In this document: piece by piece, positions 1-64,000 of the stretch
How positions within the stretch are numbered: the first letter of the stretch is position 1
Layout of the letters: each line of letters opens with the position of its first letter
NCBI GenBank assembly: GCA_036768485.1
Contig: JAVLUZ010000543.1
Coordinates: forward strand, 372,001 to 436,000
DNA length: 64,000 nucleotides
Direction: 5' to 3'
DNA from: Mermis nigrescens
Taxonomy: Eukaryota > Nematoda > Enoplea > Mermithida > Mermithidae
Program-made: the position numbers and the translations under genes
Notes under the pieces: model-generated
Told to the model about the DNA's origin: nothing
Databases searched by the model: none
The model's input: the letters and a program-made list of their open reading frames with translations, nothing else

Positions 1-129
1 CTATATTTATAGCATTTGATGCGAAACATCGAAATTTTTAATTGAGAATAGAAGAAAACTGTGCAAAATTAGCTGCTTCTGCTGTTAAATTTGTTTTGAA
101 ACCTACATGAACAGAAAATGGCTTCCAGG

Positions 130-548
130 CAGTGTTTTTTTTGTACAAGGTCCGTTTGTACATGTTTATACAAAGATGGTCCCTAAAAGTCTTTGTACGT
201 TTTGTGCACACAAATTTTTGGGCACTATGATATAGTATGGTAGCTACTTTAGTATGGTAATTCCTGGTTTTATGAGGGCAAAAATCATTAAGATCGTCTT
301 AAGACGGCGCGAAGCGCCGAAAAATTTTGGCATTTTCCCTTTCGAATTGCGATTTCTGCTATTATAAAGATATATAGGATACACTATTATACACAATTAC
401 TCATTTCGGCGTGAAGCGCCGAAAATGTTTCCGAATTTTAGACCTTTTTTGCAGTTTTTGTCTTCCAAAAATCTTTGTACATGTACAAAGACGGTTCCGA
501 AAAGTCTTTGTACATCGGTAAAAATCTTTGCCGAATAAAAAAACCGTG
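130..548. mobile_element. hAT-like MITE, family C
   Basis: The element starts CAGTGTTTTTTTTGTAC and its other end reads CACGGTTTTTTTATTC in reverse complement, giving short terminal inverted repeats. It is flanked by a perfect 8-bp duplication CTTCCAGG (122-129 and 549-556), the hAT signature. The interior repeats TTTGTACA/TGTACAAAG blocks and carries the short palindromes GGCGCGAAGCGCC and GGCGTGAAGCGCC. No coding capacity is visible. The same family recurs at 17952-18697. Confidence 0.75.
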
Positions 549-556
549 CTTCCAGG

Positions 557-1642
557 TTGCCAAGAAAGTAAATAAATGTCATCCGGCGCTGCACCGGAAA
601 ATTTTGAGGAATTATGGCCACTAACGGATAAAAATCATTGCAAATTGCATAAAATTTTTCATCTCGCCGAATATTTTTGGCCAATGGGGGCAGCCGCCCC
701 CCGCCAACCTCAAATCCGCCCCTGCAAACAGAAAAAAATTTGAACAAATTCAAAAGCACCTTGACCCTGATGCATTGCCTCTTAAACTAATACAAGTAGA
801 TGAATCTGATTGTTTTTGAAAAAGTATCTGGTATTAATGAGAAGATTTAGAAGTTGGAAATAAAGTCTTTAGTCGCCATTCAATTCTTTCATCATTCGCA
901 TCTTTTTAAATTTTTTTAATACCCGTTACCCGTTATTTTTCAAGCAAAATTTTACCGGTTCCGGGTCCGGGTCCGGGTCTCAAAAATTTTCAATAACGGG
1001 TCCGGGTTCGGGTCCGGGTACCCGTTGCATCCCTATTAAGTTTGCACATAACTGAAAACCAATTGGAAAAAACGTATTTGAACATTCAAAAATGTGTAAG
1101 AAATACGATCTGCAACACGCGTAACACATGTTATAAAATCATGAAATCAAGCTTTTCTAATAAAATATAGGTCAATACGTTTTCTTTTGCTCAATAAAAC
1201 ATGTGTTGCAGTAAAAAAGAGGGTACTAAGAAGCTTGCCGCATAAGAATTTATGGCCTTACAGTAAACTGCAAAAACAGGCAACTAGATCACGGATCTAG
1301 AGCTCGGTAAAAGTAGGGTCAAGTTTTTGAGCCAAAATGATCTCAACAATGCCACAGGCGCTAAAAATAGCATTAAAACTACCTTTTTACAGTTTTTTTT
1401 ATTTTTTTTCAAAGCACTTATGAAGAACATTTCGAATTTCCATTCATTTTTACCTTCATTTCGCCTTATTTTTCCGAGAGAATTTTTCATTTTTCCTTTC
1501 TGGGAGAAAGGGTCTACATTCCTCCACCCCTTAGCGTGCACGTCTAGCGCCAATCAGACCGAGGTCTTAGCCCCTTAGCCGGATAGCTTGATATTAAAGA
1601 TCTACTTCGCTTTTCACGATTTTTTCAGTTATTGCTTAGTGA
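557..1642. other. intergenic repeat-derived DNA, no gene seen
   Basis: No convincing coding region. Positions about 665-722 look like one end of a second hAT-like MITE family (reverse complement begins CAGGGGCGGATTTGAGG), the family seen complete at 42355-42550. A GGGTCCGGGTCCGGGT microsatellite lies near 955-1025. Confidence 0.5.
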
Positions 1643-1861
1643 AAAAATTTTCGCGGAGATGAAAAAATATGCGTAAAGGAACAATGTTGCATTATCGCCG
1701 AAGAGCTCGATATTCGTTTTGGGCAGCATGACCGAGATGAGGGTAATTTCATCGTTACACACGTGCCGCCTATTCGCTTGAAAAAACTATTAAAAAATGA
1801 TAAAAAGATGAAAGCTACTTATGTGTACGGCCAAGTGATCAAATTAAAAGCTACAAACTGA
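1643..1861 (+). other. unidentified coding-like segment (72 codons)
   Basis: An open stretch between stops reads as an ordinary mixed-composition protein fragment, including EELDIRFGQHDRDEGNF and KATYVYGQVIKLKATN before a TGA. It has no in-frame ATG near its start. An AG precedes the open region, so it could be an exon or a remnant of a transposon ORF. I do not recognise the family. The composition is unlike the low-complexity translations around it, which is the only support. Confidence 0.25.
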
Positions 1862-2198
1862 TTCGATAGACTGATCGATCAGTACCTACAAACATACATA
1901 TATCTATATTTTGCAAGATCGGAGCAAAGTGCTATGGGTCGATAACAAATAATGTTTCAGACAACTGAATGTCTTTAGAAATAATGTGCTTTGGCAGCTT
2001 AAGTTACGCTTATTCTATAACCTATCGTACTTGGTGCATTATTTTGCAGCTTCACGAATAAGCTTCCTAGAGAAGCTGTTATAAGAAAAGCGCATGACGC
2101 AGCTAGAAACATTTTTTCGATCTATGTTTCTGTGTCGAAATTCAAGATGCTATAACATTTGGTGACCGGCGCCGGATTGGTCTTGAACGCGACATCAC
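1862..2198. other. no feature seen
   Basis: AT-rich unique-looking sequence without supported genes. Confidence 0.4.
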
Positions 2199-2456
2199 CA
2201 CACCTAAGCGTGGGGGGTTTGGGGGGGTATGCATTCCCCGAGAAACTGAAATACCCCTCAGAAATCAAAATACCCCCCGGAATTCAATTTTTGAAAATTT
2301 TGTTCGTTTTTTTCGCAATTTTTTGATGCCAATAGATAGTGCTCGATGAGAAACGTCGAAAAATGGTGTTTTTCGCCATACTACCATTTTTATGGCAATT
2401 TTTCAACCTTCAAAAAATCTTGCACACTCCCAGAATTTTCTTGCTGCCCATGTTTG
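2199..2456. mobile_element. hAT-like MITE, family A
   Basis: The left end is CACACCTAAGCGTGG and the right end reverse-complements to CAAACATGGGCAGCAAG. It has a perfect 8-bp target duplication GACATCAC (2191-2198 and 2457-2464). The left end contains runs of G able to form a G-quadruplex, and the core contains the family hallmark TTGATGCCAATAGATAGTG. No ORF of its own. Confidence 0.85.
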
Positions 2457-2729
2457 GACATCACGCAGTTCAATCATTTTCACAAAAGCGGCCCGACAAT
2501 CGGAGTTTCTCACGAACTGAAAATAAAAAGCTTTCTTATAACTTGTGCAGAATGACTTAATATGATTGATAAATGCTCATCATTGGGCTTGCTTGCTCAA
2601 CTTTTCGAAAACGACACATGAAAACGATGCATAAACTGCATAGCTTGCCACGTGTCGTTTTTCTCTCAATGCATACGTGGCATATCTTTTCACAACATAT
2701 CATAGCGCGATAGCGCTACCTATAATATA

Positions 2730-3491
2730 CTAGCAAAGAAAAATGCTCCGCTGGAACAAAAAAGATGAATATACTTGGAATTGTGGATTATTATGGATGT
2801 AAAAGGAGGGGACTAGGAAAAATCTACCTAAAGTCGGAAAATCTGCTAAAAATCACACTTTCTCTAAGCAACGCAAAAAATCGATGTATATTCTGCGGCC
2901 AACAGATTAAAATAAATATTCAACCATAACAATGATTGAAACAGCAGCACGTTAGCTATGCAGTAGCTATGGGAAATGATATTAAGTAAACTAACAGTCT
3001 TCCAAGCCAATTGAATGAAATAGCAAACATCGAAGACAATTGAAGACATGGTTGGTTAAAAACAGTAGGAAACACGTAAGTTGACTTGAAACAGACTTAA
3101 TGTAGATACACTAGCATGCCCGAAACGATTGTGTGCACTAATCAATCGGCTCCTGCTTTGCTTGCTATAATGCTCATAAAACAAAACAACTTTAAATACA
3201 ATACCTCTTAGTTTTCTATCAATCAGGTGCCAGCAATTTAAAAAAGTAAACTTGATAGATTTCGTTTATACTTTCTTATCTGAAACTTCGAACATTATTT
3301 AAAAAAGACACTTTTTTAGAGGCCGCAGAATATACATCGATTTTTTGCGTTGCTTAGAGAAAGTGTGATTTTTAGCAGATTTTCCGACTTTAGGTAGATT
3401 TTTCCTAGTCCCCTCCTTTTACATCCATAATAATCCACAATTCCAAGTATATTCATCTTTTTTGTTCCAGCGGAGCATTTTTCTTTGCTAG
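2730..3491. mobile_element. TA-flanked TIR element with 171-bp perfect inverted repeats
   Basis: Arms 2730-2900 and 3321-3491 are perfect inverted copies (CTAGCAAAGAAAAATGCTCC and so on inwards to GGCC) around a 420-bp AT-rich spacer. TA dinucleotides flank both ends (2728-2729, 3492-3493), the target duplication of Tc1/mariner-type elements. No transposase is encoded. Perfect arm identity implies recent insertion or gene conversion between the arms. Confidence 0.75.
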
Positions 3492-3789
3492 TACACTACT
3501 TTTAATTAGCGTGATTTCAGTACATCAGTCAGTAAACACAATCAGTAACATGCCACAATAATGACAACAGTCCAAGAACGCAGAAAACAATATTGTTCTT
3601 AACATCAGCATTATCCTTTTTAAACAAGACAACCTTATTGACACCATCCATTTTCAAATTAAAACTGCATTAAGTTATTTCTTCTTAATGTGCAGTTCAC
3701 TTATAATCAAGCACAAAAATTTAACCAACGAATTCACATTGCAAATCCTCACTCAATCAATACACAAGCACAATGTGTTGTGACTTTTG

Positions 3790-3893
3790 AAATTGAAAAC
3801 ACCCAATTTTCAATTTTCAAATTGAAAATTGGATCAATTTTCAAATTGAAAATTGGGTCAATTTTCAAATTGAAAATTGGGTGTTTGAATTTG
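3790..3893. repeat. palindromic 24-bp tandem repeat
   Basis: Three consecutive 24-bp units begin at 3811, 3835 and 3859. Each contains the self-complementary core CAATTTTCAAATTGAAAATTG. The flanks (ACACCCAATTTT left, AAAATTGGGTGT right) mirror each other, so the whole block is one imperfect palindrome. Confidence 0.85.
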
Positions 3894-4199
3894 CGATGAA
3901 GAAAATAATCAAAAGATAGTCACTTGGTTTATTTAAGCCGAGTAATAAAATAACGACCGTCCACCAATTCCAAAGTAAACGCAACTAATCTGATCACTAC
4001 GAAAAAGTTTTGAAAAATGAGCTTGCTAAGCGAGAGTTGTAAACCAAGAGAAACTTAAAGTTAAAACCTACCATTAAATTATGAGAGAATTATAAAAGAT
4101 TTTAAACTTCAAGAAAATGGAAAAGGCGGGATGTTGGTAAATTAGAAGGCAAAGATTTTCGGCAAAAATTCAAAAACTTCACGCAAATATCAAATGTAA

Positions 4200-6480
4200 G
4201 GAACACTAACGCTTTGATTTGGTAGTAAAATAAATTTGTAGTATAGACTACATATTAACAACAAATGAATAGTGCAAACTTTACACAACTACTAGGTGTA
4301 GAGAATACTAACAGTTTACGGCTTATTAATGTACATGATTACAACAAAGCTGTATATCTTTGTCGACTTCTGTGCACAGTAGTGTGATTGCTGGTTCATT
4401 TTAAACCACTTTTGCAGGCAATTTACATCAATTAAACGATAGCTCTCCATGTGCAAGATTTTGTGAAACATATTATAAACACGGCTAAGAAAGATTTAAC
4501 TTTAATGCAACCCATTTAAGACAAAATTACATCTCTTCAATGATCTAAGGACACTTGAACATAATTTTTAAATCACTTTAGATTACTTTTGAGGGTAAAC
4601 AAACTCACTTAATTGATGTCTCACATATGAATCCTTGAAAATTTCTTGACTTCAGTTACAAAGTCTCTGCAAGTCTATCGAATTAGGGTTAACACGTAAC
4701 GTAAACTTTACACAAACACATAGCGTAAAGAATATTTTAGTCGGATTCGTAATTTTGATATTGCTCCGATATTTCTTTCAACATTTATGGAAAAATGGGT
4801 CTCCATAATGTTTTAAAGACAATAAACATTAGGTTTAAACCACTTTGCAATACTGCTGAGTGTAAGCAAGCGCGCCCAATTGACGTATATATTTCATTCC
4901 CTCTAAATTTTTATATCTCAGGAAAAAATTTCGATTTTTGCAATGCTCTAGAACAAAGGCTAACATGCAGTGTAAAAAATTACTCGGATATTATGATCAA
5001 CATTCATGAAAAAATTATGTCTCTACAATGGTCTGAGGACATATAAACAATGAATGTAAACTACTTTACATCACTGTTGGATGTAAACAAACGCGCCTAC
5101 GTGACGTCTCACATTTGATCCTTTGAAAACTTCTAGGCTCCAAGAAAAAATTAGGTTTCAGGAATGCTCAAAAACGAAGATAAATATATATATAGTGTAA
5201 ACTTCATGTAAACACCTAGTGTAAAGAAGATTTTAGTCAGATTCGTAATTTTGATATTGTTCCGATATTACGATTAATATTTATGAAAAAATTAAGTCTA
5301 CATAATGTTCTATGGGCAAACTAACAATTGGTGTAAACTACTTTACAACACCGTAGAGTGTAAACATATGCGCCAGACTGGCATATCAAATTTGATTCCT
5401 GGTCCATTTCTAGACTTGATAAACGTGTCCCTGACTCGTAACCGGAGAAGCAGGCAGAAAAAACAAGACAGAAACGCATTTAAAACTCCAAATTTTTGAC
5501 TTTACACTCGCTAAATATTAATGTATAGACAATTTGCTTTGACATGCACCCGATATAAAGCACTTTATTTTTATTCTATTAGACTTATCCCGACTTCTGG
5601 ACGGAGAAAGTGGCGAACAAAAAACGCAACAAAAACGTTTTTTCCATCATTTAGAACACTGTAAACTTTAAAATTCCGTACCGAACTCCCCATTGAGTTT
5701 AAAGAAATTCGGTTTGGTACAATTTGTAGCTTTTAAATCGTAGTACATTCCTGTGTGCCAAAATTCTGTTGCAAAAATTATTTGCCATGATTTATCAATC
5801 AAACTTCGGAAAAAACGTGTTTTTTAGCCCATTTTTTACCTCTGATTTCGAACTTTACACCCCCATAAATAACTCAATATTGCGTTTTTTTAAATGCGGT
5901 TTGCTGCGATGTTTAGCCCCTGTGAGGCACTTTATTAATGCTGTCTTCGATTTGCACTGACTCATAAGCCGAAAAATTTGGCAGAGAAATCTTAGTTAAA
6001 ATCCGTTTTCTTACACCATCCACTAGAGTGTAAACTTTAAACCCCAGGATCTAACTCACCATAGAGCATACAAGACTTTGCTTATATGCAGAATGTAGCC
6101 CTTGATCCGCTCTACATTTCTGTCAGAAAACATTTTAAAAACCTCATAACCGGAGTTAGTATCGGACATAGGAAGGTTGAAAACTCGACCAAAAAGTGCT
6201 TTTTCACCCCCAGATTTTCGCACTCTTTACACTGCCGTTCGATAAATAATGCGAATTTCAAAAAACAAAAAAAGTGTCATCTGTAGAATTCATCCCTCTA
6301 TTATCCTATTCTGTTTAATCCTTCGAGTCATCAATACTCAGTTGTCCACATGCCGCAGTAAAAAGGTCCCAAAATTTGTCCTATGTTATAACGTTACACA
6401 AAAACTTTACACCTTCTTTACACAGTCAATTTTGAGTTTCAAGAAAAACAAAAAAACACGGGCAGCGAATTTTTTTATTA
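4200..6480. repeat. diverged tandem repeats rich in GTGTAAAC/GTTTACAC
   Basis: Segments near 4745, 4970-5100 and 5235-5400 share a recognisable order: TTCGTAATTTTGATATTG, a TCCGATATT block, ATTTATG(G)AAAAA, then TGTAAACTACTTTACA. The approximate period is 230-290 bp with strong divergence. No genes seen. The short motif GTGTAAA and its complement recur throughout. Confidence 0.5.
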
Positions 6481-6805
6481 TCTTTCTTTTAAAAAAAACC
6501 GCACCTTCCAGAAGTGTCCCGTTATAGCTGTAGGGGGAGTGCCCAGGTGTTGGGGGTACCCAAGTATATTATAGGTACGCGCTAACGCGCTACCTATGAT
6601 GAACTTGGCCATCGTTTTTTATGTTTATCACAGCGAGTGAGAAATTTGTGTCCCCCCACAGCAACAGCAACAACGGCACACACCTGGGAGGTGCGGTTTT
6701 TTTTTTGGATAATTAAAAAATTCGATGTTAGCAATGAGTGTGTAAACTGTAAACCGGAAAATCAAATAATTCGCGGAGGGCCAATTTTTAAAAAAAAACT
6801 TGCTT
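6481..6805. other. short inverted-repeat segment, no gene
   Basis: AAAAAAAACCGCACCTTCCAG (from about 6489) is mirrored by CTGGGAGGTGCGGTTTTTTT (about 6687-6706), so a small TIR-bounded insertion of about 220 bp is possible. I see no target duplication that I can confirm. Confidence 0.35.
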
Positions 6806-7050
6806 CTGAGCTGTAGATTACGAATCTGACCTTAAAATTATTAACACTCAATGGTTGTTGCACAAAAATGTAAAGTATACGGGTTTTTTACTCTTTGCGT
6901 GTCCTTCAGCTTACCTAACTCAATTTTAGTTTCTGTGCAGTCCAATTGGTTTTACGTTGTGGAGGATTACAATATCTCAAAACCCTTTTTTCTTATCTTT
7001 TTACGCAAAATTTCTTGATTTGTAATCGGTTAAATGTAAGGGGTTCGGAA
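6806..7050. repeat. partial ~470-bp satellite unit
   Basis: Matches the central part of the units at 9045-10520: ACGAATCTGACCTTAAAATT, GTAAAGTATACGGG, GCGTGTCCT, TTTCTGTGCAGTCCAATT, then ATGTAAGGGGTTCG. It ends where the solo LTR begins, so the LTR appears to have inserted into this satellite array. Confidence 0.65.
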
Positions 7051-7138
7051 TGTAAATGTAGCTGCCCGCAATCAGCACAGATACGGACAAGGCTAACATT
7101 TGCCTTCGGGACTTACGTAAGTACTTAAGCTGCTCTTA

Positions 7139-7809
7139 GGTATTGGTGTAGTATGTCTCCACCTTTCCAAAAATGCATCCACTTAGGTGTAGCATGTTTC
7201 CACCTCACCTAAAATCAGTTTTTTTATGGATATTGCTTCTTACATGACTGTTTTGTAAAACATAGTGGTACCTAATTTACATAACTTAATACCATACAGT
7301 TATGTTTTATAAAACTGTAAAATCTAACACAAAAAAGTAATATCAGTAGGTACCTATTAAGCTGTTGCTCAATGGTAGTTTAAATCTCAAACTATTGGCA
7401 GCCTGTGCAACGGTTTTTTTGCGGCTGTAAAAAACAAATTCAAATTAGGATTTCTCATCTCAAATCACTGCACACCATCGTTATATGGCCGCTCAATATC
7501 CTAACATATACTAATTTTGTGTCTTAACAGCAACAGAAGACTCGGCAATAGTTTTTGCTCAGCAAAATGGTTTACTTCTTTCGGCGCAGCAATTTCAGCA
7601 AGTTCAACAACAATAGCAACAACGCTGCTTAAAAAACAAAAAAAAACAGAAAAAAGCAAAAAACGACAAAAAAAATTTTATCGAGATTGGGACACACCAA
7701 GGAAGCTGGATGTCTTCCTATCCAAAAAAATTAATTTAGGTGAGGTGGAGACATTCTACACCTAGGTGGATGCATTTTTGGAAAGGTGGAGACATACTAC
7801 ACCAATACC
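7139..7809. mobile_element. TIR element with 75-bp TIRs and 9-bp target duplication
   Basis: The ends are GGTATTGGTGTAGTATGTCT and its inverted copy. About 72 of 75 bases match between the arms (7139-7213 and 7735-7809). The flanking 9-bp duplication CTGCTCTTA is perfect (7130-7138, 7810-7818). Long TIRs with a 9-bp duplication fit Mutator-like (MULE) non-autonomous elements. It lies inside the solo LTR. A short open frame in the interior is lysine-rich and not recognisable. Confidence 0.8.
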
Positions 7810-8446
7810 CTGCTCTTAGCGCTGGTCCGAATCGCGTAGTCGCAGGGCAACTTCGACTCACAGGACCCTTGTAGACCTACGGCTTCGATCCCCTCGGTCC
7901 TAATATTGCTGACCGAAACCTCACGGGTGATCTCAGCAGTTACGCCCTAAATCCTAAATGTACCTACCTAAAATCCCGGAATGCTCGCGAGGTCAGTTGA
8001 CCTATCTCAACCCAGCTCAAGTTGATAATTTAACTTATTTTCAAAGTTTACACTCGTCTTGAAATGATTTTGGTTCTTAATGTACGTAGCACAATAAAAT
8101 TTGAAAACAACACCAACGAGCTCTAAGCTGATCTGTCATCATAAATAATTGAATAGGGTTTTAGCTAATTTTTGGGTTGACAAAAGAATATTGAATTTTG
8201 GCGAAATAAATAATCAAAAAGCATTTACCCTTTCCTTTCCACAAAAATCTAGAAGTCCTCGACGTTGGCAGCCGGCCTACCTCACCCTCGATTTGAAAGA
8301 TCCCTGGGTGGGTTTTCTCGTTTAATTACAGAATGTACACACGGCTATCTGCCGGGAAAATAACACAAAAAATCACTAGAGACTAAAAGAAGCCAAACGA
8401 CAATTTCGTCAAAACCCAACTAACTATCCCATCACGGGATCATAAC

Positions 8447-8707
8447 CATACGTGGGCAGCAAGAAAATTCTGGGGGGGGTGCAAGATTTTTTTGAAGGTC
8501 GAAAAATGGCCTTAAAAATGGTGGTATGGCGATAAAAACACCATTTTTCGATGTTTCTCATCAAGCACTATCCATTGGCATCAAAAAATTGGGAAAAAAA
8601 CGAAAAAATTTTCAAAAATTGAATTCTGGGGGGTATTTTGATTTCTGGGGAGTATTTTGGTTTCTGGGGGGTGCATACCCCCAAACCCCCCCCCACGCCC
8701 AGGTGTG
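8447..8707. mobile_element. hAT-like MITE, family A
   Basis: The left end is CATACGTGGGCAGCAAG and the right end reverse-complements to CACACCTGGGCGTGGGG. It has a perfect 8-bp duplication ATCATAAC (8439-8446, 8708-8715). It is nested in the solo LTR in the opposite orientation to the copy at 2199. Confidence 0.85.
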
Positions 8708-9044
8708 ATCATAACAGTAACACGAAACTTAAGAAGACAACTTATCATTAAGCTAAAGTTACTTTTTATCAATTAGAATATTCTAGAATACGACAAGCGG
8801 TAATGTAGATAAGATAATTACTATTAGCATATACATAATTCTATTTTACCGGACAAGTATCTAATTGAATTTGTAATAAAAAATAGGGATTTATTTGAGA
8901 ACTGAAGGCATAGCCACGAGCTCACACATCGCACGGATGGCTACTCGAAATTGGCTATGTTAACCGATACAGTAACAAGCTGTTGTCGGAAGGCATACGC
9001 GAACTAATGGAACGAGTTCGCACCGTGTAACTCTCGCAGTTACA

Positions 9045-10520
9045 GAAACGAAAAAAGAAATTTCTTCAGCTACTCCGCTAAGTAGGCGGAGCATGCTAAT
9101 TATGCTTAAAATGTGCCCTGACCTTAGCGTTACACATCCTAGTTTATTTTGTTGCTATACGCAAAATATTGCGTTATTAACACAAGTGTAAAGTTTACAC
9201 TGAGAAGCGCTTTTCCGCCCAGAGCATTGGGTATCAAACAATTTGCATAGTCCAATTTTTTCACGAAATGTGGCCTCCAAGTTGTAGATCACGAATATGG
9301 ACTCAAAATTTCTTTACACTTATTAGTTGTTGCATGAAAGTGTAAAGTTTATGGGTTTTTTGCTATAAGCGTGTCCTAAAGCTTATCTAACTCAATTTTG
9401 GTTTCTGTGCAGTCCAATTAGTTTTATAATGTAGAGGGTTACAATATCTCATAACGTGACATTTTTTTCTCTTTCAACGCAATATTTCTCGATCTGTGAT
9501 TGTTTTAGTGTAAAGGGTTCGAGACGAAAAACGAAATTTCTCCAACTACTCCGCTAAGTAGGCGGAATATGGTGATTATGCTTAAAATGAACCCTGACCT
9601 AGGCGTTACGGATCCTAGTTTGTCTTTTTTACTGTATACCCAGTATTGCATTATTAACATAAATGTAAAGTTTACACTGAGAAGCACTTTTCCACCCAGA
9701 ACATTGATTATCAAACTTTTTGTGCAGGGTCAATTTTTTCAAATGTTTCCCCTGAGTTGTAGATTACGAATCCGACCTTAAAATTTCTTTACACTCAATA
9801 GTTGTTGTACAAAAGTGTAAAGTATACGGGTCTTTTACTCTTAGCGTGTCCTTAAGCTTATCTAACTCAATTTTGGTTTCTGTGCAGTCCAATTATTTTT
9901 ATAATGTAGAGGGTTACAATCCTAAAATTTTCTTTCACTTTTAACGCAATATTTCTCAATCTGTGATCGTTTTAGTGTAGAGTTCGAGATGAAAAAAGAA
10001 ATTTTTCAGCTACTCCCTAAAGTAGGTGAAACATGAAGATTATGCTTAAAATGTGCCCTGACCTAAGTGTTACAGATCCTAGTTTGTTTTGGTTCTATAC
10101 ACCCAATATTGCGTTATTAGCACAAGTGTAAAGTTTACACTGAAAAACACTTTTCCGAAAAAGTGTAAAGTTGACATTGAAAATTACTTTGTGGGAGTCA
10201 ATTTTTTAAATGTTTCCTTTGAGTTGTAGATTACGAATCGGACCTTAAAATTTCTTTCTACTCAATGGTTGTTGCACAAAAGTGTAAAGTATACGGGTTT
10301 TTTACTCTTAGCGTGTCCTAAAGCTTATCTAACTCAATTTTGGTTTATGTGTAGCCAAATCAGTTTTATAATGTAGGTTACAATATCTCAAAAACCAATT
10401 TTTTTTCTTTTAACGCAATATTTCTTGATCTGTGATCGTTTTAGTGTAAAAAGACGAAAAAATAAATTTCTTCAGCCACTCCGCTAAGCAGGCGGAACTT
10501 CAACCACTCCGCTAAGCAGG
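9045..10520. repeat. satellite array, ~466-476-bp period, three units
   Basis: Units start near 9045, 9521 and 9987, each with (G)AAACGAAA...AAATTTCT followed by CAGCTACTCCGCTAAGTAGG. A fourth start at about 10450 is truncated. Each unit contains AACACAAGTGTAAAGTTTACACTG-type palindromes (from about 9180, 9657 and 10120) and the TTGGTTTCTGTGCAG block. No coding potential. The array continues left of the solo LTR (6806-7050). Confidence 0.8.
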
Positions 10521-10662
10521 CGAAAAAATATGCAGCGTTACACATCCTCTGAAGTCGTGAATGCGGCGAAGAACATTCATGCGCCATCTTGCGAATTTCA
10601 TTGCTTGCCATAATTCCCGTGTTAATCACTGTTATTTCAATTAATTCTATTAGTGTTGGCCT

Positions 10663-10806
10663 CATACATTGGCAGCCAGAAAATTCTGGGGTTTTGGCTC
10701 AGTGGAGTCGCCAAAAATATTACTAAAAATAGAATTCTGGGTTCTTATGAAATCTGCGCGGGTTGTTAAACTTATGGGAGAACGTAAACCCCACGCTAAC
10801 GTGTAG
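10663..10806. mobile_element. hAT-like MITE, family A, short derivative (144 bp)
   Basis: The left end is CATACATTGGCAGCCAG and the right end is CACGCTAACGTGTAG. The 8-bp duplication GTTGGCCT is perfect (10655-10662, 10807-10814). Most of the family core is deleted. Confidence 0.75.
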
Positions 10807-10814
10807 GTTGGCCT

Positions 10815-13116
10815 ACTGGTACGTTTTTTTTGCATTTTTCAAAAAATAAGACCAAGCACATGCTCGTTATCCTTTGATTGATCACACACTTATAGTCTGT
10901 CTCACTCAAGTTCGATCATAAATTTTAAAACCATCTGCGACAATAATCTGACAGATCGCGATTACAGCATTGATCTGATATATAATTATCGTAACCCTTG
11001 GCTTACTGTCGGTGAAAATTCTTAGAATTTATGCACGAAGTTATTTGAAACAGACAATAGATAAAGTGATACAGTAGGTGCATAGGTACCTATAATCTGT
11101 TTCACGAAACCATTAATAGATTTTTTACCACCATATACAAAATGCGTACGTAGAATAAGAGCTTGAACATTTGGCGTTTTAAACCATTCATTTTTCATTT
11201 CAATTCTATCTTTCAATTTTGAATTTCGATCTTTGACTTTGATAACGTACCTATTTGATCATAAATACTTAATATACTAATTAATTAATGAATCCAGAAA
11301 GACCAATTGCTTCTAGAAGTCAACGGTTAGCTATAAAGAGATTGACCAGATTTGGTGTGAGTGAAAAAATACAAAAATTTCTAACGCAAAGCCTTCTTCG
11401 CGTTTACCTAGAATTTTTATACGTGGAGATAATCGCAAAACGTGCTCTTCAGCGGATTTTTATAAATCATGCTTTAAGTTTAACAATTTCAGCAAATTTC
11501 ACACATTTACAATTTTTTAATTTAAAATTCTTTTAATATCAATTCATTTTGAAGGTTTCGTCTTGTCTTAGTGTGATATATGATTTTAAATTTTCCTACA
11601 TAAATTTGCATTAATAAAGGATCTCTATGCACCTAAGCAAGCTTAACGCACCAATAAAATAAGAACGCGAGTGTTAACGAACCCCAGTCAATACAAAATC
11701 AGTTGACACTCTAAAAACAAAAATTAGATAAATGTAAACCGCACGACGCGAAACGAAAGACAAAAGATCACATGGAAAAGACATACAGAATACCTGAGGT
11801 AAAATACATTGAATACAACAGGAAAAATTACGGAAAAACAAACAAAAGACTCAATCAGTTTAAAGCGAAGGGCTTCGGCACCCATATACTACTGCTGGTT
11901 TTTACTCCTTAAGGCCGAGATGGTAGCAATTCCACGTGTAAACAAACTCAACCGATTACGATTATAGAGAAGTGTAAAGTAAAATCAAATAAAATATGTA
12001 TAATTTGAGGACTTTACGTCGGAGTGTAAAGCAGGTTTGAGTATATGCTATAATAGTAAAAAAGTGACGTTTATCACTTTCGATTGTACTTTTTACCATA
12101 TTGTACACCAGAGCTGGACAACGAGCGGCGTAAACATATCAAATGTACGACTCAAGTTTACACGAAGCGATATGGCTAATTATAGTACAAGCGCTACGTT
12201 GTAAAGAAAGCTACCCGATCAACTAACGAACCGACTAGACTTAAAACTAAATAAAAAAATAAAAATATAAACAAATTAAAAATCATAACAAAATTTGTAC
12301 GTGACCTACATAATCGCAAAAATAATAATCCAAAGACAGTAACGCCTTAAGATGCATACGAAACTTTAAAAAATAGATACATTTTTCAAATACGAACCAG
12401 ACGTTAAGAAGAGTGTGGTACAGTAATTCTTGAATAAAACAATGCGAAAACGCAATACCTACAGGCCACAAACGTTGCATTTCAGCGTTTCTTGTTCACA
12501 GTCAAATCGCATCGTCTTTTAAGCAATACACAGTTGTTTACACTGCTAAACCACTAGTACGCTACATTAAATATCACGTCCGGTCAGAGTGTAAAGTAGT
12601 CACATCATTCGAATCATGCGTTCCACCAGTCAAACAAATCGATTTTTCGCTTTCTTACGGCTTACTGTAGCCTAAAGGCTGCAGTCATCTTGCTGTTTTG
12701 CGGTCAAAATAATGGATGGTGACGAAAAGGTTAAAAATTGCCGATTTTTGTCGGGCACATAAACTTTGTCGACTTTTCGGCCACGTTGAAAACAAGGAAG
12801 GCTGTGTTATTTGAGGGATTTTCAAGTCATAAGAATGCAGTTGTTTACATCAGCGTCGTGTTCAATGTGAAACGCTTCTCTTGAGGAACGTTTGAGGAAA
12901 TGTGAATTCGACTGAAAGATTTGAATCAAAAAATTATTTACATTATTTAAAAGATGAACAAAACATATAAGTTTCAGTCGGCGAGAAAATTGAGAAAAAT
13001 TTTACAAATCCGAAAATGTACACCATTCACCTACGTACAGTGTTTTAGACAGAAATTTGCAAATGATTGGTTCCATAAAGATTTCTGCCAAAAGCCAAGT
13101 GTAAACCTGAATAAGT
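10815..13116. other. no gene seen
   Basis: AT-rich sequence with scattered GTGTAAA motifs. Short open frames (for example about 11288-11536 and 12283-12480) have no recognisable family or splice context. I support no feature here. Confidence 0.45.
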
Positions 13117-13256
13117 CAACAGGCAGCACTGAAATTCTGGGGGGGGCAAGATTTTTTGATGGTCAAAAAGGTCATAAAAAATATCCGAAGGTCAAAATAT
13201 GGGCAGAAGGGTATTTTGGTTTCTGGGGGTTATTCGGTTTTCTGGAGGGTGTATAC

Positions 13257-13492
13257 CACACCTGGGCGTGGGGTGGGGGTTTGGGGGTATGCACCCTGCC
13301 ACCGAGAAACCAAAATTCCACCCCCCCAAAATTCAATTTTTGTTTTTTTCGCAACTTTTTGGTGCCAATGGATAGTGCTCGATGTAGAAACGTTGAAAAA
13401 TGGTGTTTGTTCGAAGAACCACAATTTTTAAGGCCATTTTTTGACCTTTGAGAAATGTTGCACCCCAGAATTTTGGTGCTACCCACCTATGG
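13257..13492. mobile_element. hAT-like MITE, family A, nested in an older copy
   Basis: CACACCTGGGCGTGGGG at the left, CCCACCTATG at the right. The flanking octamers GTGTATAC and ATGTATAC agree at 7 of 8. It sits inside a disrupted older copy of the same family: GGCAGCACTGAAATTCTGG at about 13122, and CACGCCCATGTGTG-like sequence at 13525-13540. Confidence 0.7.
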
Positions 13493-13918
13493 ATGTATAC
13501 CCTTCAAACTCCCCCACTCCTTACGCCCATGTGTGGTAAAGACTGTGTAAACGGCTTCGATGCCTATGTATATAATATAAAAGTCCAAATTTTACGTATA
13601 TAAGCTGCTTAAATGAACAAGCGCCTAACCGTTTAGGATCAAAAACAAGAAACCTGACTCCGTGTCGTTTTATTCTTTAATAAATTGTCAAGTTATTTCA
13701 ATTAAACTTTCAAAAAGGTCATCTTTTAAAAAAGTTAATGTCAATTATTCGTCGTTATTCAAAAGATTAGCTTGCAGTAAATCACCGCGCAATTTGAAAA
13801 CAAGCATATGTAGAAGTTGAGATCTGGGAATATGAACCCAGGTTCTTCCCGAGAATCAAAACCCCCCAGAATTAAATTTTCAAAATTGCTTCCTTTTCAC
13901 CAATTTTTCGGTGACGAC

Positions 13919-14191
13919 CATAGGTGGGCAGCACCGAAATTCTGGGGGAGGGGGTGAAAAAATTTGGGTGAAAAAAATTTTTACAGGTCAAAAAATGGTC
14001 TTAAAAGTGGTCGTATGGCGAAAGAAACACCACTTTTCGACGTTTCTCAATGAGCAATATCCAATGGCATCAAAAAATCGATAGAAAACTAAAAAAATTT
14101 TTAAAATTGAATTCCGGGGGAGGGGGTTATTTTGATTTCTGAGGCGGGGTATTTCAACTTCTGGGGTTGCATACCTTCACGCCAACGTGTA
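13919..14191. mobile_element. hAT-like MITE, family A
   Basis: The left end is CATAGGTGGGCAGCACC and the right end CACGCCAACGTGTA. The target duplication is GTGACGAC/GTGACAAC (7 of 8). Just upstream (about 13830-13918) is a fragment of another family member. Confidence 0.75.
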
Positions 14192-15229
14192 GTGACAACG
14201 GATAGGGTTCCGCGAGAAACGTCGAAATTCGACGTTTTCATTCCCTATCATAATAACGAAATAAAATTATTAAAAATTGAAAATAATAGGAAAATTTGAA
14301 TCGTAGCTTAGAATTCGATTCGAAAATTCAAAATTTTCGCGTAAACCAGTAAAATTCGGACAATGCTATGAAACGGTTCAAATTTTTATAAATTAAATTA
14401 AAACTGGACAAAAATTTACTTATCGATTAAATGGGATACAGACGCTAAGCAAGAACCAATATGCCTATCTGTTACGGAATTATAAATTATAAAAAATGAA
14501 AGTGAAATTCAAATAGGGCCTGCTATTGCATTTATGCGTTATATGACATCGGAAATAATATCTAACAACAAACATAAGAGTTGAATAAAGTTTTTTACAC
14601 TCTACAAAATTAATTAAGATACAATTCGATAGCGAACAAAAAACATCTTTAAAATCAAAATTTCAAAAATAAAAAAACCGGTTTTTTATGGCAACTTAGA
14701 GGAGCTAAAAAAACGAATTCGCTGTTGCCAATTCAAAATCCGAATGACATTTTAAACTAGAATTAAGTTGCGCAACCTACAAATTTCGAAAACGAGCAAA
14801 TGAGTCACTTTAAAAGGATGAATTACTTTAAGGACTATTGAAACGTGTGTGCTATCAAGACAAAATTTATGGGAGAAAAGTACGAATTCTGCTGAACGTA
14901 CAGCGGAAAATAGCCCAATCACAGATCGTTTAAATCATCAGCAATACACCGTAATTCAGAAGCCGTAAACTGAAATTCAGGCGTAAACTAAGCACTGAAA
15001 AATAAGCTGTAAAGTGGTTTACACGCCGCTTATATTTAACAAGTTACACGCTATTAAGAGATGATACGATCAGTTTGATTATAAGTGTGAAGCGAAAAAG
15101 AGCCCGGTTCGAACACAGTTTAAACTTTACATTATACCCCATCTCTTAGTGCAATTAGAATTTTGCACATCGGACATTGTAAAGTGTTGAGTAAAGTGTA
15201 AAGCGAAAAAAGCCGGATTTTTGAATCGT
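14192..15229. other. downstream of Sarm1 stop; no feature
   Basis: AT-rich sequence beyond the proposed Sarm1 terminal exon (minus strand). It could hold 3' UTR, but I see no decisive polyadenylation site. GTGTAAA motifs are frequent near 14990-15210. Confidence 0.4.
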
Positions 15230-15493
15230 TTAAACTTTGCACCACGTACCCTGAGTGCTGCCCGTGCGTCGCTTCGTTCGCCTAGATCGCAAAGCCGACT
15301 GCAACGGCGTCGAGTGAGTCGCGCGTCTGAACGTCGACGTCGCCGAACTGCTCGAAGCGCCGCCGTCGGCGACGGGCGGCGCCGACTTGGGCGGCGGCGC
15401 GATTACAGTCAGCGGATCAGCAACGGCCGCCGTTAAAAGCGACGCGGTTTTGTCGCGCGTCAAAAATTTCTCCAGTTTTTCGACGCAGGCTTC
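15230..15493 (-). CDS. Sarm1: Sarm1 C-terminal exon
   Basis: After the acceptor TGCATAG the reading frame opens EACVEKLEKFLTRDK, which continues directly from HEYQ of the preceding TIR exon (phase 0) and matches the last TIR helix of the SARM family. Next comes a low-complexity tail rich in Ala, Pro and Ser, then a basic stretch RSRRTKRRTGSTQGTW, and a TAA stop at 15230-15232 (87 residues). A strong donor-like GTACGT at 15249-15244 leaves open an alternative in which this exon ends at 15250 and further exons lie downstream. The exon is notably G+C-rich compared with its surroundings. Either TIR exon copy can splice to it without a frame change. Confidence 0.8.
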   Translation of the reverse strand, partial: EACVEKLEKFLTRDKTASLLTAAVADPLTVIAPPPKSAPPVADGGASSSSATSTFRRATHSTPLQSALRSRRTKRRTGSTQGTWCKV

Positions 15494-15549
15494 CTATGCA
15501 CATTTTAACTATGTATTTATGCAAATTTTTGCAAATTTATCGATTGTAT

Positions 15550-15662
15550 CGCCGCGATTATTGTCAGCGGATCACAGACGCCTGCCGATACATCAGCGCC
15601 GCGACTCCATCGCTCGTCTACAATTCTCATCAATTTTTCGAAGCCGCTTTCCATTTTAACTT
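15550..15662 (-). pseudogene. degenerate tandem copy of the Sarm1 C-terminal exon
   Basis: This stretch aligns with the start of the adjacent C-terminal exon and its upstream intron. EKL aligns with EKL, and GATCCGCTGAC(A/T)(A/G)TAATCGCG is shared, as is GTTAAAATG just upstream. The frame reads ESGFEKLMRIVDERWSRG and is open across the similarity, but the seven bases carrying the acceptor AG are missing. It is therefore probably not used. It suggests an older small tandem duplication. Confidence 0.55.
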
Positions 15663-15880
15663 TGTAAATATTTATTTATGTAAATTTAAACTTTACACTT
15701 ACACATGTAACATCTCAAAATTTTAAATAGGGATAGTCGGCGAAGTTAAGGTGCAGGGGAGTCAAAAACCTCGACCGTTTGGCCAAAAGTAGGAATAAAA
15801 TAGAAATCACCTAAAAATAAGCCGGCTTTTGTCAAAAATGTGAGTGGGGTAAAATAAAAAGCTTCACGGATGGGCACGAC

Positions 15881-15923
15881 CACAGATGGGCAGCGCCTAA
15901 ATCTTAAGGTGTGTGTGTGTGGG

Positions 15924-15956
<33 letters not shown>

Positions 15957-16111
15957 GCGCAAACGTTTCTCATCGAGCACTATCCATTGGCATCAAAAAT
16001 TGCGAAAAAACAAAAAATTATAAAAGTTGAATTCTGGGGTATATTTTGGTTTCTGGCGGGTATCCGGCCTTCTGGGGGGGTTCATAACCCCAACCCCAAC
16101 ACCCACGTGTG
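15881..16111. mobile_element. hAT-like MITE, family A, with microsatellite
   Basis: The ends are CACAGATGGGCAGCG and CACACGTGGGTGTTGG (reverse complement). The 8-bp duplication GGCACGAC is perfect (15873-15880, 16112-16119). An internal (GT)n/(GC)n microsatellite occupies about 15909-15962. Confidence 0.8.
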
Positions 16112-16636
16112 GGCACGACCGGCGTTGAGTGGGAAAACAGATATATAAAAGCTTGGAATCTAGGGTAAAATAGTCGACCATTTGCAGGAAGGGTGACTTT
16201 CAATTTTTGGATGAAGAACGATGGCTAAAAACGCCCAAAAAGTGCCAAAAAACGATGTTTTTAAGCCAGAAATCGAGAGGAGGGGTCCAAATGATTTGAC
16301 TTATGGGGACTAGGAATTATGAAGACGACCAAATTCGGGTGGGAAGATCGCCCATCCCCCTGTTACATGTCTGAGAAATATATCCCAAAACCCCAATTAA
16401 ATGTATCTTCACATTTATCAGTCTCCTCCATCACTCTAGCAATGCAGCGTATTACAAATTACCGAATGTAAACTCACCATGTAAAGCATTAAAACCAAAC
16501 GTATGACCTTATATCATGCCATTGTGTATTTACGCACTTGTAATATCCACGCATTATTACTATAAAATTTTTAAAATTTTATTTTATTATACATATAACA
16601 CTTCCAGAAACTGCAAGTCTCGGAAGTGTAAAGTAC

Positions 16637-16777
16637 CTGATATTCGTGCACCCAGTTTACAACGTTAAAGTGACATATCGGTCGAATATCCTCGGGCAAC
16701 ATTGACGGATCGGGCCATTCAAAATTCCTGTCTTGAACAGGCACTATATTTCGGCGGGCCGCCAAAGCCGTACTTAT
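16637..16777 (-). CDS. Sarm1: Sarm1 TIR exon (C-terminal half), copy A
   Basis: A 47-codon exon with acceptor CCATAG and donor CAG|GTACTT, phase 0 at both ends. The protein begins ISTALAARRNIVPV and ends NFNVVNWVHEYQ-like (HFNVVNWVHEYQ), with FEWPDPSMLPEDIRP between. This is the distinctive SARM1 TIR segment (family pattern TAL..KNIVP, WPEP..LPED, W.HEYQ). It is identical at the protein level to copy B (30560-30700); the two differ at two third-codon positions only. It lies 1.14 kb upstream of the C-terminal exon. Confidence 0.85.
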
Positions 16778-17951
16778 CTATGGAAAAATTCAAAAGTTCA
16801 CAAAAATAAATCAATACATTAGGGGTTGTACTAAATAAATAAATAAATCAATAATCAGATAAATATATAAATATATAAAAAACAAATGATTAAATAAACA
16901 AACAAATAAACGAACAAATGAATAACTAGCATGTTGCAATAAAAGGATAAATAAATAAAGGAAGAAACACAGACATACGTTTGTAAATAAATAAGTAAAT
17001 AATGAAAATATATAAATATAAAGAAATAAACGCATAATATATAGATAAACAAATGAATTATTTGAAAGTTAAAATAAGTAAATAAATAGGTTTAAAGTTG
17101 CATGAAAATATAGGCATTAAGAAAATTAAGTAATCTAATTTCCCTTCATAGACAAAATGTACAGAATCGCTCAAATTTCACTTAGATTTGAAGAACATGT
17201 CAAATTTTTCGGCGCTTCGCGCCTAATCATTAAATTGTTTGTCGATTGAATAAATTTATGGCTAATAATCCAGAACTGTTTTATTTCAGTATGAAATAAT
17301 GGAAATTTTTTGAAACTTGCCCTCACGATTTTAATAGAGCTTATCGAGATACGCTCAAAATTGCATTATTCTTTGCCTATCTCCTAATGGTTCTCGAGAT
17401 ATTTGACCTCAAAATTAATTAACAAAGATAAAATAAAATCCTGGGTATGGGGCCTGCATAAACATCGATTCTTTAATTTTGTAATAAATTTTAGGACCAT
17501 CTATTCAAAATGCATAAGAACAGAGAATGAAAGCTTCCGTCCAGTAGAACGAACGAGCAGCAAAAAAGAATGAAGACCTAAATGATTTCAAAAACTTTCC
17601 TCTACAGCAGACGTCGAGCGAACCGAAGTAGGCGTTCGAAAATTAAAAATTATTAAAATTACTATAAAAGAGAGAAAAGGAGAAAAAAGGGTACATTTTT
17701 ATTTTTTAAAAGTTTTTATTAACGTAAGCAAAGTTGATAAAAATTTCCACAAATTACCCGATATACATCCTTAACCTTGTGCTGAGAGTTAATCGGCATA
17801 CAGTACATATAGCTGATACTACAGTGCAAATTCAAACGTGTACCTTAACCTAGATTGAAACACCACATTTTGTCTAGATAAAGCTCAGTATCGTACAAAT
17901 TAATGTAATAAATGTCAGAATTTGTTTGGTTTACTCAAGAAGGTTGGTTGT

Positions 17952-18697
17952 CACTGTTTTTTTTGTACGAGACAAAGATTTTGAGGCTCGTACAAAGATT
18001 TTCGGAGCCATCTTTGAACAATGTACAAAGACTTTTTTGGGACAAAGTAATAGTAATTTTAACGTTTTTTGGAGTATTTTTTTAGCAAAATTTCTAGAAA
18101 TTTTCGGCGCTTCGCGCCGAGTATCATAATTACATTCCATTTAGCTTCAAGCGCGGGCATTTAACACTCCAAAATCTATCTGTAAGCATCTTTGTACAGA
18201 TTGAAGCATCTTTTACATCTATTTCCACTGTTTTATAAAGATTTTATGTAGAAAAAGAACTATTAAACAACTTTGCACTGTTTTCTGCCGTTTGAAGATA
18301 AAATTGACTCTTTCATCTTTGCGTTGCATTGAATTCATAAGCAAATTGGTGTCTATTAAGAGATTCAGTCAGCACATTGCAACCGCTTATCATTTTATAA
18401 TTGTGTAACACAAGTCATTTTAACTTGCTGAGTCGAATTTTATGTGTAATTTCAACCTAAGACTCGCGAAAATTTTAGCGTTTCAAGCCGAACTAATATA
18501 ACCAGCTGAATTTAGGACAAAGTTACACCTTTTGCGAAGCGTGCGGGTCACGGATAACAATCCAGTAGTATGTAAAAATGTGTAAATTCAATTGCATATC
18601 TATACGTTATATATACAAAAAAATTGTCGCTCGTACAAAGACTTTTCCGGAGATCTTTTTTGTACATGTACAAAGAGGCTCGTACAAAAAAACAGTG
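17952..18697. mobile_element. hAT-like MITE, family C, inserted only in copy A
   Basis: The ends are CACTGTTTTTTTTGTACGAG and its inverted counterpart CACTGTTTTTTTGTACGAGC. The target octamers TTGGTTGT and TTGGTGGT agree at 7 of 8. Copy B has the uninterrupted site (near 31860), proving insertion after the duplication. It contains the palindrome GGCGCTTCGCGCC at 18106-18118. Confidence 0.8.
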
Positions 18698-18777
18698 TTG
18701 GTGGTACATAGAGGTATTTAAATGAAAACAATATTAAGATGGCGCTGAAAGCAGAATTTCGGTTTTAGGGTGTTCAC

Positions 18778-19038
18778 CACACCTGGGCGTGGGGGAGGGG
18801 TTTGGAGGTATGCACACCTCCCTATAAAACAAAATACGCCCCCTCCAGAAAACAAAATAACCCCGAGTTAAATTTTTGAAAATTTTTCTTGTTTTTTTGC
18901 AATTTTTTGATGCCAATGGATAGTGCTGGATGAGAAACGTTGAAAAATAGTATTTTTTCGCCATACAACCATTTTTAAGGCCATTTTTCGACCTTTGAAA
19001 AATCTTGCACCCCAGAATTTCGGTGCCGCCCACCGATG
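18778..19038. mobile_element. hAT-like MITE, family A (copy A side)
   Basis: CACACCTGGGCGTGGGG at the left and CATCGGTGGGCGGCACC at the right. The 8-bp duplication GTGTTCAC is perfect (18770-18777, 19039-19046). The counterpart at 31942-32176 has the same duplication, so this insertion predates the segmental duplication. Confidence 0.85.
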
Positions 19039-20132
19039 GTGTTCACTGATCTCAGTGCCAATGTTGTCTCAATATCGCACATTTCTCAAGGGAAAAATGA
19101 GATCAGGTTTTTAAGCACGCTGCGACGAACTTTTCTTTAAAAGCATAAATGCGGATTAAGAGGCATCTCGTTCAGCAAAAATAATTTCAAGCAGGTTTTG
19201 GCATGAATTTCGTGCAGTCGCTGACTTTATTACAGTATCACACTTTGCTGCGCAAATTTTGAAGACAATAATTCGTGCAAGGATGAGTGCGAACTTTCAA
19301 AGGCTCAGATTTCTTGATTCAAAATTACTACATAATATTCAGAGAACACCTAAGATATAAAATACAACTTATTAAAGGTGATAGTACAACTTCCTCATCA
19401 GAGGATCGGTGCTGCAGGTAGGTGGGCAGCACCGAAATTCTGGGGGAGTGAGAAAATTACTGGGGGAGGGGTTGAAAAATTTTCAAAGGTAAAAAATGGT
19501 CTTAAAAGTGGTCGTATGGCGAAAAAAACACCATTTTTCGACGTTTCTCATTGAACACTAACCAATGGCATCAAAAAATCGCTAAAAAAGCAAAAAAAAT
19601 TTCAAAATTTGAATTCTGGGGGTATTTTGATTTCTGGGGGGAGGGGTATTTTGATTTCTGAGGGGGGGTATTTTGATTTGGGGGGTATTTCAACTTCTGG
19701 GGGGGTGCATACCCCCACGCCCACGTGTGAGTGTAACATGCATTGTACAAATGGAAAATTTATATAAGTAAATTCGTGGTTGAGTTTGGTTAATAAGGCG
19801 CCAAGCAACTACCACCAAGCGATATACTGTAATTTTTTGCTATTATATTCAGGGATAGTTGTGCCATAAATTGGCCAGAAAGTTTTTACAGTCTTTCAAA
19901 TTTCGTAGAGTTTCAACTAAAAAAGTACCCTTTTTCCGAACATTTTGTATATTAATTATGTATGTATGTTATTAGTTTGAGGGTAAAATTTATTAATCCC
20001 ATACTGATTTTATTGGAACATTGGCCAATATTGTACTACGAGAAATGACCATTTTTTGGAACATACGTTTTCAGAAAATTAATTAATCAATTATTTAGCT
20101 ACTTTAATCAATTAATTAATGGAATTGCTTAC

Positions 20133-20288
20133 TTCAATGTGAACCCAATCTTTCATATCCACGTCATCCACGCATCTATCTAAAGCATGAGATGATAAAA
20201 TAAGGATAAAGTGCTTAGCAGCTCTTATATTTTTCAACAACGTCGTATCAATTTGACCAGCGTACAATCGATCGACGTCCAAGAAAAC
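20133..20288 (-). CDS. Sarm1: Sarm1 TIR exon (catalytic middle), copy A
   Basis: A 52-codon exon with acceptor CGTATAG and donor GAA|GTAAGC, phase 0 at both ends. It reads VFLDVDRLYAGQIDTTLLKN and ends DVDMKDWVHIE. This is the SARM1 TIR BB-loop to alpha-C segment. It includes the Trp and Glu of the WVH.E motif that correspond to the human residues commonly numbered Trp638 and the catalytic Glu642, so NAD+-cleaving capacity looks preserved. It is protein-identical to copy B (38832-38987), with two synonymous differences. Confidence 0.85.
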
Positions 20289-20433
20289 CTATACGTAAAA
20301 AATATGTGTATACATATTATTACAAATCAAAATTGTATTTTTTAAAATTATTTTTATCATTTTCATTTATTATTTTTAAAATTATTTTTATTGTTTTTCC
20401 TCTTTTTTTGCTGAACTCCGAGCTAAATACGAG

Positions 20434-20673
20434 CACACCTGGGCGTGGGGGGTTTGAGGGGTTATGCACCCCCAAGAAACCGAAATACCCCACACCCCCA
20501 GACTTCAATTTTTGAATTTTTTTTTGTTTTTTCGCAATTTTTTGTAGCCAATGGAAAGTGCTCGATGAGGAACGTGAAAAAATGGTGTTTTTTCGCCATA
20601 CCACCATTTTTAAGGCCATTTTTGACCTTTGAAAAATCTTACACCCCCAGAATTTTGGTGCTGCCCACCTATG
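20434..20673. mobile_element. hAT-like MITE, family A
   Basis: CACACCTGGGCGTGGGG to GCTGCCCACCTATG. The counterpart in copy B is 39134-39377. I cannot see a matching target duplication, so flanking sequence has probably changed. Confidence 0.7.
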
Positions 20674-20782
20674 GAGTGTAAAGTTTCCATTAATAATCCA
20701 GATGATACGGACTGGATATAAATTTATTGAATGATCAAATAAATTGAGTGAAGTTATCTAATTTATCAATATTTTGTGTTTA

Positions 20783-21027
20783 TGTAATGGGAATTGTTTC
20801 TTTTAATACACTCAAGCTGATATAACCTTTGTGCTATAATATTCACGTTCGTGTTTAATAGTCAGATTTGAATAACCGTTTTACCGTTTATTTACTAATG
20901 CGTGTAAAATGACGCCGTGTCTTTCATGTAAATTTTTGGTTAACATTTAATGGTTTGACGTTCATTTTCGTTAGTGTTAGTGAGTCGGACAATAAACGCT
21001 CGTACGAACCAGCAGCTATTCGCAACA
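20783..21027 (+). repeat. Gypsy-1 5' LTR
   Basis: 245 bp, TGTAATGGGAATTG...GCTATTCGCAACA. It has five substitutions relative to the 3' LTR. Confidence 0.95.
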
Positions 21028-21045
21028 TGGTCCGCGAAACCGGAT
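21028..21045 (+). promoter_or_regulatory. Gypsy-1 primer-binding site
   Basis: TGGTCCGCGAAACCGGAT follows the LTR without a gap. TGG is complementary to the CCA end of a tRNA. I do not assign the tRNA. Confidence 0.7.
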
Positions 21046-21140
21046 GGTGTTGAATTAGCGACATACGACGAGACGCGACGCGACGTTGATTTAGCGACAT
21101 ATATACGGCGGACGCTACATTATTTTATTGAGTGAGTAAA

Positions 21141-24100
21141 ATGGTGCTTGTTACAGTTAGTGAATTGTGCTGTCGTCGTTCGTACCCAGTAGAAAATCTT
21201 AGAGCCATTGTTCAACATTTAGCTTTAGGCACTGAGGGTAAGAGGAATGAGCTGGAAAATTGTTTGAAAGATTATGTTAAGGGCGAATTGAAAACGGCAG
21301 GCGTAAAAACGATTAATTCTAGTAGGGTAAACAAATATGGGATTGAAGTGCCCGAAGAATTAGTTTCTAGCCATAAGGATAATAGGTCAGATAGTGAATC
21401 TAGTGATTTAGCCTTAAATAACGTACTTGAGTTACCGGAGAATGATAAAAACTTGGGTGAGGATGAAAATCGTAAAAACGAGTTTGATGGTTTTGCTGAC
21501 TTAAGAAACTTGATAAGCGATAACTTCGGAAAATTTGGTGATCATTTCGGAAAATTAAATGATAAAGTTTCTGGAATCGATAATAAATTCGAAAAGTTAG
21601 ATGAACAAGTTACTGGAATTGATAATAAATTCGAAAAATTAGACGACAAAGTTGATCAGAAATTCGATGTTTTAACTTCTAGTATTGTTAATCTCGAATC
21701 GAATTTTACGAAAAAATTTGCTGATGTAGAAGCTTCTGTAGTAACACTCGAAGTGAAAACACATACGGACGTTTTACGCTTAGAACAAGAAATAAGGCAC
21801 AGTGAATCACAGGTAGCAGATTTGAGGCACGATTTCAAGAAATTTACGAACATTACGGAAAATAGCGTTGCGAAAAATTCTGAGTATAATAAGGAAATAA
21901 TAAATGGAATTATAAATGAAGTGCATAGAGTAAGAGCTAAAGTTGATGCGCTAGGTACGTCACGAGAATTGTTTATGGACGGAGCCCATAATAATGTAGC
22001 TAATTTTGAATCTATCCGAGAAACGAAGGAATTTGAGCGGAAAATCGGAAAATCTGATAATGGTTCTCAGACTTCAAAAAAAGGGAAGGGAAGGAAATGT
22101 TCAGTTAGAAAACTTAGTGAAACATCTGGGTCGGAAGATGAGGGTTTGGACGAAGTGAATTCGTTTAAAGTTCCTCGACATTTTGGTCCTTGTGACGGGA
22201 ATAATGAAGAAATTTTTCTTGACTGGTTAGCAAAAATTGAGAGAACGGGCGAAACTTCCCGGTGGACAGATAGGTACAAATGTTTTATTATCGCAAATCT
22301 TGTTGAAAAGCGTGCCGCTTCAGCTTACGATAAGATACCTAAGGCTAAGCGTTTTTCGTGGAACACCTTAAAGCAGACTCTTGTTAGCCATCTTGTTCCT
22401 AAGCAGCATTTTGAAAGATTGCAAACTGATCTAAAACGGCTTAATCAAAAGTTTAACGAATCAGTCAGAGATTTTAACATGTCTTTTCGAGAACGCGTTA
22501 GAAAAGCTTACGCATCCGAACCGGCAGGTTTTAATGAAAAATTTTTAGTCGAAATCTACATTGACTTGTTGAATAGTGATGAAATTCGTTTGGAAGTTGC
22601 ACGTCAACATCTGCATACATTAGATGAGGCAATGAATTTTGCTGAAAGTGAATCCTCTTTACGTGAGAGTATAATGCGAAAAAAATCGTTTGCACCTAGG
22701 ATAGCGATGCTAGAAAATCCTGAACGAAGTTCGGAACAAACAAATAGGTCGTTGAGTAGATTTCCTGTAAGATCTTTTTCTGGAAATAATTCTCAAAGTC
22801 AATCACAACCTATTAAGTGTTATTTTTGTCAAGAAGTAGGGCACATAAAAAGAAATTGTCGAAAATTTTTAGCTGGTTCTGGCTTACCGTTTCAACGTAA
22901 ATCAGCTACGTACGGTTATAAGTTTTGCGTTTTGTGTTCAACTGTGGGGCACGAGGCTGCAGAATGTTCTCGTTCAGCTATGCATTTGCAAGCTACTTCG
23001 AGCCAGTCTGCTGGGCAATCATTCATGGTTCCTCCTATGCCTCCTGTGAATCAGAATGCAGTCGTTAATTCAGCGTCTCCTGTTTTTACTAATTCTGAGC
23101 TCCCTACTTGCCTTACAATTAGTCGTAAGCGTTTTAGTCATTTAAAGCCGTTGATTAGCTTGATAGTAGGTTCTGCGCATCCTTTTAATGTAACCGTTTT
23201 TGTCGATTCTGGTAGTTCTTGCTCTTTAGTACATAGAAGAGTAATTGATGAGCTTTCAAGTAATGGTGAGAAAGTAATAGAAAAACCATCAGACATAAAA
23301 TCTATTCGATCGATTGATGGTCGTCCAATTAAATTCGATTCTGAGGTAGAACTGTCTTTAAGGTTACCGGACGGAAATCCCCAGACGATTTTTGGCAGTT
23401 TCTTGGTAACTGATTTAATGGAATTTGATTTTCTATTAGGCCAAGAAATAATGGATTATTATGATATCTTTGCTCGTATTCATCATAGGCTAGTATCGGT
23501 AAAAGGCACTCATGTCTTTTTTATGGATGAAAACATAAAATCTGTCTCTTATAATGCTAAAATAAGTGTCGATAAAACGGTAGTGATTCCACCTAGGCAC
23601 GTAATGTATTTAGATGGATTTTCTCATTTAGATGCGGAAGGGGACGACGTAATTTTCACCCCTAGTGTTTCGGAAAAAGAACCTAAAATCGGATCTTTAT
23701 TAACTGAAAGCGTAACTCAAATTGTTAATGGACGGATAAATCTGCATATCGTAAACGTGTTAGATGAACCTGTTAAGCTATTTAAAAATCAGGTCGTAGG
23801 GTATATAGAACCATTCATAGAACCACAGCAGGTTACTGAAAGTAAGGAATGTGAGGAAAATAAAGGAACACAAGCAGATACGGTATTAGCTGGAGTTGCG
23901 CTTAAGTTGACAGACTCGGTTTTAGCAGAAAGCGAAAAATACGAACTTATCGAATTACTTCGGAAAAATGAAGACGTATTTTTCGAAATTTCTGGTAAAC
24001 TCGGTAGAACGAATAAAGTTAAGCATAAAATCGACACTGGTAAAAATGATGCTGTGAATCAACCTCTCCGTAGATTTCCAGAAGCCCTGAAAAATGTAGT

Positions 24101-25070
24101 GGATGGGGAAGTTGAAAAAATGAAATCACAAAATCTGATTCTGCCTTCTCAGAGTCCTTATCGTGCGAATATTGTTTTGGTGCCTAAAAAAGACGGTACA
24201 CTTAGGCCGTGTGTAGATTTTCGTGCTTTGAATGCTATTACGAAAAAGGACGGGTACCCTATTCCGAGAATTGACGAAACTTTGGATTGTCTCGGTAAAG
24301 CTAAATTTTTCACCACTCTTGATTTAGCTTCCGGTTATTGGCAGGTTGAATTAGAAGAAAATAGCCGAGAAAAGACGGCTTTCGGGACCAGGAAGGGCTT
24401 ATTTGAATTTTCAGTAATGCCTTTTGGGCTATGTAATGCGCCTAGTACTTTTCAAAGGCTAATGGATTTAGTTTTGTCAGGATATCAGTGGGACTTTTGC
24501 CTTGTATATCTTGACGATATTATAATATTTTCCGAAACATTTGCCGAACATATTGAGCATTTACAGAAAGTTTTTGATAGAATTCGCGAAGCGAATTTGA
24601 CGCTTAAAATCGCTAAATGTAAATTCGGACGTGAAAAAGTATCGTTTCTCGGGCACATTGTTTCGAAAGATGGCATTCAAGCTGATCCAAAAAAGATAGA
24701 AAGTATTCAAAATTGGCCTGTTCCGAAAAATAAGCAAGACGTTGCTAGTTTCTTAGGTCTTTGCAGTTATTATCGGCGATTCTCGCAGAATTTTTCTGAA
24801 AAAGCGACTCCATTGTTAGACGTAAGTAAGCCTAAGGGTAATCCATTTAGTTGGGGTATGGAGCAACAAGGATCATTCGAGCGATTAAAGCAAGACGCTA
24901 TGAATTATCCGATTCTAAGGTATCCCGATTTTAATAAAACTTTCATTGTTTATACGGATGCATGCGAAAACGGTCTTGGTGCAGTTTTAGGGCAAAAAGA
25001 TGAGACAGGTGAGTGGGTTATCTGTTATGCCAGTAGAGTTTTAACTGACGCCGAAAAAAGTACCACATAA
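21141..25070 (+). CDS. Gypsy-1 Gag-Pol, 5' part (Gag, protease, RT, start of RNase H)
   Basis: The ATG at 21141 is preferred over the GTG three codons upstream. The N-terminus (about residues 10-45) resembles a SAP domain (PVENLRAIVQHL...GKRNELENCL). Next is a heptad-rich coiled coil with a repeated GIDNKFEKLD motif, and a Gag core. Two CCHC knuckles follow: CYFCQEVGHIKRNC and CVLCSTVGHEAAEC. Protease has FVDSGSSCSLV. RT has LRPCVDFRALN, LDLASGYWQVEL and the catalytic YLDD near 24507. RNase H begins with YTDACENGLGAVLGQ. The frame stops at 25070 within RNase H. The remainder of pol continues in another frame 57 bp on, consistent with loss of a single base. Gag and Pol are fused in one frame with no frameshift between them. 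Confidence 0.95.
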   Translation: MVLVTVSELCCRRSYPVENLRAIVQHLALGTEGKRNELENCLKDYVKGELKTAGVKTINSSRVNKYGIEVPEELVSSHKDNRSDSESSDLALNNVLELPENDKNLGEDENRKNEFDGFADLRNLISDNFGKFGDHFGKLNDKVSGIDNKFEKLDEQVTGIDNKFEKLDDKVDQKFDVLTSSIVNLESNFTKKFADVEASVVTLEVKTHTDVLRLEQEIRHSESQVADLRHDFKKFTNITENSVAKNSEYNKEIINGIINEVHRVRAKVDALGTSRELFMDGAHNNVANFESIRETKEFERKIGKSDNGSQTSKKGKGRKCSVRKLSETSGSEDEGLDEVNSFKVPRHFGPCDGNNEEIFLDWLAKIERTGETSRWTDRYKCFIIANLVEKRAASAYDKIPKAKRFSWNTLKQTLVSHLVPKQHFERLQTDLKRLNQKFNESVRDFNMSFRERVRKAYASEPAGFNEKFLVEIYIDLLNSDEIRLEVARQHLHTLDEAMNFAESESSLRESIMRKKSFAPRIAMLENPERSSEQTNRSLSRFPVRSFSGNNSQSQSQPIKCYFCQEVGHIKRNCRKFLAGSGLPFQRKSATYGYKFCVLCSTVGHEAAECSRSAMHLQATSSQSAGQSFMVPPMPPVNQNAVVNSASPVFTNSELPTCLTISRKRFSHLKPLISLIVGSAHPFNVTVFVDSGSSCSLVHRRVIDELSSNGEKVIEKPSDIKSIRSIDGRPIKFDSEVELSLRLPDGNPQTIFGSFLVTDLMEFDFLLGQEIMDYYDIFARIHHRLVSVKGTHVFFMDENIKSVSYNAKISVDKTVVIPPRHVMYLDGFSHLDAEGDDVIFTPSVSEKEPKIGSLLTESVTQIVNGRINLHIVNVLDEPVKLFKNQVVGYIEPFIEPQQVTESKECEENKGTQADTVLAGVALKLTDSVLAESEKYELIELLRKNEDVFFEISGKLGRTNKVKHKIDTGKNDAVNQPLRRFPEALKNVVDGEVEKMKSQNLILPSQSPYRANIVLVPKKDGTLRPCVDFRALNAITKKDGYPIPRIDETLDCLGKAKFFTTLDLASGYWQVELEENSREKTAFGTRKGLFEFSVMPFGLCNAPSTFQRLMDLVLSGYQWDFCLVYLDDIIIFSETFAEHIEHLQKVFDRIREANLTLKIAKCKFGREKVSFLGHIVSKDGIQADPKKIESIQNWPVPKNKQDVASFLGLCSYYRRFSQNFSEKATPLLDVSKPKGNPFSWGMEQQGSFERLKQDAMNYPILRYPDFNKTFIVYTDACENGLGAVLGQKDETGEWVICYASRVLTDAEKSTT

Positions 25071-25126
25071 ACGACAAGGAAATTCTGTGCGTTTTTTGGG
25101 CAGTACATAAAGTATTCAGACCGTAT

Positions 25127-26995
25127 TTGTATGGTAGATCTTTTGAGCTCGTCACTGATAGTTCAGCTGTTTTCTGGTTTAAAAGCTTAAAAGACGGAAA
25201 TGCTCGTGTCATGCGTTGGCAGGATACTTTAGCTTCTTATAATTTCACGGTTACTCAGCGTAAAAGTAAAAATCACGGAAATGCTGATGGTCTTTCGAGA
25301 AAAGCTGACATAGGGAATTTGTCTGAAATACCAGAAAATAGTGAGATTGGCATAGCTTGTCTAGAATCCGACGTGATTATAAATCTAGAGGAGAATATTC
25401 CCTCCTGGAAAACCGAACAAGCGAATGATCCATTTTGTTCAAAACTTTTGGAGTTTTTGGCCAAAAATACACTACCAAATGACGTAGAAAAATCCCATGA
25501 AATCCAAGTTTTAGCGCGGGATTTTGTGATGGATGAAAATGGGCAATTGTATCGCATTCTGGAAAACGTTGGACAAAAACTTTTCTACCAGTTAGTCGTT
25601 CCAGAATCTAAAAAGAAAGATGTATTATGGTTCTATCATAATTCTAAATTTGCAGCTCATTTAGGTGCGATAAAAACGTATCGTAAGATTATTTGTAAGT
25701 ATTGGTGGCCTTGCGTAGCTAAAGATGTAAATGAATGGGTAAAAACTTGTAAAAACTGTCAGCAGATTAAGCTTTTACCGAAAAAGGCACCTTTACAAAA
25801 TATTGAAATCGGTAATGTCTTTAGTCGTATTGCTATTGATATTGCGCAATTACCATTAACTTTAGAAGGGAATAAATACGTAATAGTTTGTACGGAATAT
25901 GCAACTCGTTGGGTGATAGCTAAGGCAGTTCCCACCATGACCGCAGAAACAGTTGCTAAATTTATATTGAATGAAGTAATTTGCCAACACGGCGTTCCGT
26001 CTAATATTCTCACGGATCAGGGATCGCAATTTACTTCGGAAGTTGTAATGAATCTGTGTCGACTTTTGGAAATCTCGCAATCTTTTACAACCCCAAATCA
26101 TCCCCAAGCTGATGGCTTATGTGAGCGATTCAATAGAACGCTATTTCAAATGCTAGCAGCTTGTGGAGCGGAATATAGTTGCGAATGGGATGCTCTCTTA
26201 TCATTTGTTGTTCTGGCATATAATACAGCACAGCATTCGTCTTCTAATGAATCGCCTTTTGAGTTATTGTACGGGAGAGAGCCTGTTTTTCCGTTTGATC
26301 TCAAATCGCATAGGGAGGTGGATCCTGATTTTGTTGGACCCATGCATGCTGACGTTATTAGACAACGTTTGATAGTAGCTAGAAAAATTGCACTTGATCA
26401 TTTAAATAAGGCTCAAAATCGACAAAAATTGCAGTATGATAAGAACGTTTCTCATGTAACATTTGAAAACGGGCAGAAAGTTTGGCTTTGGAACACTTTA
26501 AGACCAAAAGGTGTGCGTGGAAAATTAGTACCAAAATGGGTTGGTCCCTATGTAATCGTAAGACGCGAAAGTAACGTAAACTACAGAATAAGACCGTTGC
26601 ATGTACGTGGACCCGAAAAAGTAGTGCATTTTAATCTTTTGCAAAAATTTTCGGAACCTAATCAGTCTGAAAATGTGATACAAAATGACGTACCTAAGAA
26701 AATTAATAAGGCGCAGCACCTGAATTTGCCTAATCAAGGAGAACTAGTAGTGGTTAAGCCCCGTAGACTACCATATTGTCCAGCTATTGTTTTAAATAAT
26801 GCTGAATTGCCTCAAAAAGAAAGGCGAGAAAATGAAATTGTTGTAAGGGTTTTAGGAAGCAATTTAATCACGTCTGTTGATTTTAATCATGTTTTCGAAT
26901 ATAACGCTGATAGTGACTCGAAGTTAGAAGCCCTTGCACGAACCAGGTTGGCTAGATTAGCCTTAGAGGAAGTTAGAAGTCTCGTACAACAGTAA
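25127..26995 (+). CDS. Gypsy-1 Pol, 3' part (RNase H end, integrase, PWWP-like tail)
   Basis: Starts inside RNase H (LYGRSFELVTDSSAV). The first Met is not a real start; this is the continuation of pol after the break at about 25066. The integrase zinc-binding domain has His/His then CKNCQQIK. The core has the D,D,E triad in IAIDIAQLP, ILTDQGSQF and DGLCERFNRTL. A GPY-type module (KWVGPYVIVRRE) follows. The C-terminal ~60 residues (from about residue 538) read GELVVVKPRRLPYCPAIVLN, then IVVRVLGSNLITSVDFNHVF. The pattern (hydrophobic-VK, P-x-x-PA, a VRVLG strand, a final aromatic) resembles a PWWP domain, but this is inference. Confidence 0.92.
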   Translation: MYGRSFELVTDSSAVFWFKSLKDGNARVMRWQDTLASYNFTVTQRKSKNHGNADGLSRKADIGNLSEIPENSEIGIACLESDVIINLEENIPSWKTEQANDPFCSKLLEFLAKNTLPNDVEKSHEIQVLARDFVMDENGQLYRILENVGQKLFYQLVVPESKKKDVLWFYHNSKFAAHLGAIKTYRKIICKYWWPCVAKDVNEWVKTCKNCQQIKLLPKKAPLQNIEIGNVFSRIAIDIAQLPLTLEGNKYVIVCTEYATRWVIAKAVPTMTAETVAKFILNEVICQHGVPSNILTDQGSQFTSEVVMNLCRLLEISQSFTTPNHPQADGLCERFNRTLFQMLAACGAEYSCEWDALLSFVVLAYNTAQHSSSNESPFELLYGREPVFPFDLKSHREVDPDFVGPMHADVIRQRLIVARKIALDHLNKAQNRQKLQYDKNVSHVTFENGQKVWLWNTLRPKGVRGKLVPKWVGPYVIVRRESNVNYRIRPLHVRGPEKVVHFNLLQKFSEPNQSENVIQNDVPKKINKAQHLNLPNQGELVVVKPRRLPYCPAIVLNNAELPQKERRENEIVVRVLGSNLITSVDFNHVFEYNADSDSKLEALARTRLARLALEEVRSLVQQ

Positions 26996-27096
26996 ATTTT
27001 TATAATTTTAATTTATAGCATTTTTTTGTTCAATTGTGTTTGTTCGTAATAGTGATTTAATAACACGTATTGAACTAATTCGAGTTTCATTGTAGA

Positions 27097-28641
27097 ATGT
27101 ATAAGAATTTGGAATCTTGTCGAATAGCTTGTGGTTTTGGGGATAAAGATTGGCCACAGAGACGCGTCATAGCAGTAGCAGATGAACGGAGTGACGCGAA
27201 GGCAACAAATTTGAAAGAATTTCGGCTGATGCTTGGTCCAGCGTATTCAGTAGCCGATATTGCACCAAAAATTACCGTGAGAGAAGGTGAGCTTTATATA
27301 ATTTTGAATGCAGATCAAATTGCAAGCTTACCTGAAATATCTTGGTTAATTTCGAAATATATTAAATGGTTCGAAATTAAGCGGAAATTCTTCAATTATG
27401 ATGCACCAGATTGGTCACCATATTTATACGCAGCTTTTCGGTTTATTATTAGAAAGCTTAAGTATTATTTAGAAAGGCGAAAAATGGTGCACCACTTGGC
27501 GGATTTGACTAAAGTAATACGCAAAAAATGCGATGTTATAATATCTCACGCTAGAATTTCGTCTCGTAGGAAAAATGGGATAAGACAAAAATGGAAAAGG
27601 GGAGGAAAGGCAGGTGAACATAAGCGGTTAATAAGATATAAAGAACGTTTATTAAGAATACGTAAGTATGGATATAAGATAAATATTCCGAAAACGCCTA
27701 GGTTGTCGTCTAAAATTCGTTTAGCAATAGGCCGTAAGAAATTGTCAGATTGGAAAATAAAATCTAAAATAGAGTTTGATAAAATAGAAAAGCGGTATCT
27801 CGTACCTAAGTTTAAAGGTCGAAAATGTCGGAATAGCGTAACTCATAAATGGTCATTTTTACGTAAAAGTTGCCGATATGCGTTTAGTCCGAAAAGTATT
27901 TCTTGGAAATATTGTTCTGGATATTTTCGTGCTTCGGAAAATGCTAATAACTATGAAATAGCATGTTTTCAGCGTTGGCAGTATTTGTCTAGGCTGCGTA
28001 ACAAGTTTGTGAGAAACTCTAGGAAATTTTTAAGGCGGTTACCATATGAAAAGCGTATTGTGCCAGTTTCAGTTAAGAAAATGTTAAAAGCTCGTCAAAT
28101 TCTTTTATCTAAGATAAGTAATTTTGAACACTATGCTGAATTGTATTTTAAAAGCGGTAAATCGAATGTTGTAGATATTTTGCAGGGTAAAATTAGTCGA
28201 CTAAAGGCCATTTTTCAAAAATCTTGGTATTCTGATTCGGTGCGAGCAAGCAGTTCGCCTGATTTAAATAACGTAAAAACTGTTGTTTCTAGTCGTTCAC
28301 GTCCAGTGTTGCTTAAAACTCCAAAGCCTGAGCGGCTGGTTCATTTAGTAGAAAGCGACGTAGAATATCTAAATCGTAAAATACGCAGGTTAGGTAAAAA
28401 ATGGACGTTGCTGAATAAGAAAATGAAAAAGCGGGGACTATATAGTCAAGTTGACAAGTTTCGATCGATCCATTTTCTGAATAAATTAGCGTTTTTCATG
28501 GCGAAACAATTTAATTTACGACCCTTTTATTTACGCGCGTTCCCATTGAAGACTGATGTAATTAATGTGTGCGAACTGATTATGAAAGCTGAGCAGGCGT
28601 ATTTCACGGAGAAATTTTGGTACAAACTTAAGAAAAAGTAG
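27097..28641 (+). CDS. Gypsy-1 ORF3, strongly basic protein of unknown function (514 aa)
   Basis: An uninterrupted ORF of 514 codons in the position where errantiviruses carry env, 101 bp after the pol stop. I see no signal peptide, furin-type site or membrane segment, so it is not an envelope. Composition is dominated by Lys and Arg, with many aromatic residues, spread over the whole length (for example RRKNGIRQKWKRGGKAGEHK). Nucleic-acid binding is a reasonable guess only. A more acidic, better-mixed N-terminus (residues 1-85) precedes the basic body. I do not recognise a family. That it is intact while pol has a break argues that it is real coding sequence. Confidence 0.8.
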   Translation: MYKNLESCRIACGFGDKDWPQRRVIAVADERSDAKATNLKEFRLMLGPAYSVADIAPKITVREGELYIILNADQIASLPEISWLISKYIKWFEIKRKFFNYDAPDWSPYLYAAFRFIIRKLKYYLERRKMVHHLADLTKVIRKKCDVIISHARISSRRKNGIRQKWKRGGKAGEHKRLIRYKERLLRIRKYGYKINIPKTPRLSSKIRLAIGRKKLSDWKIKSKIEFDKIEKRYLVPKFKGRKCRNSVTHKWSFLRKSCRYAFSPKSISWKYCSGYFRASENANNYEIACFQRWQYLSRLRNKFVRNSRKFLRRLPYEKRIVPVSVKKMLKARQILLSKISNFEHYAELYFKSGKSNVVDILQGKISRLKAIFQKSWYSDSVRASSSPDLNNVKTVVSSRSRPVLLKTPKPERLVHLVESDVEYLNRKIRRLGKKWTLLNKKMKKRGLYSQVDKFRSIHFLNKLAFFMAKQFNLRPFYLRAFPLKTDVINVCELIMKAEQAYFTEKFWYKLKKK

Positions 28642-30085
28642 CTTAGGTTCGTATGAAAATTTACCATGAATATAGCTTTGTTTCTATTATTTTTCTCTAA
28701 CATAATTTTGTTGATAACGTGGATTTAATGAATTAATCTTCGTTTACTATTCTTAGTTCTCAAGTCGAGTAAAGCATTGAAAATTTCGTAGTCGTGATTG
28801 GAGAAATTTTTAGTTGAGCGTTTTGTCAATAGATTAGTCCTTTGCATTGATCGTATTGCTTCGTTTATAGGCTGTAGTGCAAGAAATATTGTTTCGAAAT
28901 TTTTGTGCCGAGAATCGTGGAGCACTCAAAATTATGGTAGCAGTAAGGCTTGAAATTACTTCTTAAATTGAGCGGTTCCAACCAGGAAAAATAGTCAAAA
29001 TAAAGGTACGTTTTGTGATTGAAAATTGGAGATTTTTGGAGAAAATCGAATGAAATTTATGGGCGGATGACCATGGAGCTTAAGTTGGAATAATTTTAAA
29101 AGGCTAGGGGGATTAGGTTCCTCGCATTGGTCAAATTCGATCGTTCATGCCAATGTACGAAAACGTGTGCGACGTCTGATGCAGTCTACACATCTTAATC
29201 TTCGAAGCATCAGTGATAATAGATTTAGCAAGATAAAACGGTGGCGACGAATAGAAATCGAACTTTTCACGTCTACGATGACCGACGACGGCATCTTCTG
29301 TAACTTCACATCATCAGGACTCTACGACTTCTTCCCGCTTCTTCTACGTCATAAACTTTTGCTACTTCACGAAATTCCACCCGGCTTTCTCAACGTCAAA
29401 TCAGGATTTTTGTTTTTGTTGGTTGTTTACTCGTAAAAGACGCTGGTTAAAATATAATTTAAAAAAATACAAGTGCTAGAAAAAATAATTAACCAGCCAA
29501 AATTTGTCAGTATTGCTCTCGTAATATTTTAATTTTAATCTTCGTAAATTGATTTGTATCGAGCACAAACTAATTTCTTATGTTATCAGTTTGTGCGTGA
29601 CGGGGTCAAGTTAGAAGGGTAGTTGCTTTCAAAAGTATTATTATTAGCTGTGGTTGTGAACTATATTTAGTGGTCGGGTTCCGGGAAACCCTGTTTGGCT
29701 GGTCCTAGCGATATTTTATCTGAGAATCCAGAAATTGAGTATAGCATAAATTGGCCAGAGTATACGGTTTGCCAGAGTGGCTTTACAAAGGTATCAAACG
29801 GGTTAGTATGGCTGCAAGAAACGGACTACATCGAAGTGGCCAATATGTTTGCACGGTTGGCGTAGAGCCAAGATTAAAGGTACCTATGTATACCTAACTA
29901 CATAGGCATGCAGCCAAGAATGCTATAGGATCATTAGGATCATGGCAAATTTCGTAATTAGGGCGGGGTAGCCCAGGTCGGGATAGGTTTTTCTCAGTCC
30001 ATCCTTATTCTTGTCCCATGTTAGTTTCTTGAATTGTATTAGCTTGTATTTGTTTATCTTTTGGACCTCAGTGGTATTCGGTCCT
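28642..30085 (+). other. Gypsy-1 3' non-coding region
   Basis: A 1.4 kb stretch between ORF3 and the polypurine tract with no convincing ORF on the sense strand. A 66-codon antisense open frame at 28725-28925 and an 89-codon sense frame at 29167-29436 lack recognisable features. Confidence 0.6.
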
Positions 30086-30096
30086 AAAGGGGAAGG
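30086..30096 (+). promoter_or_regulatory. Gypsy-1 polypurine tract
   Basis: AAAGGGGAAGG ends immediately before the 3' LTR, the expected plus-strand priming site. Confidence 0.9.
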
Positions 30097-30341
30097 TGTA
30101 ATGGGAATTGTTTCTTTTAATACACTCAAGCTGATATAACCTTTGTGCTATAATATTCACGTTCGTGTTCAACAGTAAGATTTGAATAACCGTTTTATCG
30201 TTTATTTACTAATGCGTGTAAAATGACGCCGTGTCTTTCATGTAAATTTTTGGTTAACATTGAATGGTTTGACGTTCATTTTCGTTAGTGTTAGTGAGTC
30301 GGACAATAAACGCTCGTACGAACCAGCAGCTATTCGCAACA
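30097..30341 (+). repeat. Gypsy-1 3' LTR
   Basis: 245 bp, the same length and termini as the 5' LTR. The next base (30342) is the first base of duplication copy B. Confidence 0.95.
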
Positions 30342-30559
30342 ATTTATCAGTCTCCTCCATCACTCTAGCAATGCAGCATATTACAAATTACCGAATGTAA
30401 ACTTACCATCTTAAGCCTTAAAACCAAACGTATGATGTTATATCATGCCATAGTGTATTTACGCACTTGTAATATCCACGCATTATTACTATGAAATTTT
30501 TATCATTTTATTTTATTATACATATTCCAAAAACTGCAAGTCTCGGAAGTGTAAAGTAC

Positions 30560-30700
30560 CTGATATTCGTGCACCCAGTTTACAACGTTAAAGTGACATA
30601 TCGGTCGAATATCCTCGGGCAACATGGACGGATCAGGCCATTCAAAATTCCTGTCTTGAACAGGCACTATATTTCGGCGGGCCGCCAAAGCCGTACTTAT
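30560..30700 (-). CDS. Sarm1: Sarm1 TIR exon (C-terminal half), copy B
   Basis: Same exon as 16637-16777: 47 codons, acceptor TCATAG, donor CAG|GTACTT, phase 0-0, protein identical. The two differences (CCT for CCC, TCC for TCA) are synonymous. It has to splice across the Gypsy-1 element and copy A to reach the C-terminal exon. Confidence 0.85.
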
Positions 30701-31941
30701 CTATGAAAAAATTCAAAAGTTCACAAAAATAAATCAATACATTAGGGGTTGTACTAAATAAATAAATAAATCAATAATCAGATAAATATATAAATATATA
30801 AAAAAGAAATGATTAAATAAACAAACAAATAAACGAACAAATGAATAACTTGCATGTTGCGATAAAAGGATAAATAAATAAAGGAAGAAACACAGACATA
30901 CGTTTGTAAATAAATAAATAAATAAATAAGAAAATATATAAATATAAAGAAATAAACGCATAATACATAGATAAACAAAAAAATTATTTGAAAGTTAAAA
31001 TAAGTAAATAAATAGGTTTAAAGTTGCATGAAAATATAGGCATTAAGAAAATTAAGTAATCTAATTTCCCTTCATAGACAATATATACAGAAGCGCTCAA
31101 ATTTCACTTAGATTTGAAGAACATGTCAAATTATTTCGGCGCTTCGCGCCTTATCATTAAATTGTTTGTCGATTGAATAAATTGATGGCCTAATGACCCA
31201 GGACTATTTCATTTCAGTATGAAATATAGAAATTTTTTGAAACTTGCCCTCACGATTGTATAGAGCTTATCGAGATACGCTCAAAATTGCATTATTTTTT
31301 TCCTATCTCCTAATGGTTCTCGAGATATTTGACCTCAAAATTAATTAACAAAGATAAAATAAAATCCTGGGTATGCGGCCTGCATAAACATCGATTCTTT
31401 AATTTTGTAATAAATTTTGGACCACTATTCAAAATGCATAAGAACAGAGAATGAAAGCTTCCGTCCAGTAGAACGAACGAGCAGCAAAAAAAATAAAGAC
31501 CAAAGTAGGCGTTCGAAAATTAAAAATTATTAAAATTACTATAGATTTACTTTTCTCCGAACTATGGTGATTTTTAAAATTACTATAGTTCGGAGAAAAA
31601 GCGTACATTTTTATTTTTTTAAAAACTAACTTTTTATTACGTAAGCAAAGTTGATAAAACTTTCAACAAATTACCCGATATACATCCTTAACCTTGTGCT
31701 GAGAGTTAATCGGCATACAGTACATATAGCTGATACTATAGTGCAAATTCAAACGTGTTCCTTAACCTAGATTTGAAACACCACATTTTGTCTAGATAAA
31801 GCTCAGTATGGTACAAATTAATGTAATAAATGTCAGAATTTGTTTGGGTTACTCAAGAACGTTGGTGGTACATAGACGTATTTAAATGAAAACACTATTA
31901 AGATGGCGCTGAAAGCAGAATTTCGGTTTTAGGGTGTTCAC

Positions 31942-32176
31942 CACACCTGGGCGTGGGGGAGGAGTTTAGGAGTATGCACACCCCCTTTAGAAACCAAAAA
32001 TACCCCCAGATTTAAATTTTTGAAAATTTTTCTCGTTTTTTTGCAATTTTTTCATGCCAACGGATAGTGCTGGATGAGAAACGTTGAAAAATCGTGTTTT
32101 TTCGTCATACCACCATTTTTAAGGCCATTTTCGACCTTTGAAAAATCTTGCACCTCCAGGGTGCCGCCCACCGATG
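31942..32176. mobile_element. hAT-like MITE, family A (copy B side)
   Basis: Counterpart of 18778-19038 with the same GTGTTCAC duplication (31934-31941, 32177-32184). Small internal deletions distinguish the two. Confidence 0.85.
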
Positions 32177-33285
32177 GTGTTCACTGATCTCAGTGCCAAT
32201 GTTGTCTCAATATCGCACATTTCTCAAGGGAAAAATGAGACCAGGTTTTAAAGCACGCTGTGACGTACTTTTATTTAGAGTGCATAAATATTGATTAAGA
32301 GGCAAAAATAATTTCAAGCAGGTTTTGGCATGAATTTCGTACAGTCACTGATTTTATTAAAGTATCACACTTTGCTGCGCAAATTTTGAAGACAACAATT
32401 CGTGCAAGGATGAGTGTGAACTTTCAAAGGCTCAAATTTCTTGATTCAAAATTACTACATAATATTCAGAGAACAACTAAGGTATGAAATACAACTTATT
32501 AAAGGTGATAGTACAACTTCCTCATCAGAGTATCGGCACTGCAAGTAGGTGGGCAGCACCGAAATTCTGAGGGGAGGGGTTAAAAAATTTCTGGGGGGGA
32601 GTGAAAAAATTGTAAAGGTCAGAAAATGGTGTTAAAAGTGGTCGTATGGCGAAAAAGCACCATTTTTCGACGTTTCGTTGAGCACCATCAAATAGCTTTT
32701 AAAAAATCGCTAAAAAAGCGAAAAATTCCCAAAATTTGAATTCTGAAGGGGGGTATTTTGATTTCTGGGGGTATTTCAACTTCTGGGGGTGCATACCACC
32801 CCAAACCCCCGACGCCCACGTAAGAGTGTGACATGCATTGTACAAATGGAAAATTTATAGAAGTAAATAGTGGTTGAGTTCGGTTAATAAGGCGCCAAGC
32901 AACTACCACCAAGCGATTTACTGTAATTTTTTGCTAGAATATTCAGGGATAGTTGTGCCATAAGCTGGCTAGAAAGTTTTTACGATCTTTCAAATTTCGT
33001 AGAGTTTCGACTAAAAAATGTACTCTTTTTTCCGAACATTTTGTATATTAATCATGTATGTATGTATTTAGTCGTAGTCATGGTAGGCAGTCCATCTAGG
33101 AGAAGGACAACTCTGATTTCAAAACCTGCCTACCATGGCTCATAGCCATGGTAGGCAGTCCATCTAGGAGAAGGACAACTCTAATTTCAAAACCGACCGC
33201 TGCCTAGTGGTCTGAGGTGCTTGCACCATAGGCTGGGTTACACTTGCTTAAAACAAGTGGTTATCGTTAGGAAGGGCATCCGGGG

Positions 33286-34309
33286 GCCGGTTTCAATACA
33301 GCGACTTAAGTCTGAAATCAGACTTAAGTTCAAAATTAGAACTTAAGTCCAAACTTAGCGGTTTCAATAAGAATTTTAAGTTCGGAGTTAAAGTCCGAAC
33401 TTAAGTCCGAACTTAAGATTAAGCCGGTTTCATTAAAATTAAGTCCGAACTTAAGTTCCGACTTAAGTTGCAAAATATTTAAGACAGCACGGAGCAGTCT
33501 TAAGTCAGTTAAGTATTGCACAATTCTACAGTAGCTGGCCCTCTCTTTTTAGAATCTAAATTATTAAATTCTGCTTCAAGTAATTCTCAATTGTCGCTAG
33601 ATAAGCAGAGCTCCTTCAGTTTCTCAATTTCTTTTGTCGACTAATTAGATGATCGTTTTTTGTTCTTCATGCTTTTTAACAGTGCAACAAGGACAACGGG
33701 GCAAATAAATATGTATAATCGCTTAGATGAATGACTACGTTGATTGAGAGTGAGCAAGAGGCCTTATTGGACTTGGGACCAGACATGCACGTAGGGGGAG
33801 GGTTTGGGGGTCATGTGACCCTCTAGAATGAAAAAAATTGAAAATTAAGTGGTGAAAAGCAGACAAAAATGAAGGCCAAAAACGGATGAAAATTGAAAAT
33901 TTTCTTTATAAGTACTTCAAATTGACTAGAAACTGTGTAATAATGCAGTCTGAACACTATTTTCGCTTAAACCAGTTTTTGAAGTCATTTTGGCCTGAAA
34001 AAAGATCCATTTTTCACTTCTCCCCCAAACTGGCTAACCCCCCTAGATCGGCCATGCTATTTATCTATGCTTTGTAACCAACGTACCCTCCTCACAAGTC
34101 TGTACTTGCCCTGTACTCCTCCGACGGGCAGCAGGTGAGCTCGATTTTCGCCAAAAACTTAAGTTCCAACTTAAGTTCCAACTTAGGTTCTAACTTGACG
34201 AGTTCGGACTTAATTTTTTATTGAAACCGACTTAAGTTCGGACTTATCCTAGTTCGTACTTTAGGACTTAAGTTCGGTCTTAAGCTTATCATATTGAAAC
34301 CGGACCCGG
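33286..34309. mobile_element. TIR element nested in the LINE 5' region
   Basis: Left end GGCCGGTTTCAATACAG, right end reverse-complements to GTCCGGTTTCAATATG. Both subterminal regions are packed with ACTTAAGT-type palindromic repeats. The LINE reads continuously (GGAAGGGCATCCGG to CCGGATGTAGAAAACC) if it is removed. The exact ends are ambiguous because the target is CCGG-like. Confidence 0.65.
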
Positions 34310-35193
34310 ATGTAGAAAACCTGCTCCAAAAATTCAATGCTATGTCGAAAAGTAATATGGCCCCTAGTCCCCGGCATATCTTAAATGGTAAAGGGGTGCG
34401 AAGAATCTCCGGGTTTCAAATATGTAGAGTTGCTTCAATAAACATTAGAACAATGCCTGGAAGAAGTAGAGAAATAATAGATATACTGGTTCGTCGAAAA
34501 ATCAACATATGCTGTGTACAGGAAACCAGGTGGAAAGGATCGTCGTGTAAATTTATTGGCGATGGTAAAGAGAAGTACAAATTTTACTGGTCAGGTGAAG
34601 CCTCTGGAGAGGCTGGTGTTGGAATACTAGTCAAAACGGACAGGGTCGATGATGTCGTTGAAGTGAAACGAATCAACTCAAGAATAATGTGGCTCAATAT
34701 CAAGACCAATGACGAAATACTAACAGTGGTCTCAGTATACGCCCCTCAACAAGGGAAACAAGGGAGAGCAGACAAAGAAAAGGAATTTTTCTAAAACACG
34801 CTCACTGATGCAGTCAGAGACTTGTCATTAAATGATAAACTGAACATCTGTGGAGATTTAAACGGCCGTGTAGGAAATAGTGCCGAGGGTTATGAACAAA
34901 ACCACGGTGGTTTTGGATACGGGGAAAGAAAGAGTGCAGGGGAAGAAATTCTGAACTTTGCTGAAAGCCTGCAACTACACGTCCTGAACACGTATTTTAA
35001 GAAACCAAATCAACACCTCATAACGTACAAGAGCGGAGCCTACGAAGGTCAGGTCGATTATATGCTAGCTGGATACAAAATGAAATCCAGATGCAAAAAT
35101 GTCAAGGCAGTACCCGGTGAAGAATACATACCGCAACACCGTGTTCTAATCGCTGACTTTTTGTTGCCAAATTGTGCCATAAAGACCGTTTAA
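34294..35193 (+). pseudogene. LINE endonuclease domain (broken)
   Basis: APE-type endonuclease: ASINIRTMPGRSREIIDIL, CCVQETRWKG, VVSVYAPQ, LNICGDLNGRVG and PQHRVLIADF are typical motifs in order. An in-frame TAA at 34792-34794 divides it. The reading frame is otherwise the same on both sides. The next part (about 35172 on) is frame-shifted. Confidence 0.8.
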
Positions 35194-35340
35194 AAAAATG
35201 TAGCCCGAAAATCAAGTCGTGGAAGCTAGCTGACAGCAGCACTCAGGAAAAATTTGAAAGATTAATAGCTAAACGACTGGAACCAAACGAGTGCTGGTCG
35301 CATTTTCGCGACACACTACTCGACACAGCACAAGAAGTCT

Positions 35341-36560
35341 GTGGAACATCAAAAGGAAGTCACCAAAAACGTTTCAGAGAAACATGGTGGTTCAGTGAAA
35401 AAGTCAGAACACACTACAAAGAAAGATGCTTACCGGAGATGGCAAAAAAGCCAATGTGCTGTTGATAAAGAAGTGTACAAAATGGCTAAAACTGAAGCCA
35501 AACGTACGGTAGCTGCTGCTAAGAGTGAAGCACTTGAAGAAGTCTTGAGCAGCGGCGGCAGTAATCAAGAAAAACTAAGAAAAGTATATCGGCTAGCTAA
35601 GAACAGAAGGACTTAAAAACAAGATGTTACTGGTGCTATATGTGTAGAAGACGATAATGGACGATTATTAGTATCTACAGAACAGATATGTGATAGATGG
35701 AGGGAATACTACCAAAAACTGTTGAATGAAAGCAATGGAAAAGTTGAAGTAGACGATTGTACAATGGTAGAAGGCCCAGTTGAAGAAATAACGGAAAACG
35801 AAGTGAAAGAAGCCATGAAATCTTTCAAGAAACGGAAGTCACCTGGGCCAACAGGTCTATCAGTAGATGTCATAAAGGCAGCTGGACGACCTGCATTGCT
35901 TGCCCTACTTCGTATCTTCCAACAATTGTGGAAAACTGAAGAAATCCCAGACGATTTCACTAAAAGCATGACAATACCGTTGTATAAAGGAAAAGGCGAC
36001 CCTCTGAACTGTACATCCTATCGAGGAATCCGCCTACTTGAGCACGGCATTAAAATTTTCGAAAAAATTCTGGAATTAAGGCTGCGGAAACTCATACGAA
36101 TTAGTAGAATACAAATGGATTTATGCGCCATAGGTCAACAACTGATCCAATTTTTATATTAAGACAATTACAAGAGAAGTATGTTGAGAAACACCAACTG
36201 CTGCATCACCTGTTCGTAGATCTCGAAAAAGCCTTCAACAGAATACCAAGAGAAACGATCATATGGGCTTTGAGAAGACAGCTAATCCCATAAAAGCTAG
36301 TAAGACTGATAATGACAACATATCGGTCATCAAGAACAGTTGCCAAGTCAAAGGCTGGCCACAGTGAAGAGATCGAATCGACATAACCATAGGCGTACAT
36401 CAAGGCTCGGTACTTAGTCCCTTACTATTCATAACGGTAATGGAAGAAGCAACCAAACAAATATACACTGAAACACCCATAAAACTACTATACGCTGACG
36501 ACCTTGTGCTTACGGCTAAAAATCAAGATGAGCTAAAGAGCGTTTCAAATTATGGAATGC
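35341..36560 (+). pseudogene. LINE reverse transcriptase domain (broken)
   Basis: Linker, then RT: NEVKEAMKSFKKRKSPGPTG, SMTIPLYKGKGDPLNCTSYR, FVDLEKAFNRIPRE, GVHQGSVLSPLLF and LLYADDLVL (catalytic ADD near 36495). At least three frame changes or stops occur between 35600 and 36500, so no complete protein is possible. Confidence 0.8.
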
Positions 36561-36567
36561 AAGTCTA

Positions 36568-36837
36568 ATGAAAAAAGGCATGATCGTCAATCCAAGCAAA
36601 ACCAAGTATATGGTCTCCAGTGAGAAAGGACCAACTTTGAAGTCTGGAAGATTCCCATGTGCCGTTTGCTCAAAAGGTGTTGGAAATAATTCTGTCCTTT
36701 GTACCATGTGCAAGCGGTGGTGCCACAAAAAATGCTCAGGAATACGTCAAAGTTTGAACGCAGTAAAAGACAACTTCAAATGTACAGCATGCACAATTGG
36801 CGTAGTTTCAGAAATCGTGGAGCCAAACATGCTATAA
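36568..36837 (+). pseudogene. LINE zinc-finger region after RT
   Basis: CAVCSKGVGNNSVLCTMCKR followed by WCHKKCSGI and CTAC gives a PHD/RING-like Cys/His pattern found after RT in some APE-type LINEs. The preceding MIVNPSKTKYMV is the usual RT C-terminal motif. An in-frame stop ends it at 36835-36837. Confidence 0.7.
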
Positions 36838-37029
36838 ATCGATGAAATGACGGTAGAAAAGGTCAATACTTTCACATACCTAGGCGACACAGTACAAGCC
36901 AATGGTGGTGCTGAAGCGAGCGTTAGATGCAGAATCCAGGCCACATGGAATAAATGGAAAGTCGTTAGCTGGTCTACTGATGCAAAAGAGTATACCATTA
37001 CCAACCCGCAGTCAACTGTACCAGCGCTG

Positions 37030-38209
37030 ATTACATGAAAATTAATCGCCAACAATTAATCGCGGACAATTAATCGCCAACAGTTAATCGCAGAACAGTT
37101 AATCGTGCACACAATTAATCGTGGGTCTATTTAATCGTAAATAATCAAGCGTCATCAAAAGCATGTCAAAAATAAATACCTGTATAAAAAATATAAAAAG
37201 GTGTGTAAAAAGGAAAGTAGTAGATGTGAAAGCTTAGCTTATTATCATACATGCACAGCATAGGAATTCTGGGGGGTGAAATTTTAGGGTGTCTTTTTGG
37301 GCCTAAAAATAGTGGGTACGCGTAAAAAATATCGTTTTTCAGCGTTTCTTACGATGCTCTATCTTTCTGGAGCATAACACAAGGAAATTCGAAAAAAACA
37401 AAAAAAGTCAAATAAATTGAACAAAATGTAGTTAAAACATGAGTTTGTGGCGCGAAGCGCCAAAAATTTGACACTTTTGAACAAATATATAGCTAGAACG
37501 CTTAAATAGCACCTTTTCTGCGAATTTTCAGAAAATTTCTGGAAACTTTGAAAAAATCGCGAATTGTGGGGGAGTTGAAAATTTTTCTAGTGGAGGGGTG
37601 AAACCCCCAAATAAATGGAACAAAATATAGTCAAAACATAAAAATCTGGCGCGAAGCATCGAGAATTTTACACCTTCGAGAAAATTGATTGCTAAAAACG
37701 CGTCAAAATCATCACTCCACAGTTTGGAAATTTTTCAAGGCGCTACGATTAGAACAAAGTAAAAACGAAATGATGATTGAACAGTTTTTGGCCGGCCAAC
37801 AGCCTCCCATTGGAAGGAAAAAATACAAAGATTGTACAGCTCGTATTCAAAGAATCGTGAATAGCTATAGAGAGCTGGATATTATTGATTATTTGCGTGG
37901 CTTGTCACACAGTTCAATTTTTAGACAAATTCGGAATATTTTGCAACGACAGTTTTTGTTTCAAGTCGGTCATCACTGATGTACACTCCCAAATCCTTAA
38001 TAGATCCTTCAGAAACAGCTATATCTTGAAAACCCAGTTTGTACTTGTTTCTAGGATTACCATAGCCCGAATACAACGTTGCACATTTAAGTGCAATAGG
38101 CGATTACATGTCCCGGCGATTAATTGTTAACGCGATTAATTGTTCAGCGATTAATTGTCCACGATTAATTGTGCGCGATTAAATGTTGGCGATTAATTGT
38201 CTGCATACC
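37030..38209. mobile_element. MULE-like element with tandem-repeat termini, nested in LINE
   Basis: A 10-bp duplication ACCAGCGCTG flanks it (37020-37029, 38210-38219). Both termini are arrays of a ~14-bp unit (CAATTAATCGCCAA and variants), inverted with respect to each other: five to six units on the left (37037-37140) and six on the right (38109-38200). A 9-10-bp target duplication and the transposase remnant at 37689-37979 agree with a Mutator-like origin. Confidence 0.75.
37689..37979 (+). pseudogene. MULE transposase C-terminal remnant
   Basis: WKFFKALRLEQSKNEMMIEQ, then FLAGQQPPIGRKKYKD and RIQRIVNSYRELDIIDYLRG, match the pattern at the C-terminus of insect MULE transposases (EQ...iEq.iAGQ.PP...Y...RI..iv..Y...YLRG.aH). 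The catalytic DDE part is absent, so the element needs a partner in trans. Confidence 0.6.
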
Positions 38210-38580
38210 ACCAGCGCTGTGTTCGACCAGTCCTTCTGTATGGATCAGAAACGTGGGCAATGACAAATGGCATAGAAAACGCTTTAAACAGAACTGAAAT
38301 GAAATTGCTTCGTTGGATGCTTAGTTTGCGCCTGGCCGACAAAATTAGCAACGAAGAAATTCTTAGAAGACTTACAATGGACAATCTCCAGAATACACTG
38401 CGGACTTGCAGATTGCGCTGGCTAGAACATGTCGAGAGAAGCCAGGACGGTAATGTCATATCAGCCAAAAACCTGGTGGCGCCTGGAAAACTGCCAAGAG
38501 GCCGGCCGAAGACAACGTGGATGAAGACAATTAAAAAAGGACTTGGCTGCCAAAAATCCACGTATGGAAGACACTCATGA
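38206..38580 (+). pseudogene. LINE C-terminal region
   Basis: CVRPVLLYGSETWAMTNGIE, MKLLRWMLSLRLADKISNEE and LRWLEHVERSQDGN, then a GRPKTTWMKTI motif: the standard C-terminal segment of this LINE type. It resumes after the MULE insertion and ends with a stop 80 bp before the 3' microsatellite. Confidence 0.85.
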
Positions 38581-38831
38581 CTGGGTGAAATGGCGACATA
38601 GCATCAAACGTCCAACCCCAATCGGCAAAAACGACGTAAAACGGGATGAGTGAGTGAGTGAGTATTTAGTCTGAGGGTTAAATTGATTAATCCGATACTG
38701 ATTTTATTGGAACATTGGGCAAATATTGTACTACGAGAAATGACGAGTTTTTGGAACATACGTCTTCAGAAAATGAATTAATCAATTGTTTAGTTACTTC
38801 AATTAATTAATTAATTAATGAAATTGCTTAC

Positions 38832-38987
38832 TTCAATGTGAACCCAATCTTTCATATCCACGTCATCCACGCATCTATCTAAAGCATGAGATGATAAAAT
38901 AAGAATAAAGTGCTTAGCGGCTCTTATATTTTTCAACAACGTCGTATCAATTTGACCAGCGTACAATCGATCGACGTCCAAGAAAAC
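38832..38987 (-). CDS. Sarm1: Sarm1 TIR exon (catalytic middle), copy B
   Basis: Same exon as 20133-20288: 52 codons, acceptor CGTATAG, donor GAA|GTAAGC, phase 0-0. Protein identical (VFLDVDRLYAG...KDWVHIE), with synonymous changes GCC/GCT and ATT/ATC. Nearest to the shared TIR-start exon at 40222-40355, so it is the default downstream partner. Confidence 0.88.
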
Positions 38988-39133
38988 CTATACGTAAAAA
39001 ATATGCGTATACATATTATTACAAATCAAAATTTTATTTTTTAAAATTATTTTCATTATTTTTATTTGTTATTTTTTGAAATTATTTTTATTGTTTTTCC
39101 TCTTTTTTTACTGAACTCCGAGCTAAATACGAG

Positions 39134-39377
39134 CACACCTGGGCGTGGGGGGTTTGAGGGGTTATGCAACCCCCCAAGAAAACAAAATACCCCAACCCCC
39201 AGAATTCAATTTTTGAATTTTTTGTTTTTTCGCAATTTTTTGATGCCAATGGATTGTGCTCGATGAGGAACGTGAAAAAATGGTGTTTTTTCGCCATACC
39301 ACCATTTTTAAGGCCATTTTTTGATCTTTGAAAAATCTTACACCCCCCCTCCCAAATTTTGGTGCTGCCCACCTATG
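39134..39377. mobile_element. hAT-like MITE, family A (copy B side)
   Basis: Counterpart of 20434-20673, same ends. Confidence 0.7.
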
Positions 39378-40221
39378 GAGTGTAAAGTTTCCATTAATAA
39401 TCCAGATGATACGGACTGGATATAAATTTATTGACTGATCAAATGAATTGAGTGAAGTTATCCAATTTATCAATATTTTGTGTTTAATGTTATATTTCGA
39501 GATTCGACTATTGAATTTTAAATTAAATTTTTCGACGATGACGTTCTATTTTATAGCATTAATTGACAGATGTTGATAAAAATTGACAAATGCAGATAAA
39601 GTTCCGGTCGTAACGAAAGAAAATTTCAAAATTTCCCAAAATAAGAAATTTCAATAACCCCATCAACTGTTGCGAACACAAAAAATCCCTACCGACGTAC
39701 TTTACACCGATCATAATTTCGTAATTTTGACCTCCATCCTCCATAGCTACGTGTTTTCGGGGAACAGGGAATTATTCGACTCTCAGATTATCACTTGAAT
39801 ACCCTAAAAGATCTGTTTACATAAAATTTATAATTTTCCAGAAAAATGACATGTGAATAAGATAATAAAAAAGTAGGAAAACAAAGTGTAAATTATGTTT
39901 TTTAATAACCAAAAATACAATAGAAAGAAAAAAACATAAGAAGAGCAAAAAAAGAACAACCATAAGTATTACCGTTTAAAGCATTTTAGTTGACTTTTGC
40001 TGCTGAAAGTATTAACTATCTCGAAGATTCGTGTCCAATTGCCATTTTCAAAAAATTTCTTCCAATCTTACAATATTTTTGCATTTTTCGGAAAATTTCT
40101 TCTTTTTTTAAGAACTAGCAAAGCAAGAAAAAAGTCTAAAAAGGCTCTTGAGATGACATTTGTAAAACTAAACCCAAAATACCCTTCGCTTTTTTCGTTT
40201 TGAACTTTTTTCAACTCTCAC

Positions 40222-40355
40222 CTTATAACCTCGCAGCTGGAGATGCACCTTTAATAAGCTGGCCAATTGACTTCCGGTCGATCGTCGATAGCAAATGAAA
40301 ATATCGATCGCTTTTTGGGTCAATGCGTTGGCGTCTACGTCATCCGTACTCATAT
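40222..40355 (-). CDS. Sarm1: Sarm1 TIR exon (N-terminal)
   Basis: 134 bp, acceptor ATAAAG, donor AAG|GTGAGA, entering in phase 1 and leaving in phase 0. It reads [20 protein letters not shown], then [20 protein letters not shown] and LRGYK. The YRR.(S/T)[14 protein letters not shown] run is diagnostic of SARM1 TIR domains. Present once only, so both copies of the following exons must share it. Confidence 0.9.
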
Positions 40356-40491
40356 CTTTATCAATTAATGAATTGATCAATTAATCGAATAATATAACAA
40401 TTATAAATAAATTATTTATCAATGAATAATTTATTAATGAACAATAATTGTATTATTTAATAATTTAATCACAATAGATTTCCTATCGTAC

Positions 40492-40699
40492 CATGAATAG
40501 CCTTTAAAATCTTCATCCTGTGAATGCCGTTTACGACGCCGCATTCTACTCGCAATAGATCGTCGTTTAAACTTTGCAAATTTTTTCTATCAACGCCGGC
40601 GTAAAGCATTTGATAGGTGTAAACGCAAAACGCCTTGTCGACTTGCATCAGCCACAAATCGAGTCGAGTGTAATCCAAGCAACTGTAGTCGGCGGAGCA
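40492..40699 (-). CDS. Sarm1: Sarm1 SAM2 exon
   Basis: 208 bp, acceptor TTTAAAG, donor CATG|GTACGA, phase 0 to 1. Reads CSADYSCLDYTRLDLWLMQV, FCVYTYQMLYAGVDRKNL and NDDLLRVECGVVNGIHRMKI, the second SAM domain of SARM1, which drives ring-shaped octamerisation. Joins in phase to the TIR exon at 40355. Confidence 0.88.
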
Positions 40700-41723
40700 C
40701 TTTAAACAACGAATTTTTTAAGTTTACACTCCTCTTCACGCTTCATTTACGTAATCGGACAGCGACGTTTCGGTTTACACGCGTTGAACCTTCTTTCATG
40801 AGATCAGACAAAGAGGTTTTGGTTTGCATCAGCTTGAAATTGTCCAATACATAGTATTGGAAAACAAAGTCTCGGTTTACACTCTCTTCATGAAATTAGA
40901 AGACAAAAAGTCTAGATTAACACTGGTTTAAACTTCTTTATAGTATAGAACAATGGAGTCGTATTTTCGGTTTTCCATCTAATTTAGGACATTAATCGCG
41001 AATATGTAAGTTTACACAGCCAATTTTTAATACATCATTGTCAGGGATGTTTTTGGTTGGGGATGAAACCAAACATTCATCGTAAATTGCCCCATTTACA
41101 CCTCAAAACGATGAATATGCGTCTATAATTTTTTATGAAAATTATAAGGGGGGATGAAAATTTTTTGAAGAGAGGTGAAACCATACATGTAACGGCTCGA
41201 AATTTGGGGAGTTCCGACCATTTTTAGGGGGGGGGTAAATGACCTCCAATTTTTGGCGAAAAACGACCAAAAAACGGCCTAAAAAATCTGTTTTTTTTTC
41301 AAAAATCGGGGAGGAAGGGGTCAAAAATTTTCTGGCTTACCCGTAATTATGCATATTATTAATGACATATGTGTGTTACCCAGTCTTGCACAATACACTC
41401 TTCACGCTGTTTATTTTATTGCTAAAAATGATGCATTTTTCGATTAGAATAAAAGAATTAATTGTAAAAACGGGCAGCTTAAACTCGAAATTTTGCCCTT
41501 AACTTCTTTCATGGAATCGGGCGAGCATTCAAAATTTTATTTCGACATACGCACATTGGCTATTTTATTCCTTTATTCGTTCATTTACTGAGCTATTTAT
41601 TTATTTTCTAAATCACATTTTTTTGATTTATTTGATTATTTACCTAATTTTCATTTAATATTTGTTTTTAAGTTATAATTAGTAGTTATTCATTTAATTA
41701 TTTCTTCTCTTGTTTAACAAATA

Positions 41724-41754
<31 letters not shown>

Positions 41755-41853
41755 CTGTTTATTAATTCATTTATTTATTCGTTTGTTGAACTAATTATAA
41801 TTCCTTCCTAATTTATTCATTTAATTTATTCATTTAATTATTACGATTATCTA
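40700..41853. other. Sarm1 intron, no further feature
   Basis: AT-rich with scattered GTTTACAC motifs and ATTT-rich microsatellite sequence at about 41575-41760. Confidence 0.5.
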
Positions 41854-41971
41854 CAGTACTCGCCATAAAAGTTGACGCACCATTATTGTAAGATTAATGT
41901 CAGATAATGCGTCGCGAGCGCCGCGTTTTGTTCATTATCCTGTATCAACTTGTATTTTTATTTAAGGATAT

Positions 41972-42183
41972 TATTCTTTAATATGCCGTCAATGCGGCGA
42001 CGCAGACGGAGCATTTTAGCAATTAATAGCATAAAGAAAACGAAGCGCGCGTGAATGGCGTTAGGTCCAACGGCATTCATGTACGCTTTCAAAGCTATTC
42101 ACGTGCGCGCTTCGTTTTCTTGATGCTATTAATAGCTCAATTGCTCCGTCTGCGTTGCCGCATTAACGGCATGTTAAAGAATA
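41972..42183. repeat. long hairpin (two ~88-bp arms)
   Basis: The arm 41972-42060 is complementary to 42094-42183 (TATTCTTTAA(T/C)ATGCCGT... through GAAAACGAAGCGCGC), with a loop of about 33 bases. A foldback MITE is the likely origin. Confidence 0.8.
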
Positions 42184-42354
42184 GTTTCGTATGATAAAAA
42201 ATAAATCGAAGCAGTATAGTGGACAAAGCATGGCAATCGCGACTAGGGATCGGACGAGGGTCTTTTTCCCCTCGGCCGAGGAACTTTGAAATCTTCGCCT
42301 CGGCCGAGGCCGAGGGGCCGAGCATTTGTTATAGATATAATATGAGTATATGAG

Positions 42355-42550
42355 CAGTGGCGGATTCAGAATTTTCCTAAGGGGGAAGGCGGTACCCCTA
42401 AGGGGAAGGGAACCCTAACTTGGGCGGAAAAATTAGCCCTTTTAACCCGAAAATCGCTAAAAATCGCTCAAAAATCCTTAATTTTGCGCACTATTTTGGG
42501 CCGATGGGGGGAGGGGCGGCCGCCCCCGCACCCCTCTAAATCCGCCCCTG
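42355..42550. mobile_element. hAT-like MITE, family B (196 bp)
   Basis: Ends CAGTGGCGGATTCAGAA and, inverted, CAGGGGCGGATTTAGAGGGG. The 8-bp duplication TATATGAG is perfect (42347-42354, 42551-42558). Confidence 0.85.
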
Positions 42551-42984
42551 TATATGAGTACAAACAATATATGACATATATGCTCCATGTGATGTGGGTA
42601 CAGTAACAATAGGATTGATTAGTGTAATATAGTTCAAAGCTAACAAGCTATTATTCAAATTTTATTCAAAGGTAGGTATGCAAATGACAGGGACAGTAGT
42701 GGCAAATTGCTAATCGAGTTCATAATGCCGAATCCGTGTTGTTTTTGTATGAGCTAAATTATCTATAAAGATGCTCATACTTTCGGCTGCTCCACTGAGC
42801 AAGAGAAGCAAAATGCGATGTGCATAATACACCATGCAGCTCACAAAAAAAGGAACGAAAACGCGATCGCGAAAAACGTTTGAATTTTCTACCCATGCCC
42901 GACTTTGGCTTATGCATTAAGTAGGTTTTGCATGCATGGTCACGGAAAACGCCCACATAATGTACCTACTTTAATCGGTGATGT

Positions 42985-43155
42985 CTCAACAGCCCCACCA
43001 GTCCCAACAGCCCCACCGTCCCAACAGCCCCACCAATCCCAACAGCCCCACCAATCCCAACAGCCCCACCAATGCCAACAGCCCCACCAATGCCAACAGC
43101 CCCACCAATCCCAACAGCCCCACCGTTTCAACAGTCCCACCTTCCCAACAGCTCC
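42985..43155. repeat. 18-bp minisatellite (CAACAGCCCCACCAATCC)
   Basis: About nine units with minor variation. It translates as proline/serine/threonine repeats in several frames, which explains the open frames here; I do not regard these as genes. Confidence 0.9.
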
Positions 43156-43867
43156 ATCAGTAATCCCAGCAGCCTCACCATTACTGCAATCGCAATTATA
43201 CGAGAAATGCATTTGGCGAATGCACTTTTGAAACATAGAACTTATACGGGCTCCGTTTGATCAAGATATTTTTTTGACTATTTTTCGACTTCGTATTTTT
43301 CATCAAGACCATACACGAGCGTGCAGGTTTACATTTTCAAAATAACTCTACCTGCGAGACTGGTAGACCCACCAGAATTGAAGCTTCAGCATTTTTGCGC
43401 AATCCGTGATTTTGCCTCATTCGAGTCATCTTGCAAGATTAGATTCCTGCTCATTATGGCCTATTCTAGACTGCCAGAAAAAATGAAAAATGTTCTAGTG
43501 AAAAAAGGAAAGATAAGTGTTAAAATTAAATGAAAATCAAAACTTTCACGCTAATCTGCTACAAAATAGCCAGAAAATGTGGATTAGCGTAGTTTTTACG
43601 CTATTTTAACACTCATACTAGTTTTGAGATCATTTTTGGATCAAATCTCCTTCTCCAGACCGGTCATGCTGTGCATCTATGATTATAACAGTGGGGCAGT
43701 TGGAACCAAAATTGGCAGCGAACAAATTCTGTGGGTCTGGTGGGGTAACATGACCGAGAAATGTGCTAAAAATAGAATTCTGGGGTCTACCATAATTTGG
43801 GGGATTTTCAGAATTTCGGGTTGGGAGGGGAGTAGATTCTAAACATCCCCTCCCCCACGCTTATGTG

Positions 43868-44150
43868 TGGTTGGGACAGTGCGACTGTTGGAACGGCAGG
43901 ACTGCTGGAACGGTGGAAGTGCTGGGATTGATGGAGCTCTTGGGACTGGTGGGGCTGTTGGGATTATTGGTGGGGCTGTTAAGATAATTGGTGGGGCTGT
44001 TGGGATTTGTAAGGCTGTTGGGATTATTGATGGGGCTGTTTAGATGGTGGGGTTGTTGGGAGTCGTGGGGCTGTTGGGACGAGTGGGGCTGTTAGGATTT
44101 TCGGTGTGGCTCTTGGGACGGTGGGGCTGTTGGGACTGTTGAGACACAAT
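43868..44150. repeat. same minisatellite, inverted and diverged
   Basis: GGTGGGGCTGTTGGGATT-type units in the opposite orientation to 42985-43155, about 15 diverged units. The two arrays flank a ~700-bp spacer within the same composite element. Confidence 0.8.
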
Positions 44151-44244
44151 CCTTTAATCAGCATACGCGTCTTGTCTCTGCCGTCTATAGGCTCGCATAT
44201 TACAGTATTGACTTGGCATAACATTTGAGGCAATGAGTCTTTTG

Positions 44245-44504
44245 CACACATGGGCGTGGGGGGTCTGGGGGGTCTGGACCCCCCAGAAACCAAAAGACCC
44301 CCCCCCAGAAATCAAAAGACCCCCCAGAATTCAATTTTTGAAAATTTTTTTCGTTTTTTTCGCAATTTTTTGATGCCAATGGATAGTGCTTGATGAGAAA
44401 CGTCGAAAAATGGTGTTTTTATCGCCATACCACCATTTTTAAGGCCATTTTTTGACCTTCAAAAAATCTTGGACCCCCCAGAATTTTCTTGCTGCCCACG
44501 TATG
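44245..44504. mobile_element. hAT-like MITE, family A
   Basis: CACACATGGGCGTGGGG to CTTGCTGCCCACGTATG, with a perfect 8-bp duplication GTCTTTTG (44237-44244, 44505-44512). Confidence 0.88.
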
Positions 44505-44785
44505 GTCTTTTGTAACACATGCGTTTTTTTGCTGTATTTGTGCTATTTGGGTATCACTCAAAAAATGCAAAATTAAAAAACCTTAGGTCCATCGGCCATT
44601 TTTCACCTGACCCTCGGCCGAGGCCGAGGATTTCTCAAAAAAGACCGAGGATTACCGAGGCCGAGGCCTCGTCCGATTCCTTCTCGCGACGTATTATCTA
44701 ACATTAATCTTACAATAATGGTGTGTCAACTTTCATGGCGAGCACTGCATTTGTTGATTTTTTAATTATTTATTTTTATTATTAC

Positions 44786-44938
44786 CTTCAGTCCGATCAG
44801 TTCGCGATCGAAGCGAAGTCGTTCGTATTTGGAAGTGAGCCCAATTTCGTTTATTAGACAATCTTCCGTCGTTCTTAGCAATAAATCGCCGTCAACGCGA
44901 AATTGGGCGAAATTATGAGCCACGTCACCGAATCCGAT
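44786..44938 (-). CDS. Sarm1: Sarm1 SAM1 exon
   Basis: 153 bp, acceptor TATCAG, donor AAG|GTAATA, phase 0-0, 51 codons. Reads IGFGDVAHNFAQFRVDGDLL and RTTEDCLINEIGLTSKYERL, then FDRELIGLK: the body of the first SAM domain. It follows directly on WVTQ from the previous exon. Confidence 0.9.
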
Positions 44939-45224
44939 CTGATAATAAAAAGATTTCAACATTCATTTAGAAAAATACAAAAATAGTAGACGAACAGCAC
45001 GAGTGTGACACTTGAATTCGCTTTACATTCGTACACATTTAATATACATAGCTTTCGCACACTCCTCGATTTAGAAGAAAAAAACGGAAGCAGCCTTCGA
45101 AAAATATAAAAATTCAATTGGAAGAAATTAAAAAAAAAACAAAATTCAAAAAACTGCCATTAAAAGAAAAAATAGCAAAATATAAGAAGAGATAAATTTA
45201 AAACAATAAAAAAACCCAAAAAGA

Positions 45225-45985
45225 AGGTCAAAGGTGAAAACAACTAGACAAAAAACATTTAAAGGAACTAAATAATCAACAATGAAAGAGCCTAGCTTTG
45301 ACTGCGTCGGAATAAGCCCTAGTTCGCTTCACTAACAGAAAAAATGGTCCACTGAAAATAATTTATGATGAACAAAAGCAAGCATCGGAAAAGGGTCAAA
45401 GGTCACCAGCAGAAAGAATGTACCAGTTGGCAAAGAATCAATGACGAAAAAGTCCGTTTTGACCGAGGAAAGGTCAAAGGTTGCAAAAGATAATAAAAAT
45501 AGCTAAATGTAAAAAGTATGACTAAACGTTTACAATAATTTAAAAACACAGAAACCCACCGGAAAAAATATATAATAATCAACAATGAAAGAGACCGATT
45601 TGAAGTGAGCGTTGGAAAAAGGTCAAAGGTCCAACAAAACCAGATCCGGAAAAAGCAACTATTTAGCAAACAATGATGAACAAGGGCCAATTATGGACTA
45701 TGCATAGGATAACAGGTCAAAAGTCACAAAATCTATTAAGAAAAAAACTGTAAAATCGTAGATAATTTAAAAAGCCCAACTAAGACTCGTCGACAAAAAA
45801 GGTCAAAGGTGACACGAGCCTATCAAAAATGGCCAAATAGAAGTAAACAACAAAAAAACCCATTTTTCTGACCAAGCATCATAACGAGGTCAAAGGTCAT
45901 AATAGCTGATAAGAAAAAAATGGTCGAAAGGTGCAACGATCAAAAAATGCGATTTTGACTTATCTTCATAAAGAGATCAAAGGTC
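45225..45985. promoter_or_regulatory. cluster of DR1-like motifs (AGGTCAAAGGTCA) in a Sarm1 intron
   Basis: Direct repeats of the AGGTCA half-site with one-base spacing, or close variants, start at 45225, 45393, 45471, 45620, 45714, 45800, 45887 (perfect) and 45973. DR1 is the known binding pattern of HNF4/RXR-type nuclear receptors. The sites sit in weakly similar surroundings, so they may also be traces of a diverged tandem repeat. No functional claim is possible from sequence alone. Confidence 0.45.
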
Positions 45986-46143
45986 AAACTAGCCAATGGA
46001 AAGATTATAAATGAATGGCCAAAAATTGTCGACCGAGAAGTTAGGTCTGAGTTTTTTGGATATGAGTTTTTGGATAGGGCAAAAATGCTACCATAATTCT
46101 AATCTGCAGTAACCCAAATTGTAGTGAAAAGTCTCTCGCCCAC

Positions 46144-46323
46144 CTGGGTCACCCAAAATTGAACGTCCTCGACGGACCAGGAAGGAACCATTTGTATCAG
46201 GCGTCGGGGCAAAACTTCGCCCACCGTTTCCAAAACTTCCGAAGCGAACCTGACGGCCAACGAATCGGACGGGGCCGAAGCTATATTACGCAACAAAGTC
46301 ATGGCGCCGATTTCTTCGAATAT
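46144..46323 (-). CDS. Sarm1: Sarm1 exon: end of ARM, start of SAM1
   Basis: 180 bp, acceptor AAATCAG, donor CAG|GTGGGC, phase 0-0. Reads IFEEIGAMTLLRNIASAPSD, VRFASEVLETVGEVLPRRLI, QMVPSWSVEDVQFWVTQ. The last ARM helices and the SARM-typical VP.WSVEDVQ.W..Q SAM opening are clear. Its acceptor phase does not agree with the previous exon (48333), which falls one base short. Confidence 0.9.
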
Positions 46324-48332
46324 CTGATTTTAAAATTTAAAAAAAGTTAAAAATTATTTAGAATTAAAAAAATTTAAAGATTATTTTAAAAATTGTCGCT
46401 CTACAGAATTAACAATTTATATACACTCTGTACTCCGTAAAAATTAAAATAAAGATAAACGTATAAAAAGAGATCAAAACAGAAACTTAAATAAAGAATT
46501 AATAAAAAATAGAATCAAACAAAAATAAATCAAATAAAATAAGAAATAAAATTATACAAATCAATAAAATAATGAAATGGAAAACGCATACTACCGACAT
46601 TGTAAACTGGAAAGCGAATCAACAGATCACTTTACACTAAAGGAAAATTCGAAAGTAGCGTTTATTGTAAAACATCCTTCAATATGCAATTCTGAGTGTA
46701 AAGCGTGAAGAAATGGAGTTTAAGCTTAAACGCGTAGTTCTAGAAATCAAACTCGCATTCTAATCTCTAAAACAGAAACAAAAAAGTGGAAAAATGTATT
46801 CCAATGGCAAATCTAGCATTCTAAAGTAGAGCGCACAAGCAGCGGACCGCTTTACACAAATTAGAAGTTTATAATCTCTTGATTAAGAATAAGTTGGCGA
46901 TAAAAGATGACATTTTTAACTCTTAAATTTTATCATGTAAAGCGGAAATGACCGTAGATAACAATACACTTTACACACACATACACACACACCATAGCTT
47001 CAAAATTGAAATTAAATTGCATTAAAAAACGGAATTGAAAGTACAAGAAATGAGTTTACGTTGTACTTGAAAACAATGTAAAGAGAAAAACGTACGTACG
47101 TAACAGATCAACTTAGATGTACATTAAAATTTCAATTTGATCCCAAATATAAAAATAAATAAGTCATAAATTAATAATTACGCAACATAAAATGGAGAAA
47201 GTTTATAATATAAGCTACATATCGCATTATAATAAGTAATGCATAGATCGCTTTAAATATGCAGGAAAATTGAAAATTAACAATCTTATCACAAATAAAA
47301 TAAAACTAAAAAAAACTGGCGCTGTAGAGCGAATTATTAAATTAATAATTTGACGGACTTGCAAATGTAAACAAGAAAACAAAAGCAAGAACTTGGTTCA
47401 CATAATTAAAGTATGTAAATGTGCATATTATAAATATGCATAAAAATATTATACATTTATGTATTATACATTATATGAAGTTAGAAATATAAAATACGAA
47501 ATTCCAATTTCATAAAATATCATATCAATAAATCAAAAAGATTGTTTTTATTATGTCGACTACATATAAGGCTCTCCATCATTTCAAATTAAAAAAATAT
47601 AGAATTTTTTTTTGCTTTGGTCTATCGTTATAATCCTTTATTTCAAAACCAATACCTTCACGCTTTAAAGCTCTAATTTTATTAAGAAGTTTATTAAATA
47701 ATCAATCGAAAATGAATTCTTTCAAGCTGTAAATTTACTACGGTTAAGAATCATACTAGTAAACGGAGATATTTTAAGAGTACTTTATCAGAAAATTACG
47801 AAAAAATTTAAAGAAAAACGGGCGGTAAATAAAAAAATAAATACATATAATAAAAAGTAAAAAATGACTGGAATTGACTTAAAAATGATTGAAAATCAGA
47901 TGATTTTAAGTGGCAAAATGGCCTAGAAATTCGATATAAATGCTTAAATACATGTTTATTTACGGTTTCTAAGCATTTTCAAGCACTTTTACTAATTCTT
48001 GATTTTCATACATTTTTAGCCTTCGCTGTGCCATATTTTTTCGAAAAATTTCCCCTGATACCCACCTAGATCTAATAAATAAGGATAAAAATCTAGAGAA
48101 TTTATTCTTACGAGAAAGATCACCTCAACAAATCGTACCTATAATAAAAGAGGCCTAACTTTTCTGGCAAATTGCCAAATTTACACAATTTTTGTCAAAT
48201 TGCGAAAAAATGCTGAAGAGGAGATAAAACTGAAATTTCTCGCTATTACTCATGTACACTTACTACATACCTTGTTTTAAGTCTTCAAATCATCGCTTTA
48301 CACTATCTCACAATTTTTACATTATCGCCTAC
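46324..48332. other. Sarm1 intron, no further feature
   Basis: Very AT-rich, with CACACA microsatellite at about 46974-46992. No gene or complete repeat identified. Confidence 0.5.
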
Positions 48333-48464
48333 TTCAATTCCCCGAGTTCTTTTCTCAGCGATGCCTCCATGGCGAATTGAAAAGCAGCGATGGCCTGAAT
48401 TTCGCGACGTTTCGAATTTAAGAGAGGCAAAAGGGCAGTTAGCCACTCGGCACTTCGACCCAAC
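48333..48464 (-). CDS. Sarm1: Sarm1 ARM exon
   Basis: 132 bp, acceptor TTGTAG, donor GAA|GTAGGC. Reads LGRSAEWLTALLPLLNSKRR, EIQAIAAFQFAMEASLRKEL, GELK: ARM repeats 6-7 region of SARM1. An in-frame TAG follows at once, so the donor must be the GTAGGC. That leaves the exon one base too short to join the phase-0 exon at 46323. Loss of one G from the exon/intron border would explain it. Confidence 0.85.
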
Positions 48465-48509
48465 CTACAATAAGAATAGGAAAAGAGACGTACCTATTCA
48501 CGCTTCACG

Positions 48510-49295
48510 AGGTCAAAGGTCACGTGGGCTGCCATAAAAACCCACTATCAGGTCAAGCTGAGGTTCACGCGCACGTATATTACCGTTTAACGAGGTCAAA
48601 GGTCACGTAGGCTAACGTCAGAACCGACGGCTGGTTTGTTCCGCCTATACGCAAAGACGGTTCACCTTTGGTCCGCCCATACGCATTATCAGTTCATGGC
48701 GTCAAAGATCACTTGAGCTAACGTCGGAACTCACGGGTTGCCCTCGGTTCCCTCAGATTAATTTTGATTTTACGGGGTTAAAGGTCATGTGTGATACACA
48801 TGCACATAGAGGAGGGTGTAAAACGGGTTAAGGGCCAGCCGCAGAGGTACTGTCCGGCGATTTTGAGCTGATGGAACGTTTTTTGAATCATTTTTGAGGT
48901 CAAAAGCAGTAAAAACGTCAAAATCTATCGGCGCTTCGCGCCAGATTAGTACATTTAAGTACTTTTTCCTCAAAAAGCGCCCAAAATTGATAAAGTTTTG
49001 CATTGTTTAGTGTTTAAAGTGATTTAATGCAGTCGAAATGGACTAAAAATGAAAAATGCTTTCAAAATGTGATATTACCACGAAAAACGTTTTATACGCT
49101 ATTTAGACCATTTTGTTCGTTAAAACAGCAAAAAAATCGTGAACGTTGAAGCTACAGTTTTGGATTTTTAAGATTTCAACCCCCCCCTCCGCCGACCCTG
49201 ACCTTGTGCACCTATGTTGTGTGGGCTAGCTCCAATATTCACACTTCTTCTGAGATCCATCCTGACGTTTTACAGTTTCTTGGGGTCAGAGGTCA
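48510..49295. promoter_or_regulatory. second cluster of DR1-like motifs
   Basis: Perfect AGGTCAAAGGTCA at 48510 and 48593, with variants at 48699, 48775 and 49283. The surroundings (CGAGGTCAAAGGTCACGT(G/A)GGCT) are themselves repeated. The segment near 48930-48942 also has the palindrome GGCGCTTCGCGCC. Confidence 0.45.
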
Positions 49296-50032
49296 CCTGG
49301 GCTACCGACAAAGCCCACAGTCTACCCCAAGTATTCCATTTCAATTTAGATTTTCATTCATTCCTCTATCCTAAACTGAATGAGTTAAACAAAAAATATC
49401 GTTTTAAATGTTTCGTTCCATGTTAGATTTACAGTCCTTCTTTACATCACCTTAAGGAGATAGTTTACAATTATTTGTCGATGCTTAGCGCTTTGTAATA
49501 TCAATGTAACAACCTTGTTAATTTACACCGAAGCTTGTTAACTTTACCGATTCAAAGTATACACTTATATTTGAGTAATAAATTTAAAATACTCAATTAA
49601 ACATTTAGCTGTCTTGTCACTAGCTGCAAAGTATATCTCAACTTTATCTAAATTTAAACATTAGTCGATACAATCAAGGTTTAAACCTCAGCTCCTCTTT
49701 TTGCAATTTCAATGTAAACCATTTAAAGCCACTCCAATCGTTCCATTCGATTACTATCAATCAAGTCCTTGGGTTGAGTCCCTCAGTTCATTAGCATACA
49801 AATTGTTTAAACAATTTAAATTATTTAAACCGCTTTCAACATTAAATCAGTCAAACATTTTTTTAAAACCCTTCTTTTTTATGTCATCCAACGGTTTCAA
49901 CTATAAACTATCAAGTTTACACTACATAAAATGTACCGATCGCAAAATACGCATTAAATTTTTAAAATATGACATAAAAATTCCGACTAGTGTAAAGTTC
50001 ATAACTTGCGTAAAATTATATATATATCGGAC

Positions 50033-50331
50033 CTGAACCGAGTATCCAGTTTGGCAACGTAGCCCGGTTGATACGACCTTAAAAGGGAATTGACGGCGGA
50101 CAAATTTTCCGACTTGTCGACCAAATCCTCGAGATCCCGTTCGGAGGCCAAAAGGCACAGGGTCAAGCAACCGTAGAACCTGAGCCGGACGTCCCTGTGA
50201 TTGACCAACAAAAAGAGCCAAGTGGAATCTGCAACTCGACCATGTTTCGCCTGAGGTCAGCACCCCCGAACAACGCCACAGTAGACATATTTATTGCCGC
50301 GTAGAGCAGCGTTTCGACCCTTAAGTTCACC
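50033..50331 (-). CDS. Sarm1: Sarm1 ARM exon, with single-base frame break
   Basis: 299 bp, acceptor GTTTCAG, donor CAG|GTCCGA. The first third reads VNLRVETLLYAAINMSTVAL and FGGADLRRNMVELQI. The rest, in another frame, reads TWLFLLVNHRDVRLRFYGCL, TLCLLASERDLEDLVDKSEN. Together they cover consecutive ARM repeats of the family. The frames meet at about 50223-50224, where one base seems to be missing after CC; 300 bp would keep phase with both neighbours. Either an assembly error or a real disabling mutation. Confidence 0.85.
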
Positions 50332-51022
50332 CTGAAACATAAATTTTACGGGTTAAAAGTCAAATTGTCGGATTCGTTCGGCCTTGTTTACACTTTTATC
50401 TATTTTAACCCTGAGTATGCAAAAGAAATGGCGCATACAAGTTTATACATATACACATGGCACTCTACACTGTATACTTATCGCTTTAAACTCTAACTTC
50501 ACCCTATAATCTTAATATTTTATAATTTTAATAATCTATTGCAAACTATGTAAGCATTTGAAGTTCATTGTAACAAGCGTGTGTTCCGTAGGCTTCTTTT
50601 TGAAAGAGCCTTAGTTACATATATAATAATCGACAATAAACTGGCAGGAAAGCCCTTAAAGCAAAAAATATGGAGGAAAACATTAGACTTTGCATTACTT
50701 TACACAATCTGATTCATTCTAATTGCAGTACTACCGAAATCTATGTTAAAGTCAAACGCTGAATATAAAAATCCAAAACTGGTTAGTCTATAAGAAATTC
50801 ATTCAGTTTACACTTATACTCGTGTACATACCTCTTGGTTTATCTGAAACGATGCGGATTTAACAAATGGCTGGCAACACAGAAAGTAAATGAATAATTA
50901 AGGAATCATAATTAAACATAATTTAAAAAGGATTAGAAAATAATTATATAATAATAAAAATAAAATGACCTAAAAAACAATTAAATAACCAATTAAGAAG
51001 ACTTGTAATCAGTTTTACTAAC

Positions 51023-51157
51023 TTGCAAGTCCTCAAGAGCAAATCGAGTCCACCCCATTCGGTTATACTACGGCACATGTCGGCGCCGTGTTTGAGAAAT
51101 GGTTCCAACAGCGAAAGGGCGATTTGGCGCCTATGCTCCCGCTCATCACATCCGTAA
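51023..51157 (-). CDS. Sarm1: Sarm1 ARM exon (most N-terminal visible)
   Basis: 135 bp, acceptor TTTTTTAG, donor CAA|GTTAGT. Reads YGCDEREHRRQIALSLLEPF, LKHGADMCRSITEWGGLDLL and LRTC. The KHGADMCR.I...GGLD run is characteristic of the SARM1 ARM domain. Enters and leaves in phase 2. Earlier exons are not found between here and the Gypsy-2 LTR, and may lie beyond the window. Confidence 0.88.
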
Positions 51158-51859
51158 CTAAAAAAACGGGAAATTAGACAGTCTTGAAAAATAGATTAAA
51201 AATTTGAATATTAATCTGGCTTTTTCAGCACATGACCATCTGTTCTTGTGGGAAAATCCGCCAAAAAATGTTACGACACATTGTAAATTTTTCGCTCGCT
51301 GTACATATGTATGTGTATGGTTTGTACATGTGTTGCACATTAAAAAGAGACCATTCGAAATTTAATTTAGGAATTTTAGAAATTTATAGAAGCAGCGTAT
51401 ATGAGTCCGTTCGTCCTGCAGGAATAGAAAGAATATAAGAATATATTTCAAAATGTATGTACAATACCCCCGAATTTGTTTCAAACACATCTCTAGTTGA
51501 GCTCTGATTTTGGACAGTATTCACATAACTGAATCAAATGCGTGTACATTGGCCTTTGTAGATTTTTGTCGCATAACTCATAACTCAATAGGTGGTCGAA
51601 TGGTCCTCCCATAAGGTTTTACGTCCTCATCCACAAATTGCTGTTTTTCATCAATTTTTACTTTTTCGGTTAAATTCTTTTCCTCTACTTTTGGTATTAT
51701 TTCATCCCTTTTCATTTTAGTTTCCACTTTAACGAAGGGTCGTTATTGTATCTCTTTCATTACTTCCTCCATTTTTGTTTTAAATTCTCCAAAATATCGC
51801 TAGTATTTATAGACTTTGTTTATAAATATAGGTGGTAACCATAATAGTAATGTATCAAA

Positions 51860-52150
51860 ATGGCGTCAAAAGGAGTAGGCATTTACAAACACATCGTTTT
51901 ACACATTTTAAAATACGGATATATGGAAGAAGGAAAGTTGGGCAAGTACTTTTGGTTGAAAATGAGACCCGAGTATAGACGAAAGCGAAAGAAACGATCG
52001 TTTATTCCCGAATTGGAATATTACCTTAAAGAGAGAGATTTTGAATCGTTGCGTCAGTTTTGGCATGAATTTAACAATGAAACGAAGGAATTTTATGAAA
52101 ACTTTTTCGAAAGTGTATCAATGACCATATTATATATCAAATTCTGCTAG
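51860..52150 (+). CDS. small hypothetical ORF (96 aa)
   Basis: ATG-initiated open frame with balanced composition: MASKGVGIYKHIVLHILKYG, YMEEGKLGKYFWLKMRPEYR, then RRKRKKRSFIPELEYYLKER and FESLRQFWHEFNNETKEFYE. There is a basic patch in the middle and amphipathic helices after it. No family recognised. It is opposite in strand to Sarm1 and 26 bp from the end of the Gypsy-2 LTR. It could be a transposon relic or a young gene. Confidence 0.35.
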   Translation: MASKGVGIYKHIVLHILKYGYMEEGKLGKYFWLKMRPEYRRKRKKRSFIPELEYYLKERDFESLRQFWHEFNNETKEFYENFFESVSMTILYIKFC

Positions 52151-52176
52151 GATTAAGGCTATAGTCTGCTAGTCTG

Positions 52177-53244
52177 TGTAAATGTAGGCGAGTTCCATCT
52201 GGGTCTACAGAACCGTCACAGATACGAACCGCACTAACATCCACCCTCGAGATTTACCTAGGTACGTAGGTACTTAAGTCTACGCTTAGTGCTGGCACCG
52301 ATCGCGCGGCACTGGATGGCTTTCGATCTTTGGACCCTTACAGACCTTACGGCTTCGATCCCCTCAGCCCTAATATTGCTGGCTGCTTCTGGTCGGGTGA
52401 TCTCAGCAGCTACGCCCTAAGACCTAAGGCTACCTACCTAGTCTCGGAATTTGCCGCGGAGGTCAGTTGACCTATCTCAAGCTCAAGTTGTTTATTTAAC
52501 TTATTTTCAATCAGTGCCTTGAACGAAATGTTTTTGGTTCCTAATTTGTGTAGCACGCTGAACAATGAAAACAACAACAACGAGCTCTATGCCGATCAAT
52601 CATCTCTAAAGATTAAATAATATTTTTGATCAATTTTTGGCTTGAGAAATAAATTGTGCTTTCCAAATAAAATAGACTATCATACGAAATTTACCTATCA
52701 GTCCACTATGATAGGAAGAAGTCCTCGACGAAGGGATGTAGCCGACCTTACCCTCGGTATAGCCAGAAACCACTGGGTAGGTTTTTTCTATGTATTTATT
52801 CGACGAAGAAATCACGGCCTATGGCCGGACAAAAGCAAAAGAAAAACAAAAACGTACGGAATATGTCGACGTACGACTGGCTAACGAAAAGCAAAAAACG
52901 CCAGACTACTCTACAACGTTAAGTACACTGGCCTCAAGGGCCGTTACAGTAAAATAAAACAATGATCAATTTAACGTAATACTGAAATGACTTTTATCTC
53001 AGATCGAATGTTCTCGATTACACAAGCGGTATGCATGAAACAATTACTATTATCATACACTTAACTCTACGATACCGGACAAGTATCTAATTGTTTTTTA
53101 TTGTTGAAAATTTGGGGAAATAATGGGAAGACCGAAGGCATAGCCCACAGTGCACCGTCATAGACAGCTACTAGTATTGGCTATGTAATGGCCATCGCGA
53201 ACTGCTAAGGCAGGTTCGCCTACCGTGTAACTCTTGCAGTTACA
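52177..53244 (-). repeat. Gypsy-2 3' LTR
   Basis: Minus strand TGTAACTGCAAGAGTTACAC ... CTACATTTACA. The first 20 bases are themselves a small inverted repeat. Related to the solo LTR at 7051-9044. Preceded by a polypurine tract on the minus strand. Confidence 0.7.
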
Positions 53245-53251
53245 CTCCCCC
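53245..53251 (-). promoter_or_regulatory. Gypsy-2 polypurine tract
   Basis: GGGGGAG on the minus strand, directly before the LTR's TGTAAC. Confidence 0.7.
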
Positions 53252-54043
<792 letters not shown>

Positions 54044-55562
54044 TTAATAACAATCCTGATAATTGGCCTTTGAGCCATACGGTTTTCCACGACGTCGTTG
54101 ATGTTGGAAATATTCCTGATCTGATTCCAGTTCGCAACGTGTATTCGAACGCTCATGATACTGATATGGCGATTGCCTACGCCTGTATATGTGTTGGTGT
54201 AAGCGTCGGTGTGGATCGACTGGTCGATTGTCGTCCTCAAAATCATCGTCGTCCTCGTAGTCGTCCACGTAACGACGCGGTATAGATTGCACCGGAGTAA
54301 ATAATTGCTCCGGCGTGAAGCCATACGATTGTTCATGTGAAGGTTCGCGTGGACGCTGTTGTTGTTGAGTAACAGGCCACGGTTTCGGCAAAAGTGGACC
54401 CGGTCGAGGTTGTGGCTGATAACCCCCGGTGGCTGGTTGGCTTTGTTCCAACGGAGAGCGATACGATTGATCCCATTGCTGTCGTTGACGGGATTGTGAC
54501 CAGTCCCGATGAGTTCCGCGGTTTGACTGTGGTTGGCGGCGATGTTCGTAAGGCTGCTGCTGTCGCGAGCGCGATAGATGACCAGCATCAGCCTGTGAAT
54601 ACGCCTCAAAACGCTCACGCGATTCCGTAAAATGCTGTTGTTGCCGCGGTTGGGTTTGCGGTCTTGTATATTGCTGTATATGCGCTTTTACTTGCGTTTG
54701 CTGTTGTGCTTGCGATTGTGAACGGTGATGTGTTTCAGCATAGCATTGCCGGGACAATTGCGGTTCTTGCCGCCTTGATCCCTTTGGGCCTAAACGCGCT
54801 TTTAATTTAGCTGCAACTTCAGCTTGAACGAGTCTTCTGACTCGTTGCTTTTCCAAATTTTTCAGTCGACGCAAAGCGTGTTCGGACTTGGTGTCATAAA
54901 ATCGATTCAATTTCGCCTTATGTTCGTCTTCTGGCATACGACAAACCTCGGAAGCTTCAGTAAGAGAACCGGCGGCGCATAATTTCGTCACACATTTCCG
55001 TAGCCAAATTCTCACGATCGCGTTTCTCGATCATCATGCGTGTTCTACGCATTTCAATTTGTGCTTCCAAAGAAAGGTCGACTTCTGGCAATTCAAGGCT
55101 TGCTGTGGATCCGCTAGGGTCCTGCGAGGATGCCTGTTGCCTTTGTCTACGAATTTTTTCTAATTCGCCTTGAATTCGATGTTTTAGGAAAAAGACCGAT
55201 TTTTGTTGACCTCTAAAACGATCGAATTGAGCCGGAACTTCAAGCGGCGGATCGGTTGCTAGCCGAATTTGTCAAATCATGTTGTGTAAAACTTGTTGAC
55301 TTTTGATTCGTGCCGTTAAATCCGGGAATTCCGGAAAAGCCTCACTTGGCGAAGGTGTATAAGATTCACCAAGGAACGCTACGCGCAACATGCAACGTAA
55401 CTGCTCCACCATGCGCCAGCCTATTCTGGGATTTCCGTAGGCGTACGCAAAGAAGTGGAACTTCCTGTCCAGGAATTCCAAAAGCGCTGTAGCGCGCATG
55501 ACGTCTATGGAAGAAAAGATTGTCATGTGTCGATACTCCGAATCATATAATGCTTGAAATTC
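54044..55562 (-). pseudogene. Gypsy-2 ORF3, C-terminal part (interrupted)
   Basis: Continues ORF3 in the same frame after TGA codons at 55563-55565 and 55272-55274, then changes frame near 54990-55010. The pieces read as one protein. First is a globular-looking segment (SSIDVMRATALLEFLDRKFH, NPRIGWRMVEQLRCMLRVAF). A basic coiled coil follows (LRRLKNLEKQRVRRLVQAEV), then a long Gln/Arg/Ser-rich disordered tail ending near QDCY. Function unknown. The two TGAs could be CGA-to-TGA changes. Confidence 0.7.
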
Positions 55563-58190
55563 TCAGAAAGTATCAAAAATATCGACCATCTGGCGTGCCG
55601 ATATTAAGATGGGTGCCATATGATCTGGCGCTGGAGACATCCTGTGTGGATATAACTCCGGGCGAACCTGATGTGCAACACCATCAGACACTTCAGTCGG
55701 TGCATCAAGGTGCGGGTGCACCACCAAATACTCTAACGGCACTTTGTACAACATCATTCCCGTTGTAATAAAGAAGCGTATGCGCACGAAGTATTGGTCG
55801 GGATAAAACAATCGCTTAAACACACTCAATTCGCTGATAAATTGAGGTGCGGGTGGACGATCCACATCAGCCAAAGGCTGTGCAATCAAGGGCCACACTA
55901 ATGGACGCGACTGGGAATCAGTTGAAGTTGCGTGCTGCAAATGGATTGCATACACTCGGTCGAAGTACACTTGTGCAGCTTCAACCAGCTGATCATATAG
56001 ACGCGTTCCTTCAACTTCACCGAAACAGTCATGTAACTCGTGCAATACAACTGGTGCAACAGTGCACGGAGGTTCTCGCGTCATCTTTCCCATCATGGTG
56101 AAAAAATGCTGAATGTAGCGCGAGCGGCTTTGCACTCTCGCGCTTTCATTCGCGGCCATACGTTCGCGAATAGCTTGCATCATTGGGGGTATGGCGACTT
56201 CCCTATTTGATGACTGACTTTGAATTGCCTGTGGGTGAATAGTCGCCACAGTACTCGACACACCCATTATGGCCATAGGAGCCATAAAACGAGCATCTGG
56301 TGCCGACACGCCTTGTGGCACGGAATGAGTCGCGACTTGCGTATACAATGCTACTTGTGGTACTTCATGCGTGGGTAAAGTTTGTTGCCGTACCGGCGGA
56401 AAACCTATAATCTCTGTCATGATTATATCGGGCTCAGAATCACGCTCTACCCAACCCGGCTGTGAAGTTGGTAAAGGTGCGAGCGAACTGATGCCCAAGG
56501 GCGCTTGTTGGCCCGCCGCAAGCGATTGCGAGACAATCGGTTGCGAAACGGCAACAGCCCCTTTTCTGGCCAATGCCGCGCGTGTAGTGCGCAGTGGCAA
56601 CAAATTAGCTTGTCTTTCCGCCTCAGTGTCGGATAACGCCATGACTAAACGCTTAGGAGATAAATCATCGTCTTCAGTGGAGATCGGTTCTACATCAACC
56701 ATAGGCGAATCAAATGGAATGTCCGTTTGCGAAGAAAACGCAGATGCTGGTGTACTCGAACTGGTTGGTTTAGATTTTGGTTCGGTATCAGGTGCATGAG
56801 CCGGGCCCAAAACTGAGTTGGCAACGGCTTGCGAACCCTGAACTTGTAGGTCAGGATTGTTGAAAACATTAGTGTGAGCCAACGCTTCTGTTACTGAGGC
56901 AACGGTGGTGGCTGCTGCTATGGCCGCTAGAAGTTGCGGAACCGGGCCATAGAAGTCCTCAACTCTAATTAATTCTTTGCCATTCGAGTCAACTTCGACT
57001 TCAGCTTCAGCAGCTGTGCTGGTCGACTGTCCTTGCGGAGGTTTACTAGTCGACAATGGTATACGCACTCTGGCTTTCGGGCCAGTGACCTTAATGTGCA
57101 ATTCATCGCCTACAAACGAGACCGACATAGGCTTTCTATCGTCAGTAATGCGATTATTTTGCGATGTCCATTCTATCAATATAAAAACATCAATAGTTAT
57201 GAGGGCGTCCATCACTGAATAATGCTGCATGTCCCGAGTTAAAGGTAAGCTCCACGCCTGTCCAAAGTTATCAGGCGCGTTCGGGTCAAGATACATGTCA
57301 AATAGGAACTCAGCCAAGCGCTTCAATGTGTGTGAACGCGCTGTGATGCGAAAACGACGAGTAAATTCTCTCGCTAATGGCTGAATATTGATAAAATTAG
57401 CAATGAACGGATCCTTCCAGTGCAGTTGATTGCGAATTTCTGCATCTGGGATTGCCAAAATTTCCTCAAAAGTTGGACCGTATATGTGAAAATACGCAAG
57501 TCGATCTTGCGTAGGATCGTAACAAACCATATATACGTTTGGCAAACGTGTTTCGAGCAACTGGTGAAGCCCGAACGGAGGTTGCGGGAACTTCGCCAGG
57601 TCCCAGCAGAACACATGACCGTTCGCGCTCGCAACTTGGACGTAGCGTACGAATGGGCCATGGAGGTCCTGGTAGGTGGGACATAATTGCTGAAAACGCA
57701 AGTCCCAGGTCTTATAATGCCTGCCTTTCCTGTCATTAACAAATTCGGAATCGTAGCCTAAAAATAGTGTGCCATTAGTCAAATTTGATGGTTGAATTAA
57801 CGCCAAAATGGCGGCAAACGACTTCTGGTCATCGGAGACTATGACCGTAGGCATAGGCCTGTTCCTTGGTACGCGAGGGGTTACCAAAGGAAATCTACAA
57901 AATCTATTCTTCCACCAGAGCTGCTGATCGTTTATACGCTTGGTATGATTTTTAACTTTATGTGCTACTTTGTGCTTAACCATTCTAGCAGTGAATGCTT
58001 GTAAACCGCTAACACGACTATCATCGTTTTGTGGCAGCGGGTCTGGTACAACCAAACCCCGCTCCAATGCCATACTGGTCAACGCCGAACGAAACTCATC
58101 TAAGGACGCGGGATCATGCCCTTCGAATTTGCATCGGCGACCAGCCGCCTCCAGCAATGCCTCTTTGCTTGGGGTGCCTTCTGCAGCCAT
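55563..58190 (-). CDS. Gypsy-2 ORF3, N-terminal part with DEDDy 3'-5' exonuclease domain (875 aa)
   Basis: Starts 90 bp inside the end of the integrase frame. Residues ~110-345 match the RNase D/WRN-type DnaQ-like fold. Motif I is LFLGYDSEF (Asp147, Glu149). A YVQVAS.NGHVFCWDL strand pair follows, and motif II lies in TQDRLAYF (Asp229). Then come RSHTLKRLAEFLFDMYLDP and WSLPLTRDMQHYSVMDALIT, giving motif III YxxxD (Tyr324, Asp328). All catalytic positions of the DEDDy subclass are present, so 3'-5' nuclease activity is plausible. Residues ~370-700 are Ser/Thr/Pro-rich and look disordered; ~700-875 look globular but unrecognised. Sampled lines are about half G+C, clearly above gag and pol. An exonuclease is not a standard component of Ty3/Gypsy elements. 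Confidence 0.85.
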   Translation of the reverse strand: MAAEGTPSKEALLEAAGRRCKFEGHDPASLDEFRSALTSMALERGLVVPDPLPQNDDSRVSGLQAFTARMVKHKVAHKVKNHTKRINDQQLWWKNRFCRFPLVTPRVPRNRPMPTVIVSDDQKSFAAILALIQPSNLTNGTLFLGYDSEFVNDRKGRHYKTWDLRFQQLCPTYQDLHGPFVRYVQVASANGHVFCWDLAKFPQPPFGLHQLLETRLPNVYMVCYDPTQDRLAYFHIYGPTFEEILAIPDAEIRNQLHWKDPFIANFINIQPLAREFTRRFRITARSHTLKRLAEFLFDMYLDPNAPDNFGQAWSLPLTRDMQHYSVMDALITIDVFILIEWTSQNNRITDDRKPMSVSFVGDELHIKVTGPKARVRIPLSTSKPPQGQSTSTAAEAEVEVDSNGKELIRVEDFYGPVPQLLAAIAAATTVASVTEALAHTNVFNNPDLQVQGSQAVANSVLGPAHAPDTEPKSKPTSSSTPASAFSSQTDIPFDSPMVDVEPISTEDDDLSPKRLVMALSDTEAERQANLLPLRTTRAALARKGAVAVSQPIVSQSLAAGQQAPLGISSLAPLPTSQPGWVERDSEPDIIMTEIIGFPPVRQQTLPTHEVPQVALYTQVATHSVPQGVSAPDARFMAPMAIMGVSSTVATIHPQAIQSQSSNREVAIPPMMQAIRERMAANESARVQSRSRYIQHFFTMMGKMTREPPCTVAPVVLHELHDCFGEVEGTRLYDQLVEAAQVYFDRVYAIHLQHATSTDSQSRPLVWPLIAQPLADVDRPPAPQFISELSVFKRLFYPDQYFVRIRFFITTGMMLYKVPLEYLVVHPHLDAPTEVSDGVAHQVRPELYPHRMSPAPDHMAPILISARQMVDIFDTF

Positions 58191-58966
58191 GGGTCTGCAA
58201 AAGGAAAAATATTAGATAATGGTACGGCATGTGCTGTTTTAGAGCCATTTAATAAACGTATAGGCGCGCAGTCCTTAGCTTTTTGTTCCCTGCCCGGTAA
58301 ATCCTCAAAACTTATGACAACTGCCGGGGCAAGAGGGCGATGTGTTAATTTAACCAACACAAAATCGCCAGGGACGTACGCATGTTTTTCCACAATTAAG
58401 TCAGAATAAGGTAGTTTAGGCTCAGGCAGAAGTCTATTCCTATGAACGTGATGAACGATAAGAGGGTTATAGACATATGCGATTTTCGCAGTTTCAGGCG
58501 TAGGTAAGTCAATAATTCGGTATGGACCCACACGCTTGGGTGATAATTTACCTATTTCAGGTTGAATGACTGAGGTATTATTAAGATAGACTATATCCGA
58601 AAGAGAAAAATTTGTTTGTGTTACGGACTTGTCATATTGTGATTTCTGCTGCTTACGCGCTTGCGTTAAATTTTGAGATGCGATTTCATGCAAGTCTTGT
58701 AAAGTCAGCTTTAAATCAATGACATATTTTTCCGCAACGGAAGGTAAATTCGGATTTATCACAAAGTCATTTATTAGTAAAGTGTCGAGAGGAAATGCTG
58801 GTTCGCGACCATAAAGCATTTCGAAAGGAGATATATTAGTCGATGATTGCGTAGTCGCGCGGTATGCAAATAATGCAAAAGGTAAAAATTGCTCCCAATC
58901 ATACTGGGAACGCGCACTCAGCTTCGACAAACCATCAATCAAAGTTCGATTATAACGTTCCACCAA
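58100..58966 (-). CDS. Gypsy-2 integrase, C-terminal part with PWWP-like tail
   Basis: Begins within the catalytic core at the Glu motif (LVERYNRTLIDGL; the first Met is not a true start). It continues through SPFEMLYGREPAFP and the GPY-type KRVGPYRIIDLP module. Residues ~193-255 (GDFVLVKLTHRPLAPAVVIS, then APIRLLNGSKTAHAVPLSNI, FPF) resemble a PWWP domain, as in Gypsy-1. The stop is at 58100-58102, overlapping the start of ORF3 by 90 bp in a different frame. Confidence 0.85.
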   Translation of the reverse strand: MVERYNRTLIDGLSKLSARSQYDWEQFLPFALFAYRATTQSSTNISPFEMLYGREPAFPLDTLLINDFVINPNLPSVAEKYVIDLKLTLQDLHEIASQNLTQARKQQKSQYDKSVTQTNFSLSDIVYLNNTSVIQPEIGKLSPKRVGPYRIIDLPTPETAKIAYVYNPLIVHHVHRNRLLPEPKLPYSDLIVEKHAYVPGDFVLVKLTHRPLAPAVVISFEDLPGREQKAKDCAPIRLLNGSKTAHAVPLSNIFPFADPWLQKAPQAKRHCWRRLVADANSKGMIPRP

Positions 58967-59013
58967 CCCATCACACTGGGGGTGATATGGGGTTGTAAAT
59001 ATTTTTTGAACGT

Positions 59014-59609
59014 TTAATAATTTACAGACTTCCGAAATAAGGGTAGCCCCTGATCTGTTAAAAATTTCTTGGGGACTCCATAACGTGGTATAATTTCTCG
59101 TAATAATAAATTTGCGATAGTTGTTGCTTTGATATCAGAAACAGCAAAAGCTTCCACGTATTTTGTGAAATAATCCATAAAAACTACAATTTGGTCATTT
59201 CCGGAGGGGATTGCGGCATATGCAAACAATCGCACGCAATGAGTTCAAAGGGTGCGGATACTTCGATTGGTTGCAGCGGAACGGATGCGGAATTTAATGC
59301 GACCTTACGTTGTAAGCACACATCACAATTCCGACACCACGCGATCACATCATTTTCCATGCGCGGCCACCAATAACGCATTTGAATGGCGGGCAAGATT
59401 TTGCGCAATGAAAAATGAGCTCCGAAAATAGAGTCATGAAATTCCGTTAATATGAAGCGACGCAAAGATTTGGGTATGACTATTTGATGAACAACAGTTG
59501 GTGAGCGCTTAGGTTGGAAACGACGAAAAAGTACATCGTTTATGAGAAAAAATTCGTCACGATATTTTTTCGTTGTTAAGTCGTCCAATGCAATGCGAAT
59601 TTTATGCAA
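59014..59609 (-). pseudogene. Gypsy-2 integrase, zinc finger and first part of core (frame-broken)
   Basis: 59609-59184 holds the HHCC finger (FHDSIFGAHFSLRK ... CRNCDVCLQRK) and the first catalytic Asp (ELIACDCLHMP). After a break near 59215 in a C-run the frame continues with VVFMDYFTKYVEAF and FLTDQG (second Asp). A second break near 59045 in a G-run leads to the frame at 58966. Also about 59635 separates it from RNase H. Each break looks like loss of one base. Confidence 0.8.
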
Positions 59610-59628
59610 TTCGTCATCTGCACGTTGC

Positions 59629-62172
59629 TCAGCAAGTAAACGCTGCAGGTGTTAGCATTTCAGCTTTTTCGGCATCGGTAAGTAACAAGCGTTCGCGAAA
59701 TGTAGATGGTTTAGAATTAGTAGGATCGGTTTGCGCAGTAGGAACATTATTTTGCGCATTTGGATGATTAATTGGTGCAGTAGGCGCGTTATTGCGCGAT
59801 CGGTCAGGTGGAACCGATTCATCATCTGACTCAGAATCTTCTGATTCTAAATTTGCGATGTTAACGATATTTTTGCGCTCGACTTTATATTTTCGTTCTC
59901 CATGATCATATTTGGGATGACGTGAGAGAAGATCAGCTGCGCAATTATATGCACCAGGAACGTAAACGATATCATATTCATATTCCTGTAATTTGAGACC
60001 CCAACGGCGTAATCGACTCGATGGGTCTCTTACGTTTACTAGCCAGGTTAACGCTTGATGATCAGTTTCGACAATGAATTTTTTACCATAAAGATAATGT
60101 CGATAATGCTTGATGGCCCACACTACCACTAACGCTTCTTTTTCCGAAGTAGCATAATTACATTCAGCAGAATTTAGCACGCAACTAGCATAGCTAAGAA
60201 TAAAACGATTTTTTGATGGTAAGTGTTTTTGTGTCAAAATAGCACCTAACGCATAGTTACTTGCGTCAGTTGTTAAAATAAATTGGTGCTCATTGTCAAA
60301 CTTTGGTAATTGCAAAATAGGTGGGGACGTAAATGCTTTCTTCAGAAGCTCAAAGGCGGTTTGGTGTTCAGCCTTCCAGCAAAATTCGACATCTTTACGC
60401 AGAAGATGGAATAGAGGTTTAGCAATTTTAGCGAGATCTTTAACGAATTTCTTCAACCATTGGACTAAACCAAGGAATTTCTGCAAGGATTTTACGGTTT
60501 TTGGTACGGGAAACGAGATTAAATCCGCGACTTTGGACATGTCAGGAGCGAAGCCCATTGCACTTATGTTATGGCCAAGATATTTTACCTCTGCATGCGC
60601 AAGATGGCACTTATCAGGCTTTACACGCAAGTTTGCCTTTTTAAGAGCAATAAAGACATTTTCGAGATCTTTTAAATGTTCTTTGAAAGTGCGTGAAAAG
60701 ATAATTATGTCATCAATGTAAATGAGACAAGATTTCCAATTTAGACCTGCGAGCACGAGCCCCATTAGTCTTTGAAAATCTGCGGGCGCATTCTTTAACC
60801 CAAAAGGTAAAACTTCAAATTCATAATGACCAACAGGACATATAAATGCTGTTTTTTCGCGAGATTTATTATCGAGTGGGATTTGCCAGTATCCAGATTT
60901 CAAATCTAGTGTGCTAAAATATGCAGCACTGCCTAAAGTATCAAAATAATCGTCTAGTTGCGGAAGAGGATAAACTTGTGTTTTAGTAACGTCATTTAAC
61001 TGTCGATAATCGACGACTGGCTTTAGGGAACCGTCCTTTTTTCCAATGAGAAATAATGGACTTGCCCATGGGCTAGTTGTAGGTCGAATAATTTTATCCG
61101 CAAGCATTTCATTTATAATTTTCTGCATAGATTCCCTTCTAGAATGTTCGACACGATAAGTTTTTCCCACAACGGGTGGATTATCCCCTGTATCGATATG
61201 ATGTTTCATCAAGGGGGTACAACCGAGAGGTTCGTTTTTTAGTGCAAAAATTGAGTCGTATTTTAGACATAATTCACGGATTTGTTGCTGTTGTCTAGAA
61301 TCAACGGCGGAGCCGTTTAAAGCTTTATTTATTGATGCAAAAAGTTCTGGTGTTCTGTCATCAAAAGATGAGACATGTGACACTACTTCTGCATCAGAGG
61401 TTAAAGAACCTATTATGTCACCAGAGTCAATGCGAATTGGCGCTTTAGAGATGTTACAGACGCGAATAGGTATTAAGGGTTGCGTAGCATCGACTATAGA
61501 TGGAGCAACAAAAAGCGAAGTTTTTTCCATAAAATCAGGATTTGGTTCGAATAGTGCGAAATCAAAATTGCAAGAACCATGACTTATATAGCCAGGTGTA
61601 ATTAATTCATGCCTAGGTTGTATTATAACAGGCTCGGGCAACGAAACATGCACACACACAACACCAGAGGTGGTTGCGTTGGGTTTTGTGCGAAATTGCA
61701 ATCTTTCATGAGATGAGAGTAAATTAAACTTTATGCCGTTTATAAAAGCACAACGCTCAATAGGATTAACCCACATGAGTGCGGATTCGCAAAAATCATA
61801 TCCTAAAAGCATGTCTTCCGGCAAATGATCAATTATAGCAACTGAGGTAGAAATAGATTGTTCCGCGATGGTTAGAGTCATATTTACTTTATAGCGAATG
61901 ACTGCAGTAATTTCGCCTACACCATGCACAACTTGCGAAACTTGTTTAGGTGGTAAATTAAAACCAAGATGCAAGAATGCAGATGTGGTCATCATGGTGA
62001 CCTGTGAACCTGTATCTATGAGAGCAGGTACATCAACGCCATGAACTTTGACGAGAATAGTGGGTAAATTAGTTCCAGCGTGGCTTACAATAGGAATATT
62101 AGGATCTAACGTCTTCGAAGAAGGTAAATTAATTTTTTCATAAGTTGCTAGACGACGTTGTAAACGTTCGTA
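59629..62172 (-). CDS. Gypsy-2 Pol: protease, reverse transcriptase, RNase H
   Basis: The frame is open upstream of the first Met (61995) and includes the protease active site ALIDTGSQVTMM near 62015, so Met61995 cannot be the functional start. RT has KKDGSLKPVVDYRQLN, LDLKSGYWQIPL, FGLKNAPADFQRLM and the catalytic LIYIDDIII near 60720. RNase H has TTDASNYALGAIL, EKEALVVVWAI and ETDHQALTWL. Relative to gag, pol is in the +1 frame in the overlap around 62140-62235. Whether this is a programmed shift or another lost base cannot be told here. Confidence 0.92.
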   Translation of the reverse strand, partial: YERLQRRLATYEKINLPSSKTLDPNIPIVSHAGTNLPTILVKVHGVDVPALIDTGSQVTMMTTSAFLHLGFNLPPKQVSQVVHGVGEITAVIRYKVNMTLTIAEQSISTSVAIIDHLPEDMLLGYDFCESALMWVNPIERCAFINGIKFNLLSSHERLQFRTKPNATTSGVVCVHVSLPEPVIIQPRHELITPGYISHGSCNFDFALFEPNPDFMEKTSLFVAPSIVDATQPLIPIRVCNISKAPIRIDSGDIIGSLTSDAEVVSHVSSFDDRTPELFASINKALNGSAVDSRQQQQIRELCLKYDSIFALKNEPLGCTPLMKHHIDTGDNPPVVGKTYRVEHSRRESMQKIINEMLADKIIRPTTSPWASPLFLIGKKDGSLKPVVDYRQLNDVTKTQVYPLPQLDDYFDTLGSAAYFSTLDLKSGYWQIPLDNKSREKTAFICPVGHYEFEVLPFGLKNAPADFQRLMGLVLAGLNWKSCLIYIDDIIIFSRTFKEHLKDLENVFIALKKANLRVKPDKCHLAHAEVKYLGHNISAMGFAPDMSKVADLISFPVPKTVKSLQKFLGLVQWLKKFVKDLAKIAKPLFHLLRKDVEFCWKAEHQTAFELLKKAFTSPPILQLPKFDNEHQFILTTDASNYALGAILTQKHLPSKNRFILSYASCVLNSAECNYATSEKEALVVVWAIKHYRHYLYGKKFIVETDHQALTWLVNVRDPSSRLRRWGLKLQEYEYDIVYVPGAYNCAADLLSRHPKYDHGERKYKVERKNIVNIANLESEDSESDDESVPPDRSRNNAPTAPINHPNAQNNVPTAQTDPTNSKPSTFRERLLLTDAEKAEMLTPAAFTC

Positions 62173-63981
62173 CTCTTCGAGAAATTCTTGCGACGCGAAT
62201 AGATTGGGACGCAGCGCTAGATTCTGGCCCTTTTGCAGTAACCGTGTTTACATCATGAGGAGATGTAAGGGTTGGCTGCGGTGAGGGCGCATTCATGGTG
62301 GGCTGGTTATCTGCGGTATATGTAACATAAGGGCGATTAAAATTATTGTCGTTGCGATAGTTCGAATTATAGTATGTTCCACGGTGTTCATTTGGAAATT
62401 GCACAAAAGGTGTATTTTGGCGCGATTGATTATTATAACGATTATCATAACGCGAATTTTGATAATTAGCACGCGAATTTTGGTAATAATCATTACGATT
62501 TTGCCGAAAATTCGATTGTGATTGCTTTGATTCAAAGCGATTATCATTATTCGCATAGTTGGATGAACGATGTTGACTAGAGTTACGATATCGTGATTGA
62601 GATCGCTGCCTATTTTGCGAATTCGAACACGATGGCGAACGATTTCGTCGCAAAAAGAACGCGATTGGCTGCGATTGCGAGCCATAGAATTGGTATTGCG
62701 ATCAGCTTGGTTATTATAATTAGGATTATTAGACGTTTCTTGCCTTTGACGCGTGAAACATTCCTCATAAATGTGACCTATGTGCTTGCAAAAGGTACAA
62801 TATTTACGAGAAGAATTTTCTGGTTTCTCAGCACGCGATGAGCGATGAAACGTTCTATTACGTGAGCGATTTGAATCATTTTGGTTAGATGCGCGAGGAG
62901 TATCTTTAGGTACTACGCTGCCTACGGGAGCAGCTGTTACCAATACATAAGGCGTTACTGCCTTTTTATCCTCAAATTTTTTGTTAGCAAATTCAGCACT
63001 TAGCGCATTATCCAAAAATTCAGCTAATGATGCTCTAGGTTTTTTGTGATATGCCTCTTTCGAAATGTGTGGTAATAAACCTTGTTTTAATTGATGTCGC
63101 ATTAAATTATTAAAATGAGGCGAGTCAACTTCAAGATAGGGATCCGATTTAATTAACTCTCGGCGAAGCGAGAGATAATAAGCTTTAACCGATTCGTTAG
63201 GCTGCTGTTTGTGTGACAAAAAACGATTAAAGAGCGCACCGGTGTCCATCGGACAAAATTCGGTTATTAGCGCTTGCTTCATTTTCGAATAAGATTGTTG
63301 TATGTCAGCAGGTAACGAATGGTATAAACGCAAAACATAAGGATCGAGAAATCCAGTAGCGAATTTTAAACGATCAGCTTTGTCAATATCATAGGTATTG
63401 GCAAGCGATTCAAATTCTGCAAAATATGCTTTCATATCCGATTTATCGCCATCAAAAAATTTTTTATTTGCAATTGCAAATTGCATCTGCTGTAAAAATG
63501 GTCCGCGATTCAAGGAATCAGCAAGACGCGAGTCACCACGCGAGCTTCCAGATGAAGAACCTGAACTATGGCGGTGACGTCGTCTGCGCGATCGACTTTT
63601 GCGACGCGAGCGACGACTGCGCGGGCGATCATAGCTACTAGATGAGCTGTTGTCAGAGAATTTGACATGTTTTTTCCTACTAGACGATTCAGATAAGGGA
63701 GCAGATTCGTTTTGCAGATGTGCAGATTCATGATTAATGCCAGATAAGTTTATCTCAACAGGTTGCATTTCGATATTAGAAGAATGCAAAATAGGATTAT
63801 TAGGTGGTATTTCTACATTTATAGGATTAGGTACATAGCTATTAGGTAAATTTTCGCCTTGAGGTGGAAAATATTGCAGCGGAGGAGGATTCAATTGCTG
63901 CTGCAAGTTCGTAGTAGAAGAACTAGGTACGAAAGAAGGCGCATTACGATTTAAAGACAGCGAAGGTCGAGATTGCGACAT
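62138..63981 (-). CDS. Gypsy-2 Gag
   Basis: Starts at or upstream of Met63981 (the frame is open to the window edge). Pro/Asn-rich N-terminus, then an Arg/Ser block (RSRRSRRKSRSRRRRHRH), the retrotransposon gag core (MKAYFAEFESLANTYDIDKA ... FLDPYVLRLYHSLPADIQQS) and one CCHC knuckle CTFCKHIGHIYEEC. Near 62660 a T-run appears one base short. The true C-terminus is the Asn/Ser/Arg/Gln-rich frame to 62138, whereas the unbroken frame to 62293 turns into an implausible Ile-rich stretch. Confidence 0.85.
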
Positions 63982-64000
63982 CTGCGAAATCGATACCGAC

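Follow-up and report, generated by a model that had tools for sequence, protein, structure and literature searches.

The question raised by this locus is whether a Ty3/Gypsy retrotransposon of the nematode Mermis nigrescens carries a nuclease gene of its own in the position of env. The stretch of DNA analysed (64,000 nucleotides, hereafter referred to as the window) contains such an element, in which the integrase is followed by a third open reading frame, ORF3. The original prediction assigned to ORF3 a DEDDy-type 3'-5' exonuclease domain, regarded this domain call as beyond speculation, and considered the presence of such an enzyme in an element of this type to be new. Below we ask whether ORF3 encodes the predicted domain, whether it belongs to the element, and what its product might do.

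The element and its third reading frame

The element spans positions 52177-66558 (~14.4 kb) and continues past the end of the window (Table 1). Its paired LTRs have the TG...CA ends of a Ty3/Gypsy LTR retrotransposon and differ from each other by 11 transitions, 1 transversion and 1 gap; both ends of the element are flanked by the short target site duplication (TSD) CAGA, a polypurine tract precedes the 3' LTR, and pol exhibits the protease, reverse transcriptase, RNase H, integrase order characteristic of Ty3/Gypsy elements. Since the LTR pair, the TSD and the polypurine tract enclose ORF3, the latter lies inside one single element. The LTR included in the original prediction was thus recovered together with a partner located beyond the window.

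The open frame of ORF3 comprises 882 codons (55563-58211, minus strand), with the first ATG at 58190, and has ~90 nt in common with the last integrase frame; both this overlap and the env position had been correctly predicted. Past the TGA of the window copy the sequence of ORF3 runs on, initially in the same frame and then in a shifted one, to ~54044. A frame break divides the integrase of this copy, between 59184 and 59134.

Table 1. Features of the element carrying ORF3 (positions are those of the window).
Feature	Position	Strand	Remarks
3' LTR (TGTAAC...TTACA), then TSD CAGA	52177..53244	-	1068 bp
Polypurine tract catgggggag	53245..53254	-	before 3' LTR
ORF3 C-terminal remnant	54044..55562	-	interrupted by stops and one frame shift; R/Q-rich near its end, judging by the composition of a copy that is open
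ORF3 of the window copy	55563..58190	-	875 codons from first ATG, ended by in-frame TGA
Predicted DEDDy 3'-5' exonuclease domain of ORF3	57138..57866	-	sister-family profile, WRN match, dN/dS 0.08
Motif III, Y324-x3-D328	57207..57221	-	30/30 loci; 11/11 rows of alignment A2
Motif II Asp (D229)	57504..57506	-	30/30 loci (window copy included); 11/11 rows of A2
Motif I, D147-x-E149	57744..57752	-	D and E in 30/30 loci; D-x-E in 9/11 rows of A2
Splice-acceptor-like TTTTTCCTTTTGCAG	58195..58209	-	ends 4 nt before ORF3 ATG; same 15 bases in 30/30 loci
Integrase, second piece	58100..59134	-	covers the end of the core plus an SH3-like and PWWP-like C terminus, none of which reaches the cut-off in this copy; shares sequence with ORF3
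Integrase, first piece	59184..59651	-	H2C2 zinc-binding domain, E=2.3e-20
pol: aspartic protease, reverse transcriptase, RNase H	59629..62247	-	RVT_1 8.4e-35, RT_RNaseH 1.8e-33, Asp_protease_2 1e-10
gag with CCHC zinc knuckle (by eye)	62293..64000	-	frame extends past the window to ~64827
5' LTR	65492-66558		1067 bp; beyond the window

Evidence for an exonuclease domain in ORF3

Taken as a single sequence, ORF3 gives little indication of its relationships. The match to PF01612 remains below the Pfam cut-off (E=0.12 for the whole protein, 0.04 for the domain only) and is restricted to profile positions 106-165 of 173, i.e. the part around motif III. No sensible match was reported by phmmer against PDB, and no relative by comparisons with a large protein database, in some of which the scored part comprised only the ~8,000 candidates sharing most words. 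Nothing was matched in a scan of viral contigs, in NCBIfam (two proteins) or in PHROGs (four proteins). Folding of the domain from the single sequence yielded a model with a pLDDT of 42.7, and Foldseek found no match at E<=0.001 for this low-confidence model.

The relationship becomes apparent when relatives from the same genome are included. The PF01612 search of the assembly to which the window belongs (524 Mb in 860 contigs) yielded 90 matches, of which 46 exceeded the cut-off, five of them only together with frame neighbours. Three of the 46 (C728) resemble exons belonging to a single host gene, which we take to be Rrp6-like, and many of the remaining matches correspond to ORFs of ~280-550 codons repeated at several sites. 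From the protein set obtained from loci L031-L060 (leaving out L031, L032, L035, L047 and L054) we selected ten representatives, without proteins containing stops (L039, L049) and without near-duplicates, to build a profile of ten other ORF3 families (A1) from which the window ORF itself was excluded. In a set of 2262 sequences A1 confidently identified the window ORF3 (E-value 5.1e-21), while the best of 2000 shuffled sequences obtained 1.1 and the best of 261 other ORFs of the window 2.7.

Among solved structures the best match of A1 was the WRN exonuclease (PDB 2fbt, 2e6l; E-value 4.7e-13), followed by a Mut-7 homologue (2.3e-7), NrnC (2.7e-6) and EXD2 (3.8e-4); Egalitarian was also found among the matches of the ORF3 family profiles. 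WRN is a cellular enzyme, in which the exonuclease is fused to a RecQ helicase. Addition of the window ORF to the alignment (A2, 11 rows) retained the WRN match at 1.2e-12; the printed WRN alignments begin at the strand that follows motif I and reach as far as motif III, leaving motif I itself outside. The hhalign comparison of A2 with RNase D from E. coli, a member of the same superfamily, gave a probability of 78% (E=1.7e-5).

Residues D147, E149, D229, Y324 and D328 of ORF3 (numbered from the ATG) align to the DEDDy active site, and the D-x-E, the motif II Asp and the Y-x3-D are found where the original prediction had placed them. All five residues are intact in all 30 loci of the window's family and in nine of the 11 aligned rows of A2; one of the two remaining rows (L055) is frame-broken. 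The exceptions observed are family L040, with Lys in place of the motif I Glu, and copy L065, with Asn in place of the motif I Asp. Altogether, the profile comparisons and the conserved motifs confirm that ORF3 encodes a DEDDy 3'-5' exonuclease domain, with predicted nuclease activity. The assertion that this call involves no speculation was too optimistic as far as the single sequence is concerned: the identification required relatives, because ORF3 on its own misses the Pfam cut-off and matches none of the solved structures in a sensible way.

Copies, selection and sister families

ORF3 was found in at least 52 scored places (2954 candidates at first look), with 83-96% identity apart from the window copy itself, and the exonuclease domain alone in at least 150 (2768 candidates), 147 of these 150 being free of stop codons; both haplotypes or duplicated contigs may have contributed to these counts, because several places in the ORF3, PF01612 and exonuclease lists have identical scores. 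Copies with an unbroken ORF3, a search for which had been proposed originally, do exist: in 23 of the 52 scored copies the stop-to-stop frame comprises at least 1,390 codons. In L011, an open copy, the exonuclease domain and the following linker are succeeded by a region for which Pfam reported no match, and whose final 350 residues contain much Arg and Gln.

ORF3 and the integrase are consistently found together. In 30 of 30 ORF3 loci (L001, the window copy, to L030) the integrase lies upstream in the same overlapping arrangement. In the reciprocal analysis, in which at least 117 integrase places were scored (3645 candidates), ORF3 was located downstream of 92 of 117 among the matches listed (85 from the exonuclease list and 7 from 19 places picked out of the ORF3 and PF01612 lists), and in 80 of the 85 the spacing between the integrase and the exonuclease is exactly 324 nt. 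Two of the 25 remaining integrase places were sampled and both carry the domain, one of them with a frame break; thus, no copy was shown to be without ORF3 among the 92 of 117 places with listed matches and the two sampled from the other 25. These data support the view, stated in the original prediction, that ORF3 is a gene of the element, with a fixed place behind the integrase in the env position; a nested insertion or a host gene is not supported by the common junction, the spacing, the LTR pair or the integrase-side count.

The copies fall into subfamilies A (L002-L021) and B (L022-L030). The mean dN/dS values between A and B, which are means over pairs of copies that are not independent, amount to 0.08 for the exonuclease domain, 0.15 for the N terminus, 0.18 for the linker and 0.13 for the next part, with 0.13 over the 875 ORF3 codons examined. 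The corresponding value for the integrase is 0.06 (26 of 30 loci, those without an indel in this region; the high-dN filter set here removed no pair). Judging from these codon comparisons, the ORF3 exonuclease domain is clearly under strong purifying selection, with nearly the same constraint as the integrase. The silent divergence between A and B differs about twofold between the two genes (0.48 in ORF3 vs 0.22 in the integrase; Fisher tests for four chosen A-B pairs, p 5e-5 to 4e-3). Within A the values are alike (ORF3 0.069, integrase 0.074), while within B ORF3 is also higher (0.189 vs 0.116), and nucleotide identity falls near the start of ORF3. Because its silent divergence between A and B is twice that of the integrase, ORF3 appears to have partly its own history. 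We infer that the break at silent sites reflects an exchange of ORF3 alleles between the subfamilies; alternatively, it could result from a higher silent rate in ORF3.

Related ORFs are associated with other retroelements of this genome. Among 27 PF01612 ORF loci (L032-L060 without L035 and L047; flank up to 1.5 kb) 17 possess a stretch similar to the integrase of the window, and for L036, which is outside these 17, inspection by eye of the upstream piece revealed pol with integrase motifs. Between three lineages the identity of pol, compared over the part from protease to RNase H, amounts to only ~31-40%. Unrooted trees were computed with FastTree from 5 pol sequences and from 10 exonuclease sequences (without the frame-broken L055), and both place the window element beside the L046-type lineage and apart from the L033 type. 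Altogether, these comparisons establish that the window ORF3 belongs to a wider set of predicted DEDDy ORF3 families, distributed over three Gypsy pol lineages of the same genome.

The members of this set share a peculiarity of the domain. The motif I Asp and the Gln of the next strand are separated by 17 residues in E. coli RNase D, in contrast to 38 in ORF3 and in the L040-L053 group and 49 in the L033 group; the spacing is 38 or 49 in nine of ten sister families and 37 in the tenth row, which is frame-broken. The insertion shared after motif I suggests that these exonucleases form one common retroelement branch and were not captured repeatedly from the host, a lead to be read with a cellular sample of one protein.

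Possible roles and published precedents

As to the expression of ORF3, the conservation of the splice-acceptor-like site before its ATG is not independent evidence, because the site lies inside the overlapping integrase coding frame. Among loci of other families an acceptor-like site before the ORF start was recognized by eye in three of 11 (L033, L036 and L046) and was not seen in eight. The model of the nematode SL1 RNA gave no match, a result that does not in itself show absence of this RNA, and a search with the SL1 22-mer allowing up to 2 mismatches returned one place (with 2 mismatches) vs none for the control; trans-splicing of SL1 to ORF3 is therefore without support.

All roles of the ORF3 enzyme considered here are speculative. 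The one that we regard as most likely, though tentatively and with a little under even confidence, is the trimming of 3' ends of the element's RNA or cDNA, between which the data do not distinguish. ORF3 would be translated from a spliced sub-genomic mRNA, as the position of the acceptor-like site suggests, and the enzyme would act on the element's own nucleic acids, removing extra nucleotides from the cDNA ends or processing the 3' ends of the element RNA, which would let reverse transcription or integration finish.

The alternative that ORF3 lies here by chance, as a gene of the host or as a nested element, could draw on its base composition (G+C ~48% vs 39-42% in pol) and on the excess of silent divergence between A and B, but exchange of ORF3 alleles between the subfamilies can explain the latter, and the invariable junction and overlap with the integrase, the nearly constant spacing, the number of places with the domain and the enclosure in one LTR pair with its TSD render this possibility extremely improbable. 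The env position by itself might suggest that ORF3 serves an envelope or another membrane function, the nuclease fold being incidental; we consider this very unlikely, as low dN/dS goes together with conservation of the active-site residues, and neither ORF3 nor its C-terminal part gave a Pfam match to an envelope or fusion domain. We think it probable that the data as a whole are best explained by a gene that resides in an amplified Ty3/Gypsy family, occupies the place of env, and encodes a predicted 3'-5' exonuclease of the DEDDy class (WRN/RNase D/Mut-7) extended by a long C-terminal part.

Two further alternatives concern the function of such a gene. The protein could have evolved from a DEDDy nuclease into a non-catalytic nucleic acid-binding protein that coats or carries the element RNA, just as Maelstrom and EXD1 are described as DEDDy-derived proteins that are no longer catalytic (PMC5408684). 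The loss of an active-site residue in some members (L040 and L065) and the presence of Egalitarian among the profile matches agree with this scenario; nonetheless, the complete active site in every locus of the window's family and in most aligned rows, one exception being frame-broken, makes it rather improbable. It is also conceivable that ORF3 is a counter-silencing factor, which would protect the element by breaking down small RNAs of the host or their 3' ends, or by competing with host trimming of the Mut-7/Nibbler type. Such a function would be compatible with the match of the domain profile to a Mut-7 homologue, with a protein separate from gag-pol whose long C-terminal part ends in an R/Q-rich region, with an mRNA that may be ORF3's own, and with the mut-7-like silencing role raised for rotifers in PMC5408684. 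However, the closest solved structure is that of WRN rather than Mut-7, and the exonuclease domain evolves slowly, with no sign of an arms race in this region, hence we regard counter-silencing as unlikely, although less so than a protein that merely binds nucleic acids. Compared with these alternatives, trimming of the element's own 3' ends remains our preferred, if tentative, reading.

The proposal that an exonuclease in an LTR element is without precedent fails, because Rodriguez, Kenefick and Arkhipova described in 2017 (PMC5408684) DEDDy-type exonuclease ORF3s in the Juno and Vesta LTR retrotransposons of bdelloid rotifers. According to that paper, the DEDDy ORF3s of LTR elements were acquired at least twice, DEDDy ORFs are also present in the Athena elements of bdelloid rotifers, three of four bdelloid lineages encode a dUTPase, DEDD is changed to DEED in the bdelloid ORF3s, and RNA 3'-end processing is proposed for the rotifer ORFs, with a discussion of mut-7-like roles; the bdelloid DEDDy ORFs are also mentioned in two reviews (PMC6431247, PMC5718144). 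As far as the published description allows a comparison (the likeness is one of description, not of sequence), the window element resembles Juno and Vesta in being an LTR retrotransposon with an ORF3 downstream of pol that encodes an RNase D-like DEDDy exonuclease instead of env, and in the occurrence of such ORF3s in more than one pol lineage. It differs from their description in that the pol ORFs scanned in the window, where pol is frame-broken, contain no dUTPase at E<=1, in that D, E, D, D and Y are intact, and in the ~1,390-codon ORF3 with its long C-terminal part, the number of places (at least 150) and the measured purifying selection. The Athena/Terminon Penelope-like elements, as outlined in PMC5408684 and PMC6431247, likewise carry a DEDDy exonuclease ORF on a retroelement, but are described as giant elements at telomeres with a Penelope-like reverse transcriptase, without the LTR/integrase plan of the window element.

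A broader scenario, which we find possible but doubtful, is that the ORF3 exonucleases form a retroelement-specific DEDDy branch, marked by an insertion of 21-32 residues after motif I relative to RNase D, which would have been gained once, spread with or between Gypsy lineages, been swapped as a module between subfamilies, and give the element a step of its own in 3'-end processing or counter-silencing, for which ordinary LTR elements depend on the host.

The exonuclease ORF3 described here thus represents a further real case of an arrangement already described in bdelloid rotifers, to which it adds the high copy number, the three pol lineages, the purifying selection and the shared insertion after motif I. 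A feature reported from bdelloid rotifers is now found in at least 150 scored places of one family as well as in further families belonging to other pol lineages. The low dN/dS argues that the ORF3 protein is needed for the spread of the element, and the many copies constitute an abundant system for testing its role.

A second Gypsy element and other repeats of the window

Besides the exonuclease-bearing element, the window contains a second Gypsy element (see table), whose ORF3 has neither a Pfam nor a PHROG match and does not score significantly against the exonuclease profile built from the ten sister ORF3 families. At the integrase end of this element there is a weak PWWP-like match (E-value 0.0008, below the Pfam cut-off). 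The direct repeats found at its two ends are probably its LTRs. A separate set of direct repeats that likewise surrounds this element, a short dispersed repeat present in several copies in both orientations, and fragments of a LINE-like element, with endonuclease-like and reverse-transcriptase-like frames recognized by eye, are also listed.

Repeats and element features in the window
Feature	Position	Strand	Details
Second Gypsy element	21132-28641	plus	
ORF3 of this element	27079-28641	plus	520 codons
Direct repeat pair	20783-21027 / 30097-30341		245 bp, 98% identical
Separate direct repeat set	16413-17856 / 30342-31773		spacing ~13.9 kb, 94-98% identical
Dispersed repeat	2254-2373, 18838-19042, 20473-20677, 31982-32186, 39171-39375, 44301-44505	both	~120-200 bp
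LINE-like fragments	34225-38580		
Weak PWWP match, integrase of the exonuclease-bearing element	58193-58369		below cut-off (E-value 0.007-0.023 in the window family)

Possible distant relatives of ORF3

At another locus of the genome a fragment (L059:3163-3414) aligns with the end of the window ORF3 (881 residues) along 86 residues, 48% of them identical; it lies next to the ORF3 of another family, in opposite orientation. This similarity hints that more distant ORF3 relatives may exist.

PWWP domains at integrase C-termini

In one group of ORF3-bearing Gypsy families the integrase is closed by a Pfam PWWP domain, identified above the cut-off (E-values from 9e-14 to 3.2e-9) at the integrase C-termini of all eight scanned loci (L040, L043, L044, L046, L053, L055, L056 and L059), which represent about five distinct families. 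The domain was not seen in the two integrase pieces scanned from the L033 group (L033 and L041), and the match in the window family is weak and below the Pfam cut-off. Literature listings revealed no obvious prior report of PWWP on such integrases. A chromatin reader carried by the integrase could steer the insertion of these elements.
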